From NCBI GenBank assembly GCA_016191815.1, contig JACPVI010000010.1, positions 1 to 64,000 of the forward strand: DNA of 64,000 bases, in the 5' to 3' direction. Of this stretch, positions 1 through 64,000 are shown one piece after another. A model generated the notes under the pieces. It was not told where the DNA came from, did not search any database, and was given only the letters and a program-made list of their open reading frames with translations. The stretch comes from Myxococcales bacterium. Lineage in GTDB: Bacteria > Myxococcota > Myxococcia > Myxococcales > Myxococcaceae. A program made the translations under genes and the position numbers. Each line of letters opens with the position of its first letter. Position 1 is the first letter of the stretch.

Positions 1-624
1 CGCCTCCACCGCCCGGTCCACGCCCCAACCTTTGACCACTCCTCCCAGGCCGAGCTGCATCCCCGCCAGAGGCAGGCGAACCGTGCAGCCCTGCCCGGCG
101 TCGGAGGAGGGCGACACCTCCACCTTCCGCCAGTCGACCAGCCGGCACTTCGACGCCAGCGCTTCCTCGTCCGGCACCACTTTCGAATCGCCGTCTCCGA
201 ACCGCCAAAGCTCCCGGAGCGCCGCCCAGGAAGGATCGAAGAGGCCGCCGGTCCTCTTGGCGCCGTCCAGAGAGAGGCGGATCACCGCGCAGAGGCTCGC
301 TGGCGCGGGCACCGGCTCGCCTCCGGCTCCGGCGTTGATGCGACCCAGTGCGGACTTGGGACGCCACTCGTTCATCGTCTCCTCCACCTCCCGGAAGACG
401 GCGAAGGCGCGCTCGAACGCCACCTCCGCTCGCTCGGCCGAGCTGGGCTCGGCGATGGCGATGGTGACCATCGTGTGCATCAGCTCGCGCTGGCGCTGGA
501 TCAGTCGGGGGGCAGGCTCTTTTGGAGGCGGCGGAGGCGGAGGGGTGCGGCAGGCCCAAAGGAGGCCTCCCGCCACGAGCAGGAGCGCGAAATGGGGCGA
601 GGGGCTCGGGCCGCCGGCTGACAT
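1..624 (-). CDS. apbE: ApbE-family FAD:protein FMN transferase, 3' end cut by window edge
   Basis: 208 codons read from the ATG at 624 off the left edge with no stop, so the C-terminus is missing. The N-terminus is a signal sequence ending in a lipobox-like LLWAC, followed by a Pro-rich linker. The body has ApbE landmarks: MNEWRPKSALGRIN (the wrap before the substrate pocket), GGLFDPS, and LGLGGVVKGWGVDRA, which matches the family motif DlGgiaKGyavD although the first Asp is Leu here. By family knowledge ApbE attaches FMN covalently to Thr residues of exported redox proteins such as RnfG/NqrC, acting as a periplasmic lipoprotein. No flavoprotein substrate gene is visible; it would have to lie left of the window. 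It is divergent from the OPT transporter across about 310 bases. Confidence 0.85.
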   Translation of the reverse strand, partial: MSAGGPSPSPHFALLLVAGGLLWACRTPPPPPPPKEPAPRLIQRQRELMHTMVTIAIAEPSSAERAEVAFERAFAVFREVEETMNEWRPKSALGRINAGAGGEPVPAPASLCAVIRLSLDGAKRTGGLFDPSWAALRELWRFGDGDSKVVPDEEALASKCRLVDWRKVEVSPSSDAGQGCTVRLPLAGMQLGLGGVVKGWGVDRAVEA

Positions 625-933
625 GACGCGGGATGCTCCCACGCGCGAGCGCGTCCTTGAAGTGCGGAGACGGACGCCGCAAAACATTCTCGCCTTGATC
701 GAGCGTCATTTCGACGACGTGAGCGTGAGCGTGGGCGTTGACGGCGACGGCGACGTGGCTGCCGATCACGTTCACGTCGCCGACCACGACCACGTTCACG
801 TCGGCGACAACGTGTTGGCTCTCGGCCAATCCGAGTCTGCTTTGGATTGCGCGGCCGGCGGGGCGGGCACAAGCGGGCGTGGCGCATCCGCCCTCGGGCG
901 GCTAGCCTCCGCCGCCCACCCAGCGAGAAGGCC
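625..933. other. Divergent intergenic region between apbE and the OPT transporter
   Basis: 309 bases with no credible gene. It holds a run of GTGAGC/GACGGC-type simple sequence and a pair of direct repeats (about 720-810, listed separately). I see no convincing promoter pair; any start signals for both flanking genes must lie here because the genes face away from each other. Confidence 0.6.
767..807. repeat. Two 17-base direct repeats in a low-complexity stretch
   Basis: CACGTTCACGTCGCCGA at 767-783 recurs with one mismatch at 791-807, a 24-base period. It follows GTGAGC repeats (721-735) and GACGGC repeats (740-752). The position between divergent genes makes either replication slippage or a tandem protein-binding site possible; the sequence alone does not decide. 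Confidence 0.6.
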
Positions 934-2757
934 ATGAACGAGCCACTTCCCTCCGGCGTCTCGGCGGCGATCGACACCGCGAGGCCCAGGCTCGCGTTCC
1001 TGCCCGCGGTCGGGACCCCCGCCTTCCACATCATGCTCTCCCTCGTGGCGATCGTGATCCTCGGCCCGCTCGGAGGCATCGCCGCGGCGTACATGAACTT
1101 CAGCCTCGGCTTCTTCGTCGGCGGCCAGGTGCTGGCGGGCATCCTCGGCAGCGCCGTCACCTACGGCTACGGAGCGGAGGGCAAGCACGGCGCCAACTAC
1201 ATGCAGACCATGGCCGCGTCGGTGGCGTCGCTCTCGGGAATGGCGGTGCTGATCCAGGCGATGGTGTGGCTCGGCATGCCGATGCCTCCCGCCTGGCAGC
1301 TGGTGCTCTTCATGGGCTGCATCGGCATGTTCGGCGTGGGGGTGGGAATGCTCTACACGCCCATCCTGGTCGACCAGCTCAAGCTCGAATTCCCCTCCGG
1401 GCACGCGGTCGCCAACATCCTCCGCGCGCTCACCGACAAGCGGCTGCTCAAGGCCTCGATCGCCAAGCTCGGCGGCGGCACCGGCCTCGGGGCGATCATC
1501 GCCTGGACCTCGGAGAAGTTCGAAGTGGTGGCCGCTTCGGCGGTGTCCGCCTCCACCGTGGGAGCGGGGATGGTGGTGGGCTCGCGGATCACCATCCCCG
1601 GCGTGGTGGTGGGGGTGATCGGCTTCGCCCTCACCCCTTACCTCCGGGAGATCGGCTGGCTCGGGCCGAAGGACCCGTTCCGGAAGATCGGCTTCCTCAT
1701 CGCGCTGGCGATGATCTGCGGGGCGGCCATCGTCGACCTGGCCCTGCTCGCGGTGCAGGCCGCGGAGAAGATCCGCGCCCGGGTGAAGGCTACCGCCGAA
1801 GAGCCCTGGAAGCAGGTCAAGCTCGGCAGGCTCTTCGCCTGGATCGGCTTTTGGGCGGTGGCGATCGTGGTGGTGGCGACCCAGGTGCTCGGCCAGCCGC
1901 TGGGCTTCATCCTCTTCGCGATCGGCATCTCGCTGGTGTTCGTGCTGATCAACGGGATCTCTCTGGGGATCAGCGACTCGAACCCCATCTCCAGCGCCTT
2001 CGTCATCTCGGTGCTCCTGATGTCCGCCCTGGGCTTGAAGGAGCCGCTGGTGGGGCTGATGGCGGCGAGCATCCTCTTGGTCTCCACCTCCTGCGGCTGC
2101 GACATGCAGCAGGACCGATCGACCGGCTGGCGGCTCGGCACCAACCGGATCGTGCAGTTCCGCTACCAGGTGATCGGCATCACCATGGGCGCGGTGCTCT
2201 GCGTGGTGCTGGCCAAGCTGTTCATGGCCGCCTACCCGGCCCTCGCCATCAACCAGTTCGACCACCCCGAGGCCAAGTCCCAGGTCGGGCAGTGGGGCTC
2301 CGCGATGACTTACAAGTTCGTCGGCGCCATCCGCGACCTGGGCAACCTGGCCGGCTACAAGCTCAAGGCGCTGCTCATCGGCCTGGGCATCGGGCTCGTC
2401 ACCGAAGTCTTGCGGAAGGCCATCCTCCGCCGGAAGCGGTACCAGGAGCTCACCAAGCGCTCGAAGCTCGGGTTCGCGGTGGGATGGACCATGGACTCGA
2501 TCGTCCTCTCGAGCCCCTACGCCTCCTCGTTCGGCGGATTCGTGGAGCTGCCGGTGGCGCTGTGGTTCGGGCTGGGAGGCGTCCTGTCGTCGGCCTGGAA
2601 CACCATCGGGAAGAAGCTGTCGCCCCGGAAGCCGGGGGAGGAGGGCCTGCCCGAAGACATGAGCACCACCTCGCTCCTCGGCGGAGGCCTCATCGCCGGC
2701 GAGTCACTCTACTTCCTGGCCGTCGGCCTGCTCGGGCTGCTCACCTTGGTGGCGTGA
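934..2757 (+). CDS. OPT-family oligopeptide transporter
   Basis: 607 residues; the ATG at 934 is preceded by AGCGAGAAGG, a fair ribosome binding site. The protein is almost wholly hydrophobic, with about 14-16 membrane segments separated by short loops, as in OPT proteins (usually 600-700 residues). Recognisable family stretches are the N-terminal segment with GPLGGIAAAYMN, the LKLEFPSGHAVANI loop (family motif PsG.A.A.iL), and the STSCGCDMQQDRSTGWRLGT loop near residue 390. Inner-membrane importer of small peptides or metal-chelate-like substrates; substrate cannot be read from the sequence. The gene stands alone, ending exactly where the convergent PilZ/receiver gene ends: the two stop codons abut at 2757/2758. 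Confidence 0.9.
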   Translation: MNEPLPSGVSAAIDTARPRLAFLPAVGTPAFHIMLSLVAIVILGPLGGIAAAYMNFSLGFFVGGQVLAGILGSAVTYGYGAEGKHGANYMQTMAASVASLSGMAVLIQAMVWLGMPMPPAWQLVLFMGCIGMFGVGVGMLYTPILVDQLKLEFPSGHAVANILRALTDKRLLKASIAKLGGGTGLGAIIAWTSEKFEVVAASAVSASTVGAGMVVGSRITIPGVVVGVIGFALTPYLREIGWLGPKDPFRKIGFLIALAMICGAAIVDLALLAVQAAEKIRARVKATAEEPWKQVKLGRLFAWIGFWAVAIVVVATQVLGQPLGFILFAIGISLVFVLINGISLGISDSNPISSAFVISVLLMSALGLKEPLVGLMAASILLVSTSCGCDMQQDRSTGWRLGTNRIVQFRYQVIGITMGAVLCVVLAKLFMAAYPALAINQFDHPEAKSQVGQWGSAMTYKFVGAIRDLGNLAGYKLKALLIGLGIGLVTEVLRKAILRRKRYQELTKRSKLGFAVGWTMDSIVLSSPYASSFGGFVELPVALWFGLGGVLSSAWNTIGKKLSPRKPGEEGLPEDMSTTSLLGGGLIAGESLYFLAVGLLGLLTLVA

Positions 2758-3774
2758 TCACTTCTTCGGCTCGAACTCGTGGCGCTGGAGCAGCATGCGC
2801 CGCACCCGGTAGACGATCTCCGGCAAGGGGATGCTCTTGGAGATCACCTGGTCGGCCACCGGTCCCACCCGGGTTTTGAGCTCGGCCTCGGCGCCTCCGG
2901 AGATCACCACGATCTGCACGTCCGATCCGATGACCCTCCGCACTCGCTGGGCGAGGGTGTGCCCGTCCAGCCCGGGCATCTGCAGGTCCATGGTGATGGC
3001 ATCCAGCTCGTAGAGGTCGCGCATCAAGAGGTGACTCGCGTCGTAGCCGTCTTCCGCCGTCTCCACATCCACCCCCGCCTCCGCCAAGCCGTCGCTCAAG
3101 GCCTCGCGGAACAACACGTCGTCGTCCACCACCAACACGTACGGCCTCTTCGCCAGGTAATGGGCGAGCAACCGGTCGGCCTCCTTGAGCAACGCCTGAG
3201 CGCCGTCGGTGAGCTGCACCTCGAAGCACTTGCCGGGCCGGGTTTCCCTCGCGGGCTGGAGGTCCACCGCGCCAATCACCTTTGTCCGGACGTTCATCGA
3301 CTGGTTGTCCGGGAAGGTCACCGTGAGGACCGATGAGGAGCCCACCTCGAGCGCTAGCTCCGTCGGCACCAGGAGCGCCCCGTGCGTCAGCCGCTCCACG
3401 TACTCGCGCCATAGCTGATGGTAGCTCCGGAAGCGGACTCGGAGCGGCGAGGCCCTCCGCCGCCGTTCGTTCTCGGCGGTGCGGCCGAGCCGGCGGTCGA
3501 GTTGCTGGCTGGCGACCGCTGCGGCCAGCTCGGCTTCCGCCTCCAGGGCCACCCGGACAGTCCCGTCTGCCTGCCTCGGCTCGAGCGCGCGCGCCCGGGC
3601 CACCAGTTGCAACTCTCCGGCGGTCAGGTCCAGTCGGATTCCCGATCCCGTCGCGACTTGGGCCCAGCAAGTTATTGTCACGAAGCCCTGGGCCACGTAC
3701 TGCGCGTACCAGCTCGCCAGCGCCGAATCCGAGTCGAAACGGATGGCCACCGCGGGCGGCTCTGAGCTAACCAT
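2758..3774 (-). CDS. PilZ-like plus response-regulator receiver protein
   Basis: 338 residues. Residues about 105-200 resemble the PilZ-like domain common in myxobacteria (charged RRRRASPLRVRFRS lead-in, then HGALLVPTE), a possible cyclic-di-GMP or degenerate non-binding module. Residues 212-335 are a complete receiver domain: acidic pocket at D217-D219, phosphoacceptor D263 in TMDLQMPG, and the conserved Lys at K313. The receiver at the C-terminus with no DNA-binding output suggests a protein-protein or second-messenger switch, typically for motility or surface behaviour. The first 100 residues are unassigned. No partner kinase lies next to it. Confidence 0.8.
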   Translation of the reverse strand: MVSSEPPAVAIRFDSDSALASWYAQYVAQGFVTITCWAQVATGSGIRLDLTAGELQLVARARALEPRQADGTVRVALEAEAELAAAVASQQLDRRLGRTAENERRRRASPLRVRFRSYHQLWREYVERLTHGALLVPTELALEVGSSSVLTVTFPDNQSMNVRTKVIGAVDLQPARETRPGKCFEVQLTDGAQALLKEADRLLAHYLAKRPYVLVVDDDVLFREALSDGLAEAGVDVETAEDGYDASHLLMRDLYELDAITMDLQMPGLDGHTLAQRVRRVIGSDVQIVVISGGAEAELKTRVGPVADQVISKSIPLPEIVYRVRRMLLQRHEFEPKK

Positions 3775-3855
3775 GGGATCCAGCTCCCTTGGTCTAGCAT
3801 GGCATGACCCGGGCAGAGGGTGGAGCGCAGGGCGCGCCCGGCCGGAGGAGGAGCA

Positions 3856-4434
3856 GTGACCTCGGCAAGAAGGAAGCTCGATCGCTGGTGGGTCGTGGCG
3901 CTCGCCGGTGCGCTTTGCCTTTCGGCTCCCGCCCTCGCCGAGGAGCGGATCCTCGAGCCGGCTCCGGGGCCGTTGACGAGGGAGCTGAGCCTCCCCGCGG
4001 TGCTCGGCGCGGGGGCGGCGGCCGCCGCGGTGTCGGTCCCTGCCGGACTTTTGCTCGGGACCGCCATCGGCACCCTGCCGTCAAATCTCTTCCTCGCGGC
4101 GCTTCCCAGCCTCCTGGTGCTGGCGGCGCTGCCTCCCCTGGCGGTCACCTGGGCGTGCTACGTCGCGGGCAACTGGCGAGCGCCGGGAATGGCGACCTTC
4201 CGTCCCGCTGTGTGGGTGGCGCTGGCCGCCCACCTCGCCGCGATGGTGGCCGCAGGCTATGCAGGCTTCTCCTCGCGGAACTTGGGGCACCTGGCGGCCT
4301 TCACCGCCGCCGAGTCGGCCCTGCTGCCGGCCGCGGTGGCGCTGTCCATGTGGACGTCGAGCCCCCGAGACCCCGGAGACATCCCCTCCTACCTCGGCCC
4401 TCAAGCGGCCGCCGGCCTGCAATGGGACTTCTGA
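3856..4434 (+). CDS. Putative membrane protein, unknown function
   Basis: 192 residues starting at GTG 3856, chosen because GGAGGAGG sits six bases upstream. A signal-like N-terminus (WWVVALAGALCLSAPALAEE) is followed by a short exposed stretch and about four hydrophobic segments (residues about 45-70, 75-100, 115-140, 145-165). No recognised family. It is the first of three overlapping genes: its last 13 bases overlap the start of the serine hydrolase, so the products are probably made together. Confidence 0.65.
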   Translation: MTSARRKLDRWWVVALAGALCLSAPALAEERILEPAPGPLTRELSLPAVLGAGAAAAAVSVPAGLLLGTAIGTLPSNLFLAALPSLLVLAALPPLAVTWACYVAGNWRAPGMATFRPAVWVALAAHLAAMVAAGYAGFSSRNLGHLAAFTAAESALLPAAVALSMWTSSPRDPGDIPSYLGPQAAAGLQWDF

Positions 4435-5570
4435 CGCGCGCTCTCGCCAAGACCTGCGCCGTGCTGCTTGCGGCCGGCTCCTCGGCCTCCGCCGCGCCAT
4501 GCCCGACCCGCCCGAGCTGGCCGACCCTGGAGTGGCCCTCGAGAGTGGAGGAAGTCGCCGCGGCCCGGGAACCACAAGTCACCGCGCTGGAGGAGTACGC
4601 CTTCACCTTGGTGGGCCGCGACGAGGAGCGCCTGGGCATCCGCACCGACGCGGTGGTGATCGTCCACGGGGGCGCCATCATCTTCGAGCGCTACGCCCGG
4701 GGGTACGATCCCTCCAAGCCGCACATCGGCTGGTCGGTGACCAAGAGCGTGATGAACTCGCTGGCCGGCGTCGCCGTGGGGAAGGGCGCCCTCTCGCTCG
4801 AGGATTCGATCTGCACGCACTTCCGTGCGCCAAAGGCCGCCTGCCGGATCTCCGTCCGAAGCCTGCTCGAGTTCACCTCGGGCCTGGACTGGAAAGAGAC
4901 GTACGAGAACGAGTCGTACCAGGTGTCCTCGGTGCTGGCGATGCTCTACGGAGAGGGCCGGCGGGACATGGCCACCTTCGTCGCCTCACACCCCTTCCGG
5001 GCGGAGCTAGGCGCGCGCTTCTCCTACTCCTCGGGGGACTCGACGCTGCTCGCGGCGGTGATCGACGGCGCGGCCCGGCCCTCCCTCGGCGAGGAGTGGC
5101 CCTGGAAGGAGCTGTTCGAGCCGGTGGGGATGACCAGCGTGGTGATCGAGCGCGACCCACGCGGGACGATGGTGGGCTCCTCGCACTTCTACGCCACCCC
5201 ACGCGACTACGCCCGGTTCGGCTTCCTCTTCCTCAACGACGGCTGCTGGGGGAACCGGCGCATCCTGCCCGAGGGCTGGGTCGCCGACTCCACCAGCGTC
5301 ACCGAGCCCTTCCGTACCGGAGAGGTGAGCTCCAAGCAGGGCGACGTGCAGGGCCGGCAATGGTGGCTCAACCGGCCGGTCCCCGAGCGGGAGTGGGCGC
5401 CGGCCTGGCCAGGGGTACCCGAGGACGCCTACGCCGCCGAGGGCCACTGGGGGCAATCGGTGACGGTGATCCCCTCGCTGGATCTGGTGGTGGTCCGCAC
5501 CGCCGACGACCGGAAGAAGGGCTTCGAGCTGGACCAGCTTCTCCGGCTGGCGATCGAGGTGGCGAAATGA
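4422..5570 (+). CDS. Beta-lactamase-fold serine hydrolase (class C / esterase family), exported
   Basis: 382 residues. An N-terminal signal peptide ends near ASAAPC. The active site is clear: S105-V-T-K108 supplies the nucleophile and general base, Y202-S-S the YxN-like element, and H342-W-G344 replaces the KTG of true beta-lactamases. This HxG pattern is usual for esterases, D-aminopeptidases and other PF00144 members that do not confer resistance. Likely a periplasmic hydrolase of an ester or peptide substrate. Start at ATG 4422 inside the preceding gene; its last four bases (ATGA) overlap the next gene, so a three-gene operon is likely. Confidence 0.85.
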   Translation: MGLLTRALAKTCAVLLAAGSSASAAPCPTRPSWPTLEWPSRVEEVAAAREPQVTALEEYAFTLVGRDEERLGIRTDAVVIVHGGAIIFERYARGYDPSKPHIGWSVTKSVMNSLAGVAVGKGALSLEDSICTHFRAPKAACRISVRSLLEFTSGLDWKETYENESYQVSSVLAMLYGEGRRDMATFVASHPFRAELGARFSYSSGDSTLLAAVIDGAARPSLGEEWPWKELFEPVGMTSVVIERDPRGTMVGSSHFYATPRDYARFGFLFLNDGCWGNRRILPEGWVADSTSVTEPFRTGEVSSKQGDVQGRQWWLNRPVPEREWAPAWPGVPEDAYAAEGHWGQSVTVIPSLDLVVVRTADDRKKGFELDQLLRLAIEVAK

Positions 5571-5878
5571 GGCGAACCGCTCTGGTCGGCCTTTTGGCGC
5601 TCGCGGCCCCGCTCGTCTGTTGCGGGCCGAGCAGCCCGCGTCAGTACCAGGACAACGACCTCGAGCTGGCCTCGGTGTACGCGGCCAAGGAGGTCTGTTC
5701 CTGCGTCTTCGTGATGAAGCAGCCCGAGGCCTTCTGCCGGGCGTGGACCAAGGCGAACCCGAGTGTGGCCTCGTTCCGGGTGGACACGCAGGCGCGCACC
5801 GTGGAGTCGTCGGCGCTGCTGCTATGGGGAGCCAAGGCCCGCTTCACCGGCGCTCGCTCGGGCTGCGTGCTCGAATGA
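5567..5878 (+). CDS. Small exported Cys-rich protein, unknown
   Basis: 103 residues; the ATG overlaps the hydrolase stop (ATGA). A signal sequence ends at PLVCCG, possibly a weak lipobox. The mature part has a CSCVFVMKQPEAFC segment and one further Cys near the C-terminus, so one or two disulfides are plausible. No family recognised. Translational coupling suggests it assists or accompanies the upstream hydrolase in the envelope. Confidence 0.65.
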   Translation: MRRTALVGLLALAAPLVCCGPSSPRQYQDNDLELASVYAAKEVCSCVFVMKQPEAFCRAWTKANPSVASFRVDTQARTVESSALLLWGAKARFTGARSGCVLE

Positions 5879-5920
5879 GCCGGGGCACGCTCGACTCAGC
5901 GGAGATTCGCCCTTCTGGGG

Positions 5921-7000
5921 TCAGGCCGCCTGCTGCGCTTCCCCTTCGTCGCCCTCGTCGCGCTCCGCGCAGGCTCTCAGCTCGCCGGCGGCCCGCGCTG
6001 CCTCGTTGAGCACCACGTCCAGCTCTGGGGCGGGGATCGCCGACGGGGACTGCTCGCGCAGGCGCCGGACTTCCTCGATGACCTCGCCCAAGAAACGCGC
6101 CAGGTCCACCGCGCGCTCGGGCATCTGCCGCTTTCCCCTCGCCTCGAGCGCAGCGGCGGCGACGGCAGCGACCTCGCCGACGAGGTCCACGGTGGCCTGA
6201 GAAGGCAACTCCGCGCCGCGGGTGGCGAGGTAGATCGCCCCGAACACCCGCTCGCCGCGGACCAGCGGCGCGCAGAGCACGTGCACCGAGCCGGACAGGA
6301 TCACCGAGTCGGTGTGGTAGCGCGGCGCGGAGGGCAGATGGTGGACGAGCAGCGTGGTCCTCCGGTGGAGAACTTCGCCGACGATGGTGCTGGACCAGAT
6401 CAGCGGATGGGCACCACGAAACTCCGGGAGGCAGAAAGGCTCGAGCGCTCCGCCTACTCCGCGCAGGAGCACCGCGGCCTCGTTGAAGCCGGTAGCCTCC
6501 ACCGCGAGCCGCAGGGCCTGATGGAGTAGGTCCAGCGCCGAGGCGCCCTCCAGCGCCGCCTGGGCGAGCGCGCCGAGGCTGCGCACCAGCTGCCGCTCTC
6601 GAGTGTCCTCTTCCTCCGAATCGGTCGCGGCCGCCGGCCTCCCCTTCGGAGTGCTGGCCAGGAGCGTGACGAAACCATCGGGAATCGTGCATCCCGGTGC
6701 CTGCGCGCGGTCGACCTCGACCCGGAGGGTGTAAGGGCCGATCACCGCCACGTCTCCGGGGGAGAGCCTCCGCGAGACGGTGCCGACGAGCTGCCCGTTC
6801 AACCGGGTGCCGTTTCGGCTCCCCAGATCGGAGATTCGCAGCTCCTGGCCGGCCACCATCAGCTCCGCGTGCCGCCGAGAGATGTGCTCGCTCGGCAGCA
6901 CCAGGTCGCTCTCGTCACATCGCCCGATGAGCAGCGTGCCGCTCTCCGGCAACTCAACTCGCTTCATCAGATTCGGGCCGTTCACGGTCAGGGTTGGCAT
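5921..7000 (-). CDS. FHA-GAF signalling protein
   Basis: 359 residues from the ATG at 7000; a GTG at 7069 would add 23 residues, and neither start has a strong ribosome site. Residues 1-100 are an FHA domain: IGRCDESDLVLPSEHISRRHAEL followed by SDLGSRNGTRLNG, including the R, SxxH and NG residues that read phosphothreonine. Residues about 140-300 fit a GAF sensor domain. The C-terminus is acidic and has no output domain. It is divergent from the kinase/ATPase/FGE fusion at 7183, an obvious candidate for the kinase whose phosphothreonine it reads; that link is inference from position. Confidence 0.8.
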   Translation of the reverse strand: MPTLTVNGPNLMKRVELPESGTLLIGRCDESDLVLPSEHISRRHAELMVAGQELRISDLGSRNGTRLNGQLVGTVSRRLSPGDVAVIGPYTLRVEVDRAQAPGCTIPDGFVTLLASTPKGRPAAATDSEEEDTRERQLVRSLGALAQAALEGASALDLLHQALRLAVEATGFNEAAVLLRGVGGALEPFCLPEFRGAHPLIWSSTIVGEVLHRRTTLLVHHLPSAPRYHTDSVILSGSVHVLCAPLVRGERVFGAIYLATRGAELPSQATVDLVGEVAAVAAAALEARGKRQMPERAVDLARFLGEVIEEVRRLREQSPSAIPAPELDVVLNEAARAAGELRACAERDEGDEGEAQQAA

Positions 7001-7182
7001 GCGAGACCCACTTTGCAATCCGCGGGCGAGCGCCCGAGGCACAGTGAATTCGAGGGGAATCAGCGCCACGGCGGGGTCGCCCCGCCCTGGGTGGGTCGCC
7101 GGCGCCCCGGCTGCAGCTCTCTCAACGGCCGAACGCTCCTTGGCCGCTGTTCGGGAACGCTTCTTGCCCGGGGGGAGACGAG

Positions 7183-10100
7183 GTGAACGCAGCCCTCACG
7201 CGGACGGTGGCCGAGCCGCTCGAAGCTGGACTCTTCGGCGGCTTCGTTCCGCCGCCCGAGGTGGACGGCTTCAGGCTGGCATCGCTCATCGGCTCAGGCT
7301 CCGCCGGCTGGGTGTACCTGGCGCACGACCTGCTCCTCGACCGTCCGGTGGCGATGAAGATCATCCGCGGCATGGAGGACGACCCGTTCGCCCGCGAGCG
7401 CTTCCTCGTCGAGGCCAAGGCAATCGCCCGCCTGCAGCACCCCAACGTGGTTGCCATCTACCGGGTGGGAATGGTGGGCGGACACCCCTATCTCGCCTCG
7501 GAGTTCGTCCGCGGCGAACCACTCGACCGGCTTCCCACTCCCCTCCCGGCGGAGCGCGTCCTCCTCATCGCCATCGGGCTGGCACGCGGCCTGGCGGCGG
7601 CGCACCGCCGGGGCGTGCTGCACCGAGACGTGAAGCCGGCCAACGCCATCCTCACGGGCGACGCCGAGGTGAAGCTCGTGGACTTCGGGCTGGCCACGCT
7701 CCTCGCTGACTCCCCGGGCGGGCCCTCGGCGGAGCTACCCGCGCGGAGGCGGCGCCCGCCGGCGCGAGCAGGCCCCTTGGTCGGCACGCCGGCGTACATC
7801 GCCCCGGAGGTCTGGCGCGGCGAGCCCGCCAGCTTCAGGACCGACGTGTACTCGCTCGGTGCCCTCCTCTACCACCTCTGCGCCGGGCAGCCGCCGCACC
7901 AGGGAGAGAGCCTCGACGATCTCCGCAGGTCGGTGACGACGCGCGAGTCAGAGCCGCCGGGCGGCGCAGGCCCTGGGCTGTCCGGGATCATCCGCCGCTG
8001 CCTGAGGATCGACCCCGAGCTGCGCTTCGGCTCCGCGGACGAGGTGCGCGACGCGCTCGAGGCGTTGACGCCGGAGCGGCGAATGGCGGTGCTGCCCCCG
8101 GGGAATCCATACCGCGGGCTGCTCGCCTTCGAGGCAGAGCACCGCGCGGTCTTCTTCGGCCGGGACAGCGAGGTCCGCGCGGTGGTGGACCGGCTGCGCT
8201 TCGAGCCCTTCGTGCTGGTGGCGGGCGCCTCGGGCGTGGGCAAGTCCTCCCTTTGCAGGGCGGGGGTGCTCCCCCGGGTGGTGAGCGGGGCTCTCGACTC
8301 TCGCAGTTGGACGGTGGCCGCGCTGACGCCGGGCAAGCGGCCGCTCGCCTCGCTCGCCGCGGCGCTGGCCCGATGGTTCGGCGCCCACGAGGAGGAGCTT
8401 CTCTCCTGCCTTACCTCGAGCCCGAAGGCGACGTGCCGGGAGCTGAGGCAGCGCTGCCGGGTCGCCGGCCCCCTCTTGCTCTTCGTCGATCAACTGGAGG
8501 AATTGGTGACGCTCGGCGAGCCCGACCAGGCCGCCGCCTTCGCCGAGTTGATCGAGGAGTTGGCCGGCACACCGGGGGACCTGCGGCTGCTCTGCACCGC
8601 CCGTGGAGACTTCCTCGCGCGCCTGGCGGGGGTGCCGGGGCTCGCCGACGAGCTGAGCCGGGGGCTCTACCTTCTGCCGCCGATGTCCGAGGCTAGCGTC
8701 CGCGAGGTGGTGGTGGGCCCGGCGCGTGCCAAGGGCATCACCTTCGAGTCGGAGGCGCTGGTGGCCACCCTCGTCGAGTCCGGCTGCAGCGCCGAGGGCG
8801 CCTTGCCCATCTTGCAATTCGCCCTGGCCGAGCTGTGGAACAGTCGAGACGTGCCGCGTGGGACGATCACCATCTCCTCCCTCGATGCCTTGGGCGGCGT
8901 CACCGGCGCTCTCGCCCGCCACGCGGACGGAGTGCTCTCCCACCTTCCTGCGCCTCAGCGGGCGGCGGCGCGAAGGCTCCTGCCGCTGATGGTGACGCTG
9001 GAGGGCACGCGCGCCCGCAGGACCGAGGCCGAGCTGTCCTTTGGCGACGAGAATGGCCGCGCGGCCCTCGCTGCCCTGGTGCGCGGGCGTCTCGTCACCG
9101 CGCGGGAGTCGCCGGGCGGCTCCGCCTACGAGGTCGCCCACGAAGCGCTGATCCGATCCTGGCCGACGCTTGGGGCCTGGCTGGAGGAGGATGCCGAGCG
9201 CCGGCAGACCTACGAGCGGCTTTCGGGCGCGGTGGCCGAATGGGAGCGCCTGGGCCGGCGGCGCGAGGCGCTATGGGGCAGGAGCCAGCTGGCGGAGGCC
9301 GCCAAGCTGGAGCGCGAAGGCCTGGGGCCCAAAGAGAAGTCCTTCCTGGACGCCTCCCGGAGGGCGGACCGCCGGCGGCGTTGGGTGGTGGTTGGCGCCG
9401 GGTTGGGCGTGGTGCTGGCAGTGATGGGAGGAGCTCTCGCGACGAGGGCGAGGGCGCGCGCAGAACAGGCCACCCGCGCGAGAGCGCTGGCCGCCGAGGG
9501 CCAGCGGCTGATCGGCGAGGCCGCCGAAAAGGTGCGCTCCGCCGAAGCCCTGCGCCTCCAGGCCTTCGGGCACTTCGACTCGGGCCGGTCCGAGGAGGGC
9601 GAGCGCGAGTGGGGACAGTCGCTGGTGGAGCGCTCCGGCGCCGAGGCGCACCTTGCGCGCGCCTGCCGCTCGCTGGAGTCGGCCTTGCTGCTGGGCGGCG
9701 GCCGTCCGGCGCGGGAGCTGCTCGCCGACGCGCTGGAGGCGCGGGCGCTTCTCGCCGGCGAGGAGCGCCGCCTCGATGACCGCGATGAGTTGCTGGCTCG
9801 GCTGTCCCTGTACGACGGCCGCGGCCGGCTCGCCAAGTGGAGCCGCCCGGCGGCGCTCACCGTGCGCACCGATCCCCCCGGCGGGCGGGTGCAGCTCTCG
9901 AGGTTCGTCCCCAAAGGGGGGAGGCTCGAGGAGGAGCGGCTCGGCGAGATGGAGGGCGAGCGGCCCGAAGCGGCGGGCTCCTTCGCGGTCACCGCCTCCG
10001 CGCCCGGGCGCGCCACGGTGCGGCTGCCGTTCGTGCTGCGGCCGGGCGAGCGCCGTGAGCTGCTGTTGCCGGTGCCGGAGGCGTCATTCATTCCCGACGG

Positions 10101-10914
10101 CTTCGTCTACGTGCCTCCGGGAGAGCTGCTGTTCGGAAGCGGCGCCGAGGAAGGGCTTCGCCGCGACTTCTTCCGCACTGTCCCACTCCACGCGATCTCG
10201 ACCGGCGGCTACCTCATCGCCCGCCATGAGACCACCTTCGCCGAATGGACGGCCTTCCTCGACTCGCTGCCGAGTCCTGAGCGGGCGCGAAGGGCTCCCG
10301 GCCTGGGCACCGGCGGCTTCCGCGGCGCGCTGGCGCTGGACCGTCTGGGCGAGAAGTGGCGGCTGGCGGTGCACCTCGGTGGCGCGCGGAGAGAGGCCGT
10401 GGAGGGCGAGCCGATCCTCCTTCCGGATCGCAGGGTCCGCTCGGCGCTCGATTGGCGCCGGCTTCCGGTGGTGGGCATCTCCTCCGAAGACGCGCAGGCC
10501 TACTTCGACTGGCTGCGTCGCTCGGGAAAGGTGCCCGGTGCCCGTTTCTGCACCGAGCACGAGTGGGAGCGGGCCGCGCGGGGAGCCGACGGGCGCGAGT
10601 ATCCGCACGGCGACCGGCTCGAGCCGGAGGACATCGCCTACGACGAGACGTACGGCAAGGCACCGGCGGCGATGGGACCGGACGAGGTCGGCTCGCACCC
10701 TTCGTCCGCCAGTCCCTTCGGGGTGGATGATCTCTCCGGCAACGTCTGGGAATGGGTCCGCTCGTCGCTGCCCGACGGCGCCCACGTGGTGCGGGGCGGC
10801 GGCTGGTCGTATGGCTCCAACTCGGCGCGGGCGTCGAACCGGGAGGTGGTGGAGCCGTCGCTGCGCGACCTCGGCGTGGGGCTGAGGGTCTGCGCAGATC
10901 TGGCGAGGACCTAG
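7183..10914 (+). CDS. Ser/Thr protein kinase - nSTAND-type ATPase - FGE/SUMF1-like fusion
   Basis: 1,243 residues from GTG 7183 (GGGGGAG upstream). Residues about 29-285 are a complete Hanks kinase: K59 in AMK, HRDVKPAN at 147-154, DFG at 167-169, APE in the activation loop. Residues about 305-700 are a STAND-like ATPase beginning NPYRGLLAFE...FFGRD, with Walker A GASGVGKS at 348-355 and Walker B-like LLLFVDQLEE around D436. A single membrane segment lies at about 734-757, then a coiled/charged region with a PEGA-like stretch, then from about residue 970 a formylglycine-generating-enzyme-like domain (FVYVPPGELLFGS...WERAARG...DLSGNVWEW). Cytosolic signalling coupled to an extracytoplasmic domain is implied. 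Catalytic Cys residues of true FGE are not evident, so a binding role is possible. Confidence 0.85.
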   Translation: MNAALTRTVAEPLEAGLFGGFVPPPEVDGFRLASLIGSGSAGWVYLAHDLLLDRPVAMKIIRGMEDDPFARERFLVEAKAIARLQHPNVVAIYRVGMVGGHPYLASEFVRGEPLDRLPTPLPAERVLLIAIGLARGLAAAHRRGVLHRDVKPANAILTGDAEVKLVDFGLATLLADSPGGPSAELPARRRRPPARAGPLVGTPAYIAPEVWRGEPASFRTDVYSLGALLYHLCAGQPPHQGESLDDLRRSVTTRESEPPGGAGPGLSGIIRRCLRIDPELRFGSADEVRDALEALTPERRMAVLPPGNPYRGLLAFEAEHRAVFFGRDSEVRAVVDRLRFEPFVLVAGASGVGKSSLCRAGVLPRVVSGALDSRSWTVAALTPGKRPLASLAAALARWFGAHEEELLSCLTSSPKATCRELRQRCRVAGPLLLFVDQLEELVTLGEPDQAAAFAELIEELAGTPGDLRLLCTARGDFLARLAGVPGLADELSRGLYLLPPMSEASVREVVVGPARAKGITFESEALVATLVESGCSAEGALPILQFALAELWNSRDVPRGTITISSLDALGGVTGALARHADGVLSHLPAPQRAAARRLLPLMVTLEGTRARRTEAELSFGDENGRAALAALVRGRLVTARESPGGSAYEVAHEALIRSWPTLGAWLEEDAERRQTYERLSGAVAEWERLGRRREALWGRSQLAEAAKLEREGLGPKEKSFLDASRRADRRRRWVVVGAGLGVVLAVMGGALATRARARAEQATRARALAAEGQRLIGEAAEKVRSAEALRLQAFGHFDSGRSEEGEREWGQSLVERSGAEAHLARACRSLESALLLGGGRPARELLADALEARALLAGEERRLDDRDELLARLSLYDGRGRLAKWSRPAALTVRTDPPGGRVQLSRFVPKGGRLEEERLGEMEGERPEAAGSFAVTASAPGRATVRLPFVLRPGERRELLLPVPEASFIPDGFVYVPPGELLFGSGAEEGLRRDFFRTVPLHAISTGGYLIARHETTFAEWTAFLDSLPSPERARRAPGLGTGGFRGALALDRLGEKWRLAVHLGGARREAVEGEPILLPDRRVRSALDWRRLPVVGISSEDAQAYFDWLRRSGKVPGARFCTEHEWERAARGADGREYPHGDRLEPEDIAYDETYGKAPAAMGPDEVGSHPSSASPFGVDDLSGNVWEWVRSSLPDGAHVVRGGGWSYGSNSARASNREVVEPSLRDLGVGLRVCADLART

Positions 10915-10977
10915 CCGGAAACCACGCCACCCGCTTGAAAGCCGCTCGCCGGACGGGAGGGCACGGACGCCGGGACG

Positions 10978-13900
10978 TCAGGGGCCGGAGCAGACGCAGG
11001 CCCCCTGAAGGCAGCTTCCTCCCTCGCAAGGCTTGCCGCAGCCCCCGCAGTGGCCGACATCGGTCTTGATCTTCCGGCAGGCCCCCTCGCAGCAGCGGAG
11101 CGGCTCGCCGGAGGACTCGCACTTGTTCAGGCACTCGCCGCAGTTGAAGTCGTCGGTGAGCACGTCCACGCAGGCGCTGGCGCAGCAGGCCTGGCCCTGG
11201 GGGCAAGCCTTGCCGCAGCCTCCGCAGTGGCGCTCGTCCCAGCTCGTGTCGACGCATTGGTTGCCGCAGCAGGTGGGGTTTCCGAAGCTCCCTGGCGGGG
11301 CGCTCGGGTCGACGTAGGAGAAGCAGGTCGCGCCGCAGGCGCCGCATTGGTACGGCTGGTCGAGCTTCTGGCATGAGCCGCCGCAGCAGCCCTCGCCCTG
11401 CGCGCATGCGCCGCCGCAGCTGCCGCAATTGGCCGTGTCCGAGCTCGGGTCCACGCACTTTCCGGCGCAGCAGATGGGCGAGACGAGGTTCGAGGTGGTG
11501 AAGCTCGCCGGGTGCGGGCAGACGTTGCCGCAGGCGCCGCAGTTGTCGGGATCGGTGTTCAAGTCGGTGCATAAGCCTCCGCAGCAGGCGTTCCCTGCCG
11601 AGCACGTCTGGGTGGAGGGCTGGCTGCCCGGGCTCACCGTCCCGCAGCGGGCCGGATCGGTGAGCATCTGCGCGGGCGTCACGCACTGCCCTCCGGCGCA
11701 GTAGGTGCCGGAGGCGCAGGCGTTGCCGATGGTGCCGCAGTTGCGCGGATCGGTCTGCAGGTTGAGGCAGAACCCCCGGTGGCAGCCGTAGCCGGTCGGG
11801 CAGGTGATGCCCGCGCAAGGGTCGTTGCAGGTCCAGCCTTGTGGGATGCAGCTGCCGTAGCAGCACTGGTCGGTGGCGGCGCAGCCGGACCAGCCGCACC
11901 CGGCGCAGGAGGTGCTCACGCAGCTGCCGTTGCAGCACACCTGGTCGTTTCCGCACCGCTGGCCGCAGGCGCCGCAGTGGTCGTTGCTGTCATTGGTGAG
12001 CACGCAAGCGCCGTCGCAGCAGCCATAGCCGGCGGCGCAAGCGTTCCCGCAGTACCCGCAGTTGTTCAAGTCGGCCAGGGTGTTCACCACTGCCCCGCCG
12101 CACCAGTCGGTGCCCGCGGCGGTGCAAGCGCGGGTGGGCGAGGAGGGGCAGCACCGCGCCGCGCATTGCCCTCCGCAGCACTGCTCGCCGGGCGCACAGC
12201 ACTTGAGGTCGCAGCAGGCGATGCCGCGAGGGCACGGCTTGTCGCAGCCGAGGCACACCGGCCAGGTGACTCCGACATCCACGCCCCAGCAGGTGGAGCC
12301 GCAACAGCGGTTGGGCGCGTTGCAGGCCGTCGTCCCTCCGCAGAGCACCGGCTCCACGCAGGCGCCGCCCGAGCAACTGGTCCCCGCCGGGCAGCAGACC
12401 GAGTCGCAGCAGGCCTCGCCCGACTTGCAGGCCACGCGCAGCGAAGCCTTGGTCAAGCGGCCCGGCGCCACGTCGATGAGGTCCGGGCTGAGCTTGGCGC
12501 ACAGCGGCCCCGAGGCGGTGAGGGCCTTGGCCTGGAGCGTGACCTTGCCGGCCTGGGGGACGGGGATGGTGAGGAGAAGGTCCGCGGGGTACGGCGGGGT
12601 GAGGGTCTTGAACAGCGCGGGGTGGCCGTCGGCGGAGGTGCCCGTGAAGCGAAGCTCGACCCGGTCCACCGGGCCGGGCAAGGAGCGCTGGCTCAGCACC
12701 TGGTCCAGGTCCGCCTGGAGCGCGTCCAGCTTCAGCTCCACGTCGCCCGAGTTGCCGAGCAGCGGAAGGTCTTGCTTCCGCCAGCCTTCATCGGGTTCCT
12801 GGAAGCAATCGGCGAGGAGGTCCACGTCGGTCACCATTCGGCCGCGCACCCGGGAGGAAGTCCCGGCGTTCACCTGACCGTCCCCGTTGAAGTCGAAGCG
12901 GGCGTAGTGCTCGGGGTCGCGGTCGGCGCCCCTTGTCCGGCCGTCGTGGTTGAGGTCCAGCTTCGGGTGGGTGGCGGGCTCCAGGCCGACGAGGTAGTGA
13001 ACTTGGGCGGTCCGGTAGGCCCGCACATCTCTCATGTCCACCTGGCCGTCGCCGATCGACGAATACCCGCCCAGCCACGGCACCGGCACGCCTTCGGTGA
13101 GGAACAGCCTCCGGCCGTAGCGGGTGCGGTCGTCCACGTCCACCAGCGCCCGCTTCCATTCGCCGCAGGTTTGGCTCCCGTCGAGCGCGAGCACCGCGGA
13201 GAGCGCGTCGACTCCGCGGGCGGGCAGCGGGGGCCCCGCAACTTCCTGCGTGTTCCGCGGATCGGTGAGGAGGTCGTACACCTCCGGCGCGGAAAGCGTG
13301 GGGCGGAACATCCAGAGCAGGCTGGCCACGCCGGTGACGGTGGGCGCCGAGAAAGAGGTCCCGCTGCGGCACTGGTACCCCCCCGCCGCGAGGAGCCACA
13401 TGGCCGCCCCCGGCGCGGAGATGTTCCCTCCGAGCTGGCTGAATGCGGCCGCCGCTCCGCTGGGGTCGCCGATCGCCTCCACCACCAGGATCCGCCGCTT
13501 GATCTCGGGGTCGGAGGTGTCGTTCCAAGCGACGGTGAAGGGATTCGCGTACTTCGAGGAGGTGATGTAGGGCGGCAGCGAGCGGCCGTTCCCCGCCGAC
13601 ACCACGAAGAGGACGTCGCGGCCCTTGTCCACCAACCCCTGGATCAGCCGCTCCGCCATTGCTCCACTGTCATCCACGGCCTTGTCGATGCTTGGCCGGT
13701 CTCGATCGTTCGGGTGGTAGCTGTAGAGGACATTGTTCTGGTCGTCGGTGAGGTGCCAGGTCCAGCCCATGCTCAGGTTCAAGGCCCGGGCCTCGGGGGC
13801 GGAGCTCAGCAAGAGCGTCGCGGTGTCGCGCCACTCCCTCGAGGCGATGAGAAGACCGGCCGCCTCGCCGTTCCACAGAACGGAGGCGCCCTTTGCGAAG

Positions 13901-14685
13901 TCGCTCGTTTCGCGGCTGTTCTGAGCGACGACCCGCGCCCACGGGTTGACGCCCACTATCCCCGAGCCGTAGCGAAGCGGGCCGGCGGCGATGACTCCGG
14001 CCACCGCCATCCCATGGTTGATCGGGTCGCCCTTGCCGGCCTCGGGCATGAGGATGAGCCGCGGGAGGTCCGGGTGCTCGGCGATTCCATTGTCGAGCAC
14101 CGCCACGGTCGCGCTCGGGGAGCAGCGCTGCTGCGCGAGCTTCTGGTAGAGGCCCCAAACCGCGGGCGCGCGGATCCACTCCAGAAACCAGTTGCCGTCC
14201 GATGGGGGCACGGTCCAGCTCCAGCCGCACCAGGCAGCCTGAGGGTTCGCCGGTTGCGGCGGCAAATCGGCGGTGCCGACCACCAGGTCTTCGCTGGCGG
14301 CCGAGATCGCCAGGCTCTCGCGCAGGGTGCCCACGGCCTTCGAGAGGCGCTCGAAACCGCCCTCCACCTGCACCACCAGGATTCCGCCGACCGGGATGGA
14401 GCCGGCGATCCGCGCGCCCGCCCGTTCCAGGGCTTCGTTCACCCCTCCGACGGTGGCCCCTTCCGCGACCGCCGCCATCGCACGGCTCCTGGAGCTGGGG
14501 TAGCCACCGAGCGATGGATTGAAGTCCACGTCCTGTGGCGGGGCGAAGTCCCAGTCGCCGATGGCGGCCAGCGCGTCGTCCGATGGGTTTCCGGGAAGCC
14601 TCTCCGGAGCGCTGAGGGGAGGAGGCACCTGGGGCCGCCCGCAAGCAGCCGCGGCGAGGAGCAGCCACCAGCAACGTCGAGCCAT
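10978..14685 (-). CDS. Secreted subtilisin-like protease with EF-hand loops and Cys-rich repeat tail
   Basis: 1,235 residues from ATG 14685, preceded by GGGAGG; the N-terminus is a lipoprotein signal (LLLAAAACG). The S8 triad is visible: D198 in AVLDNG, H224 in NHGMAVAGVI, Asn in SAGNG, S444 in SGTSFSAP. After the catalytic domain (to about residue 520) come calcium-binding-type loops (SIGDGQVD, DLNHDGRT, DFNGDGQV). Residues about 752-1235 are roughly a dozen Cys-rich units of the form CCxGxCVdxxxDxxNCGxCGxxC, like the Stig1-type repeats common in myxobacterial surface proteins. Probably cell-surface attached or secreted; extracellular proteolysis is the expected role. It is the last of a minus-strand run. 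Confidence 0.85.
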   Translation of the reverse strand: MARRCWWLLLAAAACGRPQVPPPLSAPERLPGNPSDDALAAIGDWDFAPPQDVDFNPSLGGYPSSRSRAMAAVAEGATVGGVNEALERAGARIAGSIPVGGILVVQVEGGFERLSKAVGTLRESLAISAASEDLVVGTADLPPQPANPQAAWCGWSWTVPPSDGNWFLEWIRAPAVWGLYQKLAQQRCSPSATVAVLDNGIAEHPDLPRLILMPEAGKGDPINHGMAVAGVIAAGPLRYGSGIVGVNPWARVVAQNSRETSDFAKGASVLWNGEAAGLLIASREWRDTATLLLSSAPEARALNLSMGWTWHLTDDQNNVLYSYHPNDRDRPSIDKAVDDSGAMAERLIQGLVDKGRDVLFVVSAGNGRSLPPYITSSKYANPFTVAWNDTSDPEIKRRILVVEAIGDPSGAAAAFSQLGGNISAPGAAMWLLAAGGYQCRSGTSFSAPTVTGVASLLWMFRPTLSAPEVYDLLTDPRNTQEVAGPPLPARGVDALSAVLALDGSQTCGEWKRALVDVDDRTRYGRRLFLTEGVPVPWLGGYSSIGDGQVDMRDVRAYRTAQVHYLVGLEPATHPKLDLNHDGRTRGADRDPEHYARFDFNGDGQVNAGTSSRVRGRMVTDVDLLADCFQEPDEGWRKQDLPLLGNSGDVELKLDALQADLDQVLSQRSLPGPVDRVELRFTGTSADGHPALFKTLTPPYPADLLLTIPVPQAGKVTLQAKALTASGPLCAKLSPDLIDVAPGRLTKASLRVACKSGEACCDSVCCPAGTSCSGGACVEPVLCGGTTACNAPNRCCGSTCWGVDVGVTWPVCLGCDKPCPRGIACCDLKCCAPGEQCCGGQCAARCCPSSPTRACTAAGTDWCGGAVVNTLADLNNCGYCGNACAAGYGCCDGACVLTNDSNDHCGACGQRCGNDQVCCNGSCVSTSCAGCGWSGCAATDQCCYGSCIPQGWTCNDPCAGITCPTGYGCHRGFCLNLQTDPRNCGTIGNACASGTYCAGGQCVTPAQMLTDPARCGTVSPGSQPSTQTCSAGNACCGGLCTDLNTDPDNCGACGNVCPHPASFTTSNLVSPICCAGKCVDPSSDTANCGSCGGACAQGEGCCGGSCQKLDQPYQCGACGATCFSYVDPSAPPGSFGNPTCCGNQCVDTSWDERHCGGCGKACPQGQACCASACVDVLTDDFNCGECLNKCESSGEPLRCCEGACRKIKTDVGHCGGCGKPCEGGSCLQGACVCSGP

Positions 14686-14747
14686 CGGTTGCCTCCCTGG
14701 CGGCCCGAGTCTGCCGGATACTCGCCGCACGGGAGCTTATTTGAACG

Positions 14748-15482
14748 CTAGATCTCCACCACCACGAAGCGGCGCTCCGGATCGTGCCGTTTGAGGAGCG
14801 GCATCGCCACGTTGTACACGGGGACTCCCTTGTCGGTCGCCCCGCGCAGCGTTCCGTGGTGCGAGTGGCCGTGGAAGATGGCGTCGGCCCCGTAGCGGTC
14901 GACCGGGCTCGCCAGCCGGCTGGTGCCGAGGAATGGCCGGACCTCCGGGTTCTCCCCTTCGGTGGTGGCCCGCACCGGCGCGTAGTGCATGATCACCACC
15001 TTCTTCGTCGTCTCGAGCTGGCCCAGTGCCGCCTCCAGCTTCAAGGACTCGCTCACCGACTCCTGGACGAAGGCCTTGGTCTGGGTTTCCCCGAAGGCCT
15101 GCAGGGTGGCGTTGCCGTATCCGCCTCCGAAGCCCTTGATCCCGGCAACCCCGAGCACCTTCTCGAAGACGTAGTGGTCCCCGGAGAGGCAATGCACCCC
15201 CACCCGGGCCAGCTCGGCGCAGAGCAGCTTCTCCTGGCCGTTCTCCAGGTCGTGGTTGCCGAGCACCGCGGCGCAGGGGATCCGCAGCTCGGAGAGCTCT
15301 TCGACCAAGGTCCTCACCTCCTCCGCCAGGCCGCGATCCGTGAGGTCTCCGCAGAGGAGCAGCACGTCGGCGGCGGCGTTCACCTGGCGGACGAAGAGGC
15401 GGAAGCGGCCGTGCTGGTCCTCGCGGCAGTGCAGGTCACCGACCGCCGCGACGCGGAGCTTCGAGCCCGGTTCCCTCGCCAT
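14748..15482 (-). CDS. Calcineurin-like metallophosphoesterase
   Basis: 244 residues with every metal-binding block of the family in order: GDLH near residue 16, GDLTD near 45, GNHD near 75, MHYAP near 165 and HGHSHHG near 205. No signal peptide, so cytoplasmic. The blocks define a di-metal phosphodiesterase or phosphatase, but the substrate is not predictable; short family members of this size include cyclic-nucleotide and bis(p-nitrophenyl)phosphate-type enzymes. Its start overlaps the end of the nucleotidyltransferase by 47 bases, which suggests coexpression. Confidence 0.85.
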   Translation of the reverse strand: MAREPGSKLRVAAVGDLHCREDQHGRFRLFVRQVNAAADVLLLCGDLTDRGLAEEVRTLVEELSELRIPCAAVLGNHDLENGQEKLLCAELARVGVHCLSGDHYVFEKVLGVAGIKGFGGGYGNATLQAFGETQTKAFVQESVSESLKLEAALGQLETTKKVVIMHYAPVRATTEGENPEVRPFLGTSRLASPVDRYGADAIFHGHSHHGTLRGATDKGVPVYNVAMPLLKRHDPERRFVVVEI

Positions 15483-16293
15483 GCGGCGCCTCCTTGGCGC
15501 GCTCGGCCTCGTCCCACCGCCGCCCGTCGAGATAGCCGAACCGGGTGATGTCCAGCTCGTAGTTCACCCGGGAGAGGAGGTTCCCCCGGCAGATGCGCGC
15601 CTTCCAGTCTCCCTGCCTGAGTGTGTCCAGGGTGCGCGAGAGCAGCTCGAGCATCACCCAGGAGGGCACCAGGGAGCGCTCGGACGGGTAGGCGAAGCGA
15701 AACAGGTTTAGGTGCGAGAGCAGCACCTCCCAGTGCCGGTGGTACCTCCGGATCAGGCGGGCCCAGTCGAGCCTGGGGGCGGTGCCGCGGAGCAAGTGCA
15801 GCACGTCGGCGCCGTCGTAGCGCTCGCGCTCGAGGACGAAGCCCTTGGACCAGATCAGCTCCTCCGGCGGAACCAGGCGCACCGGCTGGCCCATCACCTC
15901 GGCCGCCGGCGCGTGGATGAACCACTCCTCGTCCACTGCGGTGACGCCGTTCCCGGAGTTGAAGATGACGTCGACGAACCACTGGCCCTTGAAGGCCTTG
16001 TAGATCCACACCTCGTCGGTGCGCTCGGTGCGCCAGCCCTCCCTGCGAAGCACTTCCAGCGCGGAGAGCGCGTCGCCCTTCCGGACGAACAGGTCGAGGT
16101 CCTTGGTGTCGCGGTAGATGCCGGTGTACACCGCGAACGCGTAGGCCCCGCCCACCAGGAATGGGATTCCCAGGTGGGTGAGCGCCACGATGGCGTCGGC
16201 CCGGGCGTTCAGCTCTCCGGGCTCGCGCGAAACCTCGGCGATCTTGGCATCGGTCGACAGCTCCCCCGGGTGGTTGGGGTGCCGGTACTCCAT
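15436..16293 (-). CDS. Nucleotidyltransferase-fold protein (AbiEii-like)
   Basis: 285 residues from ATG 16293; no clear ribosome site. The diagnostic segment is FLVGGAYAFAVYTGIYRDTKDLDLFV (about residues 50-75): a G-G plus D-x-D signature of the polymerase-beta/MNT nucleotidyltransferase superfamily, followed by VDVIFN as the third acidic position. This family covers uncharacterised nucleotidyltransferases and AbiEii-type toxins; no antitoxin-like partner is adjacent, so a toxin role is not supported. The basic C-terminal tail overlaps the phosphoesterase gene by 47 bases and may be longer than in relatives. Confidence 0.7.
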   Translation of the reverse strand: MEYRHPNHPGELSTDAKIAEVSREPGELNARADAIVALTHLGIPFLVGGAYAFAVYTGIYRDTKDLDLFVRKGDALSALEVLRREGWRTERTDEVWIYKAFKGQWFVDVIFNSGNGVTAVDEEWFIHAPAAEVMGQPVRLVPPEELIWSKGFVLERERYDGADVLHLLRGTAPRLDWARLIRRYHRHWEVLLSHLNLFRFAYPSERSLVPSWVMLELLSRTLDTLRQGDWKARICRGNLLSRVNYELDITRFGYLDGRRWDEAERAKEAPHGEGTGLEAPRRGGR

Positions 16294-16385
16294 GAAGGAA
16301 ACGTTAGCGACTTGGAATGCCCGGGGCAGGACAGGGGGGATTCCCCCGATGCGCCAGGCCGCCCATCGACGGGGCGGGCCGGCGC

Positions 16386-17393
16386 TCAGTTCCGCGTCAC
16401 CGCCGGCAGGCCCACCTGCTTCTTCATCGCAAGCCTGTCGCGCACCGACCTCAAAAGCTCGCCGTACAGCCACCTGTCGTCGATGGAGACCGCCTTGAGC
16501 AACAGCTCCTCGGCCTTGGCGTCCTCTCCGCGGACGAGGTGCATCAGCGCCGCGTTGTACAGCGCCCCGTGCGCCTTCGGGTTGGACTGCGCCACCTTGA
16601 GCCAGGAGGCGAGCGCTTCGTCGTATCGCCCCGATTGCGCGAGGAGGACGCCCTCCTTGTACGGGTCGTCGTCGGCGAGGACCAAGCGCTCGGACACCTG
16701 GTGGGGCAGCAAGGGGTAGAGGTGCAGCGCCACCGCGTGCTCGATGGCCTGGCGCATCAGCGCCACGCGGTCTTCGGGAAGCCAAGCGGAGCTGTAGGTG
16801 GACGATTTCTGGTACCAGACCACCAGTCGGCCCGAGCCGGGGTGATTGGTGAGCCGCACGCCGTTCACCTTGGCGAAGGCCTCGGCGGTGATCGCCTCGG
16901 TGCGCACCGGCTGGCCGTCCTTGGCCCAGGTGGAGAAGAGCAGGGACACCCGCGCCACGTCCCGTGAAGTCTTGTCCACCGTCTCCACGTAGGTGCGCCA
17001 ATCGAGCACCTTCACCGCGGTGACCAGCGGCGTTTGGGCGCCGGCGGGCACTCCTGGGAGCGAGTCCAGCCGGTACTGGAGCGGCTCGTTGGGCGTGCGG
17101 CTGCGCACCCACTTCGGCTGGTAGCCGAGATCGGTGTAGTCGACGACCGCAAAACTCGCGTTCTCGGCTTGGAAGTAGCCTTTGGCCGCCTTGAGCACCA
17201 GCCCGGTCATGTTGGAGAAGTCGTTCGGCGCCCGCGCCATCACCTCGTCGTCGGCGTGGACCTGGAGAAAGCCGATTCCCGGGCTGGCCGAGTGAAGCTC
17301 GACGATGGCCGGCTGGTGGCGGCGCACGTCGATGGTGGTGGCGCAGCCCGAAAGCCAGGCGGCGAGCGCGGTGACGGTCAGGGTCCTTCTCAT
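16386..17393 (-). CDS. Lipoprotein with C-terminal TPR-like repeats
   Basis: 335 residues. Signal peptide with lipobox LSGC (Cys17). The centre (residues about 30-230) is a mixed alpha/beta region I do not recognise; the last 90 residues look like two TPR units (EGVLLAQSGRYDEALASWLKVAQSNPKAHGALYNAALMHLVRGEDAKAEELL). It lies 10 bases downstream of the anti-sigma-like gene and is probably cotranscribed with sigma pair A. A periplasmic or outer-membrane partner that feeds the regulator is a reasonable inference, not shown. Confidence 0.7.
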   Translation of the reverse strand: MRRTLTVTALAAWLSGCATTIDVRRHQPAIVELHSASPGIGFLQVHADDEVMARAPNDFSNMTGLVLKAAKGYFQAENASFAVVDYTDLGYQPKWVRSRTPNEPLQYRLDSLPGVPAGAQTPLVTAVKVLDWRTYVETVDKTSRDVARVSLLFSTWAKDGQPVRTEAITAEAFAKVNGVRLTNHPGSGRLVVWYQKSSTYSSAWLPEDRVALMRQAIEHAVALHLYPLLPHQVSERLVLADDDPYKEGVLLAQSGRYDEALASWLKVAQSNPKAHGALYNAALMHLVRGEDAKAEELLLKAVSIDDRWLYGELLRSVRDRLAMKKQVGLPAVTRN

Positions 17394-17403
17394 GGCTTCT
17401 CCT

Positions 17404-18117
17404 TCAACGCTTGTTCAACTCGGCTGCGCCGAGCTGGACGCCAGGCACGGCCTGCTCGAGGGGGGATCCACTCCTTAGCGCCTCGGTCGCCTCGCCCAGT
17501 CCGAAGGGGCGGTCCGACCACAGGCCCCACAGTTGCTCGCGGCCTTTCGTGGCGTCCAATTCGATGGCCGTGGGGAGCAGAGGCTGCGCGGGTTCGTACG
17601 CAGCCGCCTCGAGCACTCCGAATGGGTGATAGACGGTGACCTTGCCGGCGGAGTCCTTGCCGATCACCGCGGCGAAGCCCTTCCCCGGAGCGCGCAGCTC
17701 GAAGCGGACCGCATCTTTGGCGGAAAGCTCGACCCCCTTCGCCAGGCGCTCGCTCGATTCGCCGCGCCTGAGGTGCACAGTGAGGGTGACCCCTCCCTTG
17801 GTGATGAAGGAGGGCTCGTCCTCCGTGGGGAAGTCCAGGACGAGGCCGATCGCGAAGGCGCCGGCGGCGAGCGGCGCGAGGACGGCGGGCAGCGCCCACC
17901 AGCGCCGTCGCGCGGCGCGCTCGTACCGCGCCACCATCTGCCCGGGAGGGTGCTGGGTGAGAAAGGCCTGCGAGTCGGCGCGCAGCTCCTCGAGGCGCGC
18001 CCGGTCGGGCGGCGACCCGGCGAGGCCAGCCTCGAGTGTTGACTTGGCCTCGGCGGCCAGGTCGCCGGCGAGGTACCGCTCGAGCAGCGCGTCCTTGATG
18101 CGGCGGCCTTGGGTCAT
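17404..18117 (-). CDS. Membrane anti-sigma-like protein with DUF4384-like periplasmic domain (pair A)
   Basis: 237 residues; its ATG overlaps the sigma-factor stop (ATGA), the usual coupling of ECF sigma and anti-sigma. Residues 1-70 are a helical cytosolic domain without the HxxxCxxC zinc motif; about residues 73-92 form one membrane helix (WALPAVLAPLAAGAFAIGLV). The exported part (GVTLTVHLRRGESS...DAVRFELRAPGKGFAAVIGKDSAGKVTVYHPFG) resembles the DUF4384 fold found next to caspases and matches, position by position in its core, the exported domain of the anti-sigma gene at 23605. Likely senses an envelope state and holds the sigma factor. Family assignment by resemblance only. Confidence 0.7.
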   Translation of the reverse strand: MTQGRRIKDALLERYLAGDLAAEAKSTLEAGLAGSPPDRARLEELRADSQAFLTQHPPGQMVARYERAARRRWWALPAVLAPLAAGAFAIGLVLDFPTEDEPSFITKGGVTLTVHLRRGESSERLAKGVELSAKDAVRFELRAPGKGFAAVIGKDSAGKVTVYHPFGVLEAAAYEPAQPLLPTAIELDATKGREQLWGLWSDRPFGLGEATEALRSGSPLEQAVPGVQLGAAELNKR

Positions 18118-18659
18118 TGCAGCCCCAATGGCGTGAAGCGGGCGTAGCGCTTTCGGGCCCGGTCGGCGAAGTGGGCGAGGTGCTTTCCCACGGTCTTGCG
18201 GGAGAGGTCCAGCACCTGGCCGATCTCCTCGGTGGTGTGACCTTCGACGAAGTAGAGGAAGGCGGCGGTGAGCACCAAGGGATCCTCCCCGCGGGTGAGG
18301 AGCGCCAGGTCCTGCGCGGCGTCGACGCGCGAGGCCTCGCCCGGGTGGGCCTCCGCCGGCTCCTCCCTGGCGCCGTCGTCGGCCTCGTCGAGCTCGAGGC
18401 CGGCGAGGCGCCCCGACCATCGGCTCCTGCGGCGCAGCCGGTCGACCGACTGGTAGGTGGCGATCTGGTAGAGGACGGTGAACGGGGCGGCGCCACCGCG
18501 CAGCTTCGAGCGGGCCTTCATGTACGCGAGGAACGTCTCCTGGGTGACGTCCAGGGCCTCCTGGCCATCCGAGAGCAGCGAGACGGCCCGCCGGTGCACC
18601 GCCGGGGCGTAGCGACGGTAGAGGTCGGCGACCTCTCGGGAGTCGGCGTCTGCACTCAT
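18114..18659 (-). CDS. ECF RNA polymerase sigma factor (pair A)
   Basis: 181 residues from ATG 18659; another ATG at 18710 would add 17 residues. Region 2 is residues about 15-80 (LYRRYAPAVHRRAVSLLSDGQEALDVTQETFLAYM), ending in a DRLRRRSRW basic block; region 4 is about residues 120-175 with the HTH stretch TTEEIGQVLDLSRKTVGKHL. No long extra C-terminal domain. Encoded immediately before and overlapping its likely anti-sigma, so a stress-responsive sigma/anti-sigma switch is expected. Target promoters are unknown. Confidence 0.85.
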   Translation of the reverse strand: MSADADSREVADLYRRYAPAVHRRAVSLLSDGQEALDVTQETFLAYMKARSKLRGGAAPFTVLYQIATYQSVDRLRRRSRWSGRLAGLELDEADDGAREEPAEAHPGEASRVDAAQDLALLTRGEDPLVLTAAFLYFVEGHTTEEIGQVLDLSRKTVGKHLAHFADRARKRYARFTPLGLQ

Positions 18660-18815
18660 CGCGCGGGCGGTTGTATCAATCTGAAGGCCACCTGAGGCGA
18701 TCGTCATCATCGGCCTGGTGTGTCGCGCGAGGGGCCGGCGAGGGGAAACTTTTTCGTTTCAGGAGGGAGCCGCTGGTTTCCGGTCGGCGGCCCTTCCGCG
18801 GTAAGGTGGCGGCCT

Positions 18816-19613
18816 ATGGCAATCGACGCAATCAAGCCCCAATCCCCCCGAGTTCCCACCACCCTCCCCGGCGACCTGCGCTTGCAGGACGTCGCCAAGC
18901 CTTCCACGCCGCCCAAGACGGGCGCGGTGGTGAGCGACATCTTCGCGCAGCGCGTGGAGAAGGTCGCCGCGTTGCTGGACGGCCAGCGTTCGCCCGACGT
19001 GGGTCGCAAGGAATTGGCCGCCATCCAGGCCAGCCGGCAGCTTTGGCAGGTCGGCCCTTCGGCTGAGTTCTCCGCGGTGGGGAATCCCTTCCTGGTCATC
19101 CCCTTCTCCACTGCCCAGGAGGTGGCCTCCGCCCTCTTCCAGCGCGAAGCCGGCGCGACCTACGACCTGGCGGTGCCGAAGAACGCGGTGGCGATGGGCG
19201 ACGACCGGGTGTTCGTCGCCTCGCTCAAGAAGCGGGACAGCGCGGAGAAGCCGCAGTCGCGGGCGATCATGGTGGACAAGTCCGGCTCCCTCCGCGGGGC
19301 GGAGTGCAAGTCGGTGGAGGAGGTGAGGAACCTCTTCGCCAATAGCCCCTCGCTGGCGGACCGGCTCAGGGTGGACGCCTTCGGAGGCGACGTGTTCGAG
19401 TCCTCCAAGGGCGGCATCCGGATCGGCGACTTCGGTCGCGGCAAGGACAGCGCCTTCGAGGCGAAGCTCGAGCTCGGCGAAGGCAAGGACGTGAAGTCGG
19501 CCACGGTGCTGCTCAACAACTTCGGGTTGGCGGTGCCCGCGGCGAAGAACCCGAGCGCGCTGGACATCGCCATCGCGAAGCTCAAGCTCGACGCGTTCGA
19601 AGCGATCGCCTGA
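18816..19613 (+). CDS. Hypothetical protein, unknown
   Basis: 265 residues from ATG 18816 (TAAGGTGG upstream); an upstream in-frame ATG at 18720 lacks a ribosome site. No signal peptide, no transmembrane segment. The Pro-rich first 40 residues precede a mixed alpha/beta body with short beta-type repeats such as AKLELGEGKDVKSATVLLNNFG. No known family recognised. The NlpC/P60 fragment begins 27 bases downstream in the same reading frame, separated by two stop codons, so the two may be functionally paired or derived from one longer protein. Divergent from sigma pair A. Confidence 0.6.
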   Translation: MAIDAIKPQSPRVPTTLPGDLRLQDVAKPSTPPKTGAVVSDIFAQRVEKVAALLDGQRSPDVGRKELAAIQASRQLWQVGPSAEFSAVGNPFLVIPFSTAQEVASALFQREAGATYDLAVPKNAVAMGDDRVFVASLKKRDSAEKPQSRAIMVDKSGSLRGAECKSVEEVRNLFANSPSLADRLRVDAFGGDVFESSKGGIRIGDFGRGKDSAFEAKLELGEGKDVKSATVLLNNFGLAVPAAKNPSALDIAIAKLKLDAFEAIA

Positions 19614-19640
19614 GCCACTCCCAGCGTCGGGTAGTCCTGT

Positions 19641-19973
19641 GTGGGTCCCCCGAAGTTCAGCCAGATCGCCAAGGATCAGATCGGCGACCCGTACGTGTTC
19701 GGCGCGAGCGGGCCGGACAAGTTCGATTGCTCCGGGCTCATCTACCATGCGCTCAAGAAGGCGGGCATCGACGCGCCGCGGCTTTCCGCTCGGGGCTACC
19801 AGCAGCGGTACGGCTCCAAGCTGGACCGGAACGAGCTCAAGCCAGGCGATCTGATTTTCCTGTGGTACCCGAGCGATCGAGGCATCCCGCGCGGGCAGGC
19901 CTCTCACGTCGAGATCTACCTCGGAAATGGCAAGCGGACCGTTTCGGGATTTCCGCGACATCGCGGGGGCTCA
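19641..19973 (+). pseudogene. NlpC/P60 cysteine peptidase, 3' end not resolvable (probably disrupted)
   Basis: From GTG 19641 the frame encodes GDPYVFGASGPDKFDCSGLIYHAL with the catalytic Cys in DCSGL, then LKPGDLIFLW and the catalytic His in ASHVEIYLGNGKR: the core of a cell-wall endopeptidase of the NlpC/P60 family. After GNGKR the family pattern stops at about 19,945, and this frame then runs for 2 kb antisense to the caspase gene with no stop, which is not credible as protein. The other two frames stop at 20,005 and 20,061. So the gene has lost its end or carries a frameshift; the end coordinate given is the stop of the convergent gene. No signal peptide is present. Confidence 0.55.
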
Positions 19974-21818
19974 CCGCACCGCCGCCACACTCGGCAGGTA
20001 CTTGAACGAAAGGACCGGCATCACCGCGAAGAAGCCATCGCCCACCACCGGGCGCGCATAGAGCAACGCCAGGCCCGCATCGAGCTGCCAGTCGGGCAAC
20101 AATCCCTGGAAGCCCGCGTCCAGGTAGAGCACGCGGTCGAACGTCCGGCGAGGGAAGGCGAGGCCGGCGATCACCACCTCGCCCTCCGGCGGTGGCAGCA
20201 ACCCCATCGCCGAGAGCGAGAGCTGCCCGCCCACCCCGAAAAACGGGCTCCACGGGCCGTCTTTGGGAACCAGCCGGAAGGAAGCGCCGAGTCCCGGAGT
20301 CACCAGCGAAAGGTGCATGGACGGCTGGAGCTTCTCCCACGGCACGCAGTCCAAGCTCACCGACAGCACCCCGTGGCCGTCGAGCAAGGACACGCCTCCG
20401 CCGAACCGCTGGTACCTCCGCGGGTGCCCTTGCCGCAGGTTCCGCTCGATGAGCGCCTTGTCATCCGCCTGGGCCGCCGGCCGCGGCGCCGCCCGGCGCG
20501 AGGCGAGCTCGGGATCCTCTTCCAGCAGCGGATCCGCCTGCAGCGCCGCCTGAAGGTGGCGCTCCTCCTGCGCGCGGTTTCCGGCCGCCGAGGCTTTCGA
20601 CGCCATCGCCAGGTAGGCCTGCGCCTTTCCCCGGTAGCCCTCCTGGTCCCGGAGGTCCTTCGCCAGCACCTCGTTGAACGTCTCCAGCGCGCGCTCGGGA
20701 TCGCCCCGCTTCAGCTCCTCGAAGCCCTGCCTCTTGAGCGCCACCAACTGGTCCTCTCCAAGGCTCGAGCCGCCGCCCTTCAACACGCCCTCGGACAAGG
20801 GGAGAGTGCGGAAGTCCAGCTTCGCCACTTCCACCTGGCCGCCCGAGGAGGCAGTCACTGCGGTCACTCGGTACTTCTCGCCGGCGAGGCACTTGAGCAC
20901 GTACGAGCCTGCGGGAACGAGAAGCTGCGAGCGCCTTGCCTTCTCCCCCGCCACCTCGGCGATGAGCCTCCGCTCGGCGATGTCCGTGAGGTAGCAGCGC
21001 TGCTCTCGGGGCGGAAACACCAGCGTCCCCAGCGGCCCTTGAAGCCGGGTGAGGAACACCTCCCCGCGCCCGTTCAGCTCGTAGCGGAAGGACGGCCGCT
21101 GAGCTCCCGCCGCGGTGGCCGCGGTGTCCAGCGTGGTGCGCGCCGAGGCGTAGCGATAGGCCTCTGCCAGACTGACCCGCCCGTCTCCGTCGTCGTCGGC
21201 GGCGCCGCGGAGCCCACTCACCAGATGGTGCGAGAACACCGAGCCCGCCAGCGCCCTCGCCTCCTGCGAGAGCTCGTCCGCGCCGGAGGAGGTCAAAAAC
21301 GCAGTCCCCCGGACCGCCAGCTCGTCCTGCACCTGCACCCGGAAGGAGGCGGTCGGCCGCCCGCCCTTCGCCGCGAGGATGGAGCCCGACTGGCAAGCGT
21401 CGAGCACGCCGACCTTCACCGTTCCGGGGAGATCTCTCACCCGCCGGTACAGCTCCTCGAGCGACAGGGGCGGCCCGCGCAGGTGCAGGTACCGGTCGTC
21501 CGCGTGCCCGGAGTAGTAGAAGACGAAGAGCGACTTGTCTCCGGCCGAGAGCCGTTTGCCCAGCTGCTCCAGATGGGCGCGAAGCTCGTCGGTCGCCGGA
21601 TCCTCCAGCACCACCACCTCCGCCGGCCGGAAGTCGCCCAGCTCGGTGAGGGCGGCCGCCAGCCGGTGCGCGTCGGCGTGGGCGTGCCGGAGCGGGCGAT
21701 CCATCGACCAGCCGAGGTTCGCGCCCACCAGGAGGGCGACTCGCTCCGTCGCGTCCGCAGCTGGGGAGGCCGTCGACAAGAGAAGGAGCGCCGCCACGGG
21801 TGCGAGCCGATCGGACAC
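19971..21818 (-). CDS. Secreted caspase-family peptidase with TPR-like and C-terminal beta-rich region
   Basis: 615 residues from GTG 21818, chosen because AAAGGGGCGG precedes it and a signal peptide starts there (APVAALLLLSTASPAADA). Residues about 25-230 are a caspase/metacaspase (C14) p20-like domain with H105 in YYSGHAD and C142 in DACQSG. An EF-hand-like DDDGDGRVSLAEA loop lies near residue 210. About residues 370-430 are TPR-like (FEELKRGDPERALETFNEVLAKD), and the last 150 residues alternate like an outer-membrane barrel or beta-sandwich. Divergent, about 195 bases from the lipoprotein at 22013. Paralogue of the caspase at 24382. Exported caspases of this sort are poorly characterised. 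Confidence 0.8.
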   Translation of the reverse strand: MSDRLAPVAALLLLSTASPAADATERVALLVGANLGWSMDRPLRHAHADAHRLAAALTELGDFRPAEVVVLEDPATDELRAHLEQLGKRLSAGDKSLFVFYYSGHADDRYLHLRGPPLSLEELYRRVRDLPGTVKVGVLDACQSGSILAAKGGRPTASFRVQVQDELAVRGTAFLTSSGADELSQEARALAGSVFSHHLVSGLRGAADDDGDGRVSLAEAYRYASARTTLDTAATAAGAQRPSFRYELNGRGEVFLTRLQGPLGTLVFPPREQRCYLTDIAERRLIAEVAGEKARRSQLLVPAGSYVLKCLAGEKYRVTAVTASSGGQVEVAKLDFRTLPLSEGVLKGGGSSLGEDQLVALKRQGFEELKRGDPERALETFNEVLAKDLRDQEGYRGKAQAYLAMASKASAAGNRAQEERHLQAALQADPLLEEDPELASRRAAPRPAAQADDKALIERNLRQGHPRRYQRFGGGVSLLDGHGVLSVSLDCVPWEKLQPSMHLSLVTPGLGASFRLVPKDGPWSPFFGVGGQLSLSAMGLLPPPEGEVVIAGLAFPRRTFDRVLYLDAGFQGLLPDWQLDAGLALLYARPVVGDGFFAVMPVLSFKYLPSVAAVR

Positions 21819-22012
21819 CCCGCCCTTTTGCCCATCATCTCCGCCGCACACAAGGCCATCGCCCACCCTTCCCCACACCGCCCGCAACCGGCCGGCTTGA
21901 CGCGGGTTTTTCCCTCGCGGGAGCCTTGCTTTCAGTTCGGCGCGGCGGCCGTGTCCATTGGGACGTAGGGCCCGCCGGGGGCCCGTTCCCCGAACCGACA
22001 CGAGGAGAAACC

Positions 22013-22996
22013 ATGAAGCGCTCGATGCTGATCGCCGCCGCAGTGCTGGTCGCCGCCTGCGGCAGGGAGCGCGCGGACGAGTTCCGCCGCGGCTTCCCGA
22101 AAGCCAACGAAGTGAATCTCGAGGTGCCCGCTCGCGCCGGCCAGGCGCTCTCGGGCGCCTCTCAGCGGCAGGACGCCCTCGAAGGCGACCGCGCCTCCTT
22201 CTACGTCTTCACCCGGGTGGTCACCGCCACCGTCAACTCCGGCACCGCCGCCATCCTTGGGCTGGTGAAGGCGATCACCGACAACCCGCCCACCTCCATC
22301 ACCGGCAACGTGGCCACCTGGGGGCCGCACACCGATCCCCTCTCGCCCAACACCTTCAAGTTCACGGTGATGAAGACCAAGGCCAACGACTACAGCTACA
22401 CGCTCGAGGCCAAGGGCAAGAACGATCCGAACACCGCCTACGTGGTCATCCTCTCCGGGACGCACGTGGTCGCCACCGACGCCAACGGGCAGCCGATGGA
22501 GAAGTTCGGCAGCGGCACCTTCCTCATCGACTGGAACGAGGCGCAGAAGCTCCCCGAGCACGACGCCAACGTCGGCTCCGCGGAGTTCGTCTATTCGCGG
22601 CCGGCGCCGCTCTCCCAGGTGGAGATCGACGTGGTCTTCTCCAAGGTGAAGGACCACGAGACCGGCCAGCTCGTCGACGCGCTCTACAAGTACGTCGCCA
22701 CCCCGGGCAGCGGCGGCTCCTTCGACTTCGGGATGGTGAAGAACCTCGACTCCGACCCCGCCAAGTCCGCGGTGGAGAGTGCCACCATTCACAGCCGCTG
22801 GCTGGAGAGCGGCGCCGGACGCTCCGACGTCCGGGCCAAGGGCGGCGACATCCCCGGGGTGGCCACGCTGAACGAGTGCTGGGACTCGGACTTCAACAGC
22901 CGCTACCTGGCCGCCTCCTTCGCCCCGAACGCCGGCTGGGGCAGCCAGAGCGCCTGCGCCTTCCCCAACGCCGACTATTCGAACCTTCCGCTCTAG
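22013..22996 (+). CDS. Lipoprotein of unknown family, first of two paralogues
   Basis: 327 residues; GAGGAGAAA lies just upstream of ATG 22013. Lipobox VAAC at residues 13-16. The mature protein is beta-rich and ends in a Cys pair within NECWDSDFNSRY and SQSACAFP. The middle (AAILGLVKAI...PPTS...WGPHTDPLSPNTFKFTVMK) aligns by eye with the lipoprotein at 25989, which ends in the same HECWDDAF type motif. No known domain. It heads the unit that continues with sigma/anti-sigma pair B and the second caspase, and is divergent from the first caspase. Confidence 0.7.
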   Translation: MKRSMLIAAAVLVAACGRERADEFRRGFPKANEVNLEVPARAGQALSGASQRQDALEGDRASFYVFTRVVTATVNSGTAAILGLVKAITDNPPTSITGNVATWGPHTDPLSPNTFKFTVMKTKANDYSYTLEAKGKNDPNTAYVVILSGTHVVATDANGQPMEKFGSGTFLIDWNEAQKLPEHDANVGSAEFVYSRPAPLSQVEIDVVFSKVKDHETGQLVDALYKYVATPGSGGSFDFGMVKNLDSDPAKSAVESATIHSRWLESGAGRSDVRAKGGDIPGVATLNECWDSDFNSRYLAASFAPNAGWGSQSACAFPNADYSNLPL

Positions 22997-23080
22997 CATG
23001 CTGGACTCGCGCCACAGCGCGTCGGACAGACGGGCCCACGGTCGGAGCCGGCCGTGGGCCTGGCCGTTGGAGGAGCCACG

Positions 23081-23608
23081 ATGACCGGGCCGGCGCTGGA
23101 GGTCATCCAGGGTGGCAAGCAGGACACCCGCGCGATGCTGCGGGAGCTGTACTCGAGGTACGGCGGCAGCGTGTACGGAAGGTGCCAGTACCTGCTCCGG
23201 GACCGCACCGCCGCCGAGGACGCGATGCAGGACGTGTTCGCCAAGGCGCTCACCCACTGGTCGGAGTTCCGCGCCGAGGCCTCCCCGCTGACGTGGCTCA
23301 TGAAGATCGCCACCCACCACTGCCTGAACCTGGTGCGCGCCGAGGGCGCCGGCTGGAAGGAGCGCTACGAGGCCCAGGAGCGCGCCCGCCCCGAGGGGCA
23401 CGGCGGGCCCCAAGTCTTGGAGACGCGCGAGTTGATCCGCAAGGTGCTCTCGCGCTTCGACTCGGAGACGCAAGCGGTGGTGTTGCACTACCACCTCGAC
23501 GAGATGACGCTGGAGGAGGTCGCCGCCCTGCTCGGCCGATCGATCCCGACCATCCGAAAGCGGCTGCAACAGTTCGCCCAGGCGAGCGGACAGGAGCTGA
23601 GGCCATGA
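23081..23608 (+). CDS. ECF RNA polymerase sigma factor (pair B)
   Basis: 175 residues from ATG 23081, after TTGGAGGAGCC. Region 2: LYSRYGGSVYGRCQYLLRDRTAAEDAMQDVFAKAL, with PLTWLMKIATHHCLNLVR completing it; region 4: MTLEEVAALLGRSIPTIRKRLQQF. Its stop overlaps the start of the anti-sigma gene (ATGA). Embedded between the lipoprotein and the caspase gene, it most likely controls this very island in response to an envelope signal; no matching promoter could be read. Confidence 0.88.
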   Translation: MTGPALEVIQGGKQDTRAMLRELYSRYGGSVYGRCQYLLRDRTAAEDAMQDVFAKALTHWSEFRAEASPLTWLMKIATHHCLNLVRAEGAGWKERYEAQERARPEGHGGPQVLETRELIRKVLSRFDSETQAVVLHYHLDEMTLEEVAALLGRSIPTIRKRLQQFAQASGQELRP

Positions 23609-24369
23609 ACGGACACGCGCACCTTGGAGAGCTCGGCCTTCGCAGGCTCTTCGCGGGCGAGCTGCCGCAGGAAGACGCCGACCAGGCCCGGTCCTGCACG
23701 CACTGCCGCTCGAGGCTCCGCGGCATCGAGGAGGAGCAGCGGAGGTTCGAGTCGGAGCTGCCGTTCGAGCGGTTCGCCGCCGGAGTGGAGCGGGCCGCGA
23801 GATCGCCACGGCCTGCCCCGAAGCCGCAGCGCAGGTGGCTCTACCCGTTCACCGCGATGGCCGCCTCTTGCCTGCTCGCGGTGGGTTCGCACGCGCTGAT
23901 CGATCGCCTGGGTCACAATGGGAATCGAATCAAAGGCAGCGGTGGCCCGGAGGTCGATCTCGTGGTCTCCGGAGCCAAGGGCGAGCCCCAGCGGCACGTC
24001 TCGGCGGCGGCGCCGGAAGCGCTCTCCAAGGGAGATCGGGTGCGGATCGGCTACCGGGCGGGAGATCTCCGGTACGTGGCAGCAGTCTCGGTGGATGAGC
24101 AGGGAGAGGTGACCGCGCTCTATCCGCAGGCGGGCCCCAGCCTGGAGGTGAGCAGTGCGGAGGGGATGCAGTATCTGCCACAGAGCATCGAGTTCACCGG
24201 CCACGGCGCCGAGCGGGTGATCGTCGTGCTCAGCCCGGAGCCATTGGAAGTCGAGGCCGTCACGCGCGCCGCCAAGGAGGCCTTCACCCGCGCCGGGCGG
24301 GTAGAAACCATGGACACCGTCGAGCTGCCTGGAACGGAGCAGTTTCACAGGGTGGTACTGAAGCCGTAG
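23605..24369 (+). CDS. Zinc-finger-type anti-sigma with DUF4384-like exported domain (pair B)
   Basis: 254 residues. Residues 1-50 include H6 and SCTHC, an HxnCxxC arrangement typical of zinc-binding anti-sigma domains. One membrane helix at about 78-97 (PFTAMAASCLLAVGSHALI). The exported part (VDLVVSGAKGEP...LSKGDRVRIGYRAGDLRYVAAVSVDEQGEVTALYPQAG...YLPQSIEF) shares its core pattern with the anti-sigma at 17404; DUF4384-like domains of this type are commonly associated with caspases. Overlaps sigma gene by four bases and is followed after 12 bases by the caspase gene. Likely the transmembrane sensor of the island. Confidence 0.75.
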   Translation: MNGHAHLGELGLRRLFAGELPQEDADQARSCTHCRSRLRGIEEEQRRFESELPFERFAAGVERAARSPRPAPKPQRRWLYPFTAMAASCLLAVGSHALIDRLGHNGNRIKGSGGPEVDLVVSGAKGEPQRHVSAAAPEALSKGDRVRIGYRAGDLRYVAAVSVDEQGEVTALYPQAGPSLEVSSAEGMQYLPQSIEFTGHGAERVIVVLSPEPLEVEAVTRAAKEAFTRAGRVETMDTVELPGTEQFHRVVLKP

Positions 24370-24381
24370 CTGCGAGGTCGG

Positions 24382-25977
24382 ATGCTCAGGGCATTGGGCA
24401 TGGTGGTGCTGTCGATGGCCGCGGCGCTCCCCGCGCCCGCGCAGGGTCCGCTGCGCCGACTCGCCGTCGTCGCCGGGAATGACCACGGCGGCGAAGGCAC
24501 CAGGCCTCTGCTCTACGCGAAGGATGACGCGAGGAAGATCCACGACGTCCTCGTGCGGCTGGGCGGCCTCGCCCCGGAGGACACCTCCCTGCTCCTCGAC
24601 GCCGGCTCCCAGGACCTGCTCACCGCCATCGGCGAGATGGAGCGCAAGGCCCGCGACGCCCGCTCCCGGGGCGAACGGACTGCCCTCTTCGTCTACTACT
24701 CCGGACACGCCAAGGACGGCGCCCTTCGCCTCGGCGATACCAAGCTTCCCTTCGAGTCCCTGAAGAATCGCCTCGCCCAAGCTCCCGCCGACATCCGCAT
24801 CGCGGTGTTCGACGCCTGCCGCTCCGGCACCATGACCCGCACCAAGGGCGCCCGCCGCGCCCCCGCCTTCGAGGTGGAGTCCGATGCCACCCGCGCCGCC
24901 CGCGGCCTCGTCATCCTCACCTCCAGCGCCGCCGACGAGGACTCGCAGGAGAGCGATCAGATCGGAGGGAGCTACTTCTCCCATCACCTGGCCAGCGGGC
25001 TGCTCGGCGACGCCGACCGGTCCGGCGACGGCCGGGTCAGCCTCTCCGAGGCCTATGCCTACGCCTACGACCGCACCGTGGCCGACACCGCCGAGAGCGC
25101 CGCCGGCGCCCAGCACCCCACCTTCAGCTTCGACCTCGCCGGCAACGGCGACGTGGTGCTCACCGATGTCGCCCAAAGGCGCGAGGGGGTGCTCTTCCCC
25201 GCCTCCGCCCCCGAGGGCCCTTACTTCCTCATCGACCAGAAGGGCTTCGTCGCCGCCGAAGTGGTCAAGGCCCAAGGCACCGAGCGGCGCATCGCCCTCG
25301 CGCCCGGGCTGTACAGAGTCAAACGGCGTCTGCAGAACCGGCTCCGCGTGGGGGAGGTCTTCGTCCGCGAAGGCCAGGTCGCCACCCTGAACGAGGCCGC
25401 GCTCCGCGACGCGCCCTTCTCCGACGATCCAGCAAAAGGCCCGGGCCGCGCCGCCCTCTACGCCCAGCACTACAGCGTCGGCGTCGCCGGGACCTACCAG
25501 TCGGTGTTCGACGCGCCCACCACCCGAGGAGGACATTTTCCCTCCGCTCCGCTCCTCGGCCTCGAGGTGCTCTCGCACAACTTCTTCGGCCGCGGCTTTG
25601 GCCTCGGCTTCGACCTGTTGCTCGGCGGCTCCGACGGCTCCCTCTCCACCGGCGCAATCGAGGACGTCCGGTACAAGTACGGGCAGGTCTCGCTCGGCGC
25701 GTCCATCGTCGCCGAGTGGCCGGAGGGCGCCATCGTCCCCTTCGTCGGCGCGCGCCTTGGCGCCAACCTCATGTCGCGGGAATTCCCCGGAACCGCGCTG
25801 CCCAAGCAGGGCTATTACACCCTCACCCCGGGAGCCATCGGCGGCCTGCGCCTCCGCCTCTCCCGAAAGTGGAGCCTCGCCGGCCGGGCACGCCTGCACT
25901 ACCTCCTCTACAACATCGACGAGACCAAGAACTTCGGCTACCTCGAGCTGGCCACGCTTTTGAGCTACGAGCTGTGA
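24382..25977 (+). CDS. Secreted caspase-family peptidase with C-terminal beta-barrel-like domain
   Basis: 531 residues. Signal peptide MLRALGMVVLSMAAALPAPAQ. Caspase-like domain at about residues 25-235 with H109 in VYYSGHAKDG and C146 in FDACRSGT, plus an EF-hand-like DRSGDGRVSLSEA loop near 215. A beta-rich linker follows, and from about residue 360 a region with alternating aromatic/hydrophobic strands (LGLEVLSHNFFGRGFGLGFD, GASIVAEW, LATLLSYEL at the C-terminus) looks like an outer-membrane barrel, including a terminal hydrophobic strand. Acts in the envelope. Activation by calcium or partner binding is inference. Followed 11 bases later by the second lipoprotein. Confidence 0.82.
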   Translation: MLRALGMVVLSMAAALPAPAQGPLRRLAVVAGNDHGGEGTRPLLYAKDDARKIHDVLVRLGGLAPEDTSLLLDAGSQDLLTAIGEMERKARDARSRGERTALFVYYSGHAKDGALRLGDTKLPFESLKNRLAQAPADIRIAVFDACRSGTMTRTKGARRAPAFEVESDATRAARGLVILTSSAADEDSQESDQIGGSYFSHHLASGLLGDADRSGDGRVSLSEAYAYAYDRTVADTAESAAGAQHPTFSFDLAGNGDVVLTDVAQRREGVLFPASAPEGPYFLIDQKGFVAAEVVKAQGTERRIALAPGLYRVKRRLQNRLRVGEVFVREGQVATLNEAALRDAPFSDDPAKGPGRAALYAQHYSVGVAGTYQSVFDAPTTRGGHFPSAPLLGLEVLSHNFFGRGFGLGFDLLLGGSDGSLSTGAIEDVRYKYGQVSLGASIVAEWPEGAIVPFVGARLGANLMSREFPGTALPKQGYYTLTPGAIGGLRLRLSRKWSLAGRARLHYLLYNIDETKNFGYLELATLLSYEL

Positions 25978-25988
25978 AGGGCGACACC

Positions 25989-26948
25989 ATGAGAGCCCAC
26001 CGACGACTTCTGCTCACCCCGCTCCTCGCCGCCCTCGGCTGCGGCGGCGGCTCCTGGTCCAACAAGGAGCTCGAATTCGTCAACGCCCTCCCCGCCAAGC
26101 AGGACCTCCAGGCCAAGCTCCCCTCGGACACCGCCCGGAGCGGGCTCGCCGCCGCCGGCAGCGGCATCGGCACCCGCAAGGACGCCCTCGGGATCGGCGA
26201 GCGCTCCAAGCTCTACGAAGACACCCGCAGCGGCTCCGACGGCTTCAACCAGGGCCTGGACGCCATCCTCGCGCTCGTCGAGGGCGTGCGGAGCCTGCCT
26301 CCTACCCACCGGGAGGGCGACTCGCGCCGCCTCTGGGGGCCGTTCCCCAACAAGGAGCACCCCGGCTTCGAGGCGAGGCTGGTGATGGACCGGGTGGACA
26401 AGACCTCGTTCGCGTACCGAGTCGAGTTCCGCAAGCAGGCCGGCGGCGAGTGGTTCGACGTGCTCACCGGAAACTTCCTCGCCAGCTCCGGCATCCGCAA
26501 GGGAGTCGGCGCGCTCAACCTCTCCGGCACCAAGGCGCGCGCGGGAGGGCTGTCGGACGAGGGCCTGCAGGGGCTCGACTTCCTCGACGTCACCTACAAC
26601 ACCGAGTCGACCTTGTACGTGGCGCTGAAGGTCCGCGCCGTCACCGGGGACACGCTGGACTACGAGTACCGCGAGCTCCCCGACGGAGGCGGCCGCATGC
26701 GCTTCCTCTTGGACAGGAACGTGACCGGCAGCGCCTTCACTCTGGAGCGGCTGAGCGTGGCGAGCGCGTGGCGGGCGGGCGGCGAGGGCCGCGGTGAGGT
26801 GCAGGTCAGGGCGGGAGACGGAGTGGGCGCCTTCCACCACGAGTGCTGGGACGACGCCTTCGCCACCACCTGGTTCCGCACCTACGACGGCGCCACTGCC
26901 GGCGCCGAGTCGACTGGCTGCAAGGCCTTGGCCGACCTGCTCCGCTGA
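25989..26948 (+). CDS. Lipoprotein of unknown family, second of two paralogues
   Basis: 319 residues; lipobox ALGC at residues 15-18 then GGG. Resembles the lipoprotein at 22013 across the whole mature part: a KDALG/ERSK region, LDAILALVEGVRSLPPTH, a WGPFPN segment and the C-terminal FHHECWDDAF with a second Cys near the end (STGCKAL). It starts 11 bases after the caspase stop, so a transcriptional unit from 22013 to 26948 is likely. The convergent pyroglutamyl-peptidase-like gene ends six bases away. Confidence 0.7.
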   Translation: MRAHRRLLLTPLLAALGCGGGSWSNKELEFVNALPAKQDLQAKLPSDTARSGLAAAGSGIGTRKDALGIGERSKLYEDTRSGSDGFNQGLDAILALVEGVRSLPPTHREGDSRRLWGPFPNKEHPGFEARLVMDRVDKTSFAYRVEFRKQAGGEWFDVLTGNFLASSGIRKGVGALNLSGTKARAGGLSDEGLQGLDFLDVTYNTESTLYVALKVRAVTGDTLDYEYRELPDGGGRMRFLLDRNVTGSAFTLERLSVASAWRAGGEGRGEVQVRAGDGVGAFHHECWDDAFATTWFRTYDGATAGAESTGCKALADLLR

Positions 26949-26954
26949 GCGAGG

Positions 26955-27902
26955 CTAGGATCTCGGCGCGTCCAGCTCCCGCAGCTTGAGGACCTGCCGG
27001 TCCACCACCGCCTGCGCCAAGACGCGCATCTCCTCCGCGGTCGTTCCAGGCCTGCCCGGGGAGTCGCCGTTGATGTGAACGAAGCCCGCCGTCACCCGCT
27101 CGTCGCGCCCGAAGGTCTCGGTGAGCCGGTAGTTGAGGTAGTTGCACAGATAGGCGCTGTCGTCGGGGAAGTACTCCTCGTCCCGCCCGGAGCGGCTGCG
27201 GTCGTCGGTTCCGACCGTCCGGCCGTTGGGGAGCGAGCCGGCCGAACCCGTCAGCGCCTTGTCGATCGCGTCCACCGGCAGGTCGGTCTCCATGCGCGCG
27301 CGCGGCGCCACCGTCCGGCTGATCGGCCCTTCCTCGATGGGCTGGTTCCTCCCGTCGGTCCCGCCGCCCTTCCAGTTCTGCGGCCGCTCCTCGACCTGGG
27401 CCTGCCCGCCCGACACCCCCATGGAGATGATCACGTCCGGGCGCGCCCTCTCCATGTCCCGGAGGAACGACTCCACCGCGCCGTGCGTCACCTCGAGCTT
27501 TCGGAACTCCACGTCGGCGTTCTTGAGCCCCAGCTCGGCGAGCTTCTTGGCCAGCACGCCGGAAGGGTTCGGCCGGCCCGCCGCCTCGTCGTAGGTGCCG
27601 CCGAAGTCGCCGTAGCCGGTGATCACCACCTTCAGCTTCCGTTCGCCCGGACGGAGCTCCACCGGTCCGGCCGAAGCGGGGGCCTCCAAGTCGCCCACCG
27701 CCGGAGGCAAGCCTCGCGCGGCCATTTCCCTCCGCGGCGCCTCGAACCCATCGTTCCTTGCGCGGTTGGGCGCCGCGCTCCGGACGGGTGTCCATCCCCT
27801 CGCCGGCCCTCGCGACTCGTCCTTCCGAGCGCTGGCCGGTCGCTCAGCCTTGCGAGATCGAACGCGGCCGGACTTCGAGCTGCGGGTGCGGTCTACGGGC
27901 AT
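26955..27902 (-). CDS. Pyroglutamyl-peptidase I-like (C15) cysteine peptidase
   Basis: 315 residues; GGAGG precedes ATG 27902. After an unusual basic, low-complexity N-terminus of about 85 residues, the C15 fold is visible: VVITGYGDFGG...NPSG near 93-114, PDVIISMGVSGG near 155-166, Glu in VEERPQNW at 171-172, catalytic C253 in AYLCNYLNYRL and H276 in GFVHIN. Family members remove N-terminal pyroglutamate and are normally about 200-220 residues; the insertion between the Glu and Cys motifs and the N-terminal extension are atypical. No signal peptide. Convergent with the caspase island. Confidence 0.72.
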   Translation of the reverse strand: MPVDRTRSSKSGRVRSRKAERPASARKDESRGPARGWTPVRSAAPNRARNDGFEAPRREMAARGLPPAVGDLEAPASAGPVELRPGERKLKVVITGYGDFGGTYDEAAGRPNPSGVLAKKLAELGLKNADVEFRKLEVTHGAVESFLRDMERARPDVIISMGVSGGQAQVEERPQNWKGGGTDGRNQPIEEGPISRTVAPRARMETDLPVDAIDKALTGSAGSLPNGRTVGTDDRSRSGRDEEYFPDDSAYLCNYLNYRLTETFGRDERVTAGFVHINGDSPGRPGTTAEEMRVLAQAVVDRQVLKLRELDAPRS

Positions 27903-27976
27903 ACGTCCTCCGGAGGCATTCTCGCCGAGGCTGCGCCGCCGTTGCCTCGGTCAAATGACGCAGCGCCCCAGGGCGC

Positions 27977-28213
27977 TCAGTGCCGATCGTCGAACGCGAT
28001 TCCCTTCTCCACTTCGATGATCGCGTCCTTGACAAAGGCGATGGCCTTTACGCGGTGACCGCCTTTGTCGGGCGAGCCCTTCTCCAGCGCGTCCTTGGCT
28101 TGGTGGAGGTGGTGGAGCGCCTCCTTCATCCGCGGCTGGCGCTCGGCGAGCGCCTGGGTGGTGACGCAGCCGATCACCGCACCGATCGCTACGGCAAGAA
28201 TCGTCTTCTTCAC
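27977..28213 (-). CDS. Small exported or membrane-anchored helical protein
   Basis: 78 residues from GTG 28213, preceded by GCAGGGGG; longer upstream starts lack a ribosome site. One hydrophobic N-terminal segment (ILAVAIGAVIGCVTTQALA) works as signal or anchor. The mature part is amphipathic helix rich in His, Lys and Glu, with a GSPDKGGHRVKAIAFVKDAIIEVEKGI tail like small periplasmic proteins found across Proteobacteria (function unknown). Confidence 0.65.
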   Translation of the reverse strand: MKKTILAVAIGAVIGCVTTQALAERQPRMKEALHHLHQAKDALEKGSPDKGGHRVKAIAFVKDAIIEVEKGIAFDDRH

Positions 28214-28365
28214 GGGGCCCCCTGCGAGGTGTTCCGCGCCAGCATAAGGCAGATCGGGGGTGTCGGGGTCAACCCGGAAGTGGGCGACGACCTCCGCGGC
28301 CGGCCCGCCCATCGGGCACATGGAAAGGGCACGGCGGCTGCTTTCTGCGAGAGCGGAGGTGGCAC

Positions 28366-28791
28366 ATGCGCGAGAAGACCTCCGACTGGATGATGAGTGA
28401 CGTCATCACCACCACTGCCGAGCAGCCGCTCCGGGACGCGGTGGCCCTGATGCGCCGCCACAACATCCGGCACTTGTGCGTTGTTGGCGCGTGCTGCCGC
28501 CTGGTGGGGGTGCTCACCGATCGCGATGTCAAGCGGACCCTCCCCTCGGCGGCGGCCGGCTCGGCGCGCGAGGACTATGAGCTTGCGTTGGACGGCCTCA
28601 CGGTCCAGCAGGCGATGACCCGGGATCCGGTGACCGCCCGCCCTGGCGGTGCGCTCGGCGTCACGGCCGAGGCGATGCTTCGCGGCAAGTTCGGCATGAT
28701 CCCCGTGGTGGTGGACTCCGGCAGGCTGGTGGGAGTCGTCACCCAGACGGAGCTACTCCGCGCCCTGCTTCGGCTACTCCGCGCCCAGTAG
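28366..28791 (+). CDS. Tandem CBS-domain protein
   Basis: 141 residues made of two CBS motifs: residues about 8-60 (WMMSDVITTTAEQPLRDAVALMRRHNIRHLCVV...LVGVLTDRDV) and about 80-138 (QAMTRDPVTARPGGALG...GMIPVVVDSGRLVGVVTQTEL). No other domain. Stand-alone CBS pairs bind adenine nucleotides such as AMP or ATP and regulate a partner enzyme or channel. Divergent from the small helical protein. Monocistronic as far as can be seen. Confidence 0.88.
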   Translation: MREKTSDWMMSDVITTTAEQPLRDAVALMRRHNIRHLCVVGACCRLVGVLTDRDVKRTLPSAAAGSAREDYELALDGLTVQQAMTRDPVTARPGGALGVTAEAMLRGKFGMIPVVVDSGRLVGVVTQTELLRALLRLLRAQ

Positions 28792-29125
28792 GAATCCGCC
28801 GCCCGGCCGAGGCGGCCCCGTCAGGAAACTGACAGGTACCGACCAGATGTCAGACGGCCGCATGGGGTACTGCCTCAAACCAGGACGCGCTGTGTCTTGA
28901 CTTGAAACAGTTGCTTGTGTTCCAGAAAATGCCTGGTTTGCGGTGAGTTAGGTGATTTCTTGCTATGCGGCTTGACATCGCGCGCGGCATCTTGGCGAAG
29001 GCACGCTCCACTAGCCCAACCGTGGGGGTTGATGCAAGTGGTTGTTCTTTCTCGCCACCACGTTCGGCGCGGGAGTTGCTGAACGGCGGCGCGCTGTGCG
29101 GGCCTCGGACAAAGGGTGGCAAGCG
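28792..29125. other. AT-richer intergenic region with inverted repeats
   Basis: 334 bases without a credible gene. Between about 28,860 and 29,000 base composition is visibly more AT-rich than anywhere nearby. It contains nested inverted repeats at 28,820-28,853 (listed separately), two TTGAC(A/T) boxes (28,908 and 28,972 regions) and a weak promoter-like TTGCGG-17-TGCTAT at 28,938-28,966 facing the metalloprotease gene. I recognise no transposase or RNA family. Confidence 0.5.
28820..28853. promoter_or_regulatory. Nested inverted repeats (possible operator or small terminator)
   Basis: GTCAG-GAAA-CTGAC at 28820-28833 is a perfect five-base-pair hairpin with a GNRA-type loop. The same CTGACA half-site (28829-28834) is also repeated inverted as TGTCAG at 28848-28853 with a 13-base spacer. 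Lying just after the CBS gene it could stop transcription (no T-run follows) or act as a regulator site for the downstream metalloprotease. Confidence 0.4.
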
Positions 29126-29941
29126 ATGACCTCGGTTCGGACTCTCCTGATCTCCTCGTTGACGGTCCTGGTGGGGTGCGGCGTGGACAGCACCGCCTCC
29201 GTGGAGTCGAACCCGGAGCCCATCAGCTGGGAGCAATTCCTCTCGGTCGTCTACCTGGGAGAAGACGGCGTCTACGTCGCCAACGGCGACGAGGCGTTCG
29301 AGGACATCGGCAAGCTGCGCGCCTTCTACGACAACCACGTCGTCCGGCCAGAAGTGGGCTCATTGGGTCGGGACCTCGCCGTCTACCACCTGAACGGCTC
29401 GGACGTGAAGTGGAGCTCGAGCCAGGCGCTCAACCTCACCTATTGCGTCTCGACGAGCTTCGGCAGCAAGTACACCGAGGTGGTGAAGGCGATGACCGAC
29501 GCCACCGCCGCCTGGGAGGCCGCGGCGAGGGTCAACTTCATTCACGTCTCCAACCAGGACTCCAACTGCACCAATCGAAACAACAATGTGCTGTTCGACG
29601 TGAACCCGGTCAACGCCGGAGGCCGTTACCTCGCCCGCGCCTTCTTCCCCAACTCGAGCCGCCGCTCGCGGAACATCCTGATTGACTGGTCCTCGTTCCG
29701 CGTGTCGGCGCCGCTCACCTTGACCGGCATCCTCCGGCACGAGCTGGGGCACACGGTGGGCTTCCGCCACGAGCACACCCGCCCGGAGGCCGGCGCCTGC
29801 TTCGAGGACTGGGCCTGGCGGGCGCTCACCTCCTACGATTCCGGCTCGGTGATGCACTATCCCCAGTGCAACGGCACCGGCGACTGGTCGCTCACCCTCA
29901 CCACCAAGGACAAGGCCGGAGCGGGCGCGCTCTACCCGTAG
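29126..29941 (+). CDS. Astacin-like zinc metalloprotease, lipoprotein
   Basis: 271 residues from ATG 29126 (AAAGGGTGG upstream). Lipobox LVGC at residues 15-18. The metzincin zinc site HELGHTVGFRHEH spans residues 205-217, with His205, His209 and His215 as ligands, and the Met-turn SVMHYP at 241-246 matches astacins. No separate propeptide motif is evident, although the 85 residues before the catalytic core could serve. Surface-attached endopeptidase is the expected role. Followed by a strong hairpin. Confidence 0.87.
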   Translation: MTSVRTLLISSLTVLVGCGVDSTASVESNPEPISWEQFLSVVYLGEDGVYVANGDEAFEDIGKLRAFYDNHVVRPEVGSLGRDLAVYHLNGSDVKWSSSQALNLTYCVSTSFGSKYTEVVKAMTDATAAWEAAARVNFIHVSNQDSNCTNRNNNVLFDVNPVNAGGRYLARAFFPNSSRRSRNILIDWSSFRVSAPLTLTGILRHELGHTVGFRHEHTRPEAGACFEDWAWRALTSYDSGSVMHYPQCNGTGDWSLTLTTKDKAGAGALYP

Positions 29942-29967
29942 CTCTTCGAGGAGGGGGAAGCAGCTTC

Positions 29968-29993
29968 GCCGGCGGAGGCCATCCTCCGCCGGC
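29968..29993 (+). terminator. Strong GC hairpin after the metalloprotease
   Basis: GCCGGCGGAGG (29968-29978), loop CCAT, then CCTCCGCCGGC (29983-29993): a perfect 11-base-pair stem 26 bases past the stop codon. No T-run follows, as is common for terminators in very GC-rich genomes. Confidence 0.6.
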
Positions 29994-30088
29994 TTCGTCG
30001 TTGGGCCACTTGAGCTTCGCCACGGCGATGGAGTAAGCGGAGCGTCCCGGCGCCGCGCCGGCCCAACCATCGCCGCAAGGAGCCCCCC

Positions 30089-30808
30089 ATGCCTCGCATC
30101 GCCAAGGCCAACGTCAACCGCGTGTTGGAGAACGCTGCGAGGACCATCCTCGGAGCGAGCGGCGGGGACGGCCGGGTCAGCCGGGCGGAGGTGAAGAAGG
30201 CGCTCTCGCACCTCCAGGGCACCGAGAAGCGGCTGGTGGACATCTTCTTCCGGTTCATCGACCACCGGGACTTCAAGGCCGGCGCTCAGGTGACCAAGCG
30301 CGACATCGAGCGGGCGGTGGCCTACGCCAAGGAGCACATGATCGCCAAGTACGACCTCAACCGGAACGGGCTGTCTCATAGCGAGGTGAAGAAGATGTCG
30401 CTCACCGGGAAGCTGGCGGTCGATCTGGCCCGCCTGCTCAAGGGAGCCGCCATCCAGCCACCCGATGCCGGCCCGCGCGCGGGGGAGACCTACGGCGACT
30501 TCATCGACCGGATGAAGGTCGAGTCCCAGCGCACCTACACCACCTCCCGGGGAATCGACGCCACCCTGGAGAAGCAGATCATCGCCGCGTGCCATGAGTC
30601 CTCGTACGATGACGTGCGGACGCTCAAGGACGCCTTCGAGGCGGTCGACCAGGGCGAGATCATGGTGAGGCGGCTGAGGGACCCCTTCAGCGGCGCCCGT
30701 TTCGTGATGGTGGACTTCGGCGCCGGCGACAACACCTACGGGGCGATCTTCGAAGAGGGCAAGACGAAGCGGGCCGCCGGAATCCACGACGGCGACCTCG
30801 AGCTGTAG
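30089..30808 (+). CDS. EF-hand-like protein, unknown function
   Basis: 239 residues; AAGGAGCCCCCC is the ribosome site. No signal peptide. Two degenerate EF-hand-like loops, GGDGRVSRAEV near residue 26 and DLNRNGLSHSEV near 88, suggest calcium binding. The C-terminal half (EIMVRRLRDPFSGARFVMVDFGAGDNTYGAIFEEG) is a small beta-rich domain I do not recognise. Stands alone between the metalloprotease terminator and the GHKL-like gene, 31 bases upstream of the latter. Confidence 0.6.
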   Translation: MPRIAKANVNRVLENAARTILGASGGDGRVSRAEVKKALSHLQGTEKRLVDIFFRFIDHRDFKAGAQVTKRDIERAVAYAKEHMIAKYDLNRNGLSHSEVKKMSLTGKLAVDLARLLKGAAIQPPDAGPRAGETYGDFIDRMKVESQRTYTTSRGIDATLEKQIIAACHESSYDDVRTLKDAFEAVDQGEIMVRRLRDPFSGARFVMVDFGAGDNTYGAIFEEGKTKRAAGIHDGDLEL

Positions 30809-30839
30809 CTGCCCGCGGCCGAGCGCGCCCGGCGGCAGC

Positions 30840-32288
30840 TTGACCGCTGCGCCTTCGCCGGTGCAGGGTCCTTGGCCTCATGCCCGCGTGGGCGGCGGTG
30901 AGGTGTGGGCGGTGAGGATGATCGAGGACGAGCCGCGCTGCTCGATTGAGAGGCTCCCTCCGCGCATCGGGGCGCGGGAAACCTTCACCGAGGTGCTGGT
31001 CTGGCCCCTGCACGCCGCGGCCCAGCGCTCGCTCACCGGAAAGCGGCTGGCCGACTATCTAGGCGCCGAGCTGAGGGGGCAGCTGCTCGCACGGGAGATC
31101 GAGCTGACGGTGTATGACGCCCTCTCCCGCGGCACTTCCCAGAAATCCTTCCAGGCCGTTCCTCGCCGCTTCATCGGCGAGCGGCTCGAGCTGCCCCCGG
31201 AGGTGACGGTGGAGGGCCTGCCTCCGATCCGCCTCGAGCTGTTCCTCGCTCCGACTGGCGAGCCCGCAGCGATCCAGGTCTCGTGCGCGGGCACGCTGGT
31301 GGCAGACGACATCGGCGAGCTAGAAGTACTGGGGCTGGGCGAGCCACCCTGGGTGAGCCGCGGGCTCGCCGGCCTGATCGACTTCGCGGGCTTTCGCGTC
31401 CCGCCGGGGAGCCGCCGGGGAGTCGCGCCCGACGATGCGGCCAGCGCCTTCGCCGATGCGCTGTGGCGCATCGCGCCGCAGGTCGACGCCGAGATCAGGC
31501 GCCTCGACACCGAAAAGCGAGCCGCCGCCGACCGGGACTTGCTGCGCGAGTTGCAGAAGGCCCTGCGCGGGTTCAAGCATCGCCTGCCGCAGTACGAGTT
31601 GCCGGCAGTCCGCGACGGCGCCATTGCGCGTGACGCCGAGGCCCCGCCGGGACGGCCCATGCCGCTGGCCGCCGAGGAAGAAGCGCCAGAGGCGGTCGAG
31701 TTGTTCCCTCCGGGACCGGTCGCGTCGGCGCAAATCATTCCCCCCGAGGCTCGCGTCGCGCCGGGCGCCGAGCGACGGGTGCAGGCGGTGGCGGTGGACG
31801 CCGAGGGCCGGCGGATCGGCTCCCGGGGCGAATACCGCTGGGCAATCGACGGGGAAGGGCTGCAGGTCGCGGGCGCGGGTCCCCGCCCGGCGGTCCGCGC
31901 CGAGCCGCAACTGCTGGAAGGAGCGCGGGGGAGCCTGCGAGTGGAGGTGGCCTACTCCGGCGCGGTCGCCATTGCGATCGCGCCGGTGATCGTCGGGCCT
32001 CCCGAGGAGGAGCGCGGCTCGGCGGTCGGCATCCCCGAGCCCAGGCTGGTCAGCGACGCCAAGGGGGCGTGGCGAAGCCGGATGAGCGGGGAGGCGTGGG
32101 AGATCAACGAGGCGCACGAGGACTACGTGACGCTGCGTCGAGACGCACGAACGCGGCTGCGCTACCTCTTGACGCTCCTAGCCAAGGAGCTGGTCCAGAA
32201 GTCGTTCGCGATGCCCGGCTCCGAGCAGAACCTGGAGCGGATGGTCGAAATCCTGGCCCACGCGGAGCGAAACCTCCGCGGCGCCTGA
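30840..32288 (+). CDS. C-terminal half of a GHKL-type ATPase family protein; ATPase domain absent
   Basis: 482 residues read from TTG 30840; the true start is uncertain because no good ribosome site exists. The segment RRFIGERLELPPEVTVEGLPP...GTLVADDIGELEVLGLGEPPWVSRGLAGLIDFAGFRVPPGSRRGVAPDDAASAFADAL is the post-ATPase region of large uncharacterised Hsp90/MutL-like ATP-binding proteins also found in actinomycetes. A helical linker and an Ig-like region (about 290-390) and a C-terminal helical bundle follow. No ATP lid or N/G boxes appear upstream: only 31 bases separate it from the previous gene. Either a 5'-truncated remnant or a stand-alone domain protein. Confidence 0.5.
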   Translation: MTAAPSPVQGPWPHARVGGGEVWAVRMIEDEPRCSIERLPPRIGARETFTEVLVWPLHAAAQRSLTGKRLADYLGAELRGQLLAREIELTVYDALSRGTSQKSFQAVPRRFIGERLELPPEVTVEGLPPIRLELFLAPTGEPAAIQVSCAGTLVADDIGELEVLGLGEPPWVSRGLAGLIDFAGFRVPPGSRRGVAPDDAASAFADALWRIAPQVDAEIRRLDTEKRAAADRDLLRELQKALRGFKHRLPQYELPAVRDGAIARDAEAPPGRPMPLAAEEEAPEAVELFPPGPVASAQIIPPEARVAPGAERRVQAVAVDAEGRRIGSRGEYRWAIDGEGLQVAGAGPRPAVRAEPQLLEGARGSLRVEVAYSGAVAIAIAPVIVGPPEEERGSAVGIPEPRLVSDAKGAWRSRMSGEAWEINEAHEDYVTLRRDARTRLRYLLTLLAKELVQKSFAMPGSEQNLERMVEILAHAERNLRGA

Positions 32289-32429
32289 CACCCTGGCGTG
32301 GATTCCGCGGCTCGCGATTCGGGTTCCCCCGCCCGCGCCTCTCCTCTATCTTCGACGTGTTCCACGCCGGAGCCGTGGCGGGTCTGAGGGGACACAAGAA
32401 CGTGTGCGTACGGACGCGACTCTCGCGCG

Positions 32430-32448
32430 CGGGCAGGTCTGCTGCCCG
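32430..32448 (+). promoter_or_regulatory. Leader hairpin upstream of the giant Cys-pair gene
   Basis: CGGGCAG-GTCTG-CTGCCCG is a perfect seven-base-pair stem 66 bases before the start of the 13.4 kb operon. Could be an attenuator, the end of the preceding transcript, or chance in GC-rich DNA. The rest of the 225-base gap shows nothing else. Confidence 0.3.
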
Positions 32449-32513
32449 GGCAGTCCCCTGGCGTACCTCTTGCTCGACACGGCTCGCCGGCCTCCGTCAC
32501 CTGCGGAGATGAC

Positions 32514-35500
32514 ATGTTCTTTCTCGCCTCGCTTCCCCTCGTGCTCTTGCAGGCGGTGTCGGTCAGCCCCACCTCGGCCCCGGCTTCGGGCCAGGCCGAA
32601 GCGGTGGTCAAGGTGGACCGGGCGGGAATGGTCCGCCTCCTGGCGAAGAGCCGCAGCGGAACCTCCTGCGAAGTGGTGGATCACCTTCGAGGCCCCTTCG
32701 CGCGCTCCGGCTCGGCCGGCGTCTCCAACTGCGAGCTGGACCTGCTCCTCGATGCGGGCACCTACAAGCTGCGCCTTTTGTCGAAGGCGAAGGCTCGCGG
32801 CAAGGTGGAGATCGGCGCCTTGGCCTTCACCGAGGCCAACCAACCCATCCCCCGCCTGGAGCCGCAGCGCAGCGCGCAGCGGGCCCTGCCCTCGGGCGAG
32901 CAGGCCTCGTACTGGATCCGCCTCGAGAAGCGCCAACCTGTAACGCTGCGTGTCTCCGGGCGAACCGCCGGAGCGGTCAGGCTGTGGCGGAACGGCGAGT
33001 GGCTGGAGACGGCGCCTTTCCGCGGCGCGGTCGTCTACCCCCAGCCGGGCCAAGGCATCCACGAGTGGTGGCTGGAAGCCCCCATCGACACAGGCGACTA
33101 CCTGCTCACGGTGTACGGGACCGACGCCCGGCCCTGGACGCGCGGGAAGGAGTCCGACGCCGTCTCCGTGGAGTACGGGTTCAGGCCTGCCCCGGTGGAG
33201 CGCTCAATAGACTTGGCGCTGCCCGAGTGGGGGATGGCGGCGATCTCCCTGCCCAAGCAGCCCGCGGTGGCCTTCGCCTCGCTGGAGGCGCCGGGCCCCG
33301 AGGCGACGCAGCTCTCGTTGCACCCGCTGAGCGAAGAGGGGGCCAGCGCGGTGGCCACCGCGGAGGGCGCCTGCCGGATCGAGCCCAAGGCGCTCGTCCC
33401 CGAGTGCGCGGCCCATGCCGGGATGGACGCCCGCCACGTGCTCCTGGTCCGCGGCGCTCCGGGCACCAGGGTCCACCTGGAATGGGCTGCGCTGGGCGGC
33501 CAGGGGCCCTGGCGCGACGGCTTCTATGGCTCCGGCCGGCAGCACCTCACCTTCCGCGCGGAGGAGTCCGGTGAGTACCTGGTTGGCCTCCACGACGTGC
33601 CTTTGGACGAGGACTCGCCGCCGCTCTCCTGCGAGCTGGCCCGGCTGGCGAAACTGGAGCGGCTGCCTTTGGGCCGGGACTTCCTGAAGGTCGGCCCCGA
33701 GCGCCCCATCGAGCGCGAGTTCAACTATCTGCAGGGCGCCACCATCTGGTTCGAGCTGGAGAAGGGCGGGCGCTACCGAATCCAGACTCAAGGCGGGCGA
33801 AAGAGCCGCTGCGAGCTTTTCCGGGTCGACGGCGCCGAGCGCAAGCGCCTCACCGAGACGGATCCGAAGTCGGAGAGCTGCGACCTCGCGTTGACCCTCT
33901 CTCCTGGGCCGTACGACCTCGCGCTGTACGGAGGCATCGAGGGCATCGAGAAGCTGATCATCCGCGAGGACTCGCAGCGCGCGCCCAGGCCCTCGCCGAC
34001 CAAGTCGTCCTGCCTCAACCAACGGGTGCGGCTGGAGGCCGGCGCCGACTACCAACTCAGCGTCAACACTCCCGGCAGGGCCAGCGCGCGGGGCCTGGTC
34101 GCGGCGAGGCTGCCGCTCGCCCTTGCCTCTCCGCTCCACCTCACGGTCGACCCGCGCGGGGAGGTGAAGCTCCCGCTCGCCCAGGGCCCGGTGGTGGTCC
34201 GCTCGTCGGGAGGACGCCCGTTCGCGTGCGCCGGCGGCGGGGCGTCCGTCGACGCCAAGGATGGCACCTGCCGGCTCGAAGGCACCGACTCCCTGGCTCT
34301 GGGCAACAGCGGCACGAACGCAGTCAGCCTCACCATCTTCCGGCCGAGGCCGGAGACGGCGCCGCCGCCCCTTGCGGCCTATCGCCCCACGCCCGCCCCG
34401 CTCGCCAGAGTGCCGCTCGACACGCCGACCTTCTTCGACTTCGACCGCGGCGAATCCCATTCGATGGTCTTCGACGTGGAGCGCCCTGGCCTCTACCACG
34501 TGACTACGCTGGGACTGCTCTCCACCTCCTGCCGGCTGCGGACGCCGGTGGAGCCGTCGCTCTCGGCAGACACCGGAGGGGGCCGCGGGCGCAACTGCCT
34601 GGTAGCCGGCTACCTCAAGCCCGGCCGCTACATGCTCACCGTCACCGCCCAGGGCCAGAGCAAGGGCCGCGCGGCGGCGCTGCTCAAGAGGCGCTCGCCC
34701 AAGGAGAGCCAGCCGGTAGCCGCCGATGGAGAAGCCTTCCTGCGAGTGGAAGCGGGGGACCTGATCCAGCAGCGGCTCACGGTGAAGTCGCCCGGGCGTT
34801 ACGCGCTCGCCACCAGCGGCCAGGGGGTGTCGCTCCAGTGCCGGCTCGACGACAAGGACGGCTGGCCGCTGCTGCGCGTGCCCACCCCCTGCACCCAGGA
34901 GCTGCGGCTCCGCGCGGGACAGCTTCTGTGGACGCAGCTCCCGCTCACGGTGGAGAGCATGCGCCACACCCAGCTCAGGAAGGTGCGGCGTCCGGCGCGG
35001 CTCACGGGAGCCAAGGCGCACCCGGTGCAGTTCCACACTTGGTACACCGCGGTGCTCGGGAAAGACGGCAAGGACGAGCTGACCTTCGAGTTGGAGGGCG
35101 AGCTGGAAGTGGCCATCGCCCTCACCTCCGGGATGCAGGGAAGGCTGTTCGCGCATGAGAAGGAAAAGCGCAGGCCGGTGGAGGTCATCCCTCCCCAGGA
35201 AGCGAGCGCGCCCCGGGACGACAGCGAGCCAGAGGAGAGCGAGGGAGGAGGCTACGAGGGCGAGGGCTACGAAGGCGAGGGTGAATCCTACGAGGGTGAA
35301 GAGACCTCCGGGGAGCCGCGCCCTTCCGGCTATCAGCCGCTGTTGCCCCAGGCGCCGCCGCCGGCGCCCGGGCACCGGGTGACCTTGCCGCCGGGCAAGT
35401 ACCTGTTGGTGACGGAGCACAGCCGCGGAGACGTGGCCATCGAGTACAGGCTCCACCTGGGAAGCGACACCTTGCTGCCCGGCATGACGAGGGAGTTGCC

Positions 35501-37754
35501 GGTTCCCGCCCGCCTCCCCGTGAAGATGCCGCGGGACGGGACGGTGCGCCTTCGCACCGAGGGCGAGACCGACGTGCGCTGCCGCTTGTTCGACGGGGAG
35601 CGGCTGGTGTTCGAGGGCAGCGACAACGGCGCGGACTGGAACTGCGTGCTCGCCGAGCCGCTGAGGAAGGGCCTCTACACCCTGGTCATCGAAGCCGAGA
35701 CGCAAGCCCCCGGCGCCACCCGCCTCGCCCTCACCCAGCCGAAGGCCGAGGAACTGGGGCCCCTCTCCGACGGCCAAAAGCTCAAGCTCGGCTCGGACGT
35801 GGCGGTGCTGGACGTGCCCCTTCCCGAGCAGGACGCGGTAGAGGACCTCACCCTCCGCTCGAAGTCGCCGTTCTCCTGCGCGCTGGAGAACGCCGGCGGC
35901 GAGGTGGTCTTCCGCCTCTCGCGTGTCCGGGACTGCTCGGCGCTCGTGCGCCCAGGCGGCGAGAAGCACCGGCTCAGGCTCTGGACCACCGACGGCGCGG
36001 CGGCGGTGACTGCGTCCTTGCTCTCGCGGCCCATCGGCGACTTTGCGGGCGCCATCCCGGCGGCGAAGGCCACGCGCGCTTCGGTGCCGCGCCCTGGCCG
36101 CTACCGGACCTCGCCGCAAGTCTTCTGCCTTGGCGCCGCCTCGCGAGGGGTGCTGCGCGAATGCGGCCCGGAGGTGTCCCTCGAAGCCGGCCCCTGGGTC
36201 TTCAGCGCGCGCGGGCCCGGCGCGGAGCCGAGGCTGCCGCTCGAGGAAGTCACCACCTCCCCGGAAGCGGAGGCGAGGCCGCTGCGGCTGTCCCTCTCCC
36301 GAGCGCCGTTCATCCAGGCGGCGGTGGCGAAAGAGCCGTCCATCCATCTTCTCTCGGCGACCGTCTCCCACGGGGAGCGGGTATCTCCTTCGTGCGCGAT
36401 CGACTCCTACGGAGACGGCAAGTCGCCCGGCGTGCGCGCCCGCGGGGAGACGGCTTGCCACGCCGCCAGCGGCGTCGCTCTCTCGGCCATCGAGCGGCTG
36501 TGGGTGCCCAGCGAGGAGCCGGTGGAGGCGAAGGTGGTGCGGCTCGCGGTGCCGGTGCCGCAAAACCCCGGCACGCTCTCTGTGGGCAGGCAGCGGCTGA
36601 GCTGGCGGGGCAGTGCCGCGCTCTTCCGATTGCCGCCGGCCAGCCGATCGCGCGTCGAGCTGACCCAGCCCAGGGAAAGCTGGGCGGTGCTGCTCGACGG
36701 AGCCGGCCGAGCGATGGACGTCTGTGCTCCCGAGCTCGAGATGTCCCGCTGCGTGCTCTCCGCGCAGGGAGGGCAGCTCTTCATCCACTCTCCGGGCGAG
36801 AGCACCGCCGACGCCACGGTGGTCCTGTTGGACGCGCCCGAGCGGGTGGTCTCCTTCACCGGCCTGCACGAGGAGGCACCCAGGCTGCCCGGCACGGTGA
36901 GGCTCCGGGTCCCCGCGGCAGAAGGCGAACGGTTCGCGCAGGTCGAGGGCGCCTCGCGCTGCGTGGTGGTCCTCGACGATGGAGTCCGCCTCTCCTCGTG
37001 CCGCGCCACCGTGCCCGCCGGCATCGGCGCCGAGCTGCTCATCGATTACGCCGCCCGTCCCTACCGGGCGGTGGTGCACGTCCCCGGGCGCGACAAGTGG
37101 GCCAGGCTGGGCGTGGAGCTGCCCGCCAAGTCCGGTCCTGCGCTCGGGCAGGCAGTCGCCATTCCGGCGTCGGGCGCGCTGGTGGACCGCGTCTTCGAGC
37201 TGCCCCAGGACGCGGTGGTGCGGATCCGCTCCGACTCCGGCGTGTGCGGGCTGTTCCGGGGGAACGATCTGCTCGCCGCCGACGGACTGGACGCAGGCTG
37301 CGAGCTGACCCGCCTGGTCTCCGCGGGGACCTACCGCTTCCTGGTGCGGCCCTTCGACAAGGTTCCCCTGACCGGAACCCTGAGCTGGACGGCGGAGCCG
37401 GTGAGCGTCCTCGCCGACGGGGTCGGCCCCGAGGAGTGGATCAGCCCCTCCGAGGTGCGGCTGTACCGGTTCGCCACCGCCTCCGCGGGGAAGATCGGCC
37501 TCGGCCTGCAAGTGCAAGCCGAGCGTCTGGACTGCCAGCTCTTCGACGACGGCCACCGGCTGCTCGGCGAGGGCTGCCAGCAGTACCTCTCGGTGGAGAA
37601 GGGGAGCTACCTGCTCGCCATCCGCGCCCCCGCGAGCCCGGGCGCCAGGCCGCTGCGCTACCGGCCGGTGCTCTTGGGACTGGCCGGCGCCAAGACCGGC
37701 GTCCCGGAGGAGTACCTGCGCGACTTCTTCAATCGGATCGGAGCCAACCCGTGA
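32514..37754 (+). CDS. Giant exported protein of repeated Cys-pair beta modules, unknown family
   Basis: 1,746 residues from ATG 32514 (GCGGAGATGAC). Short signal peptide (MFFLASLPLVLLQAVSV). Nearly the whole length is a divergent repeat: x-C-x-L, 14-23 residues, C-x-L, then L-x-x-G-x-Y-x-L-x-V. Clear pairs are C52/C73, C433/C456, C673/C695, C776/C793, C1023/C1044, C1122/C1141, C1578/C1596 and C1674/C1688; about seven weaker copies fill the gaps. The pattern resembles PPC-type beta-sandwiches with one disulfide each. Residues 913-930 are a GYEGE repeat. No enzyme motif. The stop overlaps the alpha-2-macroglobulin start (GTGA), so the two are translated together; a periplasmic scaffold, inhibitor or adhesin role is inference. 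Confidence 0.8.
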   Translation: MFFLASLPLVLLQAVSVSPTSAPASGQAEAVVKVDRAGMVRLLAKSRSGTSCEVVDHLRGPFARSGSAGVSNCELDLLLDAGTYKLRLLSKAKARGKVEIGALAFTEANQPIPRLEPQRSAQRALPSGEQASYWIRLEKRQPVTLRVSGRTAGAVRLWRNGEWLETAPFRGAVVYPQPGQGIHEWWLEAPIDTGDYLLTVYGTDARPWTRGKESDAVSVEYGFRPAPVERSIDLALPEWGMAAISLPKQPAVAFASLEAPGPEATQLSLHPLSEEGASAVATAEGACRIEPKALVPECAAHAGMDARHVLLVRGAPGTRVHLEWAALGGQGPWRDGFYGSGRQHLTFRAEESGEYLVGLHDVPLDEDSPPLSCELARLAKLERLPLGRDFLKVGPERPIEREFNYLQGATIWFELEKGGRYRIQTQGGRKSRCELFRVDGAERKRLTETDPKSESCDLALTLSPGPYDLALYGGIEGIEKLIIREDSQRAPRPSPTKSSCLNQRVRLEAGADYQLSVNTPGRASARGLVAARLPLALASPLHLTVDPRGEVKLPLAQGPVVVRSSGGRPFACAGGGASVDAKDGTCRLEGTDSLALGNSGTNAVSLTIFRPRPETAPPPLAAYRPTPAPLARVPLDTPTFFDFDRGESHSMVFDVERPGLYHVTTLGLLSTSCRLRTPVEPSLSADTGGGRGRNCLVAGYLKPGRYMLTVTAQGQSKGRAAALLKRRSPKESQPVAADGEAFLRVEAGDLIQQRLTVKSPGRYALATSGQGVSLQCRLDDKDGWPLLRVPTPCTQELRLRAGQLLWTQLPLTVESMRHTQLRKVRRPARLTGAKAHPVQFHTWYTAVLGKDGKDELTFELEGELEVAIALTSGMQGRLFAHEKEKRRPVEVIPPQEASAPRDDSEPEESEGGGYEGEGYEGEGESYEGEETSGEPRPSGYQPLLPQAPPPAPGHRVTLPPGKYLLVTEHSRGDVAIEYRLHLGSDTLLPGMTRELPVPARLPVKMPRDGTVRLRTEGETDVRCRLFDGERLVFEGSDNGADWNCVLAEPLRKGLYTLVIEAETQAPGATRLALTQPKAEELGPLSDGQKLKLGSDVAVLDVPLPEQDAVEDLTLRSKSPFSCALENAGGEVVFRLSRVRDCSALVRPGGEKHRLRLWTTDGAAAVTASLLSRPIGDFAGAIPAAKATRASVPRPGRYRTSPQVFCLGAASRGVLRECGPEVSLEAGPWVFSARGPGAEPRLPLEEVTTSPEAEARPLRLSLSRAPFIQAAVAKEPSIHLLSATVSHGERVSPSCAIDSYGDGKSPGVRARGETACHAASGVALSAIERLWVPSEEPVEAKVVRLAVPVPQNPGTLSVGRQRLSWRGSAALFRLPPASRSRVELTQPRESWAVLLDGAGRAMDVCAPELEMSRCVLSAQGGQLFIHSPGESTADATVVLLDAPERVVSFTGLHEEAPRLPGTVRLRVPAAEGERFAQVEGASRCVVVLDDGVRLSSCRATVPAGIGAELLIDYAARPYRAVVHVPGRDKWARLGVELPAKSGPALGQAVAIPASGALVDRVFELPQDAVVRIRSDSGVCGLFRGNDLLAADGLDAGCELTRLVSAGTYRFLVRPFDKVPLTGTLSWTAEPVSVLADGVGPEEWISPSEVRLYRFATASAGKIGLGLQVQAERLDCQLFDDGHRLLGEGCQQYLSVEKGSYLLAIRAPASPGARPLRYRPVLLGLAGAKTGVPEEYLRDFFNRIGANP
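35250..35303 (+). repeat. Tandem GYEGE coding repeat
   Basis: Three imperfect copies of a codon block for GYEGEGYEGEGESYEGEE inside the giant Cys-pair gene. The acidic, Tyr-containing run forms a probable flexible linker between beta modules and may vary in length between strains. Confidence 0.7.
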
Positions 37755-40700
37755 GCGCGACCCGGACGAAACCCTTATCCCTCTCTCGCATGCGGGGGCG
37801 GGCCAGGGCGAGGGTAGACCAGGCCCTCCTCGCCGCGGCGTGTCTGCTCGCCGCCGCCGCCCGCGCCCAGGAGTACGTCCCGGCCGACCGGGAGCAGCGG
37901 CCGGCGGGCGACTCGGTGCGCATCCTCCCCGAGCAGTTCCTCCGCGGCTTCGACCCGGTGACGGTCTACTTCCCCGACAACGTGGGGCCCGGCCACGCGC
38001 ACGCGGACGACGGGGCGAAATTCCTCGAGCTGAGCCCCGACTGGCCCGGCGCCTGGTTCTGGGCCGACCGGAAGACGCTCCAGTTCCGCCCGGCGGAGCC
38101 GTGGCCGGCGCTCTCCCGCTTCGCCTTCGAGGCCCGCGGCGCGCGCAAGGTGCTCACCACCATGATGTCCGCGCCCTCGTCGATGTGGCCGGCGCCGGGG
38201 AGCGAGGGGTTGAAGCCCTTCCGGGTGATCACCCTCACCTTCCCTCAGTCCCTCCCCATCGCCTCGCTGAGGCAGATGCTCAAGCTGGAGATCCGCGACC
38301 TGCCCGGCCTCGCCGACTCGCCGCGGAAGCTGGTCGATCACTACGCGCTCTCGCAGCTCCCGCGGGCCACCCACCGAGACGCCGCCACCTACGCGCTCAC
38401 CCTCGATGAGGACGTCCCCGAGGGGAAGCAGCTTTTGGTCCACGTCTCCTTGGCGCTCGGAAGCGAGGGCACCACGCTGTGGACCGGCCGCGCCTCGACC
38501 CGGACGCCGTTCCACCTCAAGGCCATCAGCTGCGGCAACGAGAGCTTCTCGCTGGTCGGGGGAGCTTCGAGTCCCAAGGACATGGCGCTCTCGTGCGGCA
38601 ACCGCGGGGACGCGCCGCAGCTCGTCTTCTCCGAGACGGTCAAGGACCTGACGCTCACCTCGCTCAAGCGGCTGGTGCGGCTGGAGCCCTCGGTGGCCGA
38701 CCTGCACTTCCAGACCTACGGGAGCCGGGTGGCCCTCAAGGGCCGCTTCGTCCCCGACACCCTCTACAAGCTCACCGTGGGCCCCTCGCCCATCTTGGAC
38801 GAGAGCGGTCGCACCCTTCGGGATCCCGGCCACGCCGAGATCTACTTCCACCTCGGCTGGAAGGCGGCCTTCCTTCGCTGGCAGCAGTCGACCGCGCTGC
38901 TCGAGTCGCGGGGCCCGCGCACGCTGCCTCTCGCCGGATATGGCGATCCGCGCGCCGACGTGCGCATCTACCGCGTGGACCCCCTCTACCTCGGGCTTTG
39001 GCCGTTCCCCGATGGGCCGGTGACGGTGAACGAGCAGGGCGATCCGCCGTTCCCGGGCGAGGAGCCGGCGGCGCGGCGACGGCCCGGCGAGCACGTCTCG
39101 GTGGAGGAGCTGGAGCAGCACATCAGGCTCCTCGGGTCTCCGCTGGTCTCGAAGGTGGTGGATCTCCCCCTCGCGGACAAGGGCGGCACCACCCACTTCG
39201 GGCTGGAGATGGGCGCGCTGATCGACCCGCTGGTGGGAAAGCACCGCGCCGGCACCTATCTGGTGGGCCTCCGCCGGCTCGCGGGGGCGCCGGAGCGCGC
39301 CTATATGCGGGTGCAGCTCACCAACCTGAGCCTCACCACCGTGGAGGACCGGGACCGTGCGGCCTTGGTGGTGCGCACCCTCGACACCGCCGAGCCGGTG
39401 CGCGGAGCCACCATCGTGCTGGACGGGACGAAGAAGCGGCCGCCCAACCTCGGAAACGCGCCCTGGAACCGCTTCATCTCCCTTAGGCTCACCACCGACG
39501 AGAGCGGCCGTGCCTCGCTGCTCCCGCTGGCCGAGTGGGAGACCATCGAGCGCATCTACGTGCAGAGCGGCGAGGACACCCTGGTCCTCGACCCGAGGCA
39601 GCCTCCTCCCCGCTTCGCCGACAACCACTGGTCTTCCTCCTCGAGCTGGCTCGGTTGGCTCACCCAGGCGATTCCTCCGCCGATCAACGACCGCCTGCTG
39701 GGCTTCGTCTTCGCCGAGCGGCCCATCTACCGTCCTGGGGAGACGGTCTTCCTCAAGGGCTTCGTCCGCCGGAAAGTGAGCGGCGAGCTGCGCGGCCTCC
39801 CCGCCCAGGAGCAGAAGCCCTACCGGCTGGTGGTCTCCAGCCCCGACGGACAGAGCTGGCCGGTCCCCATCGGCTGGACCGCGCTCCAGGGTTTCCAGGG
39901 CGAGCTCAAGGAGCCCAACCTCCCCACCGGGTCGCTCACCGCCTCGCTCTACGACGGCCAGCCGGGGAGCCTGGTCGCCCAGCGCAGCTTTCAGATCGAG
40001 GCCTACCGGATCCCCACCTTCGAGGTGCAGATCACCTCGCCCTCCACGGTGCGGCTGGACGGGCCGTTCAAGGCCAAGGCGATCGCGCGCTACTACGCCG
40101 GCGGGAACGTGGCGGGCCAGCCGATCGCGTGGGCGGTGACGCAGCGGCCGCACCACTACGTGCCCCGCGGCCGGGAGGATTACCTGTTCGCCTCGTCGAC
40201 CCAGTTCGCCCGTCCCAGCGCGGCCCGCCCGCCGGGCACCATCACCCAGCAGGCCGAGTTGGATGATCACGGCTCGGCGGAGCTCACCGTCAACCCGGCC
40301 TTGGACCTGGACGGCTCGGCGCGCATCTACCGCTTCGAGGCCACCGTCACCGGCCCTGACGACAACCAGGTCTCCGCGGCGCAAGAGGTGAAGGCGCTGC
40401 CGCCGTTCGTGATGGGCATGAAGCTCGTCCGCTACGCCGAGAAGGCGGCGGAGCTGCGGCCCGAGATCATCGCCGTCGGCGTGGACGACAAGCTCCTCAA
40501 GGGCCAGGAGATCCAGGTCCGGCTGTACCGGCGGGTCTGGCACTCCAACCTCCGCGAGACGCACTTCGCCACCGGGAAGGCCCAGTACGTCACCGAGCAG
40601 CAGGATGTGCGGCTGTTGGAGAAGACGGTCGTCACCGAGGACAAGCCGGTGGTGCCCTCGCTGCCGGTGCAGGAGGCGGGGGTGTACGTGGTGGAGCTGT

Positions 40701-43555
40701 TCGCGCGGGACAAGCTGGGCCGGGTGCAGACGATGTCCGCCGACCTCTACGTGGGAGGGCCGGCGCCGGTCTCCTGGCAGAAGTCGCGCGAGGGAGTCTT
40801 CGAGCTGTCGCTCGACAAGAAGAGCTACCAGCCCGGGGAAACCGCCCGCATCATCATCCAGAGCCCGTATCAGAGCGCGCGGGCGCTGGTGATCGTCGAG
40901 GAGCCGTCGGGGAACGCCTACCACTGGCGCGAGGTGAGCGGCGGCAAGGCGGTCTTCGAGCTGCGCGTCGGGTCGCAGCACGTGCCGAACCTGCCGGTGC
41001 ACGTGGCGCTGATGCGCGGCCGGATCGGCGAGGGGAAGGCGGACGACGGCCGGTACAAGCCGGCCACGGTGGCGGCCTCGGTGGATCTGGAGGTGGAGCC
41101 CGTCAAAAACCAGGTGGCGGTCGGCCTCGAGCACCCGGAGGTGGCGCGCCCTGGGAGCAAGGTGGAGGTGGTGGTGACGCTCAAGGACGAGGGCGGGAAG
41201 CCGCTGGGCGGGGAGGTGACGCTGTGGCTGGTGGACGAGGCGGTGCTCTCCCTGGCCAGGGAGGCGACGCTGGATCCGCTGAGCGCGATGGTGGTGCGCA
41301 ACCGGCGGCTCTCCTCGGTCCGCGACAGCCGCAACCTCATCCTGGGCCGGATCGCCGAGCAGGAGGAGGAGCCCGGCGGCGACGGCGAGGAGGAGCAGGA
41401 GGCCACCGGCCGCAAGGTGGTGCGGAAGAACTTCCAGACGGTGCCCTTCTACCAGGCCACCTTGGTGGTGCCGGCTTCGGGGCGCCTCGCGGTGCCGGTG
41501 CAACTCTCGGACGATCTCACCAACTTCAAGGTGCGCGCGGTGGCGGTCTCCGGGGTGCAGCGGTTCGGCCTCAAGCAGACGGTGCTGAGGGTGAGGTTGC
41601 CGGTGATCGTCCAGCCCAAGCTGCCCCGGTTCGTCCGGGCGGGCGACGAGTTCATGGCCGGCGGCATCGCCCGGCTGGTGGAGGGCGCGGAAGGGCCGGG
41701 CACGGTGGAGCTGAAAGTCTCCGGCCCAGCGGACTCCAAGCCGCTGTCTTCGCGCATCGCCCTCACCATGAACAAGCCCGAGAGCGTGCTCGCCAAGGTG
41801 GCGGTGAGGTCGACGGAGCCCGGCCAGCCCTCATCCCTCAAGGTGCGGATGGACGTGACCCGTCTCTCCGACAAGGCGGGCGACGCCTTCGAGGTGACGC
41901 TGCCGGTCTTGCCCGACCGGAGGGTGGAACAGCTCGCCTGGTTCGAGACGCTCTCCGATGGAAAGACGGCGCTCAGGCCGCTGCCGGAGAAGGCCCGGCC
42001 GGGCACCCTCTCCCAGTCACTCCACTTCACCAACCAGCCGGGAGTCCTGGAGCTGGCCTCGAGCCTCGAGTACCTCTCCGCCTACCCTCACGGCTGCCTG
42101 GAGCAGCGGATGAGCCAGGTCTTCCCCGAGCTGGCGCTGGCCGGGCTCCTCAAGAAACTGGAGCTGGACACCCGGCTGACGCCCCAACTGCAGTCGTCGG
42201 TGCGGAGGCTGCTCGATGACTTCGCAGCGCACCAATCGGACTCGGGCCTGTTGTCCTACTGGCCCGGCGGCCCCCCCGACGTGCAGGTGACCGCGCAGGC
42301 GGTGGAGCTGATGGCGCTGGCGCGGCGTGCGGGCTTCCCGGTCGACGAGAAGGTGAAGGCGCGCGCGACCGACTCGCTCCGGCGGGTGTTGCGGAGCGAC
42401 TACCCCGGCCTGCTCGCCGACTACCGCTACAACCAGCAGAGCTCCGCGCTGCGGGCGCTCTCGCGGCTGGGAGAGGTCGACGAGCACTACGCCATCGATC
42501 TCTTCCACCGCCGCGCCGAGATGGACCCCACCAGCGGGGCGGACCTCGCCGTCGCCATGTCCGCCCAGCCGGCGGTCTTCCGGAAGAACCTCGAGGCGCT
42601 GAAGGGAGAGCTGTGGGACTCGGTGATCATCAAGCTCGCCCGGGGGAAGCCCGTCTTCGAGGGAATCAAGCGCCAGCGGCGCTCCTGGGGCTATGGCTAC
42701 CTCGGCTCGGACCCGTCGACGGTGGCGGCGGTCTTCGAGAGCCTGCTGGTGCTCGACCCGGCCGACCAGCGGCACGACCTGATGCGCGACGCGCTCTTGA
42801 GTTACGGCAGCGCCGACCGTGGCTTCGGCTCGACCTTCGACAACCGCCGGGCAATGGCCGCGCTGGCGCTCTACCTCGAGCGGTCCCGGACGTCACAGAA
42901 GCGAGCCACCATCGCCCTCTCCCCCGCAGGCGGAGACCTGTACCTGGACGAGGGCAAGAAGGTGGTGAAGCGCTCCTTCCAGCACGATGGCCCGGTGACG
43001 GTGCGCCTCTCGGGCGGGCCGGTGGGCCTCCGCGGCTCCTACCGCTACCTGCCCGACGCCAAGGGAGACGAGGCCCAGGCGCTCAAGCAAGGCTTCATCG
43101 TCAGCCGCAACGCGACCGTCATCCGTGCTGGCGGCGGCGAGGACACTCACGTCGAGGACAAGGCAGGCAGCACCTTGCGGCTTCTCATCGGGGACATCCT
43201 CGAGCTGCACGCCAAGCTGGTGAGCGACGAGCGGCGGCAGCATGTGGCCCTGGTGGTGCCATTCGCGGCCGGGCTCGAGCCGATGAATCCGGCGCTGGAG
43301 ACTTCCGGTGCCGCCGCCAAGCCCTCGCACGCCGATTCGTTGAGCCCTGCCTACGTGCAGCGGCTCGACGAGGAGGTCCGCTACTACTTCACCGACCTGC
43401 CGCGCGGGACGCACTCCTTCCACTTCCGGGTGCGGGCAACCAGCGTGGGCTCGTTCGTGCACCCGGCTCCCTGGGTCGAGTTGATGTACCGGCAGGAGGT
43501 GCGCGGCCGCGGCGAAGGCATGCGCGTCGAGGTGGCGGCGACAAGTGAGAATTGA
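37751..43555 (+). CDS. Bacterial alpha-2-macroglobulin with thioester
   Basis: 1,934 residues from GTG 37751, which overlaps the giant gene's stop and follows GGAGCC; an in-frame ATG at 37790 is an alternative. Signal sequence near residues 20-40 (LLAAACLLAAAARAQ). Macroglobulin domains include FVFAERPIYRPGETVFLKGFVR and the SDDLTNFKVRAVAVS stretch; the reactive thioester CLEQ starts at C1449 in YPHGCLEQRMS. By family knowledge the protein traps proteases in the periplasm, with PBP1C, encoded next, repairing peptidoglycan. Longer than the E. coli homologue (1,653). Its end overlaps pbpC by 11 bases. Confidence 0.92.
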   Translation: MSATRTKPLSLSRMRGRARARVDQALLAAACLLAAAARAQEYVPADREQRPAGDSVRILPEQFLRGFDPVTVYFPDNVGPGHAHADDGAKFLELSPDWPGAWFWADRKTLQFRPAEPWPALSRFAFEARGARKVLTTMMSAPSSMWPAPGSEGLKPFRVITLTFPQSLPIASLRQMLKLEIRDLPGLADSPRKLVDHYALSQLPRATHRDAATYALTLDEDVPEGKQLLVHVSLALGSEGTTLWTGRASTRTPFHLKAISCGNESFSLVGGASSPKDMALSCGNRGDAPQLVFSETVKDLTLTSLKRLVRLEPSVADLHFQTYGSRVALKGRFVPDTLYKLTVGPSPILDESGRTLRDPGHAEIYFHLGWKAAFLRWQQSTALLESRGPRTLPLAGYGDPRADVRIYRVDPLYLGLWPFPDGPVTVNEQGDPPFPGEEPAARRRPGEHVSVEELEQHIRLLGSPLVSKVVDLPLADKGGTTHFGLEMGALIDPLVGKHRAGTYLVGLRRLAGAPERAYMRVQLTNLSLTTVEDRDRAALVVRTLDTAEPVRGATIVLDGTKKRPPNLGNAPWNRFISLRLTTDESGRASLLPLAEWETIERIYVQSGEDTLVLDPRQPPPRFADNHWSSSSSWLGWLTQAIPPPINDRLLGFVFAERPIYRPGETVFLKGFVRRKVSGELRGLPAQEQKPYRLVVSSPDGQSWPVPIGWTALQGFQGELKEPNLPTGSLTASLYDGQPGSLVAQRSFQIEAYRIPTFEVQITSPSTVRLDGPFKAKAIARYYAGGNVAGQPIAWAVTQRPHHYVPRGREDYLFASSTQFARPSAARPPGTITQQAELDDHGSAELTVNPALDLDGSARIYRFEATVTGPDDNQVSAAQEVKALPPFVMGMKLVRYAEKAAELRPEIIAVGVDDKLLKGQEIQVRLYRRVWHSNLRETHFATGKAQYVTEQQDVRLLEKTVVTEDKPVVPSLPVQEAGVYVVELFARDKLGRVQTMSADLYVGGPAPVSWQKSREGVFELSLDKKSYQPGETARIIIQSPYQSARALVIVEEPSGNAYHWREVSGGKAVFELRVGSQHVPNLPVHVALMRGRIGEGKADDGRYKPATVAASVDLEVEPVKNQVAVGLEHPEVARPGSKVEVVVTLKDEGGKPLGGEVTLWLVDEAVLSLAREATLDPLSAMVVRNRRLSSVRDSRNLILGRIAEQEEEPGGDGEEEQEATGRKVVRKNFQTVPFYQATLVVPASGRLAVPVQLSDDLTNFKVRAVAVSGVQRFGLKQTVLRVRLPVIVQPKLPRFVRAGDEFMAGGIARLVEGAEGPGTVELKVSGPADSKPLSSRIALTMNKPESVLAKVAVRSTEPGQPSSLKVRMDVTRLSDKAGDAFEVTLPVLPDRRVEQLAWFETLSDGKTALRPLPEKARPGTLSQSLHFTNQPGVLELASSLEYLSAYPHGCLEQRMSQVFPELALAGLLKKLELDTRLTPQLQSSVRRLLDDFAAHQSDSGLLSYWPGGPPDVQVTAQAVELMALARRAGFPVDEKVKARATDSLRRVLRSDYPGLLADYRYNQQSSALRALSRLGEVDEHYAIDLFHRRAEMDPTSGADLAVAMSAQPAVFRKNLEALKGELWDSVIIKLARGKPVFEGIKRQRRSWGYGYLGSDPSTVAAVFESLLVLDPADQRHDLMRDALLSYGSADRGFGSTFDNRRAMAALALYLERSRTSQKRATIALSPAGGDLYLDEGKKVVKRSFQHDGPVTVRLSGGPVGLRGSYRYLPDAKGDEAQALKQGFIVSRNATVIRAGGGEDTHVEDKAGSTLRLLIGDILELHAKLVSDERRQHVALVVPFAAGLEPMNPALETSGAAAKPSHADSLSPAYVQRLDEEVRYYFTDLPRGTHSFHFRVRATSVGSFVHPAPWVELMYRQEVRGRGEGMRVEVAATSEN

Positions 43556-45941
43556 CCGCGTCGCATCGAAGCATCGGCGCCGATCTCGACTGCGTTCACT
43601 CTTGGTCGCCGGAGTGCTCCTGTCGCTGGCGGCCGCGATCGCCTTCTGCACCTCGCTCGATGGCCGGCTCCTGGACTACCAGCCCTCCAAGTTGATCCTC
43701 GATCGACGGGGACACTACCTGGGCGAGGTGCCGGGAGAGGGAGAGCAGCTGGGGTACTGGCCGCCGCCGTACGTGTTGCCGCCGAAGATCGTGGTGGCCA
43801 CGCTGGAGACCGAGGACCGCGGCTTCTTTCAACACCCCGGAGTGAGCGTCCGCTCGGTGGGGAGGGCGGCGTGGCAGAACGCGCGCAACGGCCGGGTCAT
43901 CTCCGGAGCCTCCACCATCGCGATGCAGGTGGCCCGGCTCCAGCGAGGCCGCGGACCGCGGACGGCCTTGCGCAAGGCAACCGAGGCAGCAGGCGCGCTG
44001 CTCCTGGTGCACCGCCACGGGCACGAGCGGGTGCTCAGGCAGTACCTCACGGTCGCGCCGTACGGAAACCGCGCCCGCGGGGTGGTCCGGGCCGCCAGGC
44101 TGTACTTCGACAAGCCGGTGGAGGATCTCTCCTGGCTGCAGGCCGCCTTCCTCGCCGGGCTCCCTCAGCAGCCGGGGAAGATGAATCCGTACTCCGAGGA
44201 CGGGCTTCGGCGCGGGCTCGCCCGGGCGCGGCGGATCTTGCGGGCGCTGCACGCGCGCGGGCACCTGAGCGGCGACGAGCTGCGAGTGGCGCTCTCGAGT
44301 GAGCTGGGACTGGTCCCGCTGCCGCACCGGCGCCCGGAGGCGATGCACGCGGTCTTGCACTGGTCCGAGCGCGCGCGCGGCCGGAAGGAGGCCACCCTCA
44401 CCGCGACCTTGGACCTGGGCGTCCAGCGCCAGGTCGCACGCATCCTCGGGAGCAACCTCGCCGCGCTCAGGCCCCTTGGCGCGGGCACCAGCGCCGCCCT
44501 GGTGGTGGACACCTCGAGCGGCGATGTCCTCGCCTACCTGGGCTCGCCGGACTTTTTCTCCGAGGAGGACCGCGGGGCGATCGACTACCTCCAGGTGAAG
44601 CGCTCGCCCGGCTCGGCGCTGAAGCCCTTCATCTACGCGCTGGCGATGGAGCGCGGCAGGTTGACCGCCGCCACCGAGCTGCCCGACACCAGGCTCGAGG
44701 TGCAGTCCGACGATGGCCGCGCCTACCTGCCGGAGAACATCAGCCACAATTACCTCGGGCCGATGCTGGCGCGGCAGGCCTTGGCCAACTCGCGGAACAT
44801 CCCCGCGATGCGGGTGCTCTCCTCGGTGGGGGTGGAGCCGGTGCTGCAGCTACTGGAGCGCGGAGGAGTCTCGGGCGTCTCCTACCAGCCAGACCGCTAC
44901 GGCCTCGGGCTGGCCATCGGAAATCTAGAGGTGACTGTGGAGGAGGCGGCGGCGCTGTACGGCGCGCTCGCCAGCGGAGGCGAGCTGGTCCCCTTCCGGC
45001 GGTTTTCGGACGAGGCGCCCGCGCCTCGGCGCCGGCTCATCTCGAGAGAGGCGGCGCAGATGGTGACGCACATCCTCGCCGACCGGGAAGCGCGCCGGCC
45101 GATGTTCGCCGCCGGAGGCCCGCTGGACTTCGACTACGCGGTGGCGGCGAAGACCGGAACCAGTCAAGGCCACCGCGACGCCTGGGCCATCGGCACCAGC
45201 GACCGGCTGCTGGTGGCGGTCTGGGTGGGAAACCACGACCGGCGACGGATGAACCACGTCACCGGCGCCGGAGCCGCCGCGACCGCGATGCACCGGATCA
45301 TGGACGCGGTGATGCCGCACCGGGAGCCGTACCGTCCGATCGCCTCGGCCTTTCCCTTGCCCGAGCGGTACGCGGCGCGGCAAGTCTGCCCGCTCTCGGG
45401 GAAGCTGGCTGGCCCAAACTGCCCCGAGCGGCGAGAGGAGGCGTTCGCGCCCGGCCTCGAGCCCACCTACGAGTGCTCCTACCACGTGACGATGGCAGTG
45501 GATGCGCGAAACGGCCTCCGCGCCGGCCCGCGCTGCCCGGAGGACTACGTGGTGTACCGCTCGATGCTGTCGCTGCCGGAGGAGTACGACGATTGGGCGA
45601 AGAGCCAGCGGCTCGAGCTGGCTCCGCGGCGGCAGAGCCCTCTTTGCCCGAGCGCACCGCCTGACGAATCGCCCTCGGTGGCCATCGCCGAGCCGAAGGA
45701 CCGCGCCCGTTTCCTCTTCGACCCTAACACCCCCGCAGAGGTCTCCACCTTGCGGCTATCGGCGAAGGTGATTCCGCCCACCGAGCGGGTGGTCTGGCTG
45801 GTGGACGGCGCCCCGGTGGCACGGGTGGGCCATCCGCACGAGCTTCGCTGGCCACTCGAAAAGGGCACTCACGTCATCCAGGCGATGCTGGACGGGCGCC
45901 CGTTCGGCAGCCGCCCGGTGACCGTCGTGGTCGACGACTGA
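43545..45941 (+). CDS. pbpC: Penicillin-binding protein 1C
   Basis: 798 residues from GTG 43545, inside the end of the alpha-2-macroglobulin gene. One N-terminal membrane anchor (residues about 18-36). Glycosyltransferase (GT51) domain with ETEDRGFFQHPG, catalytic Glu at about 90; transpeptidase domain with S357-P-x-x-style nucleophile motif S357-A-L-K360, SRN, and K536-T-G. The last 100 residues are the BiPBP_C-type beta domain of PBP1C. Builds or repairs peptidoglycan. Third gene of the coupled unit beginning at 32514. Confidence 0.93.
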   Translation: MRIDRVASKHRRRSRLRSLLVAGVLLSLAAAIAFCTSLDGRLLDYQPSKLILDRRGHYLGEVPGEGEQLGYWPPPYVLPPKIVVATLETEDRGFFQHPGVSVRSVGRAAWQNARNGRVISGASTIAMQVARLQRGRGPRTALRKATEAAGALLLVHRHGHERVLRQYLTVAPYGNRARGVVRAARLYFDKPVEDLSWLQAAFLAGLPQQPGKMNPYSEDGLRRGLARARRILRALHARGHLSGDELRVALSSELGLVPLPHRRPEAMHAVLHWSERARGRKEATLTATLDLGVQRQVARILGSNLAALRPLGAGTSAALVVDTSSGDVLAYLGSPDFFSEEDRGAIDYLQVKRSPGSALKPFIYALAMERGRLTAATELPDTRLEVQSDDGRAYLPENISHNYLGPMLARQALANSRNIPAMRVLSSVGVEPVLQLLERGGVSGVSYQPDRYGLGLAIGNLEVTVEEAAALYGALASGGELVPFRRFSDEAPAPRRRLISREAAQMVTHILADREARRPMFAAGGPLDFDYAVAAKTGTSQGHRDAWAIGTSDRLLVAVWVGNHDRRRMNHVTGAGAAATAMHRIMDAVMPHREPYRPIASAFPLPERYAARQVCPLSGKLAGPNCPERREEAFAPGLEPTYECSYHVTMAVDARNGLRAGPRCPEDYVVYRSMLSLPEEYDDWAKSQRLELAPRRQSPLCPSAPPDESPSVAIAEPKDRARFLFDPNTPAEVSTLRLSAKVIPPTERVVWLVDGAPVARVGHPHELRWPLEKGTHVIQAMLDGRPFGSRPVTVVVDD

Positions 45942-45978
45942 TCGCCGCGCCCGGATGGCTCCTCTCCCACCGCGACGC

Positions 45979-46425
45979 TCAGCGTGCCAGAGCGAGCCAG
46001 AGAGCCGCCAGGGCGAAGGGAACTCCGATGCCGGTGGACCACACTGCGCGGGTCCACTTGTGGGTCGCCGCGGATCCCGGCGAGCTGGACTCGGCGGCCC
46101 GCGCGCGGGCCAACACGAAGCCGACGCAGGCGAGGTTCGCGGCGGCTGCCACTCCACCGCATCCTACCTTCCAGGCGAGCCAGTCGGGCCACTCGCCACC
46201 ACCCAGCAGGCCGGCGGACGATAAAAGCAGCAGTCCGCTGGACAGGGTGACGAGAATGCCCGGCCCCTCGAGCGCCAGATCCACTGCGCGGTGAAGGCGG
46301 ATCAACGCGGCCCTGCCTTCGGGCGCCCGCTCTCGAGTCAGCGCCAGCTCGAGCACGATGTCCGCGCCGGCTCCGCCGAGCCAGGCGATCAGCCCGATCA
46401 AGTGCACGGCCCGAAGGGCGATCAT
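45979..46425 (-). CDS. DUF2269-like integral membrane protein
   Basis: 148 residues, about four membrane segments (residues 1-25, 48-75, 85-107, 128-147). The N-terminal RAVHLIGLIAWLGGAGADI is the His-containing pattern of small CopD/DUF2269-type membrane proteins. Function unknown. Last gene of the minus-strand heptose cluster, 40 bases after gmhA, and convergent with pbpC. Confidence 0.6.
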   Translation of the reverse strand: MIALRAVHLIGLIAWLGGAGADIVLELALTRERAPEGRAALIRLHRAVDLALEGPGILVTLSSGLLLLSSAGLLGGGEWPDWLAWKVGCGGVAAAANLACVGFVLARARAAESSSPGSAATHKWTRAVWSTGIGVPFALAALWLALAR

Positions 46426-46465
46426 CCTCGAAGCCTACGTCCGCGGCCCTCGTCGAGTCAGCCGG

Positions 46466-47056
46466 TCAGGGCCGGTCCAGCTCGCAGAGCCACTGGGTGA
46501 TGACGTGGATGCACGCCTGGTGGCAGTCCTCCACGATGCCGTAGTTGCGCACCGGAACGTGCAAGCACAGGTCGGCGAGCTGCTTGAGCGCGCCCCCGTC
46601 GAAGCCGACCAGCGCCACCGTGAGGAGGCCCATCTCCCTGGCGGCGCGGCAAGCGGTGAGCACGTTGGGAGAGCTTCCGCTCGAGCTGACCAGCACGAGC
46701 ACATCGCCCTTCTTGCCGAAGTAGCGGACCTGCTGCGCGAAGACGTCCTCGAAGCTCACGTCGTTGCCGAGGGCGGTCAGCAGGCTCGTGTTCGACGAGA
46801 GCGAGCGGCTGAGGAGCGGCCGTCCCTCCTGGAAGGTTCCCTTGCTGGCGTCGCACTCGGAATGGTTGGCGATCGCCGCGCTGCCGCCGTTGCCGGCGAA
46901 GAAGACGGTGGCGCCCCGCTCCCGCGCCTCGCTGAAGACGGCGGCGATCCTCTCCAGCGCCGCGAGATCCAGCTCTTGCGCCGCACGCGCAAACCGCTCG
47001 CGGTAGTCCTGCGCGAAGTCGGCGAAGGAGGGAGCAGCCGGCAGCGGCGCGGCCAT
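46466..47056 (-). CDS. gmhA: Sedoheptulose-7-phosphate isomerase
   Basis: 196 residues, a single SIS domain. FFAGNGGSAAIANHSECD, SSSGSSPNV and the metal/active-site stretch VEDCHQACIHVI match GmhA; the usual length is about 190-200. Converts sedoheptulose 7-phosphate to D-glycero-D-manno-heptose 7-phosphate, the first step of heptose activation. Starts directly after the stop of the glycosyltransferase gene. Its relatives in the pathway lie upstream on the same strand. Confidence 0.9.
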   Translation of the reverse strand: MAAPLPAAPSFADFAQDYRERFARAAQELDLAALERIAAVFSEARERGATVFFAGNGGSAAIANHSECDASKGTFQEGRPLLSRSLSSNTSLLTALGNDVSFEDVFAQQVRYFGKKGDVLVLVSSSGSSPNVLTACRAAREMGLLTVALVGFDGGALKQLADLCLHVPVRNYGIVEDCHQACIHVITQWLCELDRP

Positions 47057-47836
47057 CTAGTGCACCGGGCCGGCGTCGTCCGGCTGGGACGCGACCTGGC
47101 TCACCGCGTCCGGCTGGTCGAACTTCTTCGGCTTGGGGCGCACCAGCGCCTTCACCTGCCGCTCGAGGTTGGCCCGCATCAGCCCCAGCCAGATGAGGTT
47201 CTCGATGCCCACCCGAAACGGCGCCAGCTTCGTCTCGCCCAGCCGCTCGGCGTAGCGAATGGGGAACTCGGTGGCGAGTGCCCCGAACTGCTCGGCGGCG
47301 CGGATCTTGATCTCCTCGGAGAAGTTCCAGGAGTCGCTCACCAGATCCAGCTGGACCCAGGCCTCGCGGCGCATCGCCCACATCCCGCTCAGCACGTCGT
47401 TGAAGTCGCGCAGGAAGACCAGCGAGGCGGCGGCGCTGATCACCCGGTTGCCGAACTTGTTGCGCGGCCTCATCGCTCCCGGGTCGACCAGCGGGAACCG
47501 CGCGCAAGAGGTGAACATCAACCCCTTGGCCAGCACGTGCTCGAGCAGGTCGGGGAGCACACCCAAGGGGTAGGTCCCGTCGCCGTCGGCGCTCACCAAA
47601 AAGTCGCCCTTGGCGGTGTTGAAGCCGGTCTTGAAGGCGCGGCCGTAGCCGCGGCGCAGCTCGGTCACCACGGTGGCGCCGTTCTGCCGGGCGATGTCGG
47701 CGGTGCCGTCGGTGGAGGAGGCGTCGACCACCACCACCTCGTCGACCAGCGAGGGGACCGTGCGCAAGGTATAGGCGATGCCGCGCGCCTCGTTCCAAGT
47801 GGGGATGACGACCGAGACCGAGTGACCCTTGAACAT
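47057..47836 (-). CDS. Family 2 glycosyltransferase (dolichol-phosphate-mannose-synthase-like)
   Basis: 259 residues: GT-A fold with VVIPTWNEARGIAYTL, VVVDASSTDGTADIA, the D-x-D equivalent SADGDGTYP near residue 85, then RNKFGNRVISAAASL and a basic C-terminus. No transmembrane segments. Probably transfers a sugar from a nucleotide donor to a lipid carrier or growing glycan. Ribosome site GCGAGG. It abuts gmhA with no gap, indicating an operon. Confidence 0.87.
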   Translation of the reverse strand: MFKGHSVSVVIPTWNEARGIAYTLRTVPSLVDEVVVVDASSTDGTADIARQNGATVVTELRRGYGRAFKTGFNTAKGDFLVSADGDGTYPLGVLPDLLEHVLAKGLMFTSCARFPLVDPGAMRPRNKFGNRVISAAASLVFLRDFNDVLSGMWAMRREAWVQLDLVSDSWNFSEEIKIRAAEQFGALATEFPIRYAERLGETKLAPFRVGIENLIWLGLMRANLERQVKALVRPKPKKFDQPDAVSQVASQPDDAGPVH

Positions 47837-47887
47837 GAATCCTCGCTGGCTAAGGCGGCCGAGCCGTATCGAGCGGCCGGGCGGCTG

Positions 47888-48529
47888 TCAAGGCTGGGAG
47901 CCGCGCAAAGGCTCGAGCCGCGCGACGAACTGCAGCTCGGAGGGCATCAGCCACCGCCAGGGGAGGTGGTGTACCTCGAAGGGCCAATCCAGCGCGGCCA
48001 TCCGCGCGCCCGCTTTGGCGACGATCTCCGTCCAACGGGCGGGGTGGAAGTAGGTGCCGCGCACCGGCACCGACGCCGAGGCGTTGCCCGCCTTGTCGAG
48101 CCAGAGGAGCAGCTTCTCGCTCAACGGGCCGAAGGCGAAATGATCCTTCACCACCACGCAGGCCCGGCAGACGCGGATGCACTCCGAAAGCAGCGCCTGC
48201 GGATCGCTTGCATGGTGGAGCACGTCGGCGACGGTGACCGCGTCGAAGCTCCGGTCGGCGAACGGCAAGAGCCGGCCGTTGAACTTTCGGACCTCGATGC
48301 AGCGCTCCGGCCGGAGCTGCACCTCGACCCCGAGCACCTGCGTGGCCCCTACCTTCAGCGCGACCTCGGCCGCGGTCGAGCCGTCGCCGCAGCCGACGTC
48401 CAGCACCGAGGAGGCGCGGCCAATCTGCGAGGCCAGCCCCTCGGCGATGCGCCTGTTTCGCGGTACATACACCTGCGTGCGGTGCAGGTGGAACACCGCC
48501 CTCTTGAGTCCGGCCGCCATGCCCAGCAT
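47888..48529 (-). CDS. SAM-dependent methyltransferase (class I)
   Basis: 213 residues from ATG 48529, preceded by GAGGTGAAGCTC. SAM-binding motif I VLDVGCGDGST near residue 40, then GVEVQ, DAVTVADVLHHA. Ubiquinone-biosynthesis-like fold; in this cluster the acceptor is more likely a sugar or lipid-linked glycan, by position only. A longer frame upstream lacks a ribosome site. Confidence 0.82.
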   Translation of the reverse strand: MLGMAAGLKRAVFHLHRTQVYVPRNRRIAEGLASQIGRASSVLDVGCGDGSTAAEVALKVGATQVLGVEVQLRPERCIEVRKFNGRLLPFADRSFDAVTVADVLHHASDPQALLSECIRVCRACVVVKDHFAFGPLSEKLLLWLDKAGNASASVPVRGTYFHPARWTEIVAKAGARMAALDWPFEVHHLPWRWLMPSELQFVARLEPLRGSQP

Positions 48530-48833
48530 GAGCTTCACCTCGGTGCGTCGATCGGATTGGGGCCCGGTTTCGCCAGGCCGGACCCACCCGGGGACTGGTA
48601 GGCGTGCAGGATCGCAGGCCGGCGAGCGCGAGTGGATCGCCACTTGCGGCAGGCACGGCGACCTTTCCGGTCATCGGTTGCCCCCTCGCGCACAGCCGCG
48701 GCCCGCTGGCTCCCTCCTGGCGTGGCCGACGGGCGCCGCTTGATGGCCCCGCATGGCTGGATTGTGGGAAGAGTCACGGTCCCTGCCCTCACCCTTTCCC
48801 TCTCCCGCCAGCGGGAGAGGGGTACTGGCTCGA
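48530..48833. other. Intergenic region with one palindromic element
   Basis: 304 bases between the methyltransferase and hddA, both on the minus strand. It holds the hairpin at 48798-48821 and no gene I can support. Confidence 0.6.
48798..48821 (-). terminator. Perfect CCCTCTCCCGC palindrome, terminator or REP-like element
   Basis: CCCTCTCCCGC (48798-48808), CA, GCGGGAGAGGG (48811-48821): an 11-base arm repeat just 12 bases past the hddA stop. Preceded by CCTCACCCTTT. The same CCCTCTCCCGC..GCGGGAGAGGG unit occurs as a dispersed palindrome in many GC-rich genomes, from general knowledge. It probably ends the hddA transcript, which would leave the methyltransferase-GT2-gmhA genes as a separate unit. 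Confidence 0.6.
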
Positions 48834-49823
48834 TCAGCTCTCCTCAGACATGTAGACCACCTTGCTGCCCCCGCGGTCGAGCCTGAGCGGCAGCTCCTGC
48901 TTGGTGGCCAGCGCCGCGCGGATCGCCGCGTGCGCCGCGGGAGCGGCCGCCACCAAAAGGAAGCCTCCTCCACCCGCGCCCAAGAGCTTCCCGCCCCAGG
49001 CGCCCGCGGCGCGGGCAGCCTCGTACATCGAATCGATCCGCTCGTTGGAGATCCTCGAGGAGATGGCGCGCTTGACCAACCACGCTTCGTGGAGAAGGCG
49101 CCCCACCTCGTCCACCCGCTCCTCCTCGAGCAGCGCCCGCGCGTGCGAGGCCATCTCCACCATCTGCTGGGTGGCGCGGAAGATCCGCTCGTCGCTCTCG
49201 ATCGCCTTCTGCTGCTCGGAGAGGACCAAGGTCGCGGAGCGCACCTCCCCCGTGTAGAACATCAAGAGCGAGGACTGCAGCGCCGCGCGGCACGCCGGGG
49301 TGAGGGTGACCGGCGAGACGTCCACGCTGTCGTCGGGGAAGAAGCGGATGTAGTTCAGGCCGCCGTACGCGCTCGCGTAGTGGTCCTGCTTGCCGATCGG
49401 AGAGGCGAGGTCGCGGATCTCGATCTCGCTGGCCTCGCGCGCCAGCCTCGCGGCGTTGGCGGCCCGCCCGGCGTAGACGTGCATCAGGTGCAAGAGCCCC
49501 ACCGTGAAGGCGCTGGAGGAGCCGAGGCCGGTGCCCGCCGGAACGTCCGCGGTGCTGGTGATCTCCACTCCGCCCGGGATGTCCAGCCGCTGCAACACCC
49601 GCCGGACGATCGGGTGGCGCAGCTCGTCCACCGTGCGCGCCAGCTCGCTCTGCGAGTATTTCACGTGGGTGCTCACGCCGTCGAAGTACGGGTGGGCGGA
49701 GAGGTACATGTACCGGTCGATCGAGGTGGAGAGCACCGCGCCCGGCGAACGCCCGTAGAAGGCGGGCAGATCGCTGCCACCGCCGAAGAAGCTGACGCGG
49801 AACGGAGTGCGGGTGATGATCAT
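48834..49823 (-). CDS. hddA: D-glycero-alpha-D-manno-heptose 7-phosphate kinase
   Basis: 329 residues of the GHMP kinase family: opening RTPFRVSFFGGGSDLPAFY, ATP loop PAGTGLGSSSAFTVGLL near residue 95, and KLLGAGGGGFLL near 283. This set of motifs fits HddA, which phosphorylates heptose 7-phosphate at C1 to the alpha-1,7-bisphosphate (GDP route), as opposed to the RfaE/HldE kinase of the ADP route. Its start overlaps the fused gene's stop (ATGA). Confidence 0.9.
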   Translation of the reverse strand: MIITRTPFRVSFFGGGSDLPAFYGRSPGAVLSTSIDRYMYLSAHPYFDGVSTHVKYSQSELARTVDELRHPIVRRVLQRLDIPGGVEITSTADVPAGTGLGSSSAFTVGLLHLMHVYAGRAANAARLAREASEIEIRDLASPIGKQDHYASAYGGLNYIRFFPDDSVDVSPVTLTPACRAALQSSLLMFYTGEVRSATLVLSEQQKAIESDERIFRATQQMVEMASHARALLEEERVDEVGRLLHEAWLVKRAISSRISNERIDSMYEAARAAGAWGGKLLGAGGGGFLLVAAAPAAHAAIRAALATKQELPLRLDRGGSKVVYMSEES

Positions 49824-51709
49824 GGCTCGGGCTCGAGGCGAAGCTTCTCGTCCAGGCGAAGCCGCAAGGCCGCTCGGGCGGAAAGCTCGGCCACCGCGTC
49901 CTCTTCTTCACTTCGTCCGTCGACGGCGGCAAAGAGCGCCCCACCCTCCAGCCCCTTCCAACGGTAGAAGGCCTCGCGACGGGCGCGCAGCACCTCCGGC
50001 TGCGCCGCGAGGGAGACCGAAAGCGCCCCGGGCAACTCGAGGGCGCCCGCCAGTACCCCCTCCACCACCAGCACTCCGCGGCCAGGCCAGTGGACGACTT
50101 CGCTCGCGGCGCGATCGCGCGTCCGGGGATCGTACCCGGGTGTGAGCACCGGCAGCCCGCGTGCCAGCGACGATGCGGCCTCGGACGCCTCGGCGAGGCG
50201 GTTTCGCTCGCTGGCGGTCGAGTCGGACCTCCGCTCGTGGGCGGGGACGATGAAACGGTCCAGGCTGAGGTGGGTGACCGGCATGCCCCGAGCCTGTAGG
50301 CGCAGCCTGAGCGCAGCGGCCGCGAGCGTCTTCCCCGCGCGCGAGGGCCCGCCCAGGGTGACGATCCGGGCGGCGAGGATGCGGTCCAGCCACGGATCCC
50401 ACGACGGTGCGGTGTCCAGCATGAGCGCGACCGCGCTGGCGAGATCCGGAACGAGCGGCGTCTCCGGCGGCAAGCGGTGCCGGCCGTCCTTGCAGCCGGC
50501 GCCGGTGAGCACGCCGACGCCGAGCACGCCGGCGGCGCGCGCCGCCTCCAGATCCGCGGTGCGATCTCCGACCACCACCGAGGCGCGCCGGTCGACTCCC
50601 AAGGCCCGGTCGGCATCGTCGACGAGGCCCGGGAAAGGCTTTCGACAGGCGCAGTGGATCTTCAGCTCCGCGCGTTCGCCTTCGAATCCGCGGTCGGGGT
50701 GATGCGGGCAGACGAAGATGCCGTCCAGGTGGGCGCCCTCGAGCCCCAGCAGTCCCTCGAGGACATCGTGGACCTCCTTGAGGCCCTGCTCGGAGAGCTC
50801 GCCGCGGGCGACCACCGGCTGATTGGTGACGCAGGCGGCGAGAAGGCCCGCGCGGTTGAGGCGCGAGAGCGCCGGCGCCACGCCGGGGAGGAGGCGAAGC
50901 TTCTGGGGGTCGCGGAGGTGGGGCAGCTCCTCCACCAAGACGCCGTCGCGGTCGGCCAGGAGCGCAGGCCGATGGGCGCTCCGGCGCATCGAGGCCGGCA
51001 CTCCCTCGCGGACGTCGCGCTCCACTTTCGCCAGCCTCTCCGCGGTGCCCATGTCGCGCAGGTACTCCGCGGTGCGGTAGGCGAAGAGTCGCCGCCCCGT
51101 CCCGGCGAGCGACGGAAAGACGTCGCGGGCAAAGTCGCGCGGGCGGCCGTCGGCGGGAATCTCTTCGGCGAGCCGCCGCTCGCAGGCGAACAGGCCCGCG
51201 TTGCACAGGGCGCCGGCCTCGGGGCCGCGGCGAGCTTCCTTGAGGACCAACTCGGTGACGAAGCCCTGCGCGTCGACGATGCAGCGGTCGCTGTCAACCG
51301 GATGGTCGTTCGGGTGCACCGCCAGCGTGGCCCAAGCGCCGCTGGAGCGGTGGGCTCGGAGGAGGGAGGCCAGGTCCACGCTCGCCAGCACGTCGCCGTA
51401 GACCACCACGAACCGCTCCTCCAGCATCGGGAGCGCCAGCCCCACCGCCCCGGCGGTGCCGAGCGGCGAGGGCTCCGCCGAGAAGCGGATGGAAAGCCCG
51501 AAGCGGCGGCCGTCGCCCACCGAGCGCTCGACCTGCTCGGCGCCGTAGCCGGTGCAGAGGATCGCCTCGCGCACGCCCTCGGAGGCGAGCCAGCCCAACA
51601 GGTGGTGCAAGAGGGGGAGGCCGCAGAGGGGGGTGAGCGGCTTGGGCGGCGCCTCTCCGCGCGGGTCGAGGCGTTGCCCTCGGCCGCCGGCTAGGACGAT
51701 CGCCTGCAC
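49820..51709 (-). CDS. Fused nucleotidyltransferase - HAD phosphatase (GmhB-like) - P-loop kinase-like
   Basis: 629 residues with three domains. 1-235: sugar-phosphate nucleotidyltransferase, LAGGRGQRL at 6-14 and VVYGDVL at 103-108, HddC/RmlA-type. 245-430: HAD-IIIA phosphatase, D253-R-D255 nucleophile motif, Zn ligands C334, H336, C353, C355 (CPHHPD...CACRKP) and GDRTADLEAA as in GmhB. About 445-629: a P-loop domain, GGPSRAGKT at 453-461, with VEGVLAGA and charged C-terminus, uridine/pantothenate-kinase-like. With GmhA and HddA the first two domains complete the alpha-heptose nucleotide route. The third activity is unassigned. Confidence 0.85.
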   Translation of the reverse strand: MQAIVLAGGRGQRLDPRGEAPPKPLTPLCGLPLLHHLLGWLASEGVREAILCTGYGAEQVERSVGDGRRFGLSIRFSAEPSPLGTAGAVGLALPMLEERFVVVYGDVLASVDLASLLRAHRSSGAWATLAVHPNDHPVDSDRCIVDAQGFVTELVLKEARRGPEAGALCNAGLFACERRLAEEIPADGRPRDFARDVFPSLAGTGRRLFAYRTAEYLRDMGTAERLAKVERDVREGVPASMRRSAHRPALLADRDGVLVEELPHLRDPQKLRLLPGVAPALSRLNRAGLLAACVTNQPVVARGELSEQGLKEVHDVLEGLLGLEGAHLDGIFVCPHHPDRGFEGERAELKIHCACRKPFPGLVDDADRALGVDRRASVVVGDRTADLEAARAAGVLGVGVLTGAGCKDGRHRLPPETPLVPDLASAVALMLDTAPSWDPWLDRILAARIVTLGGPSRAGKTLAAAALRLRLQARGMPVTHLSLDRFIVPAHERRSDSTASERNRLAEASEAASSLARGLPVLTPGYDPRTRDRAASEVVHWPGRGVLVVEGVLAGALELPGALSVSLAAQPEVLRARREAFYRWKGLEGGALFAAVDGRSEEEDAVAELSARAALRLRLDEKLRLEPEP

Positions 51710-54090
51710 TTGGCCACCTCCGCCTCGACGGCGGCGCGAACCGCGGCGCTCGACTCGAGCCGCGGCCTCCAGCCGAGGGCGCGGATCTTCGACGTATCGT
51801 AGGAGAACCGCGGAACGTCGCCTGGCCAGCCGCGGTCGCCCTGGCCGTACTCGATGCGCGCGTCCTCGAGTCCCAGAGCCTCGCGGACCAGCTCGGCGAT
51901 GGAGGCCACGTCGGTGGCGCCCTCTCCCGCCACGTTGTAGGCGGCGGGAGGTCCTCCCTCGGGAGCGCCCGCCTCCACCGCGAGCAGAATGGCGTCGAGC
52001 AGGTCATCCACGTGCAGATAGGGCTTCTTCTGCGAGCCGTTCCCGAGCACGCGAAGGACGGTGCGGTCGGAGTGCAGGCGATGGACGAAGTCGTAGATGG
52101 CGCCGTGGGTGAGGTTGGGGCCGACCACGTTGGGAAAGCGGAAGGTCCAGGCGCGCATCCGGTAGAGGTGGCAGTAGGCGCTGACGAAGGCCTCCGCGGC
52201 GAGCTTGGAGGCCCCGTACAGGGAGATGGGCACCAGCGGGCCGTAGTCCTCGGGCAAGGCGCTGGGTGCCTCTCCGTAGATGGCGGAGGTGGAGGCGAAG
52301 ACGAGCTGCCGGCAATCCGCGGCGCGCATCGCCTCGAGAGTGTGGAAGGTGGTGAGGAAGGTGCGCCGGAGGTCGGTCTGTGGCTCGGCGGTGCCCTTGG
52401 AGATGTCGGAGTTGGCCGCGAAGTGAAAGACGCGGGAGGGCCGTTCGCGGACGAGGAGGTCCACGAAGGCGACCGAGCAGACGTCCAGCTCATGCCGGCG
52501 GAGGCCGGGGTGGCCGAGGGAGTCGCCCAGGTTCTCCCAGCGGCCGAGGGAGAGATCATCGGCGACCACCACTTCGTGGCCCAAAGCGAGCAGGCGGGCG
52601 GCGAGGCGCGAGCCGATGAAGCCCGCTCCACCGGTGACGACGAGGGGGCCTGCGTCCTGCGGCACGCCGCGGGAGTACCACAACTGGAGCCAACCGGAGA
52701 GCGCGAACGCGCCGAAGCGGGCTGCCGCAGAGACCTGGGGGCCCAGGCCACTGGAACCCCCGGGCAGCGTGGTGGCCCCTGCCGGCGGAGAAGTCGGGGG
52801 CGGCTCCTCGGCGAGCCACAGCGCCGCGCAGGCGAACGCCGCGTGCACGCACCAGTAGAGGTAGCGGAAGTCGCACCCCATCCCGACGAACAGGTAGGCC
52901 GAGGCGTAGCTGAACGCCGAGAGCGCCGTCCAGAAGATCAGGCCACGGCGCGCGAGCTTTCGCACCGCCAGCAACGCAAAGCCGGCCAGCAGCGCGAGCC
53001 AGAACACCGGCCGAAACAGCAAGCCCTGCACCGTCGCCAGCGCCGTGCGGCTCAGAATTCGGTACAGCGCCCCGTCGGTCCTCGGCTGCAGGCCCCAGGG
53101 ATTGGAGGTCGACTCGACCTGAAACGCGTAGCAGACGCTCGGCCGCAACCCCAGGAGCGCGTGGAACTGCACCAGCCGGTTGCGCAGGTAGTCCCACGGG
53201 CGCAATAGCACCACCCGGCGCCACTCCGCCGCCACCAGCTCTCGCCGGGGGGCGAGCGATAGCAGCTCGATTCGCCGTACCGAGGGGTCCCCGTAGAAGG
53301 TCGGCACGCAGTTGGAGGGGTCGTACGCTCGCGGCGGGTCCTCCGGGGTCAGCTCCAGGGCGTAGGGCGACGAAGCCAAAAGCGAAGGCTCTCTGGAGTA
53401 GATGCCCATCGCATCGCAGGCGAGCAGCGCCCCGATCGGCCACTCGTCGGCGGCGCCCAGCGCCCGGTCCACCAGCTTCGGCGCGATCGCCAGCGCCACC
53501 GCTCCAACCCCCACGGCCACCGCGTGGCGCCGCCGGGTCGCGGAGAAGGACGGGAACAGCGCCAAGGCCGGGATCAACAGCGGAGCCGCGGCCAGGATCG
53601 CGTTTTGCCGGAACAGCGCTGCGGCGGTGAGCGCCACCAGCGCCCAAGGGGGCCGCCGGTAGCGGATGGCGGCCACCGCGAGCAACATCGCGGCGGCCAT
53701 CAGCACGTCCTTCCACAGCATCGCCGCCACCATCCAGACGCAGGGCACGGCGAGGAACGCCGCGTAGAGAGCCAGCGCCCACCTGCTCCGCCGCGCCGGG
53801 GCGAGCCTCACCAGAAGGGCCATCCCGGCGGCGGTGGCTGCGAGCTGCAAGAGAAGCAGTGGCCAGGGCGAGCCGAACCCCCTGCCAGCGATTCCGTTGA
53901 GCCACGACACCAGCGGCGGGTGCCAGTTCCCGTAAGAGCCCGACAGCCCCTGCTCGTACTGGCGGATCGAATCTGGCGAGAGGAGCCCGGGGCTGAAGGC
54001 GCCGAACACCGAGAGCAGCCAGAGGGCGCCGATCACCGTGAGCAGGCGCGTGCCCCGCGCGGTCTTCAGTTCCAATCCTCGTTCTCCCAC
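51691..54090 (-). CDS. Fused polytopic membrane protein - NAD-dependent sugar epimerase
   Basis: 799 residues. Residues about 15-440 have 9-11 membrane helices and short periplasmic loops (WHPPLVSWLNG, LWKDVL), resembling membrane glycosyltransferase/dolichyl-type proteins of unknown specificity. From about residue 485 a complete extended SDR epimerase/dehydratase follows: VVTGGAGFIGS (G487-G490-G493), DLSLG, YGASK (catalytic Tyr, Lys), and FRFPNVVGP. One uninterrupted frame joins them, with a 30-residue linker; a GTG near residue 474 could also serve as an internal start. It heads the cluster and overlaps the fused gene by 19 bases. Confidence 0.78.
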   Translation of the reverse strand: MGERGLELKTARGTRLLTVIGALWLLSVFGAFSPGLLSPDSIRQYEQGLSGSYGNWHPPLVSWLNGIAGRGFGSPWPLLLLQLAATAAGMALLVRLAPARRSRWALALYAAFLAVPCVWMVAAMLWKDVLMAAAMLLAVAAIRYRRPPWALVALTAAALFRQNAILAAAPLLIPALALFPSFSATRRRHAVAVGVGAVALAIAPKLVDRALGAADEWPIGALLACDAMGIYSREPSLLASSPYALELTPEDPPRAYDPSNCVPTFYGDPSVRRIELLSLAPRRELVAAEWRRVVLLRPWDYLRNRLVQFHALLGLRPSVCYAFQVESTSNPWGLQPRTDGALYRILSRTALATVQGLLFRPVFWLALLAGFALLAVRKLARRGLIFWTALSAFSYASAYLFVGMGCDFRYLYWCVHAAFACAALWLAEEPPPTSPPAGATTLPGGSSGLGPQVSAAARFGAFALSGWLQLWYSRGVPQDAGPLVVTGGAGFIGSRLAARLLALGHEVVVADDLSLGRWENLGDSLGHPGLRRHELDVCSVAFVDLLVRERPSRVFHFAANSDISKGTAEPQTDLRRTFLTTFHTLEAMRAADCRQLVFASTSAIYGEAPSALPEDYGPLVPISLYGASKLAAEAFVSAYCHLYRMRAWTFRFPNVVGPNLTHGAIYDFVHRLHSDRTVLRVLGNGSQKKPYLHVDDLLDAILLAVEAGAPEGGPPAAYNVAGEGATDVASIAELVREALGLEDARIEYGQGDRGWPGDVPRFSYDTSKIRALGWRPRLESSAAVRAAVEAEVAKCRRSS

Positions 54091-54145
54091 GCCGGAGCGG
54101 AAAAACCCGCTCTCGCCGGGACGGGCGCGCCCGCCCCGGAGAGTG

Positions 54146-57100
54146 TCAGTCGGCGGGAACCGGCGGTATCCAGGCGCAGCTCGACGTCACCTGGCACTTG
54201 TCGAACGACAGCTCTTTGCCGCTGGTAGCGGCGTACCGGGCGAGCATGTTGACCATCAGCGAGCCGAGGTCCCACGTCTCGCTCGGATCCGGCGGGTTGA
54301 AGCCGTGCTGGCCGGTCGGCTTGGACATCGGGAACAGCACTCCGGTGTAGCCGCCCACGCGGTTGCTCGGCCCCACCATGCGCAAGGGCGGCGAGAGCCT
54401 GGGCACGTCGTAGCCATCGTCCACCGGCACCACCGAGGAGAGGTGCTCTACGTCCATCAGCACCGGCTTCCCGGCGGAGTTGACGTAGCGCCCGGTGCGC
54501 TCCACCGCCTCGACCACCCCCTTGTCGATGAGGAGCCGATTGGGAGTCACGCCGTAGCGCGGATCCGCCTTTCGCAGCTCGATGAATCCGGCCGCGCGGG
54601 CGATGGCCGCCCCGGTCGCCACCGGCACGTTCATGTCGCCGATGGTGTTGACGACCAGCGCGCGGGTACGCACCTCTTCGCCGGTGCCGTAGCGGAGCAG
54701 TCTCCGCTCGAAGTTGGGGGCGTAGTTGACCGGATCTGCCGGGTCGATGATCAGCTGCGCGATGGCCATGAAGCGCCGCAGATCCGGAGAACCCCGCTTG
54801 ATGCCGAAGCCGTCGCCCAGCGCGGTGATCGGCGAGCCCTTCTCGTAGATGCGGCCCTGGTACTTCACCTCCACCCCCAGGCTGCCGATGGTCAGGGTGG
54901 GCTGGCTCGTCTCGGGGATCCGGCAGCCCTCCCGCTTCTGCGGCGGCAGCGGCCCTCCGTACACCTCCAGCTTGAGCCGGTCGCCCTCGTCGGATGACAC
55001 CGCCACCCGCAACAGGCCGTTCGCCTGGACCCGGCCGCAGCGGTACTCGCCGGTCTTCAAGTTGGTGACGACGGCGGTGTCGCCTTCCTTCGGCTCCGGG
55101 CCTTCCATTGGACCCAGACGCAGCTTGCCCAGGCTGTTCAGGTCCGGCAGGTACTGCCACAGCTCGAGCGCCCCCTGGGCGTTTCGCAGGGTGAGGAGCA
55201 GCGGCCCCATGATGCGGAGGTTGACCGCCTCTCCCACGCCGCCTTGGATGCTGCGGACGCCCACGTCGCCCAGCCCCGCCCCACCGGCGATCGGCACGAC
55301 GGTGTCGAGCTGCGGCTCCAACCCGCCCATCACCGTGGCCATGATGCCCCCCAGCGAGGCGCCGGCGAGGTGGATCGAGCCCGACCCGCCCACGTCCACC
55401 CGCCCGTCCGCGTCGAAGTCGCCCGCCAGCTCCGGCGTGCCGTCGCCGTTGAGATCGTATTCCCAGCGCTGGGCGCCGTCGAAGGACTTGAGCAGCTGGA
55501 CCAGCCGCATGTAGTCCACCGCGGACTGCCGCACCACGTCGCGGACGTGGGAGATGTAGGCGGTCCAGTAGTCCGCCGCCGAGTCCTTGATCCCGTCGTT
55601 GTCCCAGTCCTGGGCCCGGTCCCTCATCAGGGCGTTGAACATCGGCTCCAGGCCCTTGCTCTTGAACAGGCCGCGGGCGATCTCGAGCTCCGCCTGGCCC
55701 AGCCCGATGCCGTGGCTGACGCACTCCACCCCGATGGTGGCCACCCCGTGCCGCGCGAAGAAGCCGCCGAACACCAGCGGGTCGAGCTTGTTACCGGTGT
55801 ACCCGTGGCCGAGGATCACCACCGGCGCCGGGCCGTTGCGGTTCTTGGGCACCGTCACCCAGAAGGTGACCGTCTCCGAGCGCACGAAGGCCTCGCCGGT
55901 CAGTGGGTCCACCTTCCACACCTGGCGGTAGAGGGGCAGGGGCTTATCGTCCGGCCCGTTCCGGGGGAAGAACTGCGGCGACTCGAACGAGGCGACCGCG
56001 TGGAAGTCGATGAACTTCATCCCGTCCAGCACCGCCTGGGCCGCCGGGTCGATCTTCCCGCCCAGCACCGTGGGGATGATGTCCATCGCCGCGGTGCGGA
56101 ACTCCTCGCCGCTCACGATCTTGATGTTGGCCGAGGTGCCCTTGGGCTTGAGCTCGTGGATCCGCGTCAGCTTGGGAGGGAACTCGGTCGCCAGGCGGGA
56201 CATCGGCCCGACCCCGTAGAGCCCGTCTCGGATCACCCGGAAGTCCCGCGAGATGCTCTGGGTGGTGAAGGACCAGGTGAAGGCGACATCCGAGAGTCCG
56301 AGGCCGTACCGGGGCAGGCACTTGACCAGCGGCTCGAGCGCCTGGGTCTGCGCGGCGTGGTTGATCCACTTGAAGGGCGAGCGCACCGGCCGGCCCTCCT
56401 CGTCCAGGAGCCGGCGGGTCAGCACCACCGCGTAGGTGGTGTTCTCCCGCATCGGGAGCACCGGTTTGAGGACGAGGCTGTTGGTCTCCCGCTCGTAGAA
56501 GGTCATCGCCGAGAAGCGGTCCGCGCCCGGGTAGCGGAAATTGGGGTGGTCGAGCACCCCGTCCATGTCGGTGTCCTCTCCGGGGTCGAGCTGGCCGTTG
56601 CCGTTTACGTCCTCCTCGGCCTCCTCGAAGATGAGCTGCTCGGTCCAGTTGCGCGGGTCGTTGGGGAAGTACTCCTTGCGCTCGAGGACCAGGGGGAAGT
56701 TCCCCTCTCCCATGTCCAGCGGCACCGCGTCGCAGAACTCGGGTGAGTCCGGGGTCACGTCCACCACTAGCACCGCGTCGTCGCCGGTCTCGTAGTCGTC
56801 GCCCTGGTGGCGCCGGAAGAGGACCTCCACATCCAGCGGCTTGGTGAAGCCGACCGAGATGGCCGCGAAGGTTCCCCAGCCGTCGATCCCGTCCAACAGC
56901 TCGCGGGTGGCCCTCTCCCACTCGGTGGCGGCCACCATGCTGGCGTTGATGCGGCGGCGAGTGGGGGAAGAGGCATCGAACCGGGTGGCGATGTCGTTGG
57001 GGAACGGCACGTCGGGGAACGGCCGGTGATAGAGGTCGAACTTCACCTCTGCGCCGGTGCCGGGCTCCGAGAGCCGCAAGCCCTCGGGCTCGGGTGAAGC

Positions 57101-57148
57101 GCAGCCGAGGGCGAAGGCGGCGAGAACGAGGAAACGGGTGTGGGCCAT
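54146..57148 (-). CDS. Large lipoprotein alpha/beta hydrolase with calcium-binding loops
   Basis: 1,000 residues from ATG 57148 (GAGGAAA upstream). Lipobox ALGC at residues 13-16. Early (NGNGQLDPGEDTDMDGVLD) and later (DLNGDGTPELAGDFDADGRVD) EF-hand/thrombospondin-3-like loops bind calcium. The hydrolase core shows GHGYTGNK and the nucleophile elbow G-A-S598-L-G-G; it resembles the Pla-1/cef extracellular lipase type. Probably an outer-membrane-attached or exported lipase/esterase. Starts 15 bases after the outer-membrane barrel gene, so they are likely coexpressed. Confidence 0.75.
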   Translation of the reverse strand: MAHTRFLVLAAFALGCASPEPEGLRLSEPGTGAEVKFDLYHRPFPDVPFPNDIATRFDASSPTRRRINASMVAATEWERATRELLDGIDGWGTFAAISVGFTKPLDVEVLFRRHQGDDYETGDDAVLVVDVTPDSPEFCDAVPLDMGEGNFPLVLERKEYFPNDPRNWTEQLIFEEAEEDVNGNGQLDPGEDTDMDGVLDHPNFRYPGADRFSAMTFYERETNSLVLKPVLPMRENTTYAVVLTRRLLDEEGRPVRSPFKWINHAAQTQALEPLVKCLPRYGLGLSDVAFTWSFTTQSISRDFRVIRDGLYGVGPMSRLATEFPPKLTRIHELKPKGTSANIKIVSGEEFRTAAMDIIPTVLGGKIDPAAQAVLDGMKFIDFHAVASFESPQFFPRNGPDDKPLPLYRQVWKVDPLTGEAFVRSETVTFWVTVPKNRNGPAPVVILGHGYTGNKLDPLVFGGFFARHGVATIGVECVSHGIGLGQAELEIARGLFKSKGLEPMFNALMRDRAQDWDNDGIKDSAADYWTAYISHVRDVVRQSAVDYMRLVQLLKSFDGAQRWEYDLNGDGTPELAGDFDADGRVDVGGSGSIHLAGASLGGIMATVMGGLEPQLDTVVPIAGGAGLGDVGVRSIQGGVGEAVNLRIMGPLLLTLRNAQGALELWQYLPDLNSLGKLRLGPMEGPEPKEGDTAVVTNLKTGEYRCGRVQANGLLRVAVSSDEGDRLKLEVYGGPLPPQKREGCRIPETSQPTLTIGSLGVEVKYQGRIYEKGSPITALGDGFGIKRGSPDLRRFMAIAQLIIDPADPVNYAPNFERRLLRYGTGEEVRTRALVVNTIGDMNVPVATGAAIARAAGFIELRKADPRYGVTPNRLLIDKGVVEAVERTGRYVNSAGKPVLMDVEHLSSVVPVDDGYDVPRLSPPLRMVGPSNRVGGYTGVLFPMSKPTGQHGFNPPDPSETWDLGSLMVNMLARYAATSGKELSFDKCQVTSSCAWIPPVPAD

Positions 57149-57163
57149 GGCGGTTTCCTCGAG

Positions 57164-58900
57164 CTAGAGATTCACCGAGAGGCGGAGCCTGCCGACCAGC
57201 ACCGGGGGCATGGTGCCTCCCTTGGCGTCGGCGAAGGCATCACCTGGGAGGAAGAGCCCACCCTCGGCGGTGCCGGTGACGAGCAGCTCGCGCAGGGGCT
57301 TCCACCTCGCTTGGGCGCCGACGTCCAGCTCGGTGCCGAGGAAGCTCATGGGCGGGCCGCCGAGCGAGTTCCGCACTTCCCCGCCTGCGAGCTGGGTGTT
57401 GAAGGGGTCGACCAGCCGCGCGGTGGAGTAGGCGAGCAGCGGCCCTCCGTAGAGGTCGAGCCAGTCCGAGGCGGCGACGCGTGCGCGGGGAAAGACGTAC
57501 CAGGCGCCGGTCACCGCGCCGCGGGTCGGCAAGAGATCGACCCCCTCGGGAGGCCGGCCCACCAGCATCGGATCGGCCGCGCGGGCGGAGGCCCTGGCGC
57601 TCTGCCAGCCCAAGACTTCCTCGAAAAGCACCAGCCCGACGTTGTAGTCGGGGTCGAACCGGAAGCCTTCGATCCGGTCGTCGAAGGGATTCTGGTCGCC
57701 CGAGGCGTAGCCTATGTCGAGGAAGCTCTGCACGCTCCGCACCGTCGCCGACAGCTCGAGCGCGGCGCCGAGCTGCCGCACCTTGTGCCGGGCCGCGTTG
57801 TCCCGCCGGGCCTGGGTGGTGGTGCCGTCGATGCTCACCACCTCGAAGCCGGCGCTGAACGACTTGCGTCGCTTGCCCCACTGCCACTTGCCCGCCACGT
57901 CGAGGACCAAGGCGTCCGTCTCTCTTCCGCCGTCGCTCGGTCCGGCGGGCCGCTGGCGGCGCACCACGGTGTAGACCCCGATGTTCCGCTCGGCGTCGAC
58001 CGCAAAGCGCAAGGCCAGGATGCCTTGCAAGGCCCGGTCTCCCGCCCAGTAGTCCGCGGTGTCGTCGCGCACCACCATGTCCACGCCCACCGCCGGCTCG
58101 ATCGCCCGGAAAGCCCCTCCCAACCCGAACAGCGGCCGGCCGCCCAAGAGCAGCCGGTAGGAGAGGTCTCCGAAGCGCGAATCGCCGAAGGCCCTGCCCG
58201 GCTCCGGATCCGCAGCGCCCGCGTTCGCCACCAGGCCCAGGCCCCAGTTGGTGGCCTGCTGCCCCGCGCGCAGCACCCAAGTCTTGGCGCGGTACTCCAG
58301 GAAGAGCTGCCGCAGCTCCGTGGCGCTCAGGCCGGGATAGGGAGTGCGGGCCGCGAAGCCGTCCTGGGGCACGCCGAGCGAGGTGCCGGAGGCGACGTCC
58401 AGCTCGGTGACGAGGCCCCAGCTCCCGTAGCGAAGCTCCGGCCGCGCCCTGATGCGCGAGGCGAGCGGGGTCGGGGACAGCTTGGTGCCGACGTCGTCCA
58501 CCAGGAAGGGGGTCATCGCCGGCGCGGAGAGCCGGAAGGAAGCGGACACCTTCGCCTGGAGCGAGGAGTCCAGCTCGCCCTGGAGGTCGGCCGCCGGAGC
58601 GCTCGGTTCGGCCGCTTCCACGGACGAGGGCGGTGCAGCCTCGTCGACCGAAGCGGGGGAAACCGAAGCCTTGCTAGGGGTTGCCGGAGCGGCGGCGGGA
58701 GACGACTCCGTGGTCGGCGAAGTGGACGGCGACGGCGACGCGGCAGGCGAATCCGCCGGGGTGCGCGCCAGCTCCGCCGGGCCCGCCGGATCGGGGCCCG
58801 AGGCTACGGGCTCGGTCTGAGCCATGGCGGGCAACGAGGCGACCAGGGCCAAGAGCGCGCGTCGAAGGACCGCGGGGGCCGTGGCGCGGGTGCTCTGCAT
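57164..58900 (-). CDS. Outer-membrane beta-barrel-like protein with Pro/Ala/Ser-rich N-terminus
   Basis: 578 residues from ATG 58900 (GGAGGAAGCTCC upstream; a longer frame to 59128 has no ribosome site). Signal peptide (LLALVASLPAMAQ), a low-complexity A/S/P/T linker of about 80 residues, then repeated amphipathic strands such as LVTELDVAS, LFLEYRAKTWVLRAGQ, VVSIDGTTTQ, ending in LVGRLRLSVNL, the aromatic/hydrophobic C-terminal strand of outer-membrane barrels. Not a named porin. Cotranscribed with the lipase-like lipoprotein. Divergent from rpoZ. Confidence 0.75.
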   Translation of the reverse strand: MQSTRATAPAVLRRALLALVASLPAMAQTEPVASGPDPAGPAELARTPADSPAASPSPSTSPTTESSPAAAPATPSKASVSPASVDEAAPPSSVEAAEPSAPAADLQGELDSSLQAKVSASFRLSAPAMTPFLVDDVGTKLSPTPLASRIRARPELRYGSWGLVTELDVASGTSLGVPQDGFAARTPYPGLSATELRQLFLEYRAKTWVLRAGQQATNWGLGLVANAGAADPEPGRAFGDSRFGDLSYRLLLGGRPLFGLGGAFRAIEPAVGVDMVVRDDTADYWAGDRALQGILALRFAVDAERNIGVYTVVRRQRPAGPSDGGRETDALVLDVAGKWQWGKRRKSFSAGFEVVSIDGTTTQARRDNAARHKVRQLGAALELSATVRSVQSFLDIGYASGDQNPFDDRIEGFRFDPDYNVGLVLFEEVLGWQSARASARAADPMLVGRPPEGVDLLPTRGAVTGAWYVFPRARVAASDWLDLYGGPLLAYSTARLVDPFNTQLAGGEVRNSLGGPPMSFLGTELDVGAQARWKPLRELLVTGTAEGGLFLPGDAFADAKGGTMPPVLVGRLRLSVNL

Positions 58901-59029
58901 GGAGCTTCCTCCGTCAGGTGCGGCCAGAAAGGCCGCGGTGGGCTGGAAATGGGCCGGGGAAGCGTGCGGATAGCAGGTCTTCCCCCCACCGGAAAGCGAA
59001 AGCCGATGCCGCTGCGCGCCATCGCTCGC

Positions 59030-59058
59030 TTGACGCCAGCGGCTGCCCCTCGTAGGTT
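59030..59058 (+). promoter_or_regulatory. Sigma-70-type promoter of rpoZ
   Basis: TTGACG (59030-59035), 17-base spacer, TAGGTT (59053-59058). Near-consensus -35 and spacing; it would start transcription near 59,065, about 50 bases before the rpoZ start. Confidence 0.6.
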
Positions 59059-59114
59059 GCGCGGCTCCGGAATCCGAAGCCGCCCGTCCGGGCGCCCCAA
59101 AAGCAAGGAAGCAC

Positions 59115-59348
59115 ATGGCCCGCGTCACCGTCGAAGACTGCCTGCCTCAGGTCGACAACCGATTCGCGCTGGTGTTGCTCGCCGCCAAGCGCGCCCGGCA
59201 GTTGATGGCCGGGGCCCGGCCGATCGTGGAGGGCTCCAAGAACAAGCCTCCGGTGCTCTCGCTGCGCGAGATCGCCACCGGGAAGGTGAAGTTCGATCGC
59301 GAAGTGCGCGAGGCGCTTTCGGGCAAGTTCGACCCGCCCAAGCCGTAG
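59115..59348 (+). CDS. rpoZ: RNA polymerase omega subunit
   Basis: 77 residues. [30 protein letters not shown] is the conserved omega N-terminus, and [11 protein letters not shown]-like [12 protein letters not shown] follows. Omega binds the beta-prime C-terminal tail and aids polymerase assembly and ppGpp response. Ribosome site AAGGAA. Followed by the aminotransferase 34 bases later. Confidence 0.95.
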
Positions 59349-59382
59349 CCGCGGCCTGCGGGCGCATCACCCTGGAGGTCCC

Positions 59383-60732
59383 ATGGTCGAGGCCACCAGC
59401 CTCTCGGCGGAGGAGATCGTCCGCCTTTGCAAGAAGCACACGATCTTCGAGTGGTCCGCCCAGGAGTCGGTGACGCCGATCTCGATGGTGCGGGCGAAGG
59501 GCGTGTACTTCTGGGACGCGGCGGGCAAGCGCTACATCGACTTCAACAGCCAGCTGATGTGCGTGAACATCGGCCACGGCGATGAGCGGGTGATCCGCGC
59601 CATCAAGGAGCAGGCCGACCGGCTCCCCTACGCCAACCCGTACATGGCCACCGAGGCGCGGGCCCGGCTTGGAAAGAAGCTGGCGGAGATCTGTCCGGGC
59701 GACTTGAACAAGTGCTTCTTCACGCTCGGAGGCGCCGAGGCGAACGAGAATGCGATCAAGATCGCCCGGATGGTGACCGGGCGGCAGAAGATCGTGGTCC
59801 GCTACCGGAGCTACCACGGCGGCACCGCTGGAGCGGCGACGCTCACCGGGGACCCGCGGAGGTTCGCGGCCGAGCCAGGCATCCCGGGGGTGGTGCGAGT
59901 GCTGGATCCGTACCGCTACCGGTGCGGCTTCTGCTCCGACAAGCCGGAGTGCACCCTGGCCTGCCTCCGCCACGTAGAGGAGGTGGTCGCCTACGAGGGC
60001 CCGGAAAACGTGGCAGCGATCCTCCTCGAGACGGTGACCGGCACCAACGGCATCCTGGTGCCGCCCGAAGGGTACCTGCAGGGCATCCGCGAGCTGTGCG
60101 ACCGCCACGGCATCCTCTTGATCCTCGACGAGGTGATGGCCGGCTTCGGGCGGACCGGCAAGTGGTTCGCCTGCGAGCACTGGAACGTGGTGCCGGACAT
60201 GATGACCATCGCCAAGGGCTTGACCAGCGCGTACCTGCCCCTGGGCGCGGTGATGATGAGGGAGAAGCTCGCCGCCCACTTCGACAAGAACGTCTTCTAC
60301 GGAGGGCTCACCTACAACTCCCATCCGATGTCGCTGGCCGCCGCGCTGGCCACCGTCGCGGTCTACGAGGAGGACGGCCTGGTGGGGAACGCCGCTCGGA
60401 TGGGCAAGGTGCTCTCCCGCGAGCTGGAGCGGCTGAAGCAGAAGCACCCCTCGGTGGGCGATGTGCGCAACATCGGCCTCTTCGGCATCGTCGAGCTGGT
60501 CAAGGACCAAAAGACCCGCGAGCCGCTGGCGCCCTACAACGCCAAGGGCGAGCAGATGGCGGTGATGAACAAGCTCAACGCCTTCTTCCGGGAGAACGGG
60601 CTGTACACGTTCGTGCGGTGGAACAACTTTTTCGTCAACCCTCCCCTTTGCATCACCGAGCAGGAGCTGCAGGAAGGACTGGCCACCGTCGACCGCGCAC
60701 TGGAGATCAGCGACGCCGCGGTCCGCGCGTAG
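59383..60732 (+). CDS. Class III PLP-dependent aminotransferase
   Basis: 449 residues. GGAEANENAIKIAR, RYRSYHGGT, ILDEVMAGFGRTG and IAKGLTS with PLP-Lys at K278 place it in the omega/class III family. The extended CGFCSDKPECTLACLRHVE insert (four Cys) near residue 187 matches a subgroup related to taurine-pyruvate aminotransferases; the substrate is not certain. The Cys cluster could bind a metal. Downstream of rpoZ, probably on the same transcript. Confidence 0.85.
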   Translation: MVEATSLSAEEIVRLCKKHTIFEWSAQESVTPISMVRAKGVYFWDAAGKRYIDFNSQLMCVNIGHGDERVIRAIKEQADRLPYANPYMATEARARLGKKLAEICPGDLNKCFFTLGGAEANENAIKIARMVTGRQKIVVRYRSYHGGTAGAATLTGDPRRFAAEPGIPGVVRVLDPYRYRCGFCSDKPECTLACLRHVEEVVAYEGPENVAAILLETVTGTNGILVPPEGYLQGIRELCDRHGILLILDEVMAGFGRTGKWFACEHWNVVPDMMTIAKGLTSAYLPLGAVMMREKLAAHFDKNVFYGGLTYNSHPMSLAAALATVAVYEEDGLVGNAARMGKVLSRELERLKQKHPSVGDVRNIGLFGIVELVKDQKTREPLAPYNAKGEQMAVMNKLNAFFRENGLYTFVRWNNFFVNPPLCITEQELQEGLATVDRALEISDAAVRA

Positions 60733-60785
60733 CACTGGATCTCTTGCGGCAGGCTAGCCCTTGGCGCGGCAGGGAGGCCGCGAAC

Positions 60786-62426
60786 CTACTTGCGTCGCTT
60801 GTTCTTGCGCTTGCCTCTCTTGGAGTCGCTGCCGTTCTTCTTCGCGAGCTTCCCCTGGCCCGCTTCGTCCGAGCCCGAGGCAACGGCCACCGGAGCCCCT
60901 GCATCCGCGGGCCCCTGCTCTGCCTGCAGCCCCGCGTCGGCAGTGGCCGGAGAGATGGCTCCGGCGGAAGCACCCGGAGCCTCGGGCGCAGCCGCCACCG
61001 TTCCCCCCGGCTCGGTGGAGCTTGCCACTTCGGCCACCGTCTCCCCGGCATCTCCGGCCATAGCGATTTCTTCGGGCCCGCCGGCCGCGATCGGCGACAC
61101 GGAGGCCAGGCCCAGCCGGCCACGCGCCTGCGCGAGCTTCGCCCGCACCCAGTGGGGATTGAGCGTCCACGCGCCGGCACCGGCCACTGCTGCGAGCGTC
61201 AGCAGCGCCACGAAGGCCTTGAGCACCGGGCGGCGTTTCCTTGGCGGGGCCTTGGTCGGACCGAAGGAATCGGCCTGGGCTTTTAGCCGAGGCGAAGCTC
61301 GCGCGACCTGGCCGGTGGGCACGTCTTCAATCAAGGCGCCAGCCGCTTCCGGCGGCTGCCGGTGCCGCGCGGTGCTCTCCTCCAGGTCGTCGAGCTCATC
61401 CGGGGACTGCAGCTGGCGGGTTGGCTCGTGGAGACCGCGCTCTCCCAGCGCCTCACCCTTGGGCGAGCCGGCCAGGATGGCCGAGAGGGGCATCACCGCG
61501 GTGGTGATGCGCTCCTCCGATGCCACCACCACCGCTTTGAGCTGCTCGCGCCTGCCCGGGAACAACTTCACCACCGCCTGGGCGCATTGCTCGGCGCGGG
61601 CCATCAGCCCACCGGCCACCCGCTCCAGTTCCTTGGCCAGCTCGAGCGCGGTCCGGAAGCGGCTGTTTCGATCCACGTACAGCGCCCGCATCAGCACCGG
61701 GTCGACCTGGGCGGGCACCTCGGGGTGCTTCTCCGAGGGCGGCGGGAACTCGGCCTTGGTAGGCGAGACCGCGAGCACCTCCGCGTAGTGGAACCGCACT
61801 CCCGTCAGGCACGAGTGCGTCACCGCCCCGAGTGAGAACACGTCCGCCCTCGGGTCCGCTTCGCCGCCCGAGAGCAGCTCCGGCGCCGCGAAGCACCCGC
61901 GCTGCCGCTCGTGCTGGGGCCGCCGCCCCGAGGCGAAGTCGAGCAGCTTCACCGCTCCATCGAAGGTGATCAGGACGCTGCGGTCGGTGACCGCGCGGTG
62001 GACGAGGGGTCTCTGGCGGCCGAGCCCGTCGGTGAAGGTGTGCGCGTAGTGGAGCGCGTACGCCGCGTCTCGCACCGCCCGCAGCACCACTCCCGCCGGG
62101 ATTCTCGCTCCGGCCGCCCTGCACGCCTCCACCAACTCCGCGAGCGTCGCCCCGGGGGTGAACTCGGTCACCACGTAGAGCTGCCCCTCGAGCACGTCCA
62201 CCTCGTGGGTGGAGACGATGCAGGGGTGGTGGAGGCCGACCGCGATCTTCACCTCCGAGACCAGCCGCGCCCCGGCGAGCTCTCCGGAGACCAGCTCGTG
62301 CGGGACCGGCCTCAAGACCACCAGCTTGCGAAAGCCGCCGATGCCTTTCTGCACCGCGAGCAGGCTTCGCGAGGTGCCCCCGGGCACCAGCGGGCAGAGG
62401 ACGTCGTATTTGGCCGACGAGCTCAC
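60786..62426 (-). CDS. Membrane-anchored pseudokinase (Ser/Thr kinase fold)
   Basis: 546 residues from GTG 62426, where SSAKYDVLCPL starts the kinase-like domain as in active homologues; a longer frame only reads antisense of nothing recognisable. The fold is kinase-like (residues 7-280, with APELL and DVFSLG) but catalysis is lost: the VAIK Lys is Arg or missing (VVLRP at 37-41), HRD is HRA at 143-145 and DFG is DFA at 163-165. A basic linker, one membrane segment (LKAFVALLTLAAVAGAGAW) and a Pro/Ala-rich tail ending in Lys/Arg-rich KKNGSDSKRGKRKNKRRK follow. Probably a scaffold or ligand-binding receptor. Confidence 0.78.
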   Translation of the reverse strand: MSSSAKYDVLCPLVPGGTSRSLLAVQKGIGGFRKLVVLRPVPHELVSGELAGARLVSEVKIAVGLHHPCIVSTHEVDVLEGQLYVVTEFTPGATLAELVEACRAAGARIPAGVVLRAVRDAAYALHYAHTFTDGLGRQRPLVHRAVTDRSVLITFDGAVKLLDFASGRRPQHERQRGCFAAPELLSGGEADPRADVFSLGAVTHSCLTGVRFHYAEVLAVSPTKAEFPPPSEKHPEVPAQVDPVLMRALYVDRNSRFRTALELAKELERVAGGLMARAEQCAQAVVKLFPGRREQLKAVVVASEERITTAVMPLSAILAGSPKGEALGERGLHEPTRQLQSPDELDDLEESTARHRQPPEAAGALIEDVPTGQVARASPRLKAQADSFGPTKAPPRKRRPVLKAFVALLTLAAVAGAGAWTLNPHWVRAKLAQARGRLGLASVSPIAAGGPEEIAMAGDAGETVAEVASSTEPGGTVAAAPEAPGASAGAISPATADAGLQAEQGPADAGAPVAVASGSDEAGQGKLAKKNGSDSKRGKRKNKRRK

Positions 62427-62439
62427 CGGCGTGCCGACT

Positions 62440-62571
62440 TTACTGCCCGCCGCCGCCGGCAGCGAGAAGGCCGACCGCCCTCCGCACCATCTGCCGCTCG
62501 CCCGGGTACGACAGCAGCTGCTCGGCCCGTTCCAACGGAATCCACATCGCCCGCTCCACCTCCGCCCGCAT
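62440..62571 (-). pseudogene. C-terminal remnant of a NUDIX hydrolase
   Basis: 43 codons ending in TAA at 62440. EVERAMWIPLERAEQLLSYPGERQMVRRAVGLL is the standard C-terminal stretch of NUDIX proteins (a W-V/I-P-L, then SYPGER near the end). The NUDIX box that should lie some 60-80 residues upstream is absent from the next 100 bases in every frame. The remnant ends 14 bases before the pseudokinase start. Short length makes the call tentative. Confidence 0.5.
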
Positions 62572-62665
62572 CCGGGGCTCGAGACATTGCGCCACGCTAG
62601 CAGCGCGCCGCACCGGCGTGACACTTCGGGGTGAGCCCGTCGAAACCGCGTTCTGGGCAACTCTC

Positions 62666-63295
62666 TCAACCCGCCAGGTAGCGAAGCTTCGCCTCGGCTC
62701 CCAGCCGGTAGCTGTAGCGCAGCTCGGTGAGGAAGCGCTCCACCGAGCCCGCGGCGACCAGCCGGAGCAGCCTACGGCAGTACGCCCTCGCCAGCCGGTT
62801 CGCCTCGAGGTACCGCCAGCGCTCCGGCTCGGAGAGCCCCGGCCGAAAGGAAACCCGTTCGAAGAGCCGGGAGCTAAGCTCCAACCCCCACCGCAGGCCC
62901 TCGCTCCATCGCAGGAGCACGCAGGTGGCGAACTTGTCCACCTCCGCCTGCGCCTCCAGCTCGAGCAGCGACACCGTGCGCGAGTGCGCCGCGGCGTGCG
63001 TGAGATAGAGGACGTGCGAGACGCCCTCGGCCAACTCGCAGTAGCCGCCCAGCTCGACTTCGAGCACCGCCCCGGTCGGCGAGGACTCGTACACCGAGAG
63101 CCGAGCCAAGACCTCGCGGGGGATATACAGGGCCAGCCCCAGCTCTCCGTTCTCCTCGGAAAGCAACAGCTCCTCGCCTGCCCTCCCGCCGCCGAGCCGC
63201 CGCGCCACCTCCTCGTCTACCAGGAAGTCCGAGACGCGCAGCTCGCACCTGATTCCATAGATGGCCTCGAGGTGCTGCTGGACCCGTCCGAGCAA
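62666..63295 (-). CDS. Conserved-looking cytoplasmic protein, unknown
   Basis: 209 residues from TTG 63295, chosen because GAGAGG sits five bases upstream and the upstream gene's stop is 13 bases away. No signal peptide or membrane segment. Mixed alpha/beta protein with many aromatic and leucine residues (LALYIPREVLARLSVYESSPTGAVLEVELGGYCELAEGVSHVLYL); no known domain. Probably translated from the same message as the gene before it. Confidence 0.65.
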   Translation of the reverse strand: MLGRVQQHLEAIYGIRCELRVSDFLVDEEVARRLGGGRAGEELLLSEENGELGLALYIPREVLARLSVYESSPTGAVLEVELGGYCELAEGVSHVLYLTHAAAHSRTVSLLELEAQAEVDKFATCVLLRWSEGLRWGLELSSRLFERVSFRPGLSEPERWRYLEANRLARAYCRRLLRLVAAGSVERFLTELRYSYRLGAEAKLRYLAG

Positions 63296-63305
63296 ATGGG
63301 CCTCT

Positions 63306-63902
63306 CTAGTTCGGTAGGTGACCTTTGCTCGGCAAGAGCCCAGCCTCCACCAGCACCCTCTCCAGCCTGCCGCTTCCCGAGCGCGTCCAGCTCTCGAACA
63401 CCTGCATCGCTCCCAATGGGCCCGAGCTGACCATCCCACGGGCGGCGATCTCCTCGAGCACCTCCACCAGGGCGCGGAACTTCTCGTGCAGCTCTCGGTA
63501 GGCGCCGGCGAAGCCCGATGCGGGCGCCAGCGAGGCCACCTGCCCATAGGCGATCCCGCCCATCTCGATGTAGTAGTCCGTCCCCACCACGCTCTCCCTC
63601 AGCGCATCGGCGAAGAAGCCCGCCTTGTACAGCGAGACGTCCCCCAGCCTCCGCAGGGTGCGAATCTTCTGCTCCCGCTCCTGCGCCTGCGCGCGGTGGT
63701 AGAGGATGGCCAACGGCTCGTGGTCCTTCCGGCCACCTAGCTCCTCGGTGAACAGCTTCTCCGAGGCGGCGAACTCCGCCAGAAGATTCACCAGGTAACA
63801 CTCGGTGATCTCGGCGACCGTCACCCGCTGACGGGTGATCGCCTCGTCGAGCAGCACCTTGAAGAATTCTTTCAGGCTGGAACCAATCACCAGGCTGCTC
63901 AT
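63306..63902 (-). CDS. Helical cytoplasmic protein, unknown
   Basis: 198 residues from ATG 63902 with CAGGAGG nearby. Mostly helix (EFFKVLLDEAITRQRVTVAEITECYLVNLLAEF, REQKIRTLRRLGDVSLYKAGFF), no membrane segment. Resembles no named family. Forms a two-gene unit with the downstream unknown at 62666. Both have the look of conserved myxobacterial hypotheticals. Confidence 0.68.
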   Translation of the reverse strand: MSSLVIGSSLKEFFKVLLDEAITRQRVTVAEITECYLVNLLAEFAASEKLFTEELGGRKDHEPLAILYHRAQAQEREQKIRTLRRLGDVSLYKAGFFADALRESVVGTDYYIEMGGIAYGQVASLAPASGFAGAYRELHEKFRALVEVLEEIAARGMVSSGPLGAMQVFESWTRSGSGRLERVLVEAGLLPSKGHLPN

Positions 63903-63956
63903 GACCGCATGCCTCCTGGCCCCAAAGTCATCCCCCAGGGCCTATCCACATCCTCG

Positions 63957-63985
63957 AAAATACCAATGGCCCGGTCCCTGCGCAA
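63957..63985 (-). promoter_or_regulatory. Promoter for the 63902 gene
   Basis: Read on the minus strand: TTGCGC (63985-63980), 17 bases, TATTTT (63962-63957), about 50 bases before the start codon. The -35 box lies inside the palindrome at 63980-63994. Confidence 0.5.
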
Positions 63986-63994
63986 AAATTGCGC
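63980..63994. promoter_or_regulatory. GCGCAA-AAA-TTGCGC palindrome, possible operator
   Basis: Perfect six-base arms with an AAA centre. It overlaps the -35 element of the promoter at 63957-63985, the usual place for a repressor-binding site. The regulator is unknown. Confidence 0.45.
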
Positions 63995-64000
63995 CGTGGT

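Follow-up and report, generated by a model that had tools for sequence, protein, structure and literature searches.

A conserved five-gene myxobacterial operon places an exported caspase with a predicted beta-barrel beside an ECF sigma/anti-sigma pair

Introduction

Conventional ECF anti-sigma factors are cut by proteases of the DegS, PrsW or RseP type. The operon described here resembles the RpoE/RseA/DegS and SigW/RsiW systems in having a single-pass anti-sigma factor at the inner membrane, in the outer-side cut that we propose and in a putative envelope signal. It differs in the proposed protease: a caspase would take the place of DegS or PrsW, and its gene belongs to the operon itself, under the same sigma factor.

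Caspase homologues and sigma-70 genes have been found together before. In the part of the survey by Asplund-Samuelsson et al. (2012) drawn on here, four of the five Myxococcus xanthus metacaspases lie in predicted operons with sigma-70 genes, and such operons are also given for Anaeromyxobacter, Haliangium, Sorangium, Ralstonia and Fibrobacter (PMC3501461); the first-pass annotation of the present DNA, which knew of no described module of this kind, was therefore too strong. The likeness lies in the pairing of a caspase homologue with a sigma-70 gene, but an anti-sigma factor, a promoter, lipoproteins, a barrel, a cleavage motif, an orthologous five-gene unit and a mechanism, all of which belong to the present account, do not appear in that part of the survey.

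In Craspase, a caspase-superfamily TPR-CHAT protease (Csx29) cuts the inhibitor (Csx30) of an ECF-like sigma factor, and autoregulation by the sigma factor has been proposed (PMC10028731). The Csx29/Csx30/CASP-sigma system has in common with our proposal a caspase-superfamily protease directed against the inhibitor of an ECF-like sigma factor. However, Craspase is cytoplasmic, RNA-guided and CRISPR-encoded, whereas the present operon, which contains no CRISPR parts, encodes a C14 caspase that is exported and an anti-sigma factor that spans the membrane; searches with Pfam, NCBIfam and PADLOC gave no match to Cas7-11, Csx29 or Csx30 among the six genes at the locus. The MaOC1 orthocaspase of Microcystis inactivates a neighbouring antitoxin, probably at basic residues (PMC7935541). 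It too sets a bacterial caspase homologue against a neighbouring inhibitor protein, as the cleavage proposed here would, but its target is an antitoxin and the system has no sigma factor. Lastly, control by neighbouring proteases, including CHAT-domain ones, has been proposed for the ECF54 sigma factors (PMC8999054), which share this feature with our proposal but have no anti-sigma factor and involve CHAT rather than C14 caspase domains.

Results

The window analysed is a stretch of 64,000 nucleotides from a Myxococcales bacterium (assembly GCA_016191815.1, contig JACPVI010000010.1). Its conserved unit comprises five genes on the forward strand (22,013–26,948), encoding a lipoprotein (LP1), an ECF sigma factor, an anti-sigma factor, a caspase (CaspB) and a second lipoprotein (LP2), and dozens of genomes in the Myxococcales have the identical order, in which stops and starts usually overlap. 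In the window, a gap of 84 bases follows LP1, the sigma and anti-sigma genes overlap by 4 bases, and gaps of 12 and 11 bases separate the anti-sigma gene from CaspB and CaspB from LP2; these spacings agree with the first-pass annotation, as do the positions of all six genes that it had grouped together (these five and the gene of a second caspase, CaspA). The five-gene order is found in 26 of 34 relative loci. Named records supplied 70 loci, 50 of which have it, from genera including Myxococcus, Corallococcus, Pyxidicoccus, Archangium, Hyalangium, Citreicoccus and Anaeromyxobacter, and the loci without the full order in the two sets are mostly contig-end cuts, extra copies or more distant cassettes. 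Conservation across genera, named at first pass as what would support a system, is borne out for five of the six genes, and because these keep their order in many genomes their linkage is far beyond chance. A defence-system identity was considered and rejected, PADLOC returning weak generic caspase matches only.

An ECF-type promoter, TTTCAGTT-N13-GTGTCC (21,930–21,956, forward strand), is located 5' of LP1 and can be aligned in 26 loci, including the window. The exact pattern has a single match in its own genome. Among 60 relatives, 21 of 28 pattern matches lie directly 5' of module genes, and two genomes bearing a second operon copy have two sites each. The other seven are not in front of module genes, compared with two such sites in a reversed control, so that a few extra targets are possible. 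The pattern search of the own genome and the 60 relatives gave no other convincing site for a wider regulon; with one site in the own genome and most of the relatives' sites before the operon, no target other than the operon was detected.

The sigma factor (23,081–23,608, forward strand) contains Sigma70 regions 2 and 4 only (Pfam Sigma70_r2, 1.5e-14, and r4_2, 2.7e-7), and scores 74.5 bits against the NCBIfam sigma70-ECF cut-off of 42.9. The anti-sigma factor (23,605–24,369, forward strand) has a cytoplasmic CxxC domain, one hydrophobic, membrane-spanning segment (approximately residues 79–98) and an exported DUF4384-like domain. Of two features noted at first pass, the zinc finger retains its CxxC pair (C31 and C34), but Gln27 occupies the usual histidine position and leaves the ZAS-type H-x3-C-x2-C motif incomplete, and the likeness to DUF4384 is visible at a score just under the Pfam cut-off (25.6 versus 27 bits). 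Several anti-sigma paralogues are entirely without zinc-finger cysteines. Across 28 diverse cassette anti-sigmas (~25% identity), no column is invariant except K110 and G111, a Lys-Gly pair that ends a linker of variable length just outside the membrane. The pair is part of a juxtamembrane motif, R108-I-K110-G111 (23,926–23,937, forward strand), which lies ~12 residues outside the inner membrane and is a candidate caspase cleavage site; orthocaspases and metacaspases cleave after Arg or Lys (PMC6426788, PMC3501461).

CaspB (24,382–25,977, forward strand) is composed of a signal peptide, a caspase domain (Pfam PF00656), Ig/PEGA-like strands and, in the AF2 model, a C-terminal eight-stranded beta-barrel. 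PF00656 matches both caspases of the window (E 7.6e-16 and 8.1e-12; 58.9 and 45.8 bits against a cut-off of 21.4), and both fall below the NCBIfam cut-off for EACC1-associated caspases (NF047832; 67 and 62 versus 140 bits). The His/Cys dyads originally assigned, H105/C142 in CaspA and H109/C146 in CaspB, are correct, and a signal-peptide-like start in each protein accords with the export claimed for both. By Foldseek, the CaspB caspase fold resembles yeast metacaspase, MALT1 and caspases 3, 6 and 7 (E ~1e-7 to 1e-6). In 39 orthologues, the catalytic His109 (24,706–24,708) and Cys146 (24,817–24,819) are invariant, as are D49 and D144, which by analogy would fit an acidic S1 pocket for the predicted cleavage after Arg or Lys.

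A loop predicted to be disordered (residues 148–173, pLDDT <50) follows the catalytic cysteine and carries R153-T-K155-G156 (24,838–24,849), a candidate self-processing site in which R153, K155 and G156 are invariant. Further on, an EF-hand-like loop, D212-RSGDGRVSLS-E223 (25,015–25,050), in which D212, D216 and E223 are invariant and G217 nearly so, is flanked by predicted helices 198–210 and 221–236. The predicted barrel (residues 363–530; 25,468–25,971) is of the outer-membrane type, with an even number of strands, a C-terminal position, a signal peptide on the same protein, and OmpA and NspA as best Foldseek matches; CaspB is probably anchored in the outer membrane.

LP1 (22,013–22,996, lipobox LVAAC) and LP2 (25,989–26,948), both on the forward strand, each have a lipobox and are paralogues, as first noted: they share 24% identity, and each query finds the other's genes. 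The AF2 model of LP1 (pLDDT 89.8) consists of a helix and ~13 strands. A Foldseek search of the PDB gave no clear match (best E 0.17) and VIA-align gave mostly porin-like sheets (Z <9, rmsd ~8), scores too poor for us to claim either a relative or a new fold; an LP1 profile matched none of the PDB sequences.

The arrangement recurs beyond this operon. Among 40 other sampled myxobacterial caspases, 29 have an ECF sigma gene ~800 bases (one gene-length) upstream, four more have an anti-sigma gene alone, and 37 have as their last residue a hydrophobic or aromatic one, as barrel beta-signals typically do. The first-pass suggestion that an ECF sigma/anti-sigma switch governs exported caspases with barrel tails is supported, as a system conserved across genera. 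A K/R-G pair is present in the loop after the catalytic cysteine in 132 of 138 caspases; in loci L310–L312 the caspase has K-E instead of K-G, and the anti-sigma still has K-G. The motif letters of each caspase and its own anti-sigma agree (Fisher 5e-14 at P3 and 3e-8 at P1, K or R). Independent changes are few, eight in P3 and one in P1 of the caspase motif, and a paired test has no power. This agreement could be due to shared descent, and because the independent events are too few we do not accept covariation as proof of cleavage. By pattern, the EF-hand-like loop occurs in 94 of the 138 caspases and is absent in 44, and was rejected as a general feature of these proteins.

Two ECF sigma/anti-sigma/caspase switches lie side by side in the window, in place of two caspases bracketing one. 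The second cassette (21,818–16,386, minus strand) includes CaspA (19,971–21,818; GTG start, loop AAKGG), sigma2 (an ECF sigma factor, 18,114–18,710), anti-sigma2 (17,404–18,117; a transmembrane protein with an ITKGG motif) and, as its last gene, a lipoprotein with TPR matches (16,386–17,393), in an order identical to that in loci L144 and L146. Inspection by eye found no conserved promoter for this cassette.

Discussion

We favour, tentatively and at a little short of an even chance, an autoregulated operon in which CaspB cuts the anti-sigma factor after Lys110, frees the sigma factor and amplifies its own operon. We infer the location, trigger, cleavage, feedback and physiological output of the switch to be as follows. 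At rest, the single-pass anti-sigma would hold the sigma factor at the inner membrane, and exported CaspB would be anchored in the outer membrane by its barrel, with the caspase domain towards the periplasm. An envelope disturbance, or failed barrel insertion that leaves the caspase free in the periplasm, would activate CaspB, with or without Ca2+ at the EF-hand-like loop. The second trigger is a speculative clause, added because an anchored caspase domain near its barrel would be poorly able to reach a site so close to the inner membrane. Active CaspB would trim its own RTKG loop and cut the anti-sigma at the matching RIKG, further proteolysis would free the sigma factor, and the sigma factor would then transcribe from the one detected promoter, yielding more caspase and both lipoproteins. 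The outcome would be a self-contained alarm in the cell envelope with positive feedback.

A bolder form of this proposal, which we think rather unlikely, would extend it to several parallel, self-contained switches in myxobacteria. In each, a barrel-anchored caspase would make the site-1 cut in its own anti-sigma, using the same K/R-G as for self-processing; the barrel would serve as a leash, and failed outer-membrane assembly or membrane damage would turn the switch on, giving a counterpart of DegS/sigma-E that relies on a caspase and has positive feedback.

Alternatively, the caspase may be output only, which we regard as quite possible, if distinctly short of an even chance. The sigma factor would be freed by an ordinary site-1/site-2 protease cascade, for which the DegS-, PrsW- or RseP-type proteases acting on conventional ECF anti-sigmas are a precedent, or when the lipoproteins or the DUF4384 domain pass on a conformational signal; the caspase, which lies downstream of the sigma gene in the regulated operon, would act on other envelope or prey/self proteins in remodelling, autolysis or developmental death. 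Of five anti-sigma relatives that have no caspase next to them, four retain the Lys-Gly (L295–L298) and one lacks it (L300), so the pair may be structural rather than specific to caspase partners. Autolysis has been suggested for M. xanthus metacaspases (PMC3501461). By itself, however, an output role leaves unexplained that a caspase adjoins 42 of the 47 full-length anti-sigma homologues found in 11 genomes, and that caspase and anti-sigma have the K/R-G motif in common.

It is improbable that LP1 and LP2 are the sensors or substrates, binding and inhibiting the caspase in the periplasm until damage removes them and unleashes it, with anti-sigma control secondary. Almost every complete orthologous locus has them on either side of the cassette, and they are conserved at a C-terminal Cys and at E-C-W motifs, but ECF/anti-sigma/caspase cassettes also occur without them (L072, L074, L075 and L077), and genes of the same family lie elsewhere (G000:C72 and C3). 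The unit first proposed, in which both caspases and one sigma pair form a single two-caspase module, is very improbable even though CaspA and LP1 diverge from starts less than 200 bases apart, since no CaspA adjoins the five-gene operon in the other genomes compared, CaspA orthologues sit with sigma2 and anti-sigma2, and the window itself has that pair at 18,710–17,404.

Most bacterial caspases lack a known role, and myxobacteria carry many. If the caspases described here act as regulatory proteases within ECF switches, a substrate and a purpose could be assigned to them and tested directly with one motif, one promoter and one operon. Caspase proteolysis would then be tied to envelope sensing, not to cell death alone, and there would be a second, unrelated route from a caspase-family protease to sigma control, beside the CRISPR-linked one.

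Gene content of the locus

Window reading frames reproduce exactly, overlaps and gaps included, the positions that the first-pass annotation had given to six genes: caspA (19,971–21,818, minus strand) and, on the plus strand, LP1 (22,013–22,996), the sigma factor (23,081–23,608), the anti-sigma (23,605–24,369), caspB (24,382–25,977) and LP2 (25,989–26,948). Its two C14 caspases and one ECF sigma factor are backed by Pfam and NCBIfam, and LP1 and LP2 are indeed paralogous to each other. The zinc finger proposed for the anti-sigma stands only as a CxxC pair, the full motif being absent, with Gln27 at the His position of ZAS anti-sigmas; the DUF4384-like domain has a Pfam match scoring slightly under the curated cut-off. 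Neither lipoprotein matched a family in the Pfam search. The high-confidence model of LP1 (pLDDT 89.8) consists of a helix and a large antiparallel sheet, and no convincing PDB relative was found for it. Beyond the operon, a pyroglutamyl peptidase-like frame (26,955–27,902, minus strand; K-V-V-I-T-G-Y-G-D-F motif, read by eye only) converges on LP2, and a zinc-metalloprotease-like exported lipoprotein with the motif HELGHTVGFRHEH lies downstream (29,042–29,941, plus strand).

Two adjacent cassettes

The order LP1–sigma–anti-sigma–CaspB–LP2 is kept in 26 of the 34 loci found by tblastn with the window proteins in 60 relatives, most of these loci having 4-base stop/start overlaps from sigma through anti-sigma to CaspB. 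The remaining loci are mostly contig ends or second copies, the latter comprising sigma–anti-sigma–caspase only, to which LP2 is added in some. The genome_contigs collection has the five-gene order at 50 of 70 loci, in records from Myxococcus, Corallococcus, Pyxidicoccus, Archangium, Hyalangium, Citreicoccus, Anaeromyxobacter and many MAGs, so that the conservation of lipoprotein/sigma/anti-sigma/caspase order across genera, the check proposed at first pass, is borne out. CaspB-type matches (E < 1e-60) occur in 153 of 195 sampled genomes of the phylum, other classes included, a count that contains some paralogues.

We note some departures. At one orthologous locus (L050, G023:C54) the CaspB start lies ~840 bases from the anti-sigma, unlike at the others; an intervening gene or an extended N-terminus might fill this gap. 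A record titled Comamonas sp. KCTC 72670 (L185, BNCN01000006.1) carries all five genes as a Myxococcaceae-type operon, and is probably a mislabelled or mixed assembly. In genus g23 the CaspB orthologue is missing from four genomes (G034, G153, G154 and G156); at one locus (L153, G034:C15) the promoter, the anti-sigma, fragments of LP1 and sigma, and no more of the caspase than its start persist. A partial copy with an internal TAG is found at G155:C1:6175589-6176629. We take these remnants as apparent decay of the operon within this genus.

CaspA, which had been placed in one module with CaspB, adjoins the five-gene unit at no other locus. Its orthologues adjoin a second sigma/anti-sigma pair (loci L144–L148 and L150), in the order caspA–sigma2–anti-sigma2–TPR lipoprotein in L144 and L146, and the window's minus strand has this same order from 21,818 to 16,386 (sigma2, 18,114–18,710; anti-sigma2, 17,404–18,117; TPR lipoprotein, 16,386–17,393); the window therefore holds two adjacent cassettes. 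Between caspA and sigma2, on the opposite strand, lies an NlpC/P60 frame (19,641–19,990, plus strand), whose domain match ends early (profile 1–76 of 105) and which goes on to overlap caspA in antisense; a truncation or frameshift of the gene may account for this.

Recurrence of the cassette

The genome containing the window has eight caspase loci, and sigma and anti-sigma genes also stand ahead of several of the others (L075, L077 and L078; more weakly, L079/L313). Among 40 more caspases sampled from relatives, 29 have a same-strand ECF gene ending 676–943 bases before the caspase domain, about the length of one anti-sigma gene, and four others have an anti-sigma alone upstream; assuming 100 ECF genes per 9 Mb, chance would place an ECF gene at that spacing in ~1% of cases. 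Seen from the other side, a caspase adjoins 42 of the 47 full-length homologues of the anti-sigma (11 genomes; the window's second cassette counted).

A MAG titled Spirochaetes (L220, CAIJMU010000118.1) contains a sigma–anti-sigma–caspase cassette, so the arrangement may extend past Myxococcota, or the bin may be mixed. Related barrel-tailed caspases at four loci (L235, L239, L243 and L253) lack sigma and anti-sigma genes; a TonB-receptor-like frame upstream in L235 and L253 suggests another recurring context.

According to Asplund-Samuelsson et al. 2012, four of the five M. xanthus DK 1622 metacaspases lie in operons with sigma-70 genes, as do others in Anaeromyxobacter, Haliangium, Sorangium, Ralstonia and Fibrobacter (PMC3501461). 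Our literature search, whose scope left aside the main ECF classification paper, returned no account of the anti-sigma, lipoproteins, promoter, barrel or motif.

A promoter ahead of LP1

The pattern TTTC(T/C/A)GTT-N13/14-GTGTCC aligns upstream of LP1 in 26 loci, the window included, 28–87 bases 5' of the start codon used, a few of the sites being degenerate. An exact search of the window's own genome and 60 relatives gave 28 sites (2 for the reversed pattern), of which 21 stand directly ahead of module genes. A single site occurs in the own genome, and each of two genomes having a second copy contains two. The simplest reading of these sequence matches would be positive autoregulation with a very small regulon, additional weaker sites being possible.

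Predicted structure of CaspB

The AF2 model of CaspB (mean pLDDT 83.6; 39-orthologue alignment) comprises a caspase domain, Ig/PEGA-like strands and an eight-strand barrel (residues 363–530). Foldseek matches the barrel best to OmpA and NspA, and the rest to yeast metacaspase, MALT1 and animal caspases. His109 and Cys146 are unchanged in all 39 orthologues, and the final residue is F, L, I or W in 37 of 40 other caspases, as in barrel proteins. Even-stranded barrels have both termini in the periplasm, and the predicted caspase domain should therefore face that compartment. An EF-hand-like loop (residues 212–223) lies between two predicted helices and, under a strict pattern, occurs in 94 of 138 caspases.

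A motif shared by caspase and anti-sigma

Across 28 anti-sigmas of different cassettes (identity roughly 22–29%), the only invariant residues are Lys110 and Gly111, in the exported part past a linker of widely differing length. Four of five anti-sigma relatives without an adjoining caspase also retain Lys-Gly. A K-G or R-G pair occurs in 132 of 138 caspases, about nine residues past the catalytic Cys; in CaspB it lies inside loop 148–173, disordered in the model. Caspases are processed in the matching region, between p20 and p10, though the source for this reports no such cut in type I metacaspases (PMC5756287); Arg or Lys is the residue after which orthocaspases and metacaspases cut (PMC6426788).

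The letters at motif positions P3 and P1 agree between caspase and own anti-sigma across 76 cassettes (Fisher 5e-14 and 3e-8, respectively), values biased toward agreement by the prior omission of rows without K/R-G, and with the anti-sigma motif read by eye in six rows (L304, L305, L307 and L313 among them). R-G caspases, for example, are paired with R-G anti-sigmas at L302, L303, L305, L307 and L313. On the caspase tree the caspase state changes only 8 times at P3 and once at P1, so the agreement is indistinguishable from shared descent. Loci L301–L308 and L313 form a separate caspase-cassette clade, with R-G rather than K-G in the caspase loop and most anti-sigmas, and some have the caspase on the opposite strand.

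A possible envelope switch

Taken together, the components are consistent with an envelope switch that works by proteolysis and regulates itself. The chief rival reading makes the caspase an output only of the sigma switch; linkage and motif together are best accounted for if the caspase were the protease of its own anti-sigma, cutting at the candidate site Lys110-Gly111 just outside the membrane. Such cleavage would resemble the CRISPR-linked Csx29/Csx30 system, in which a caspase-family protease acts on a sigma inhibitor (PMC10028731), a system otherwise different. Cleavage of the anti-sigma by the caspase faces a difficulty of reach, as a domain anchored in the outer membrane would not be expected to reach the inner membrane, next to which the site lies. 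The difficulty would disappear were unassembled caspase the active form; the switch would then, we speculate, sense outer-membrane assembly, as DegS/sigma-E does.

Follow-up and report, generated by a model that had tools for sequence, protein, structure and literature searches.

We analysed a window of 64,000 nucleotides from a Myxococcales bacterium (contig JACPVI010000010.1, forward strand), in which three overlapping genes form an operon on the plus strand. The first gene (32514..37754) starts with ATG, carries a ribosome-binding-like GGAG site 5 nt upstream of this start, and encodes a protein of 1746 amino acids, the giant protein, which is present as a single copy in its genome. It is followed by a gene for an alpha-2-macroglobulin (A2M; 37751..43555) of a subfamily that we refer to as the trio subfamily. 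The GTG start of this gene, with GGAG 7 nt before it, overlaps the TGA of the giant gene, so that the junction reads GTGA (37751-37754). Both the 1,746-residue open reading frame and the GTGA coupling had been proposed in an earlier note on this DNA and were confirmed. By Pfam, the A2M comprises MG2, bait-region (PF07703), A2M and bMG10 domains, and its thioester motif GCLEQ (residues 1448-1452) is encoded at 42092..42106. The third gene (43545..45941), which shares its first 11 nt with the end of the A2M gene, encodes penicillin-binding protein 1C (PbpC, PBP1C) with transglycosylase, transpeptidase and BiPBP_C domains; the match to TIGR02073 reached 491 bits, just under the cut-off of 494. 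Elsewhere in the window, a gene that matches DUF4384 weakly (21958-24369) lies just upstream of one encoding a caspase-like Peptidase_C14 protein (24382-25977; E 8e-12), and both are unrelated to the cassette.

A2M/PbpC pairs are thought to act in envelope defence, in that A2M inhibits proteases entering the periplasm while PBP1C carries out repair (Budd et al. 2004, as cited in PMC4498604). The YfhM (ECAM)/PbpC type I cassette of Escherichia coli resembles the trio in having an A2M with a CxEQ thioester (here GCLEQ), the EXMY motif and PBP1C directly after it (PMC4498604). In contrast, the cassette described here begins with the gene of a 1746-aa partner, its A2M belongs to a separate subfamily, and the thioester is lost in some members. 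The second known arrangement is the mag operon (MagA-MagF) of Pseudomonas aeruginosa with a type II A2M, which likewise encodes partners of the A2M and to which the thioester-less trio forms (Rhizobium, locus L047) are similar; one of these partners, MagB, is needed for membrane location and stability of the thioester-less A2M MagD (PMC5764988). However, the window A2M has GCLEQ, and whereas the five Mag partners are small (26-60 kDa), the operon in the window consists of three genes including pbpC and its giant protein has about 185 kDa and no Pfam match above the cut-off; the Mag proteins are set apart here by description, not by direct comparison. No paper on the giant protein was found in the literature searched, which left most subscription journals outside, and this absence is no proof that the protein is undescribed.

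Homologues of the giant protein were found in 47 of 195 Myxococcota genomes and, in addition, in Rhizobium, Acetobacteraceae, Acidobacteria and Poribacteria, four phyla in all. Profile searches detected the A2M subfamily in the identical 47 Myxococcota genomes with zero exceptions (Fisher P 3e-46, a value not corrected for shared ancestry). Four weak single-module matches (G162, G168-G170; E 1e-7 to 6e-4) were classed as PPC-domain matches and are outside the 47; a match in L069 (E 5e-6, 189 residues) was likewise treated as a PPC-domain match and not as a giant homologue. Among 39 genomes of the family, an independent protein search found the giant protein in 17, and precisely these 17 also encode a high-scoring A2M; A2M scores drop from 902 bits in the trio type to 310 bits in the remaining A2Ms. 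Further giant loci, from a separate collection, were located by an alignment-based scan, as peptide patterns drawn from a single sequence are not conserved. The earlier note had suggested looking for the giant gene next to A2M in other Myxococcota, and there it was: in 41 of the 47 genomes that have both, the two genes are adjacent on the same strand with the giant gene upstream, and the remaining 6 have them on separate contigs.

The order giant, A2M, PbpC was conserved at all relative loci whose sequence extends far enough downstream, except in two Poribacteria; the acidobacterial contig stops after A2M. The same order occurs in Acetobacteraceae and on Rhizobium plasmids, where the flanking genes differ between plasmids, and comparison of the relative loci revealed no further gene of the window that is conserved beside the cassette. 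On a conjugative plasmid of Rhizobium sp. C104 (L007, 11416-25394) the cassette is decaying, with the giant gene split into two overlapping frames, A2M into three and PbpC into two, while near relatives are intact. In the two Poribacteria, the giant gene, one A2M gene (of the trio subfamily and the only A2M of the genome) and a 40%-identical PbpC lie at three separate loci, a case that comprises two related genomes and in which PbpC is a protein common in bacteria. There, the giant gene adjoins lpxB and lpxK of lipid A synthesis (L062 and L054), and a DUF3108-like protein is encoded just upstream of it (by Pfam in L062, with a like gene order in L054). Unlinked homologues, which the earlier note had named as evidence against its proposal, thus do exist; yet since the A2M of the trio subfamily is kept elsewhere in the same genome, they support the partnership.

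Within myxobacteria (15 loci), the identity matrices of the giant protein and A2M agreed closely (rho 0.96), as neighbouring genes may do by common descent. The giant protein diverges faster than its partners (51% identity versus 66% and 61%), and it could be an outward-facing receptor or adhesin. We considered whether it might be an adhesin of the cell surface, or a protein of the matrix, that acts independently of A2M and PbpC, with only its gene accompanying theirs. Its rapid divergence would suit such a role, as would the tandem PPC/CBD/CUB-like modules described below, which are common in extracellular binding proteins. However, independent adhesins would be expected to come and go separately, whereas the giant protein occurs strictly one-to-one with a single A2M subfamily over 195 genomes and both are retained though unlinked in Poribacteria; we therefore regard this explanation as quite improbable. 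The giant protein and this A2M never occur without each other in the 195 genomes, their genes keep the same order, and both persist at separate loci in Poribacteria; these observations support the conclusion that the giant protein is a dedicated partner of A2M, in accordance with the third-partner role that the earlier note had assigned to it. Co-inheritance in one operon is no proof of contact, and binding between the two proteins is put forward here as a proposal.

The A2M of the trio is distinct from other macroglobulins of Myxococcota, which scored at most 555 bits and could be aligned only from about residue 510 onwards. Across phyla, residues 1-640 of the trio A2M are broadly as conserved as the MG/bait core, while conservation is among the lowest round the thioester (1391-1690). 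The thioester site itself reads GCLEQ in most myxobacteria and GCTEQ or HCTEQ in Poribacteria, Acidobacteria and Acetobacteraceae. In Rhizobium (GSTEQ) and at the myxobacterial locus L047 (ASLEQ), the thioester cysteine is replaced while the giant protein is kept, indicating that the partnership can do without the thioester. The earlier note had the giant protein work with "the thioester protein", which is not supported in so far as it implies that the thioester matters. L047 belongs to a Cystobacterineae MAG with a genome of 2.7 Mb (A2M at 15196-21012) in which the giant protein retains its conserved cysteines; this loss of the thioester cysteine is independent of the one in Rhizobium and parallels it. 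The giant protein and A2M have thus stayed together where their genes are unlinked and where the thioester is gone. In the simplest reading, the conserved modules of the giant protein would dock to the distinctive N-terminal part of the trio A2M, with covalent trapping being optional.

The giant protein of the window begins with a short hydrophobic stretch (residues 1-23; 32514..32582, +) which, compared with homologues, is presumed to be an export signal. In myxobacteria this stretch lacks a basic n-region and is not a textbook signal peptide, while the alphaproteobacterial and poribacterial homologues have proper signal peptides. Based mainly on the hydrophobic N-terminus, the disulfide-like cysteine set and the signal peptides of these homologues, we infer that the protein is exported. 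It contains exactly 30 cysteines, which form 14 short-range pairs with a spacing of 9-24 residues and leave over Cys373 and Cys500, both conserved. Among 22 myxobacterial homologues with identities down to about 32%, all 30 cysteines were at least 95% conserved, compared to 18.6% of all positions, and nearly all of these putative disulfide pairs sit on successive beta strands of the AlphaFold2 models. Outside Myxococcota, just 2 of the 30 aligned with a cysteine in the acidobacterial homologue, and none did in those from alphaproteobacteria or Poribacteria. The cysteine set is hence a myxobacterial trait rather than a defining trait of the giant family; the Cys-pair modules of the earlier note stand for myxobacteria, but its expectation that the pairs be conserved failed beyond this phylum.

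Pfam searches of the window protein revealed no known domain or enzyme family above the cut-off, in line with the reported lack of an enzyme motif, and a PDB sequence search with both halves found no solved relative. Neither the LprI domain (PF07007) nor the PPC domain (PF04151) was found by Pfam profile in the window protein; however, the PF04151 profile matched 6 of 35 giant homologues (best E 1.2e-6). BiPBP_C matched weakly at residues 134-180 (E 6e-4), which would have indicated a PbpC-like domain, but the match is present in only 1 of 35 homologues and was dropped.

The structure of the giant protein was predicted in two overlapping AlphaFold2 models covering residues 24-985 and 830-1746 (mean pLDDT 85.6 and 85.8, pTM 0.74 and 0.64). 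Both models show a tandem all-beta chain with two or three short helices at most, so that the structure check proposed in the earlier note gave the tandem modules it had anticipated (overall mean pLDDT 86). Module borders were drawn by eye from the models and the cysteine pattern, and the resulting count of 15-18 modules is approximate. Module profiles were segments cut from a 37-sequence alignment of the giant protein, and their comparison by HHalign yielded eight mutually related modules, matching the eight clear modules noted before, though one of them, M2, has no cysteine. The best pair, M8-M11, reached a probability of 97% (E 4e-11), while a reversed-sequence control of 90 pairs reached at most 7.6%. 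All eight are encoded on the plus strand. M1 (residues 24-114, Cys52-Cys73; 32583..32855), of the PPC-like group, is among the modules best conserved across phyla; M2 (residues 114-222; 32853..33179) carries a conserved RLWRNG and is related to M5 and M8. M5 (residues 396-492, Cys433-Cys456; 33699..33989) and M9 (residues 728-832, Cys776-Cys793; 34695..35009) also belong to the PPC-like group. M8 (residues 626-730, Cys673-Cys695; 34389..34703) is the partner in the strongest internal match of M11 (residues 985-1082, Cys1023-Cys1044; 35466..35759), and M17 (residues 1544-1636, Cys1578-Cys1596; 37143..37421) is related to M1 and M11. The eighth is M18 (residues 1634-1728, Cys1674-Cys1688; 37413..37697). 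Across phyla, conservation was highest in M1-M2, M8-M11 and M18 and lowest in M3-M4, M7 and M12-M16.

The folds of predicted single modules were compared by Foldseek and VIA-align 2. The best match of the M8 model was the collagen-binding domain of ColG (1nqj; Z 13.6, 1.9 A over 92 residues), while the M18 model matched that of ColH (Z 12.1, 1.8 A over 93 residues) and a module model matched the PPC domain 5sv5 of a B. anthracis collagenase (Z 12.8). GOLD domains matched single modules with Z of about 11, and the tandem modules matched CUB arrays, e.g. that of cubilin. A kinship of the full-length protein to C3, C5 and A2ML1 was not accepted (Foldseek probability 0.1-0.7, TM <0.1). In contrast to the three collagenases, the giant protein strings many such modules together and carries no protease. 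As far as the models go, a PPC/CBD-type match fits a binding module, but a common fold says nothing of function.

The same comparison yielded alignments with PliG, the periplasmic inhibitor of g-type lysozyme, a beta-sandwich that could be aligned with the predicted modules over about 93 residues (Z 9.3-11.0; Z 11.0 and 2.5 A over 93 residues for M8, Z 9.8 over about 93 residues for M18). Further, the alphaproteobacterial giants (L002-L006 and L055-L068 from Rhizobium, L061 from Acetobacteraceae) have an N-terminal LprI domain (PF07007) after the signal peptide, which is absent from the myxobacterial and poribacterial forms. The name LprI suggests lysozyme inhibition. Those plasmid copies that are annotated with a later TTG start likewise have stop-to-stop frames that reach far enough upstream to include this domain. 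An array of hydrolase inhibitors could thus be envisaged, in which PliG-like or PPC-like modules, aided by LprI in alphaproteobacteria, bind hydrolases of peptidoglycan, lysozyme-like or otherwise, and leave the trapping of proteases to A2M and wall repair to PbpC. Such an array would be in line with the protection that MagD confers against peptidoglycan-targeting T6SS effectors, including the lysozyme-like VgrG3 (PMC12663445). However, PliG is a single small domain that matched less well than the collagen-binding and PPC domains, the fold they share shows no function, and the window protein has neither an LprI domain nor, by Pfam search, a sequence relation to PliG. Moreover, the LprI domain of Salmonella ScwA gave no lysozyme resistance (PMC7933661), and for this reason we hold the inhibitor array to be unlikely.

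The sole region of the models with a pLDDT below 50 is an acidic, E/G/Y-rich insert within M10 (residues 898-949; 35205..35360, +), which is presumed to be flexible. The giants of Rhizobium carry an acidic D/S/Q-rich stretch in the module neighbouring the one that bears the insert in the window protein. Being the one disordered stretch of the chain, this acidic insert of roughly 50 residues may be taken as a decoy or bait, which proteases would attack and which would thus recruit or activate A2M, and the Rhizobium stretch could be read in the same way. However, the insert position differs between the two lineages and A2M has a bait-region domain of its own (PF07703), which makes a decoy very improbable. 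The earlier note had proposed a scaffold, bait or receptor; scaffold and receptor fit a chain of beta modules without a recognised enzyme domain, but bait gained no positive support.

Taken together, we consider it somewhat probable that the giant protein is the dedicated third component and the scaffold of an A2M/PbpC envelope defence complex. Once exported, the protein would be an elongated string of beta-sandwich modules, some 15-18 in number and most of them of the PPC/collagen-binding-domain type. In myxobacteria, about 15 disulfides would lock these modules. The A2M/PbpC complex would be built on this protein. The modules conserved phylum-wide (M1-M2, M8-M11, M18) may dock the trio A2M and perhaps PbpC, while the variable modules (M3-M7, M12-M16) may contact peptidoglycan or envelope, or incoming hydrolases; A2M would then trap proteases and PbpC would repair the wall. 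The giant protein would play the part of MagB at a larger scale. The defence role as such is proposed by analogy with the A2M/PbpC and Mag systems already described. A bolder and rather doubtful extension is a second, hitherto undescribed kind of bacterial macroglobulin system, in which a giant PPC-module protein would be the obligate hub of the A2M/PbpC complex and capture injected or secreted hydrolases of competitors (muramidases, amidases, proteases), with the thioester as an optional extra and covalent trapping not at the core.

Why bacteria keep macroglobulins, and why they keep them beside PBP1C, is a long-standing open question. Thioester-less bacterial macroglobulins have no settled function, and the action of MagD against T6SS effectors is a recent experimental lead. 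The trio adds to this question a dedicated partner which, in every Myxococcota genome searched, is either inherited together with the A2M or absent along with it, which is kept when the genes are scattered, and which has outlived the thioester in two lineages. With the trio, the question can be addressed by experiment in Archangium, Hyalangium and Rhizobium strains that grow in culture; in Rhizobium the cassette is plasmid-borne. Since it is inherited with one A2M subfamily and its PbpC across four bacterial phyla, the giant protein is probably the third part of an envelope defence system.
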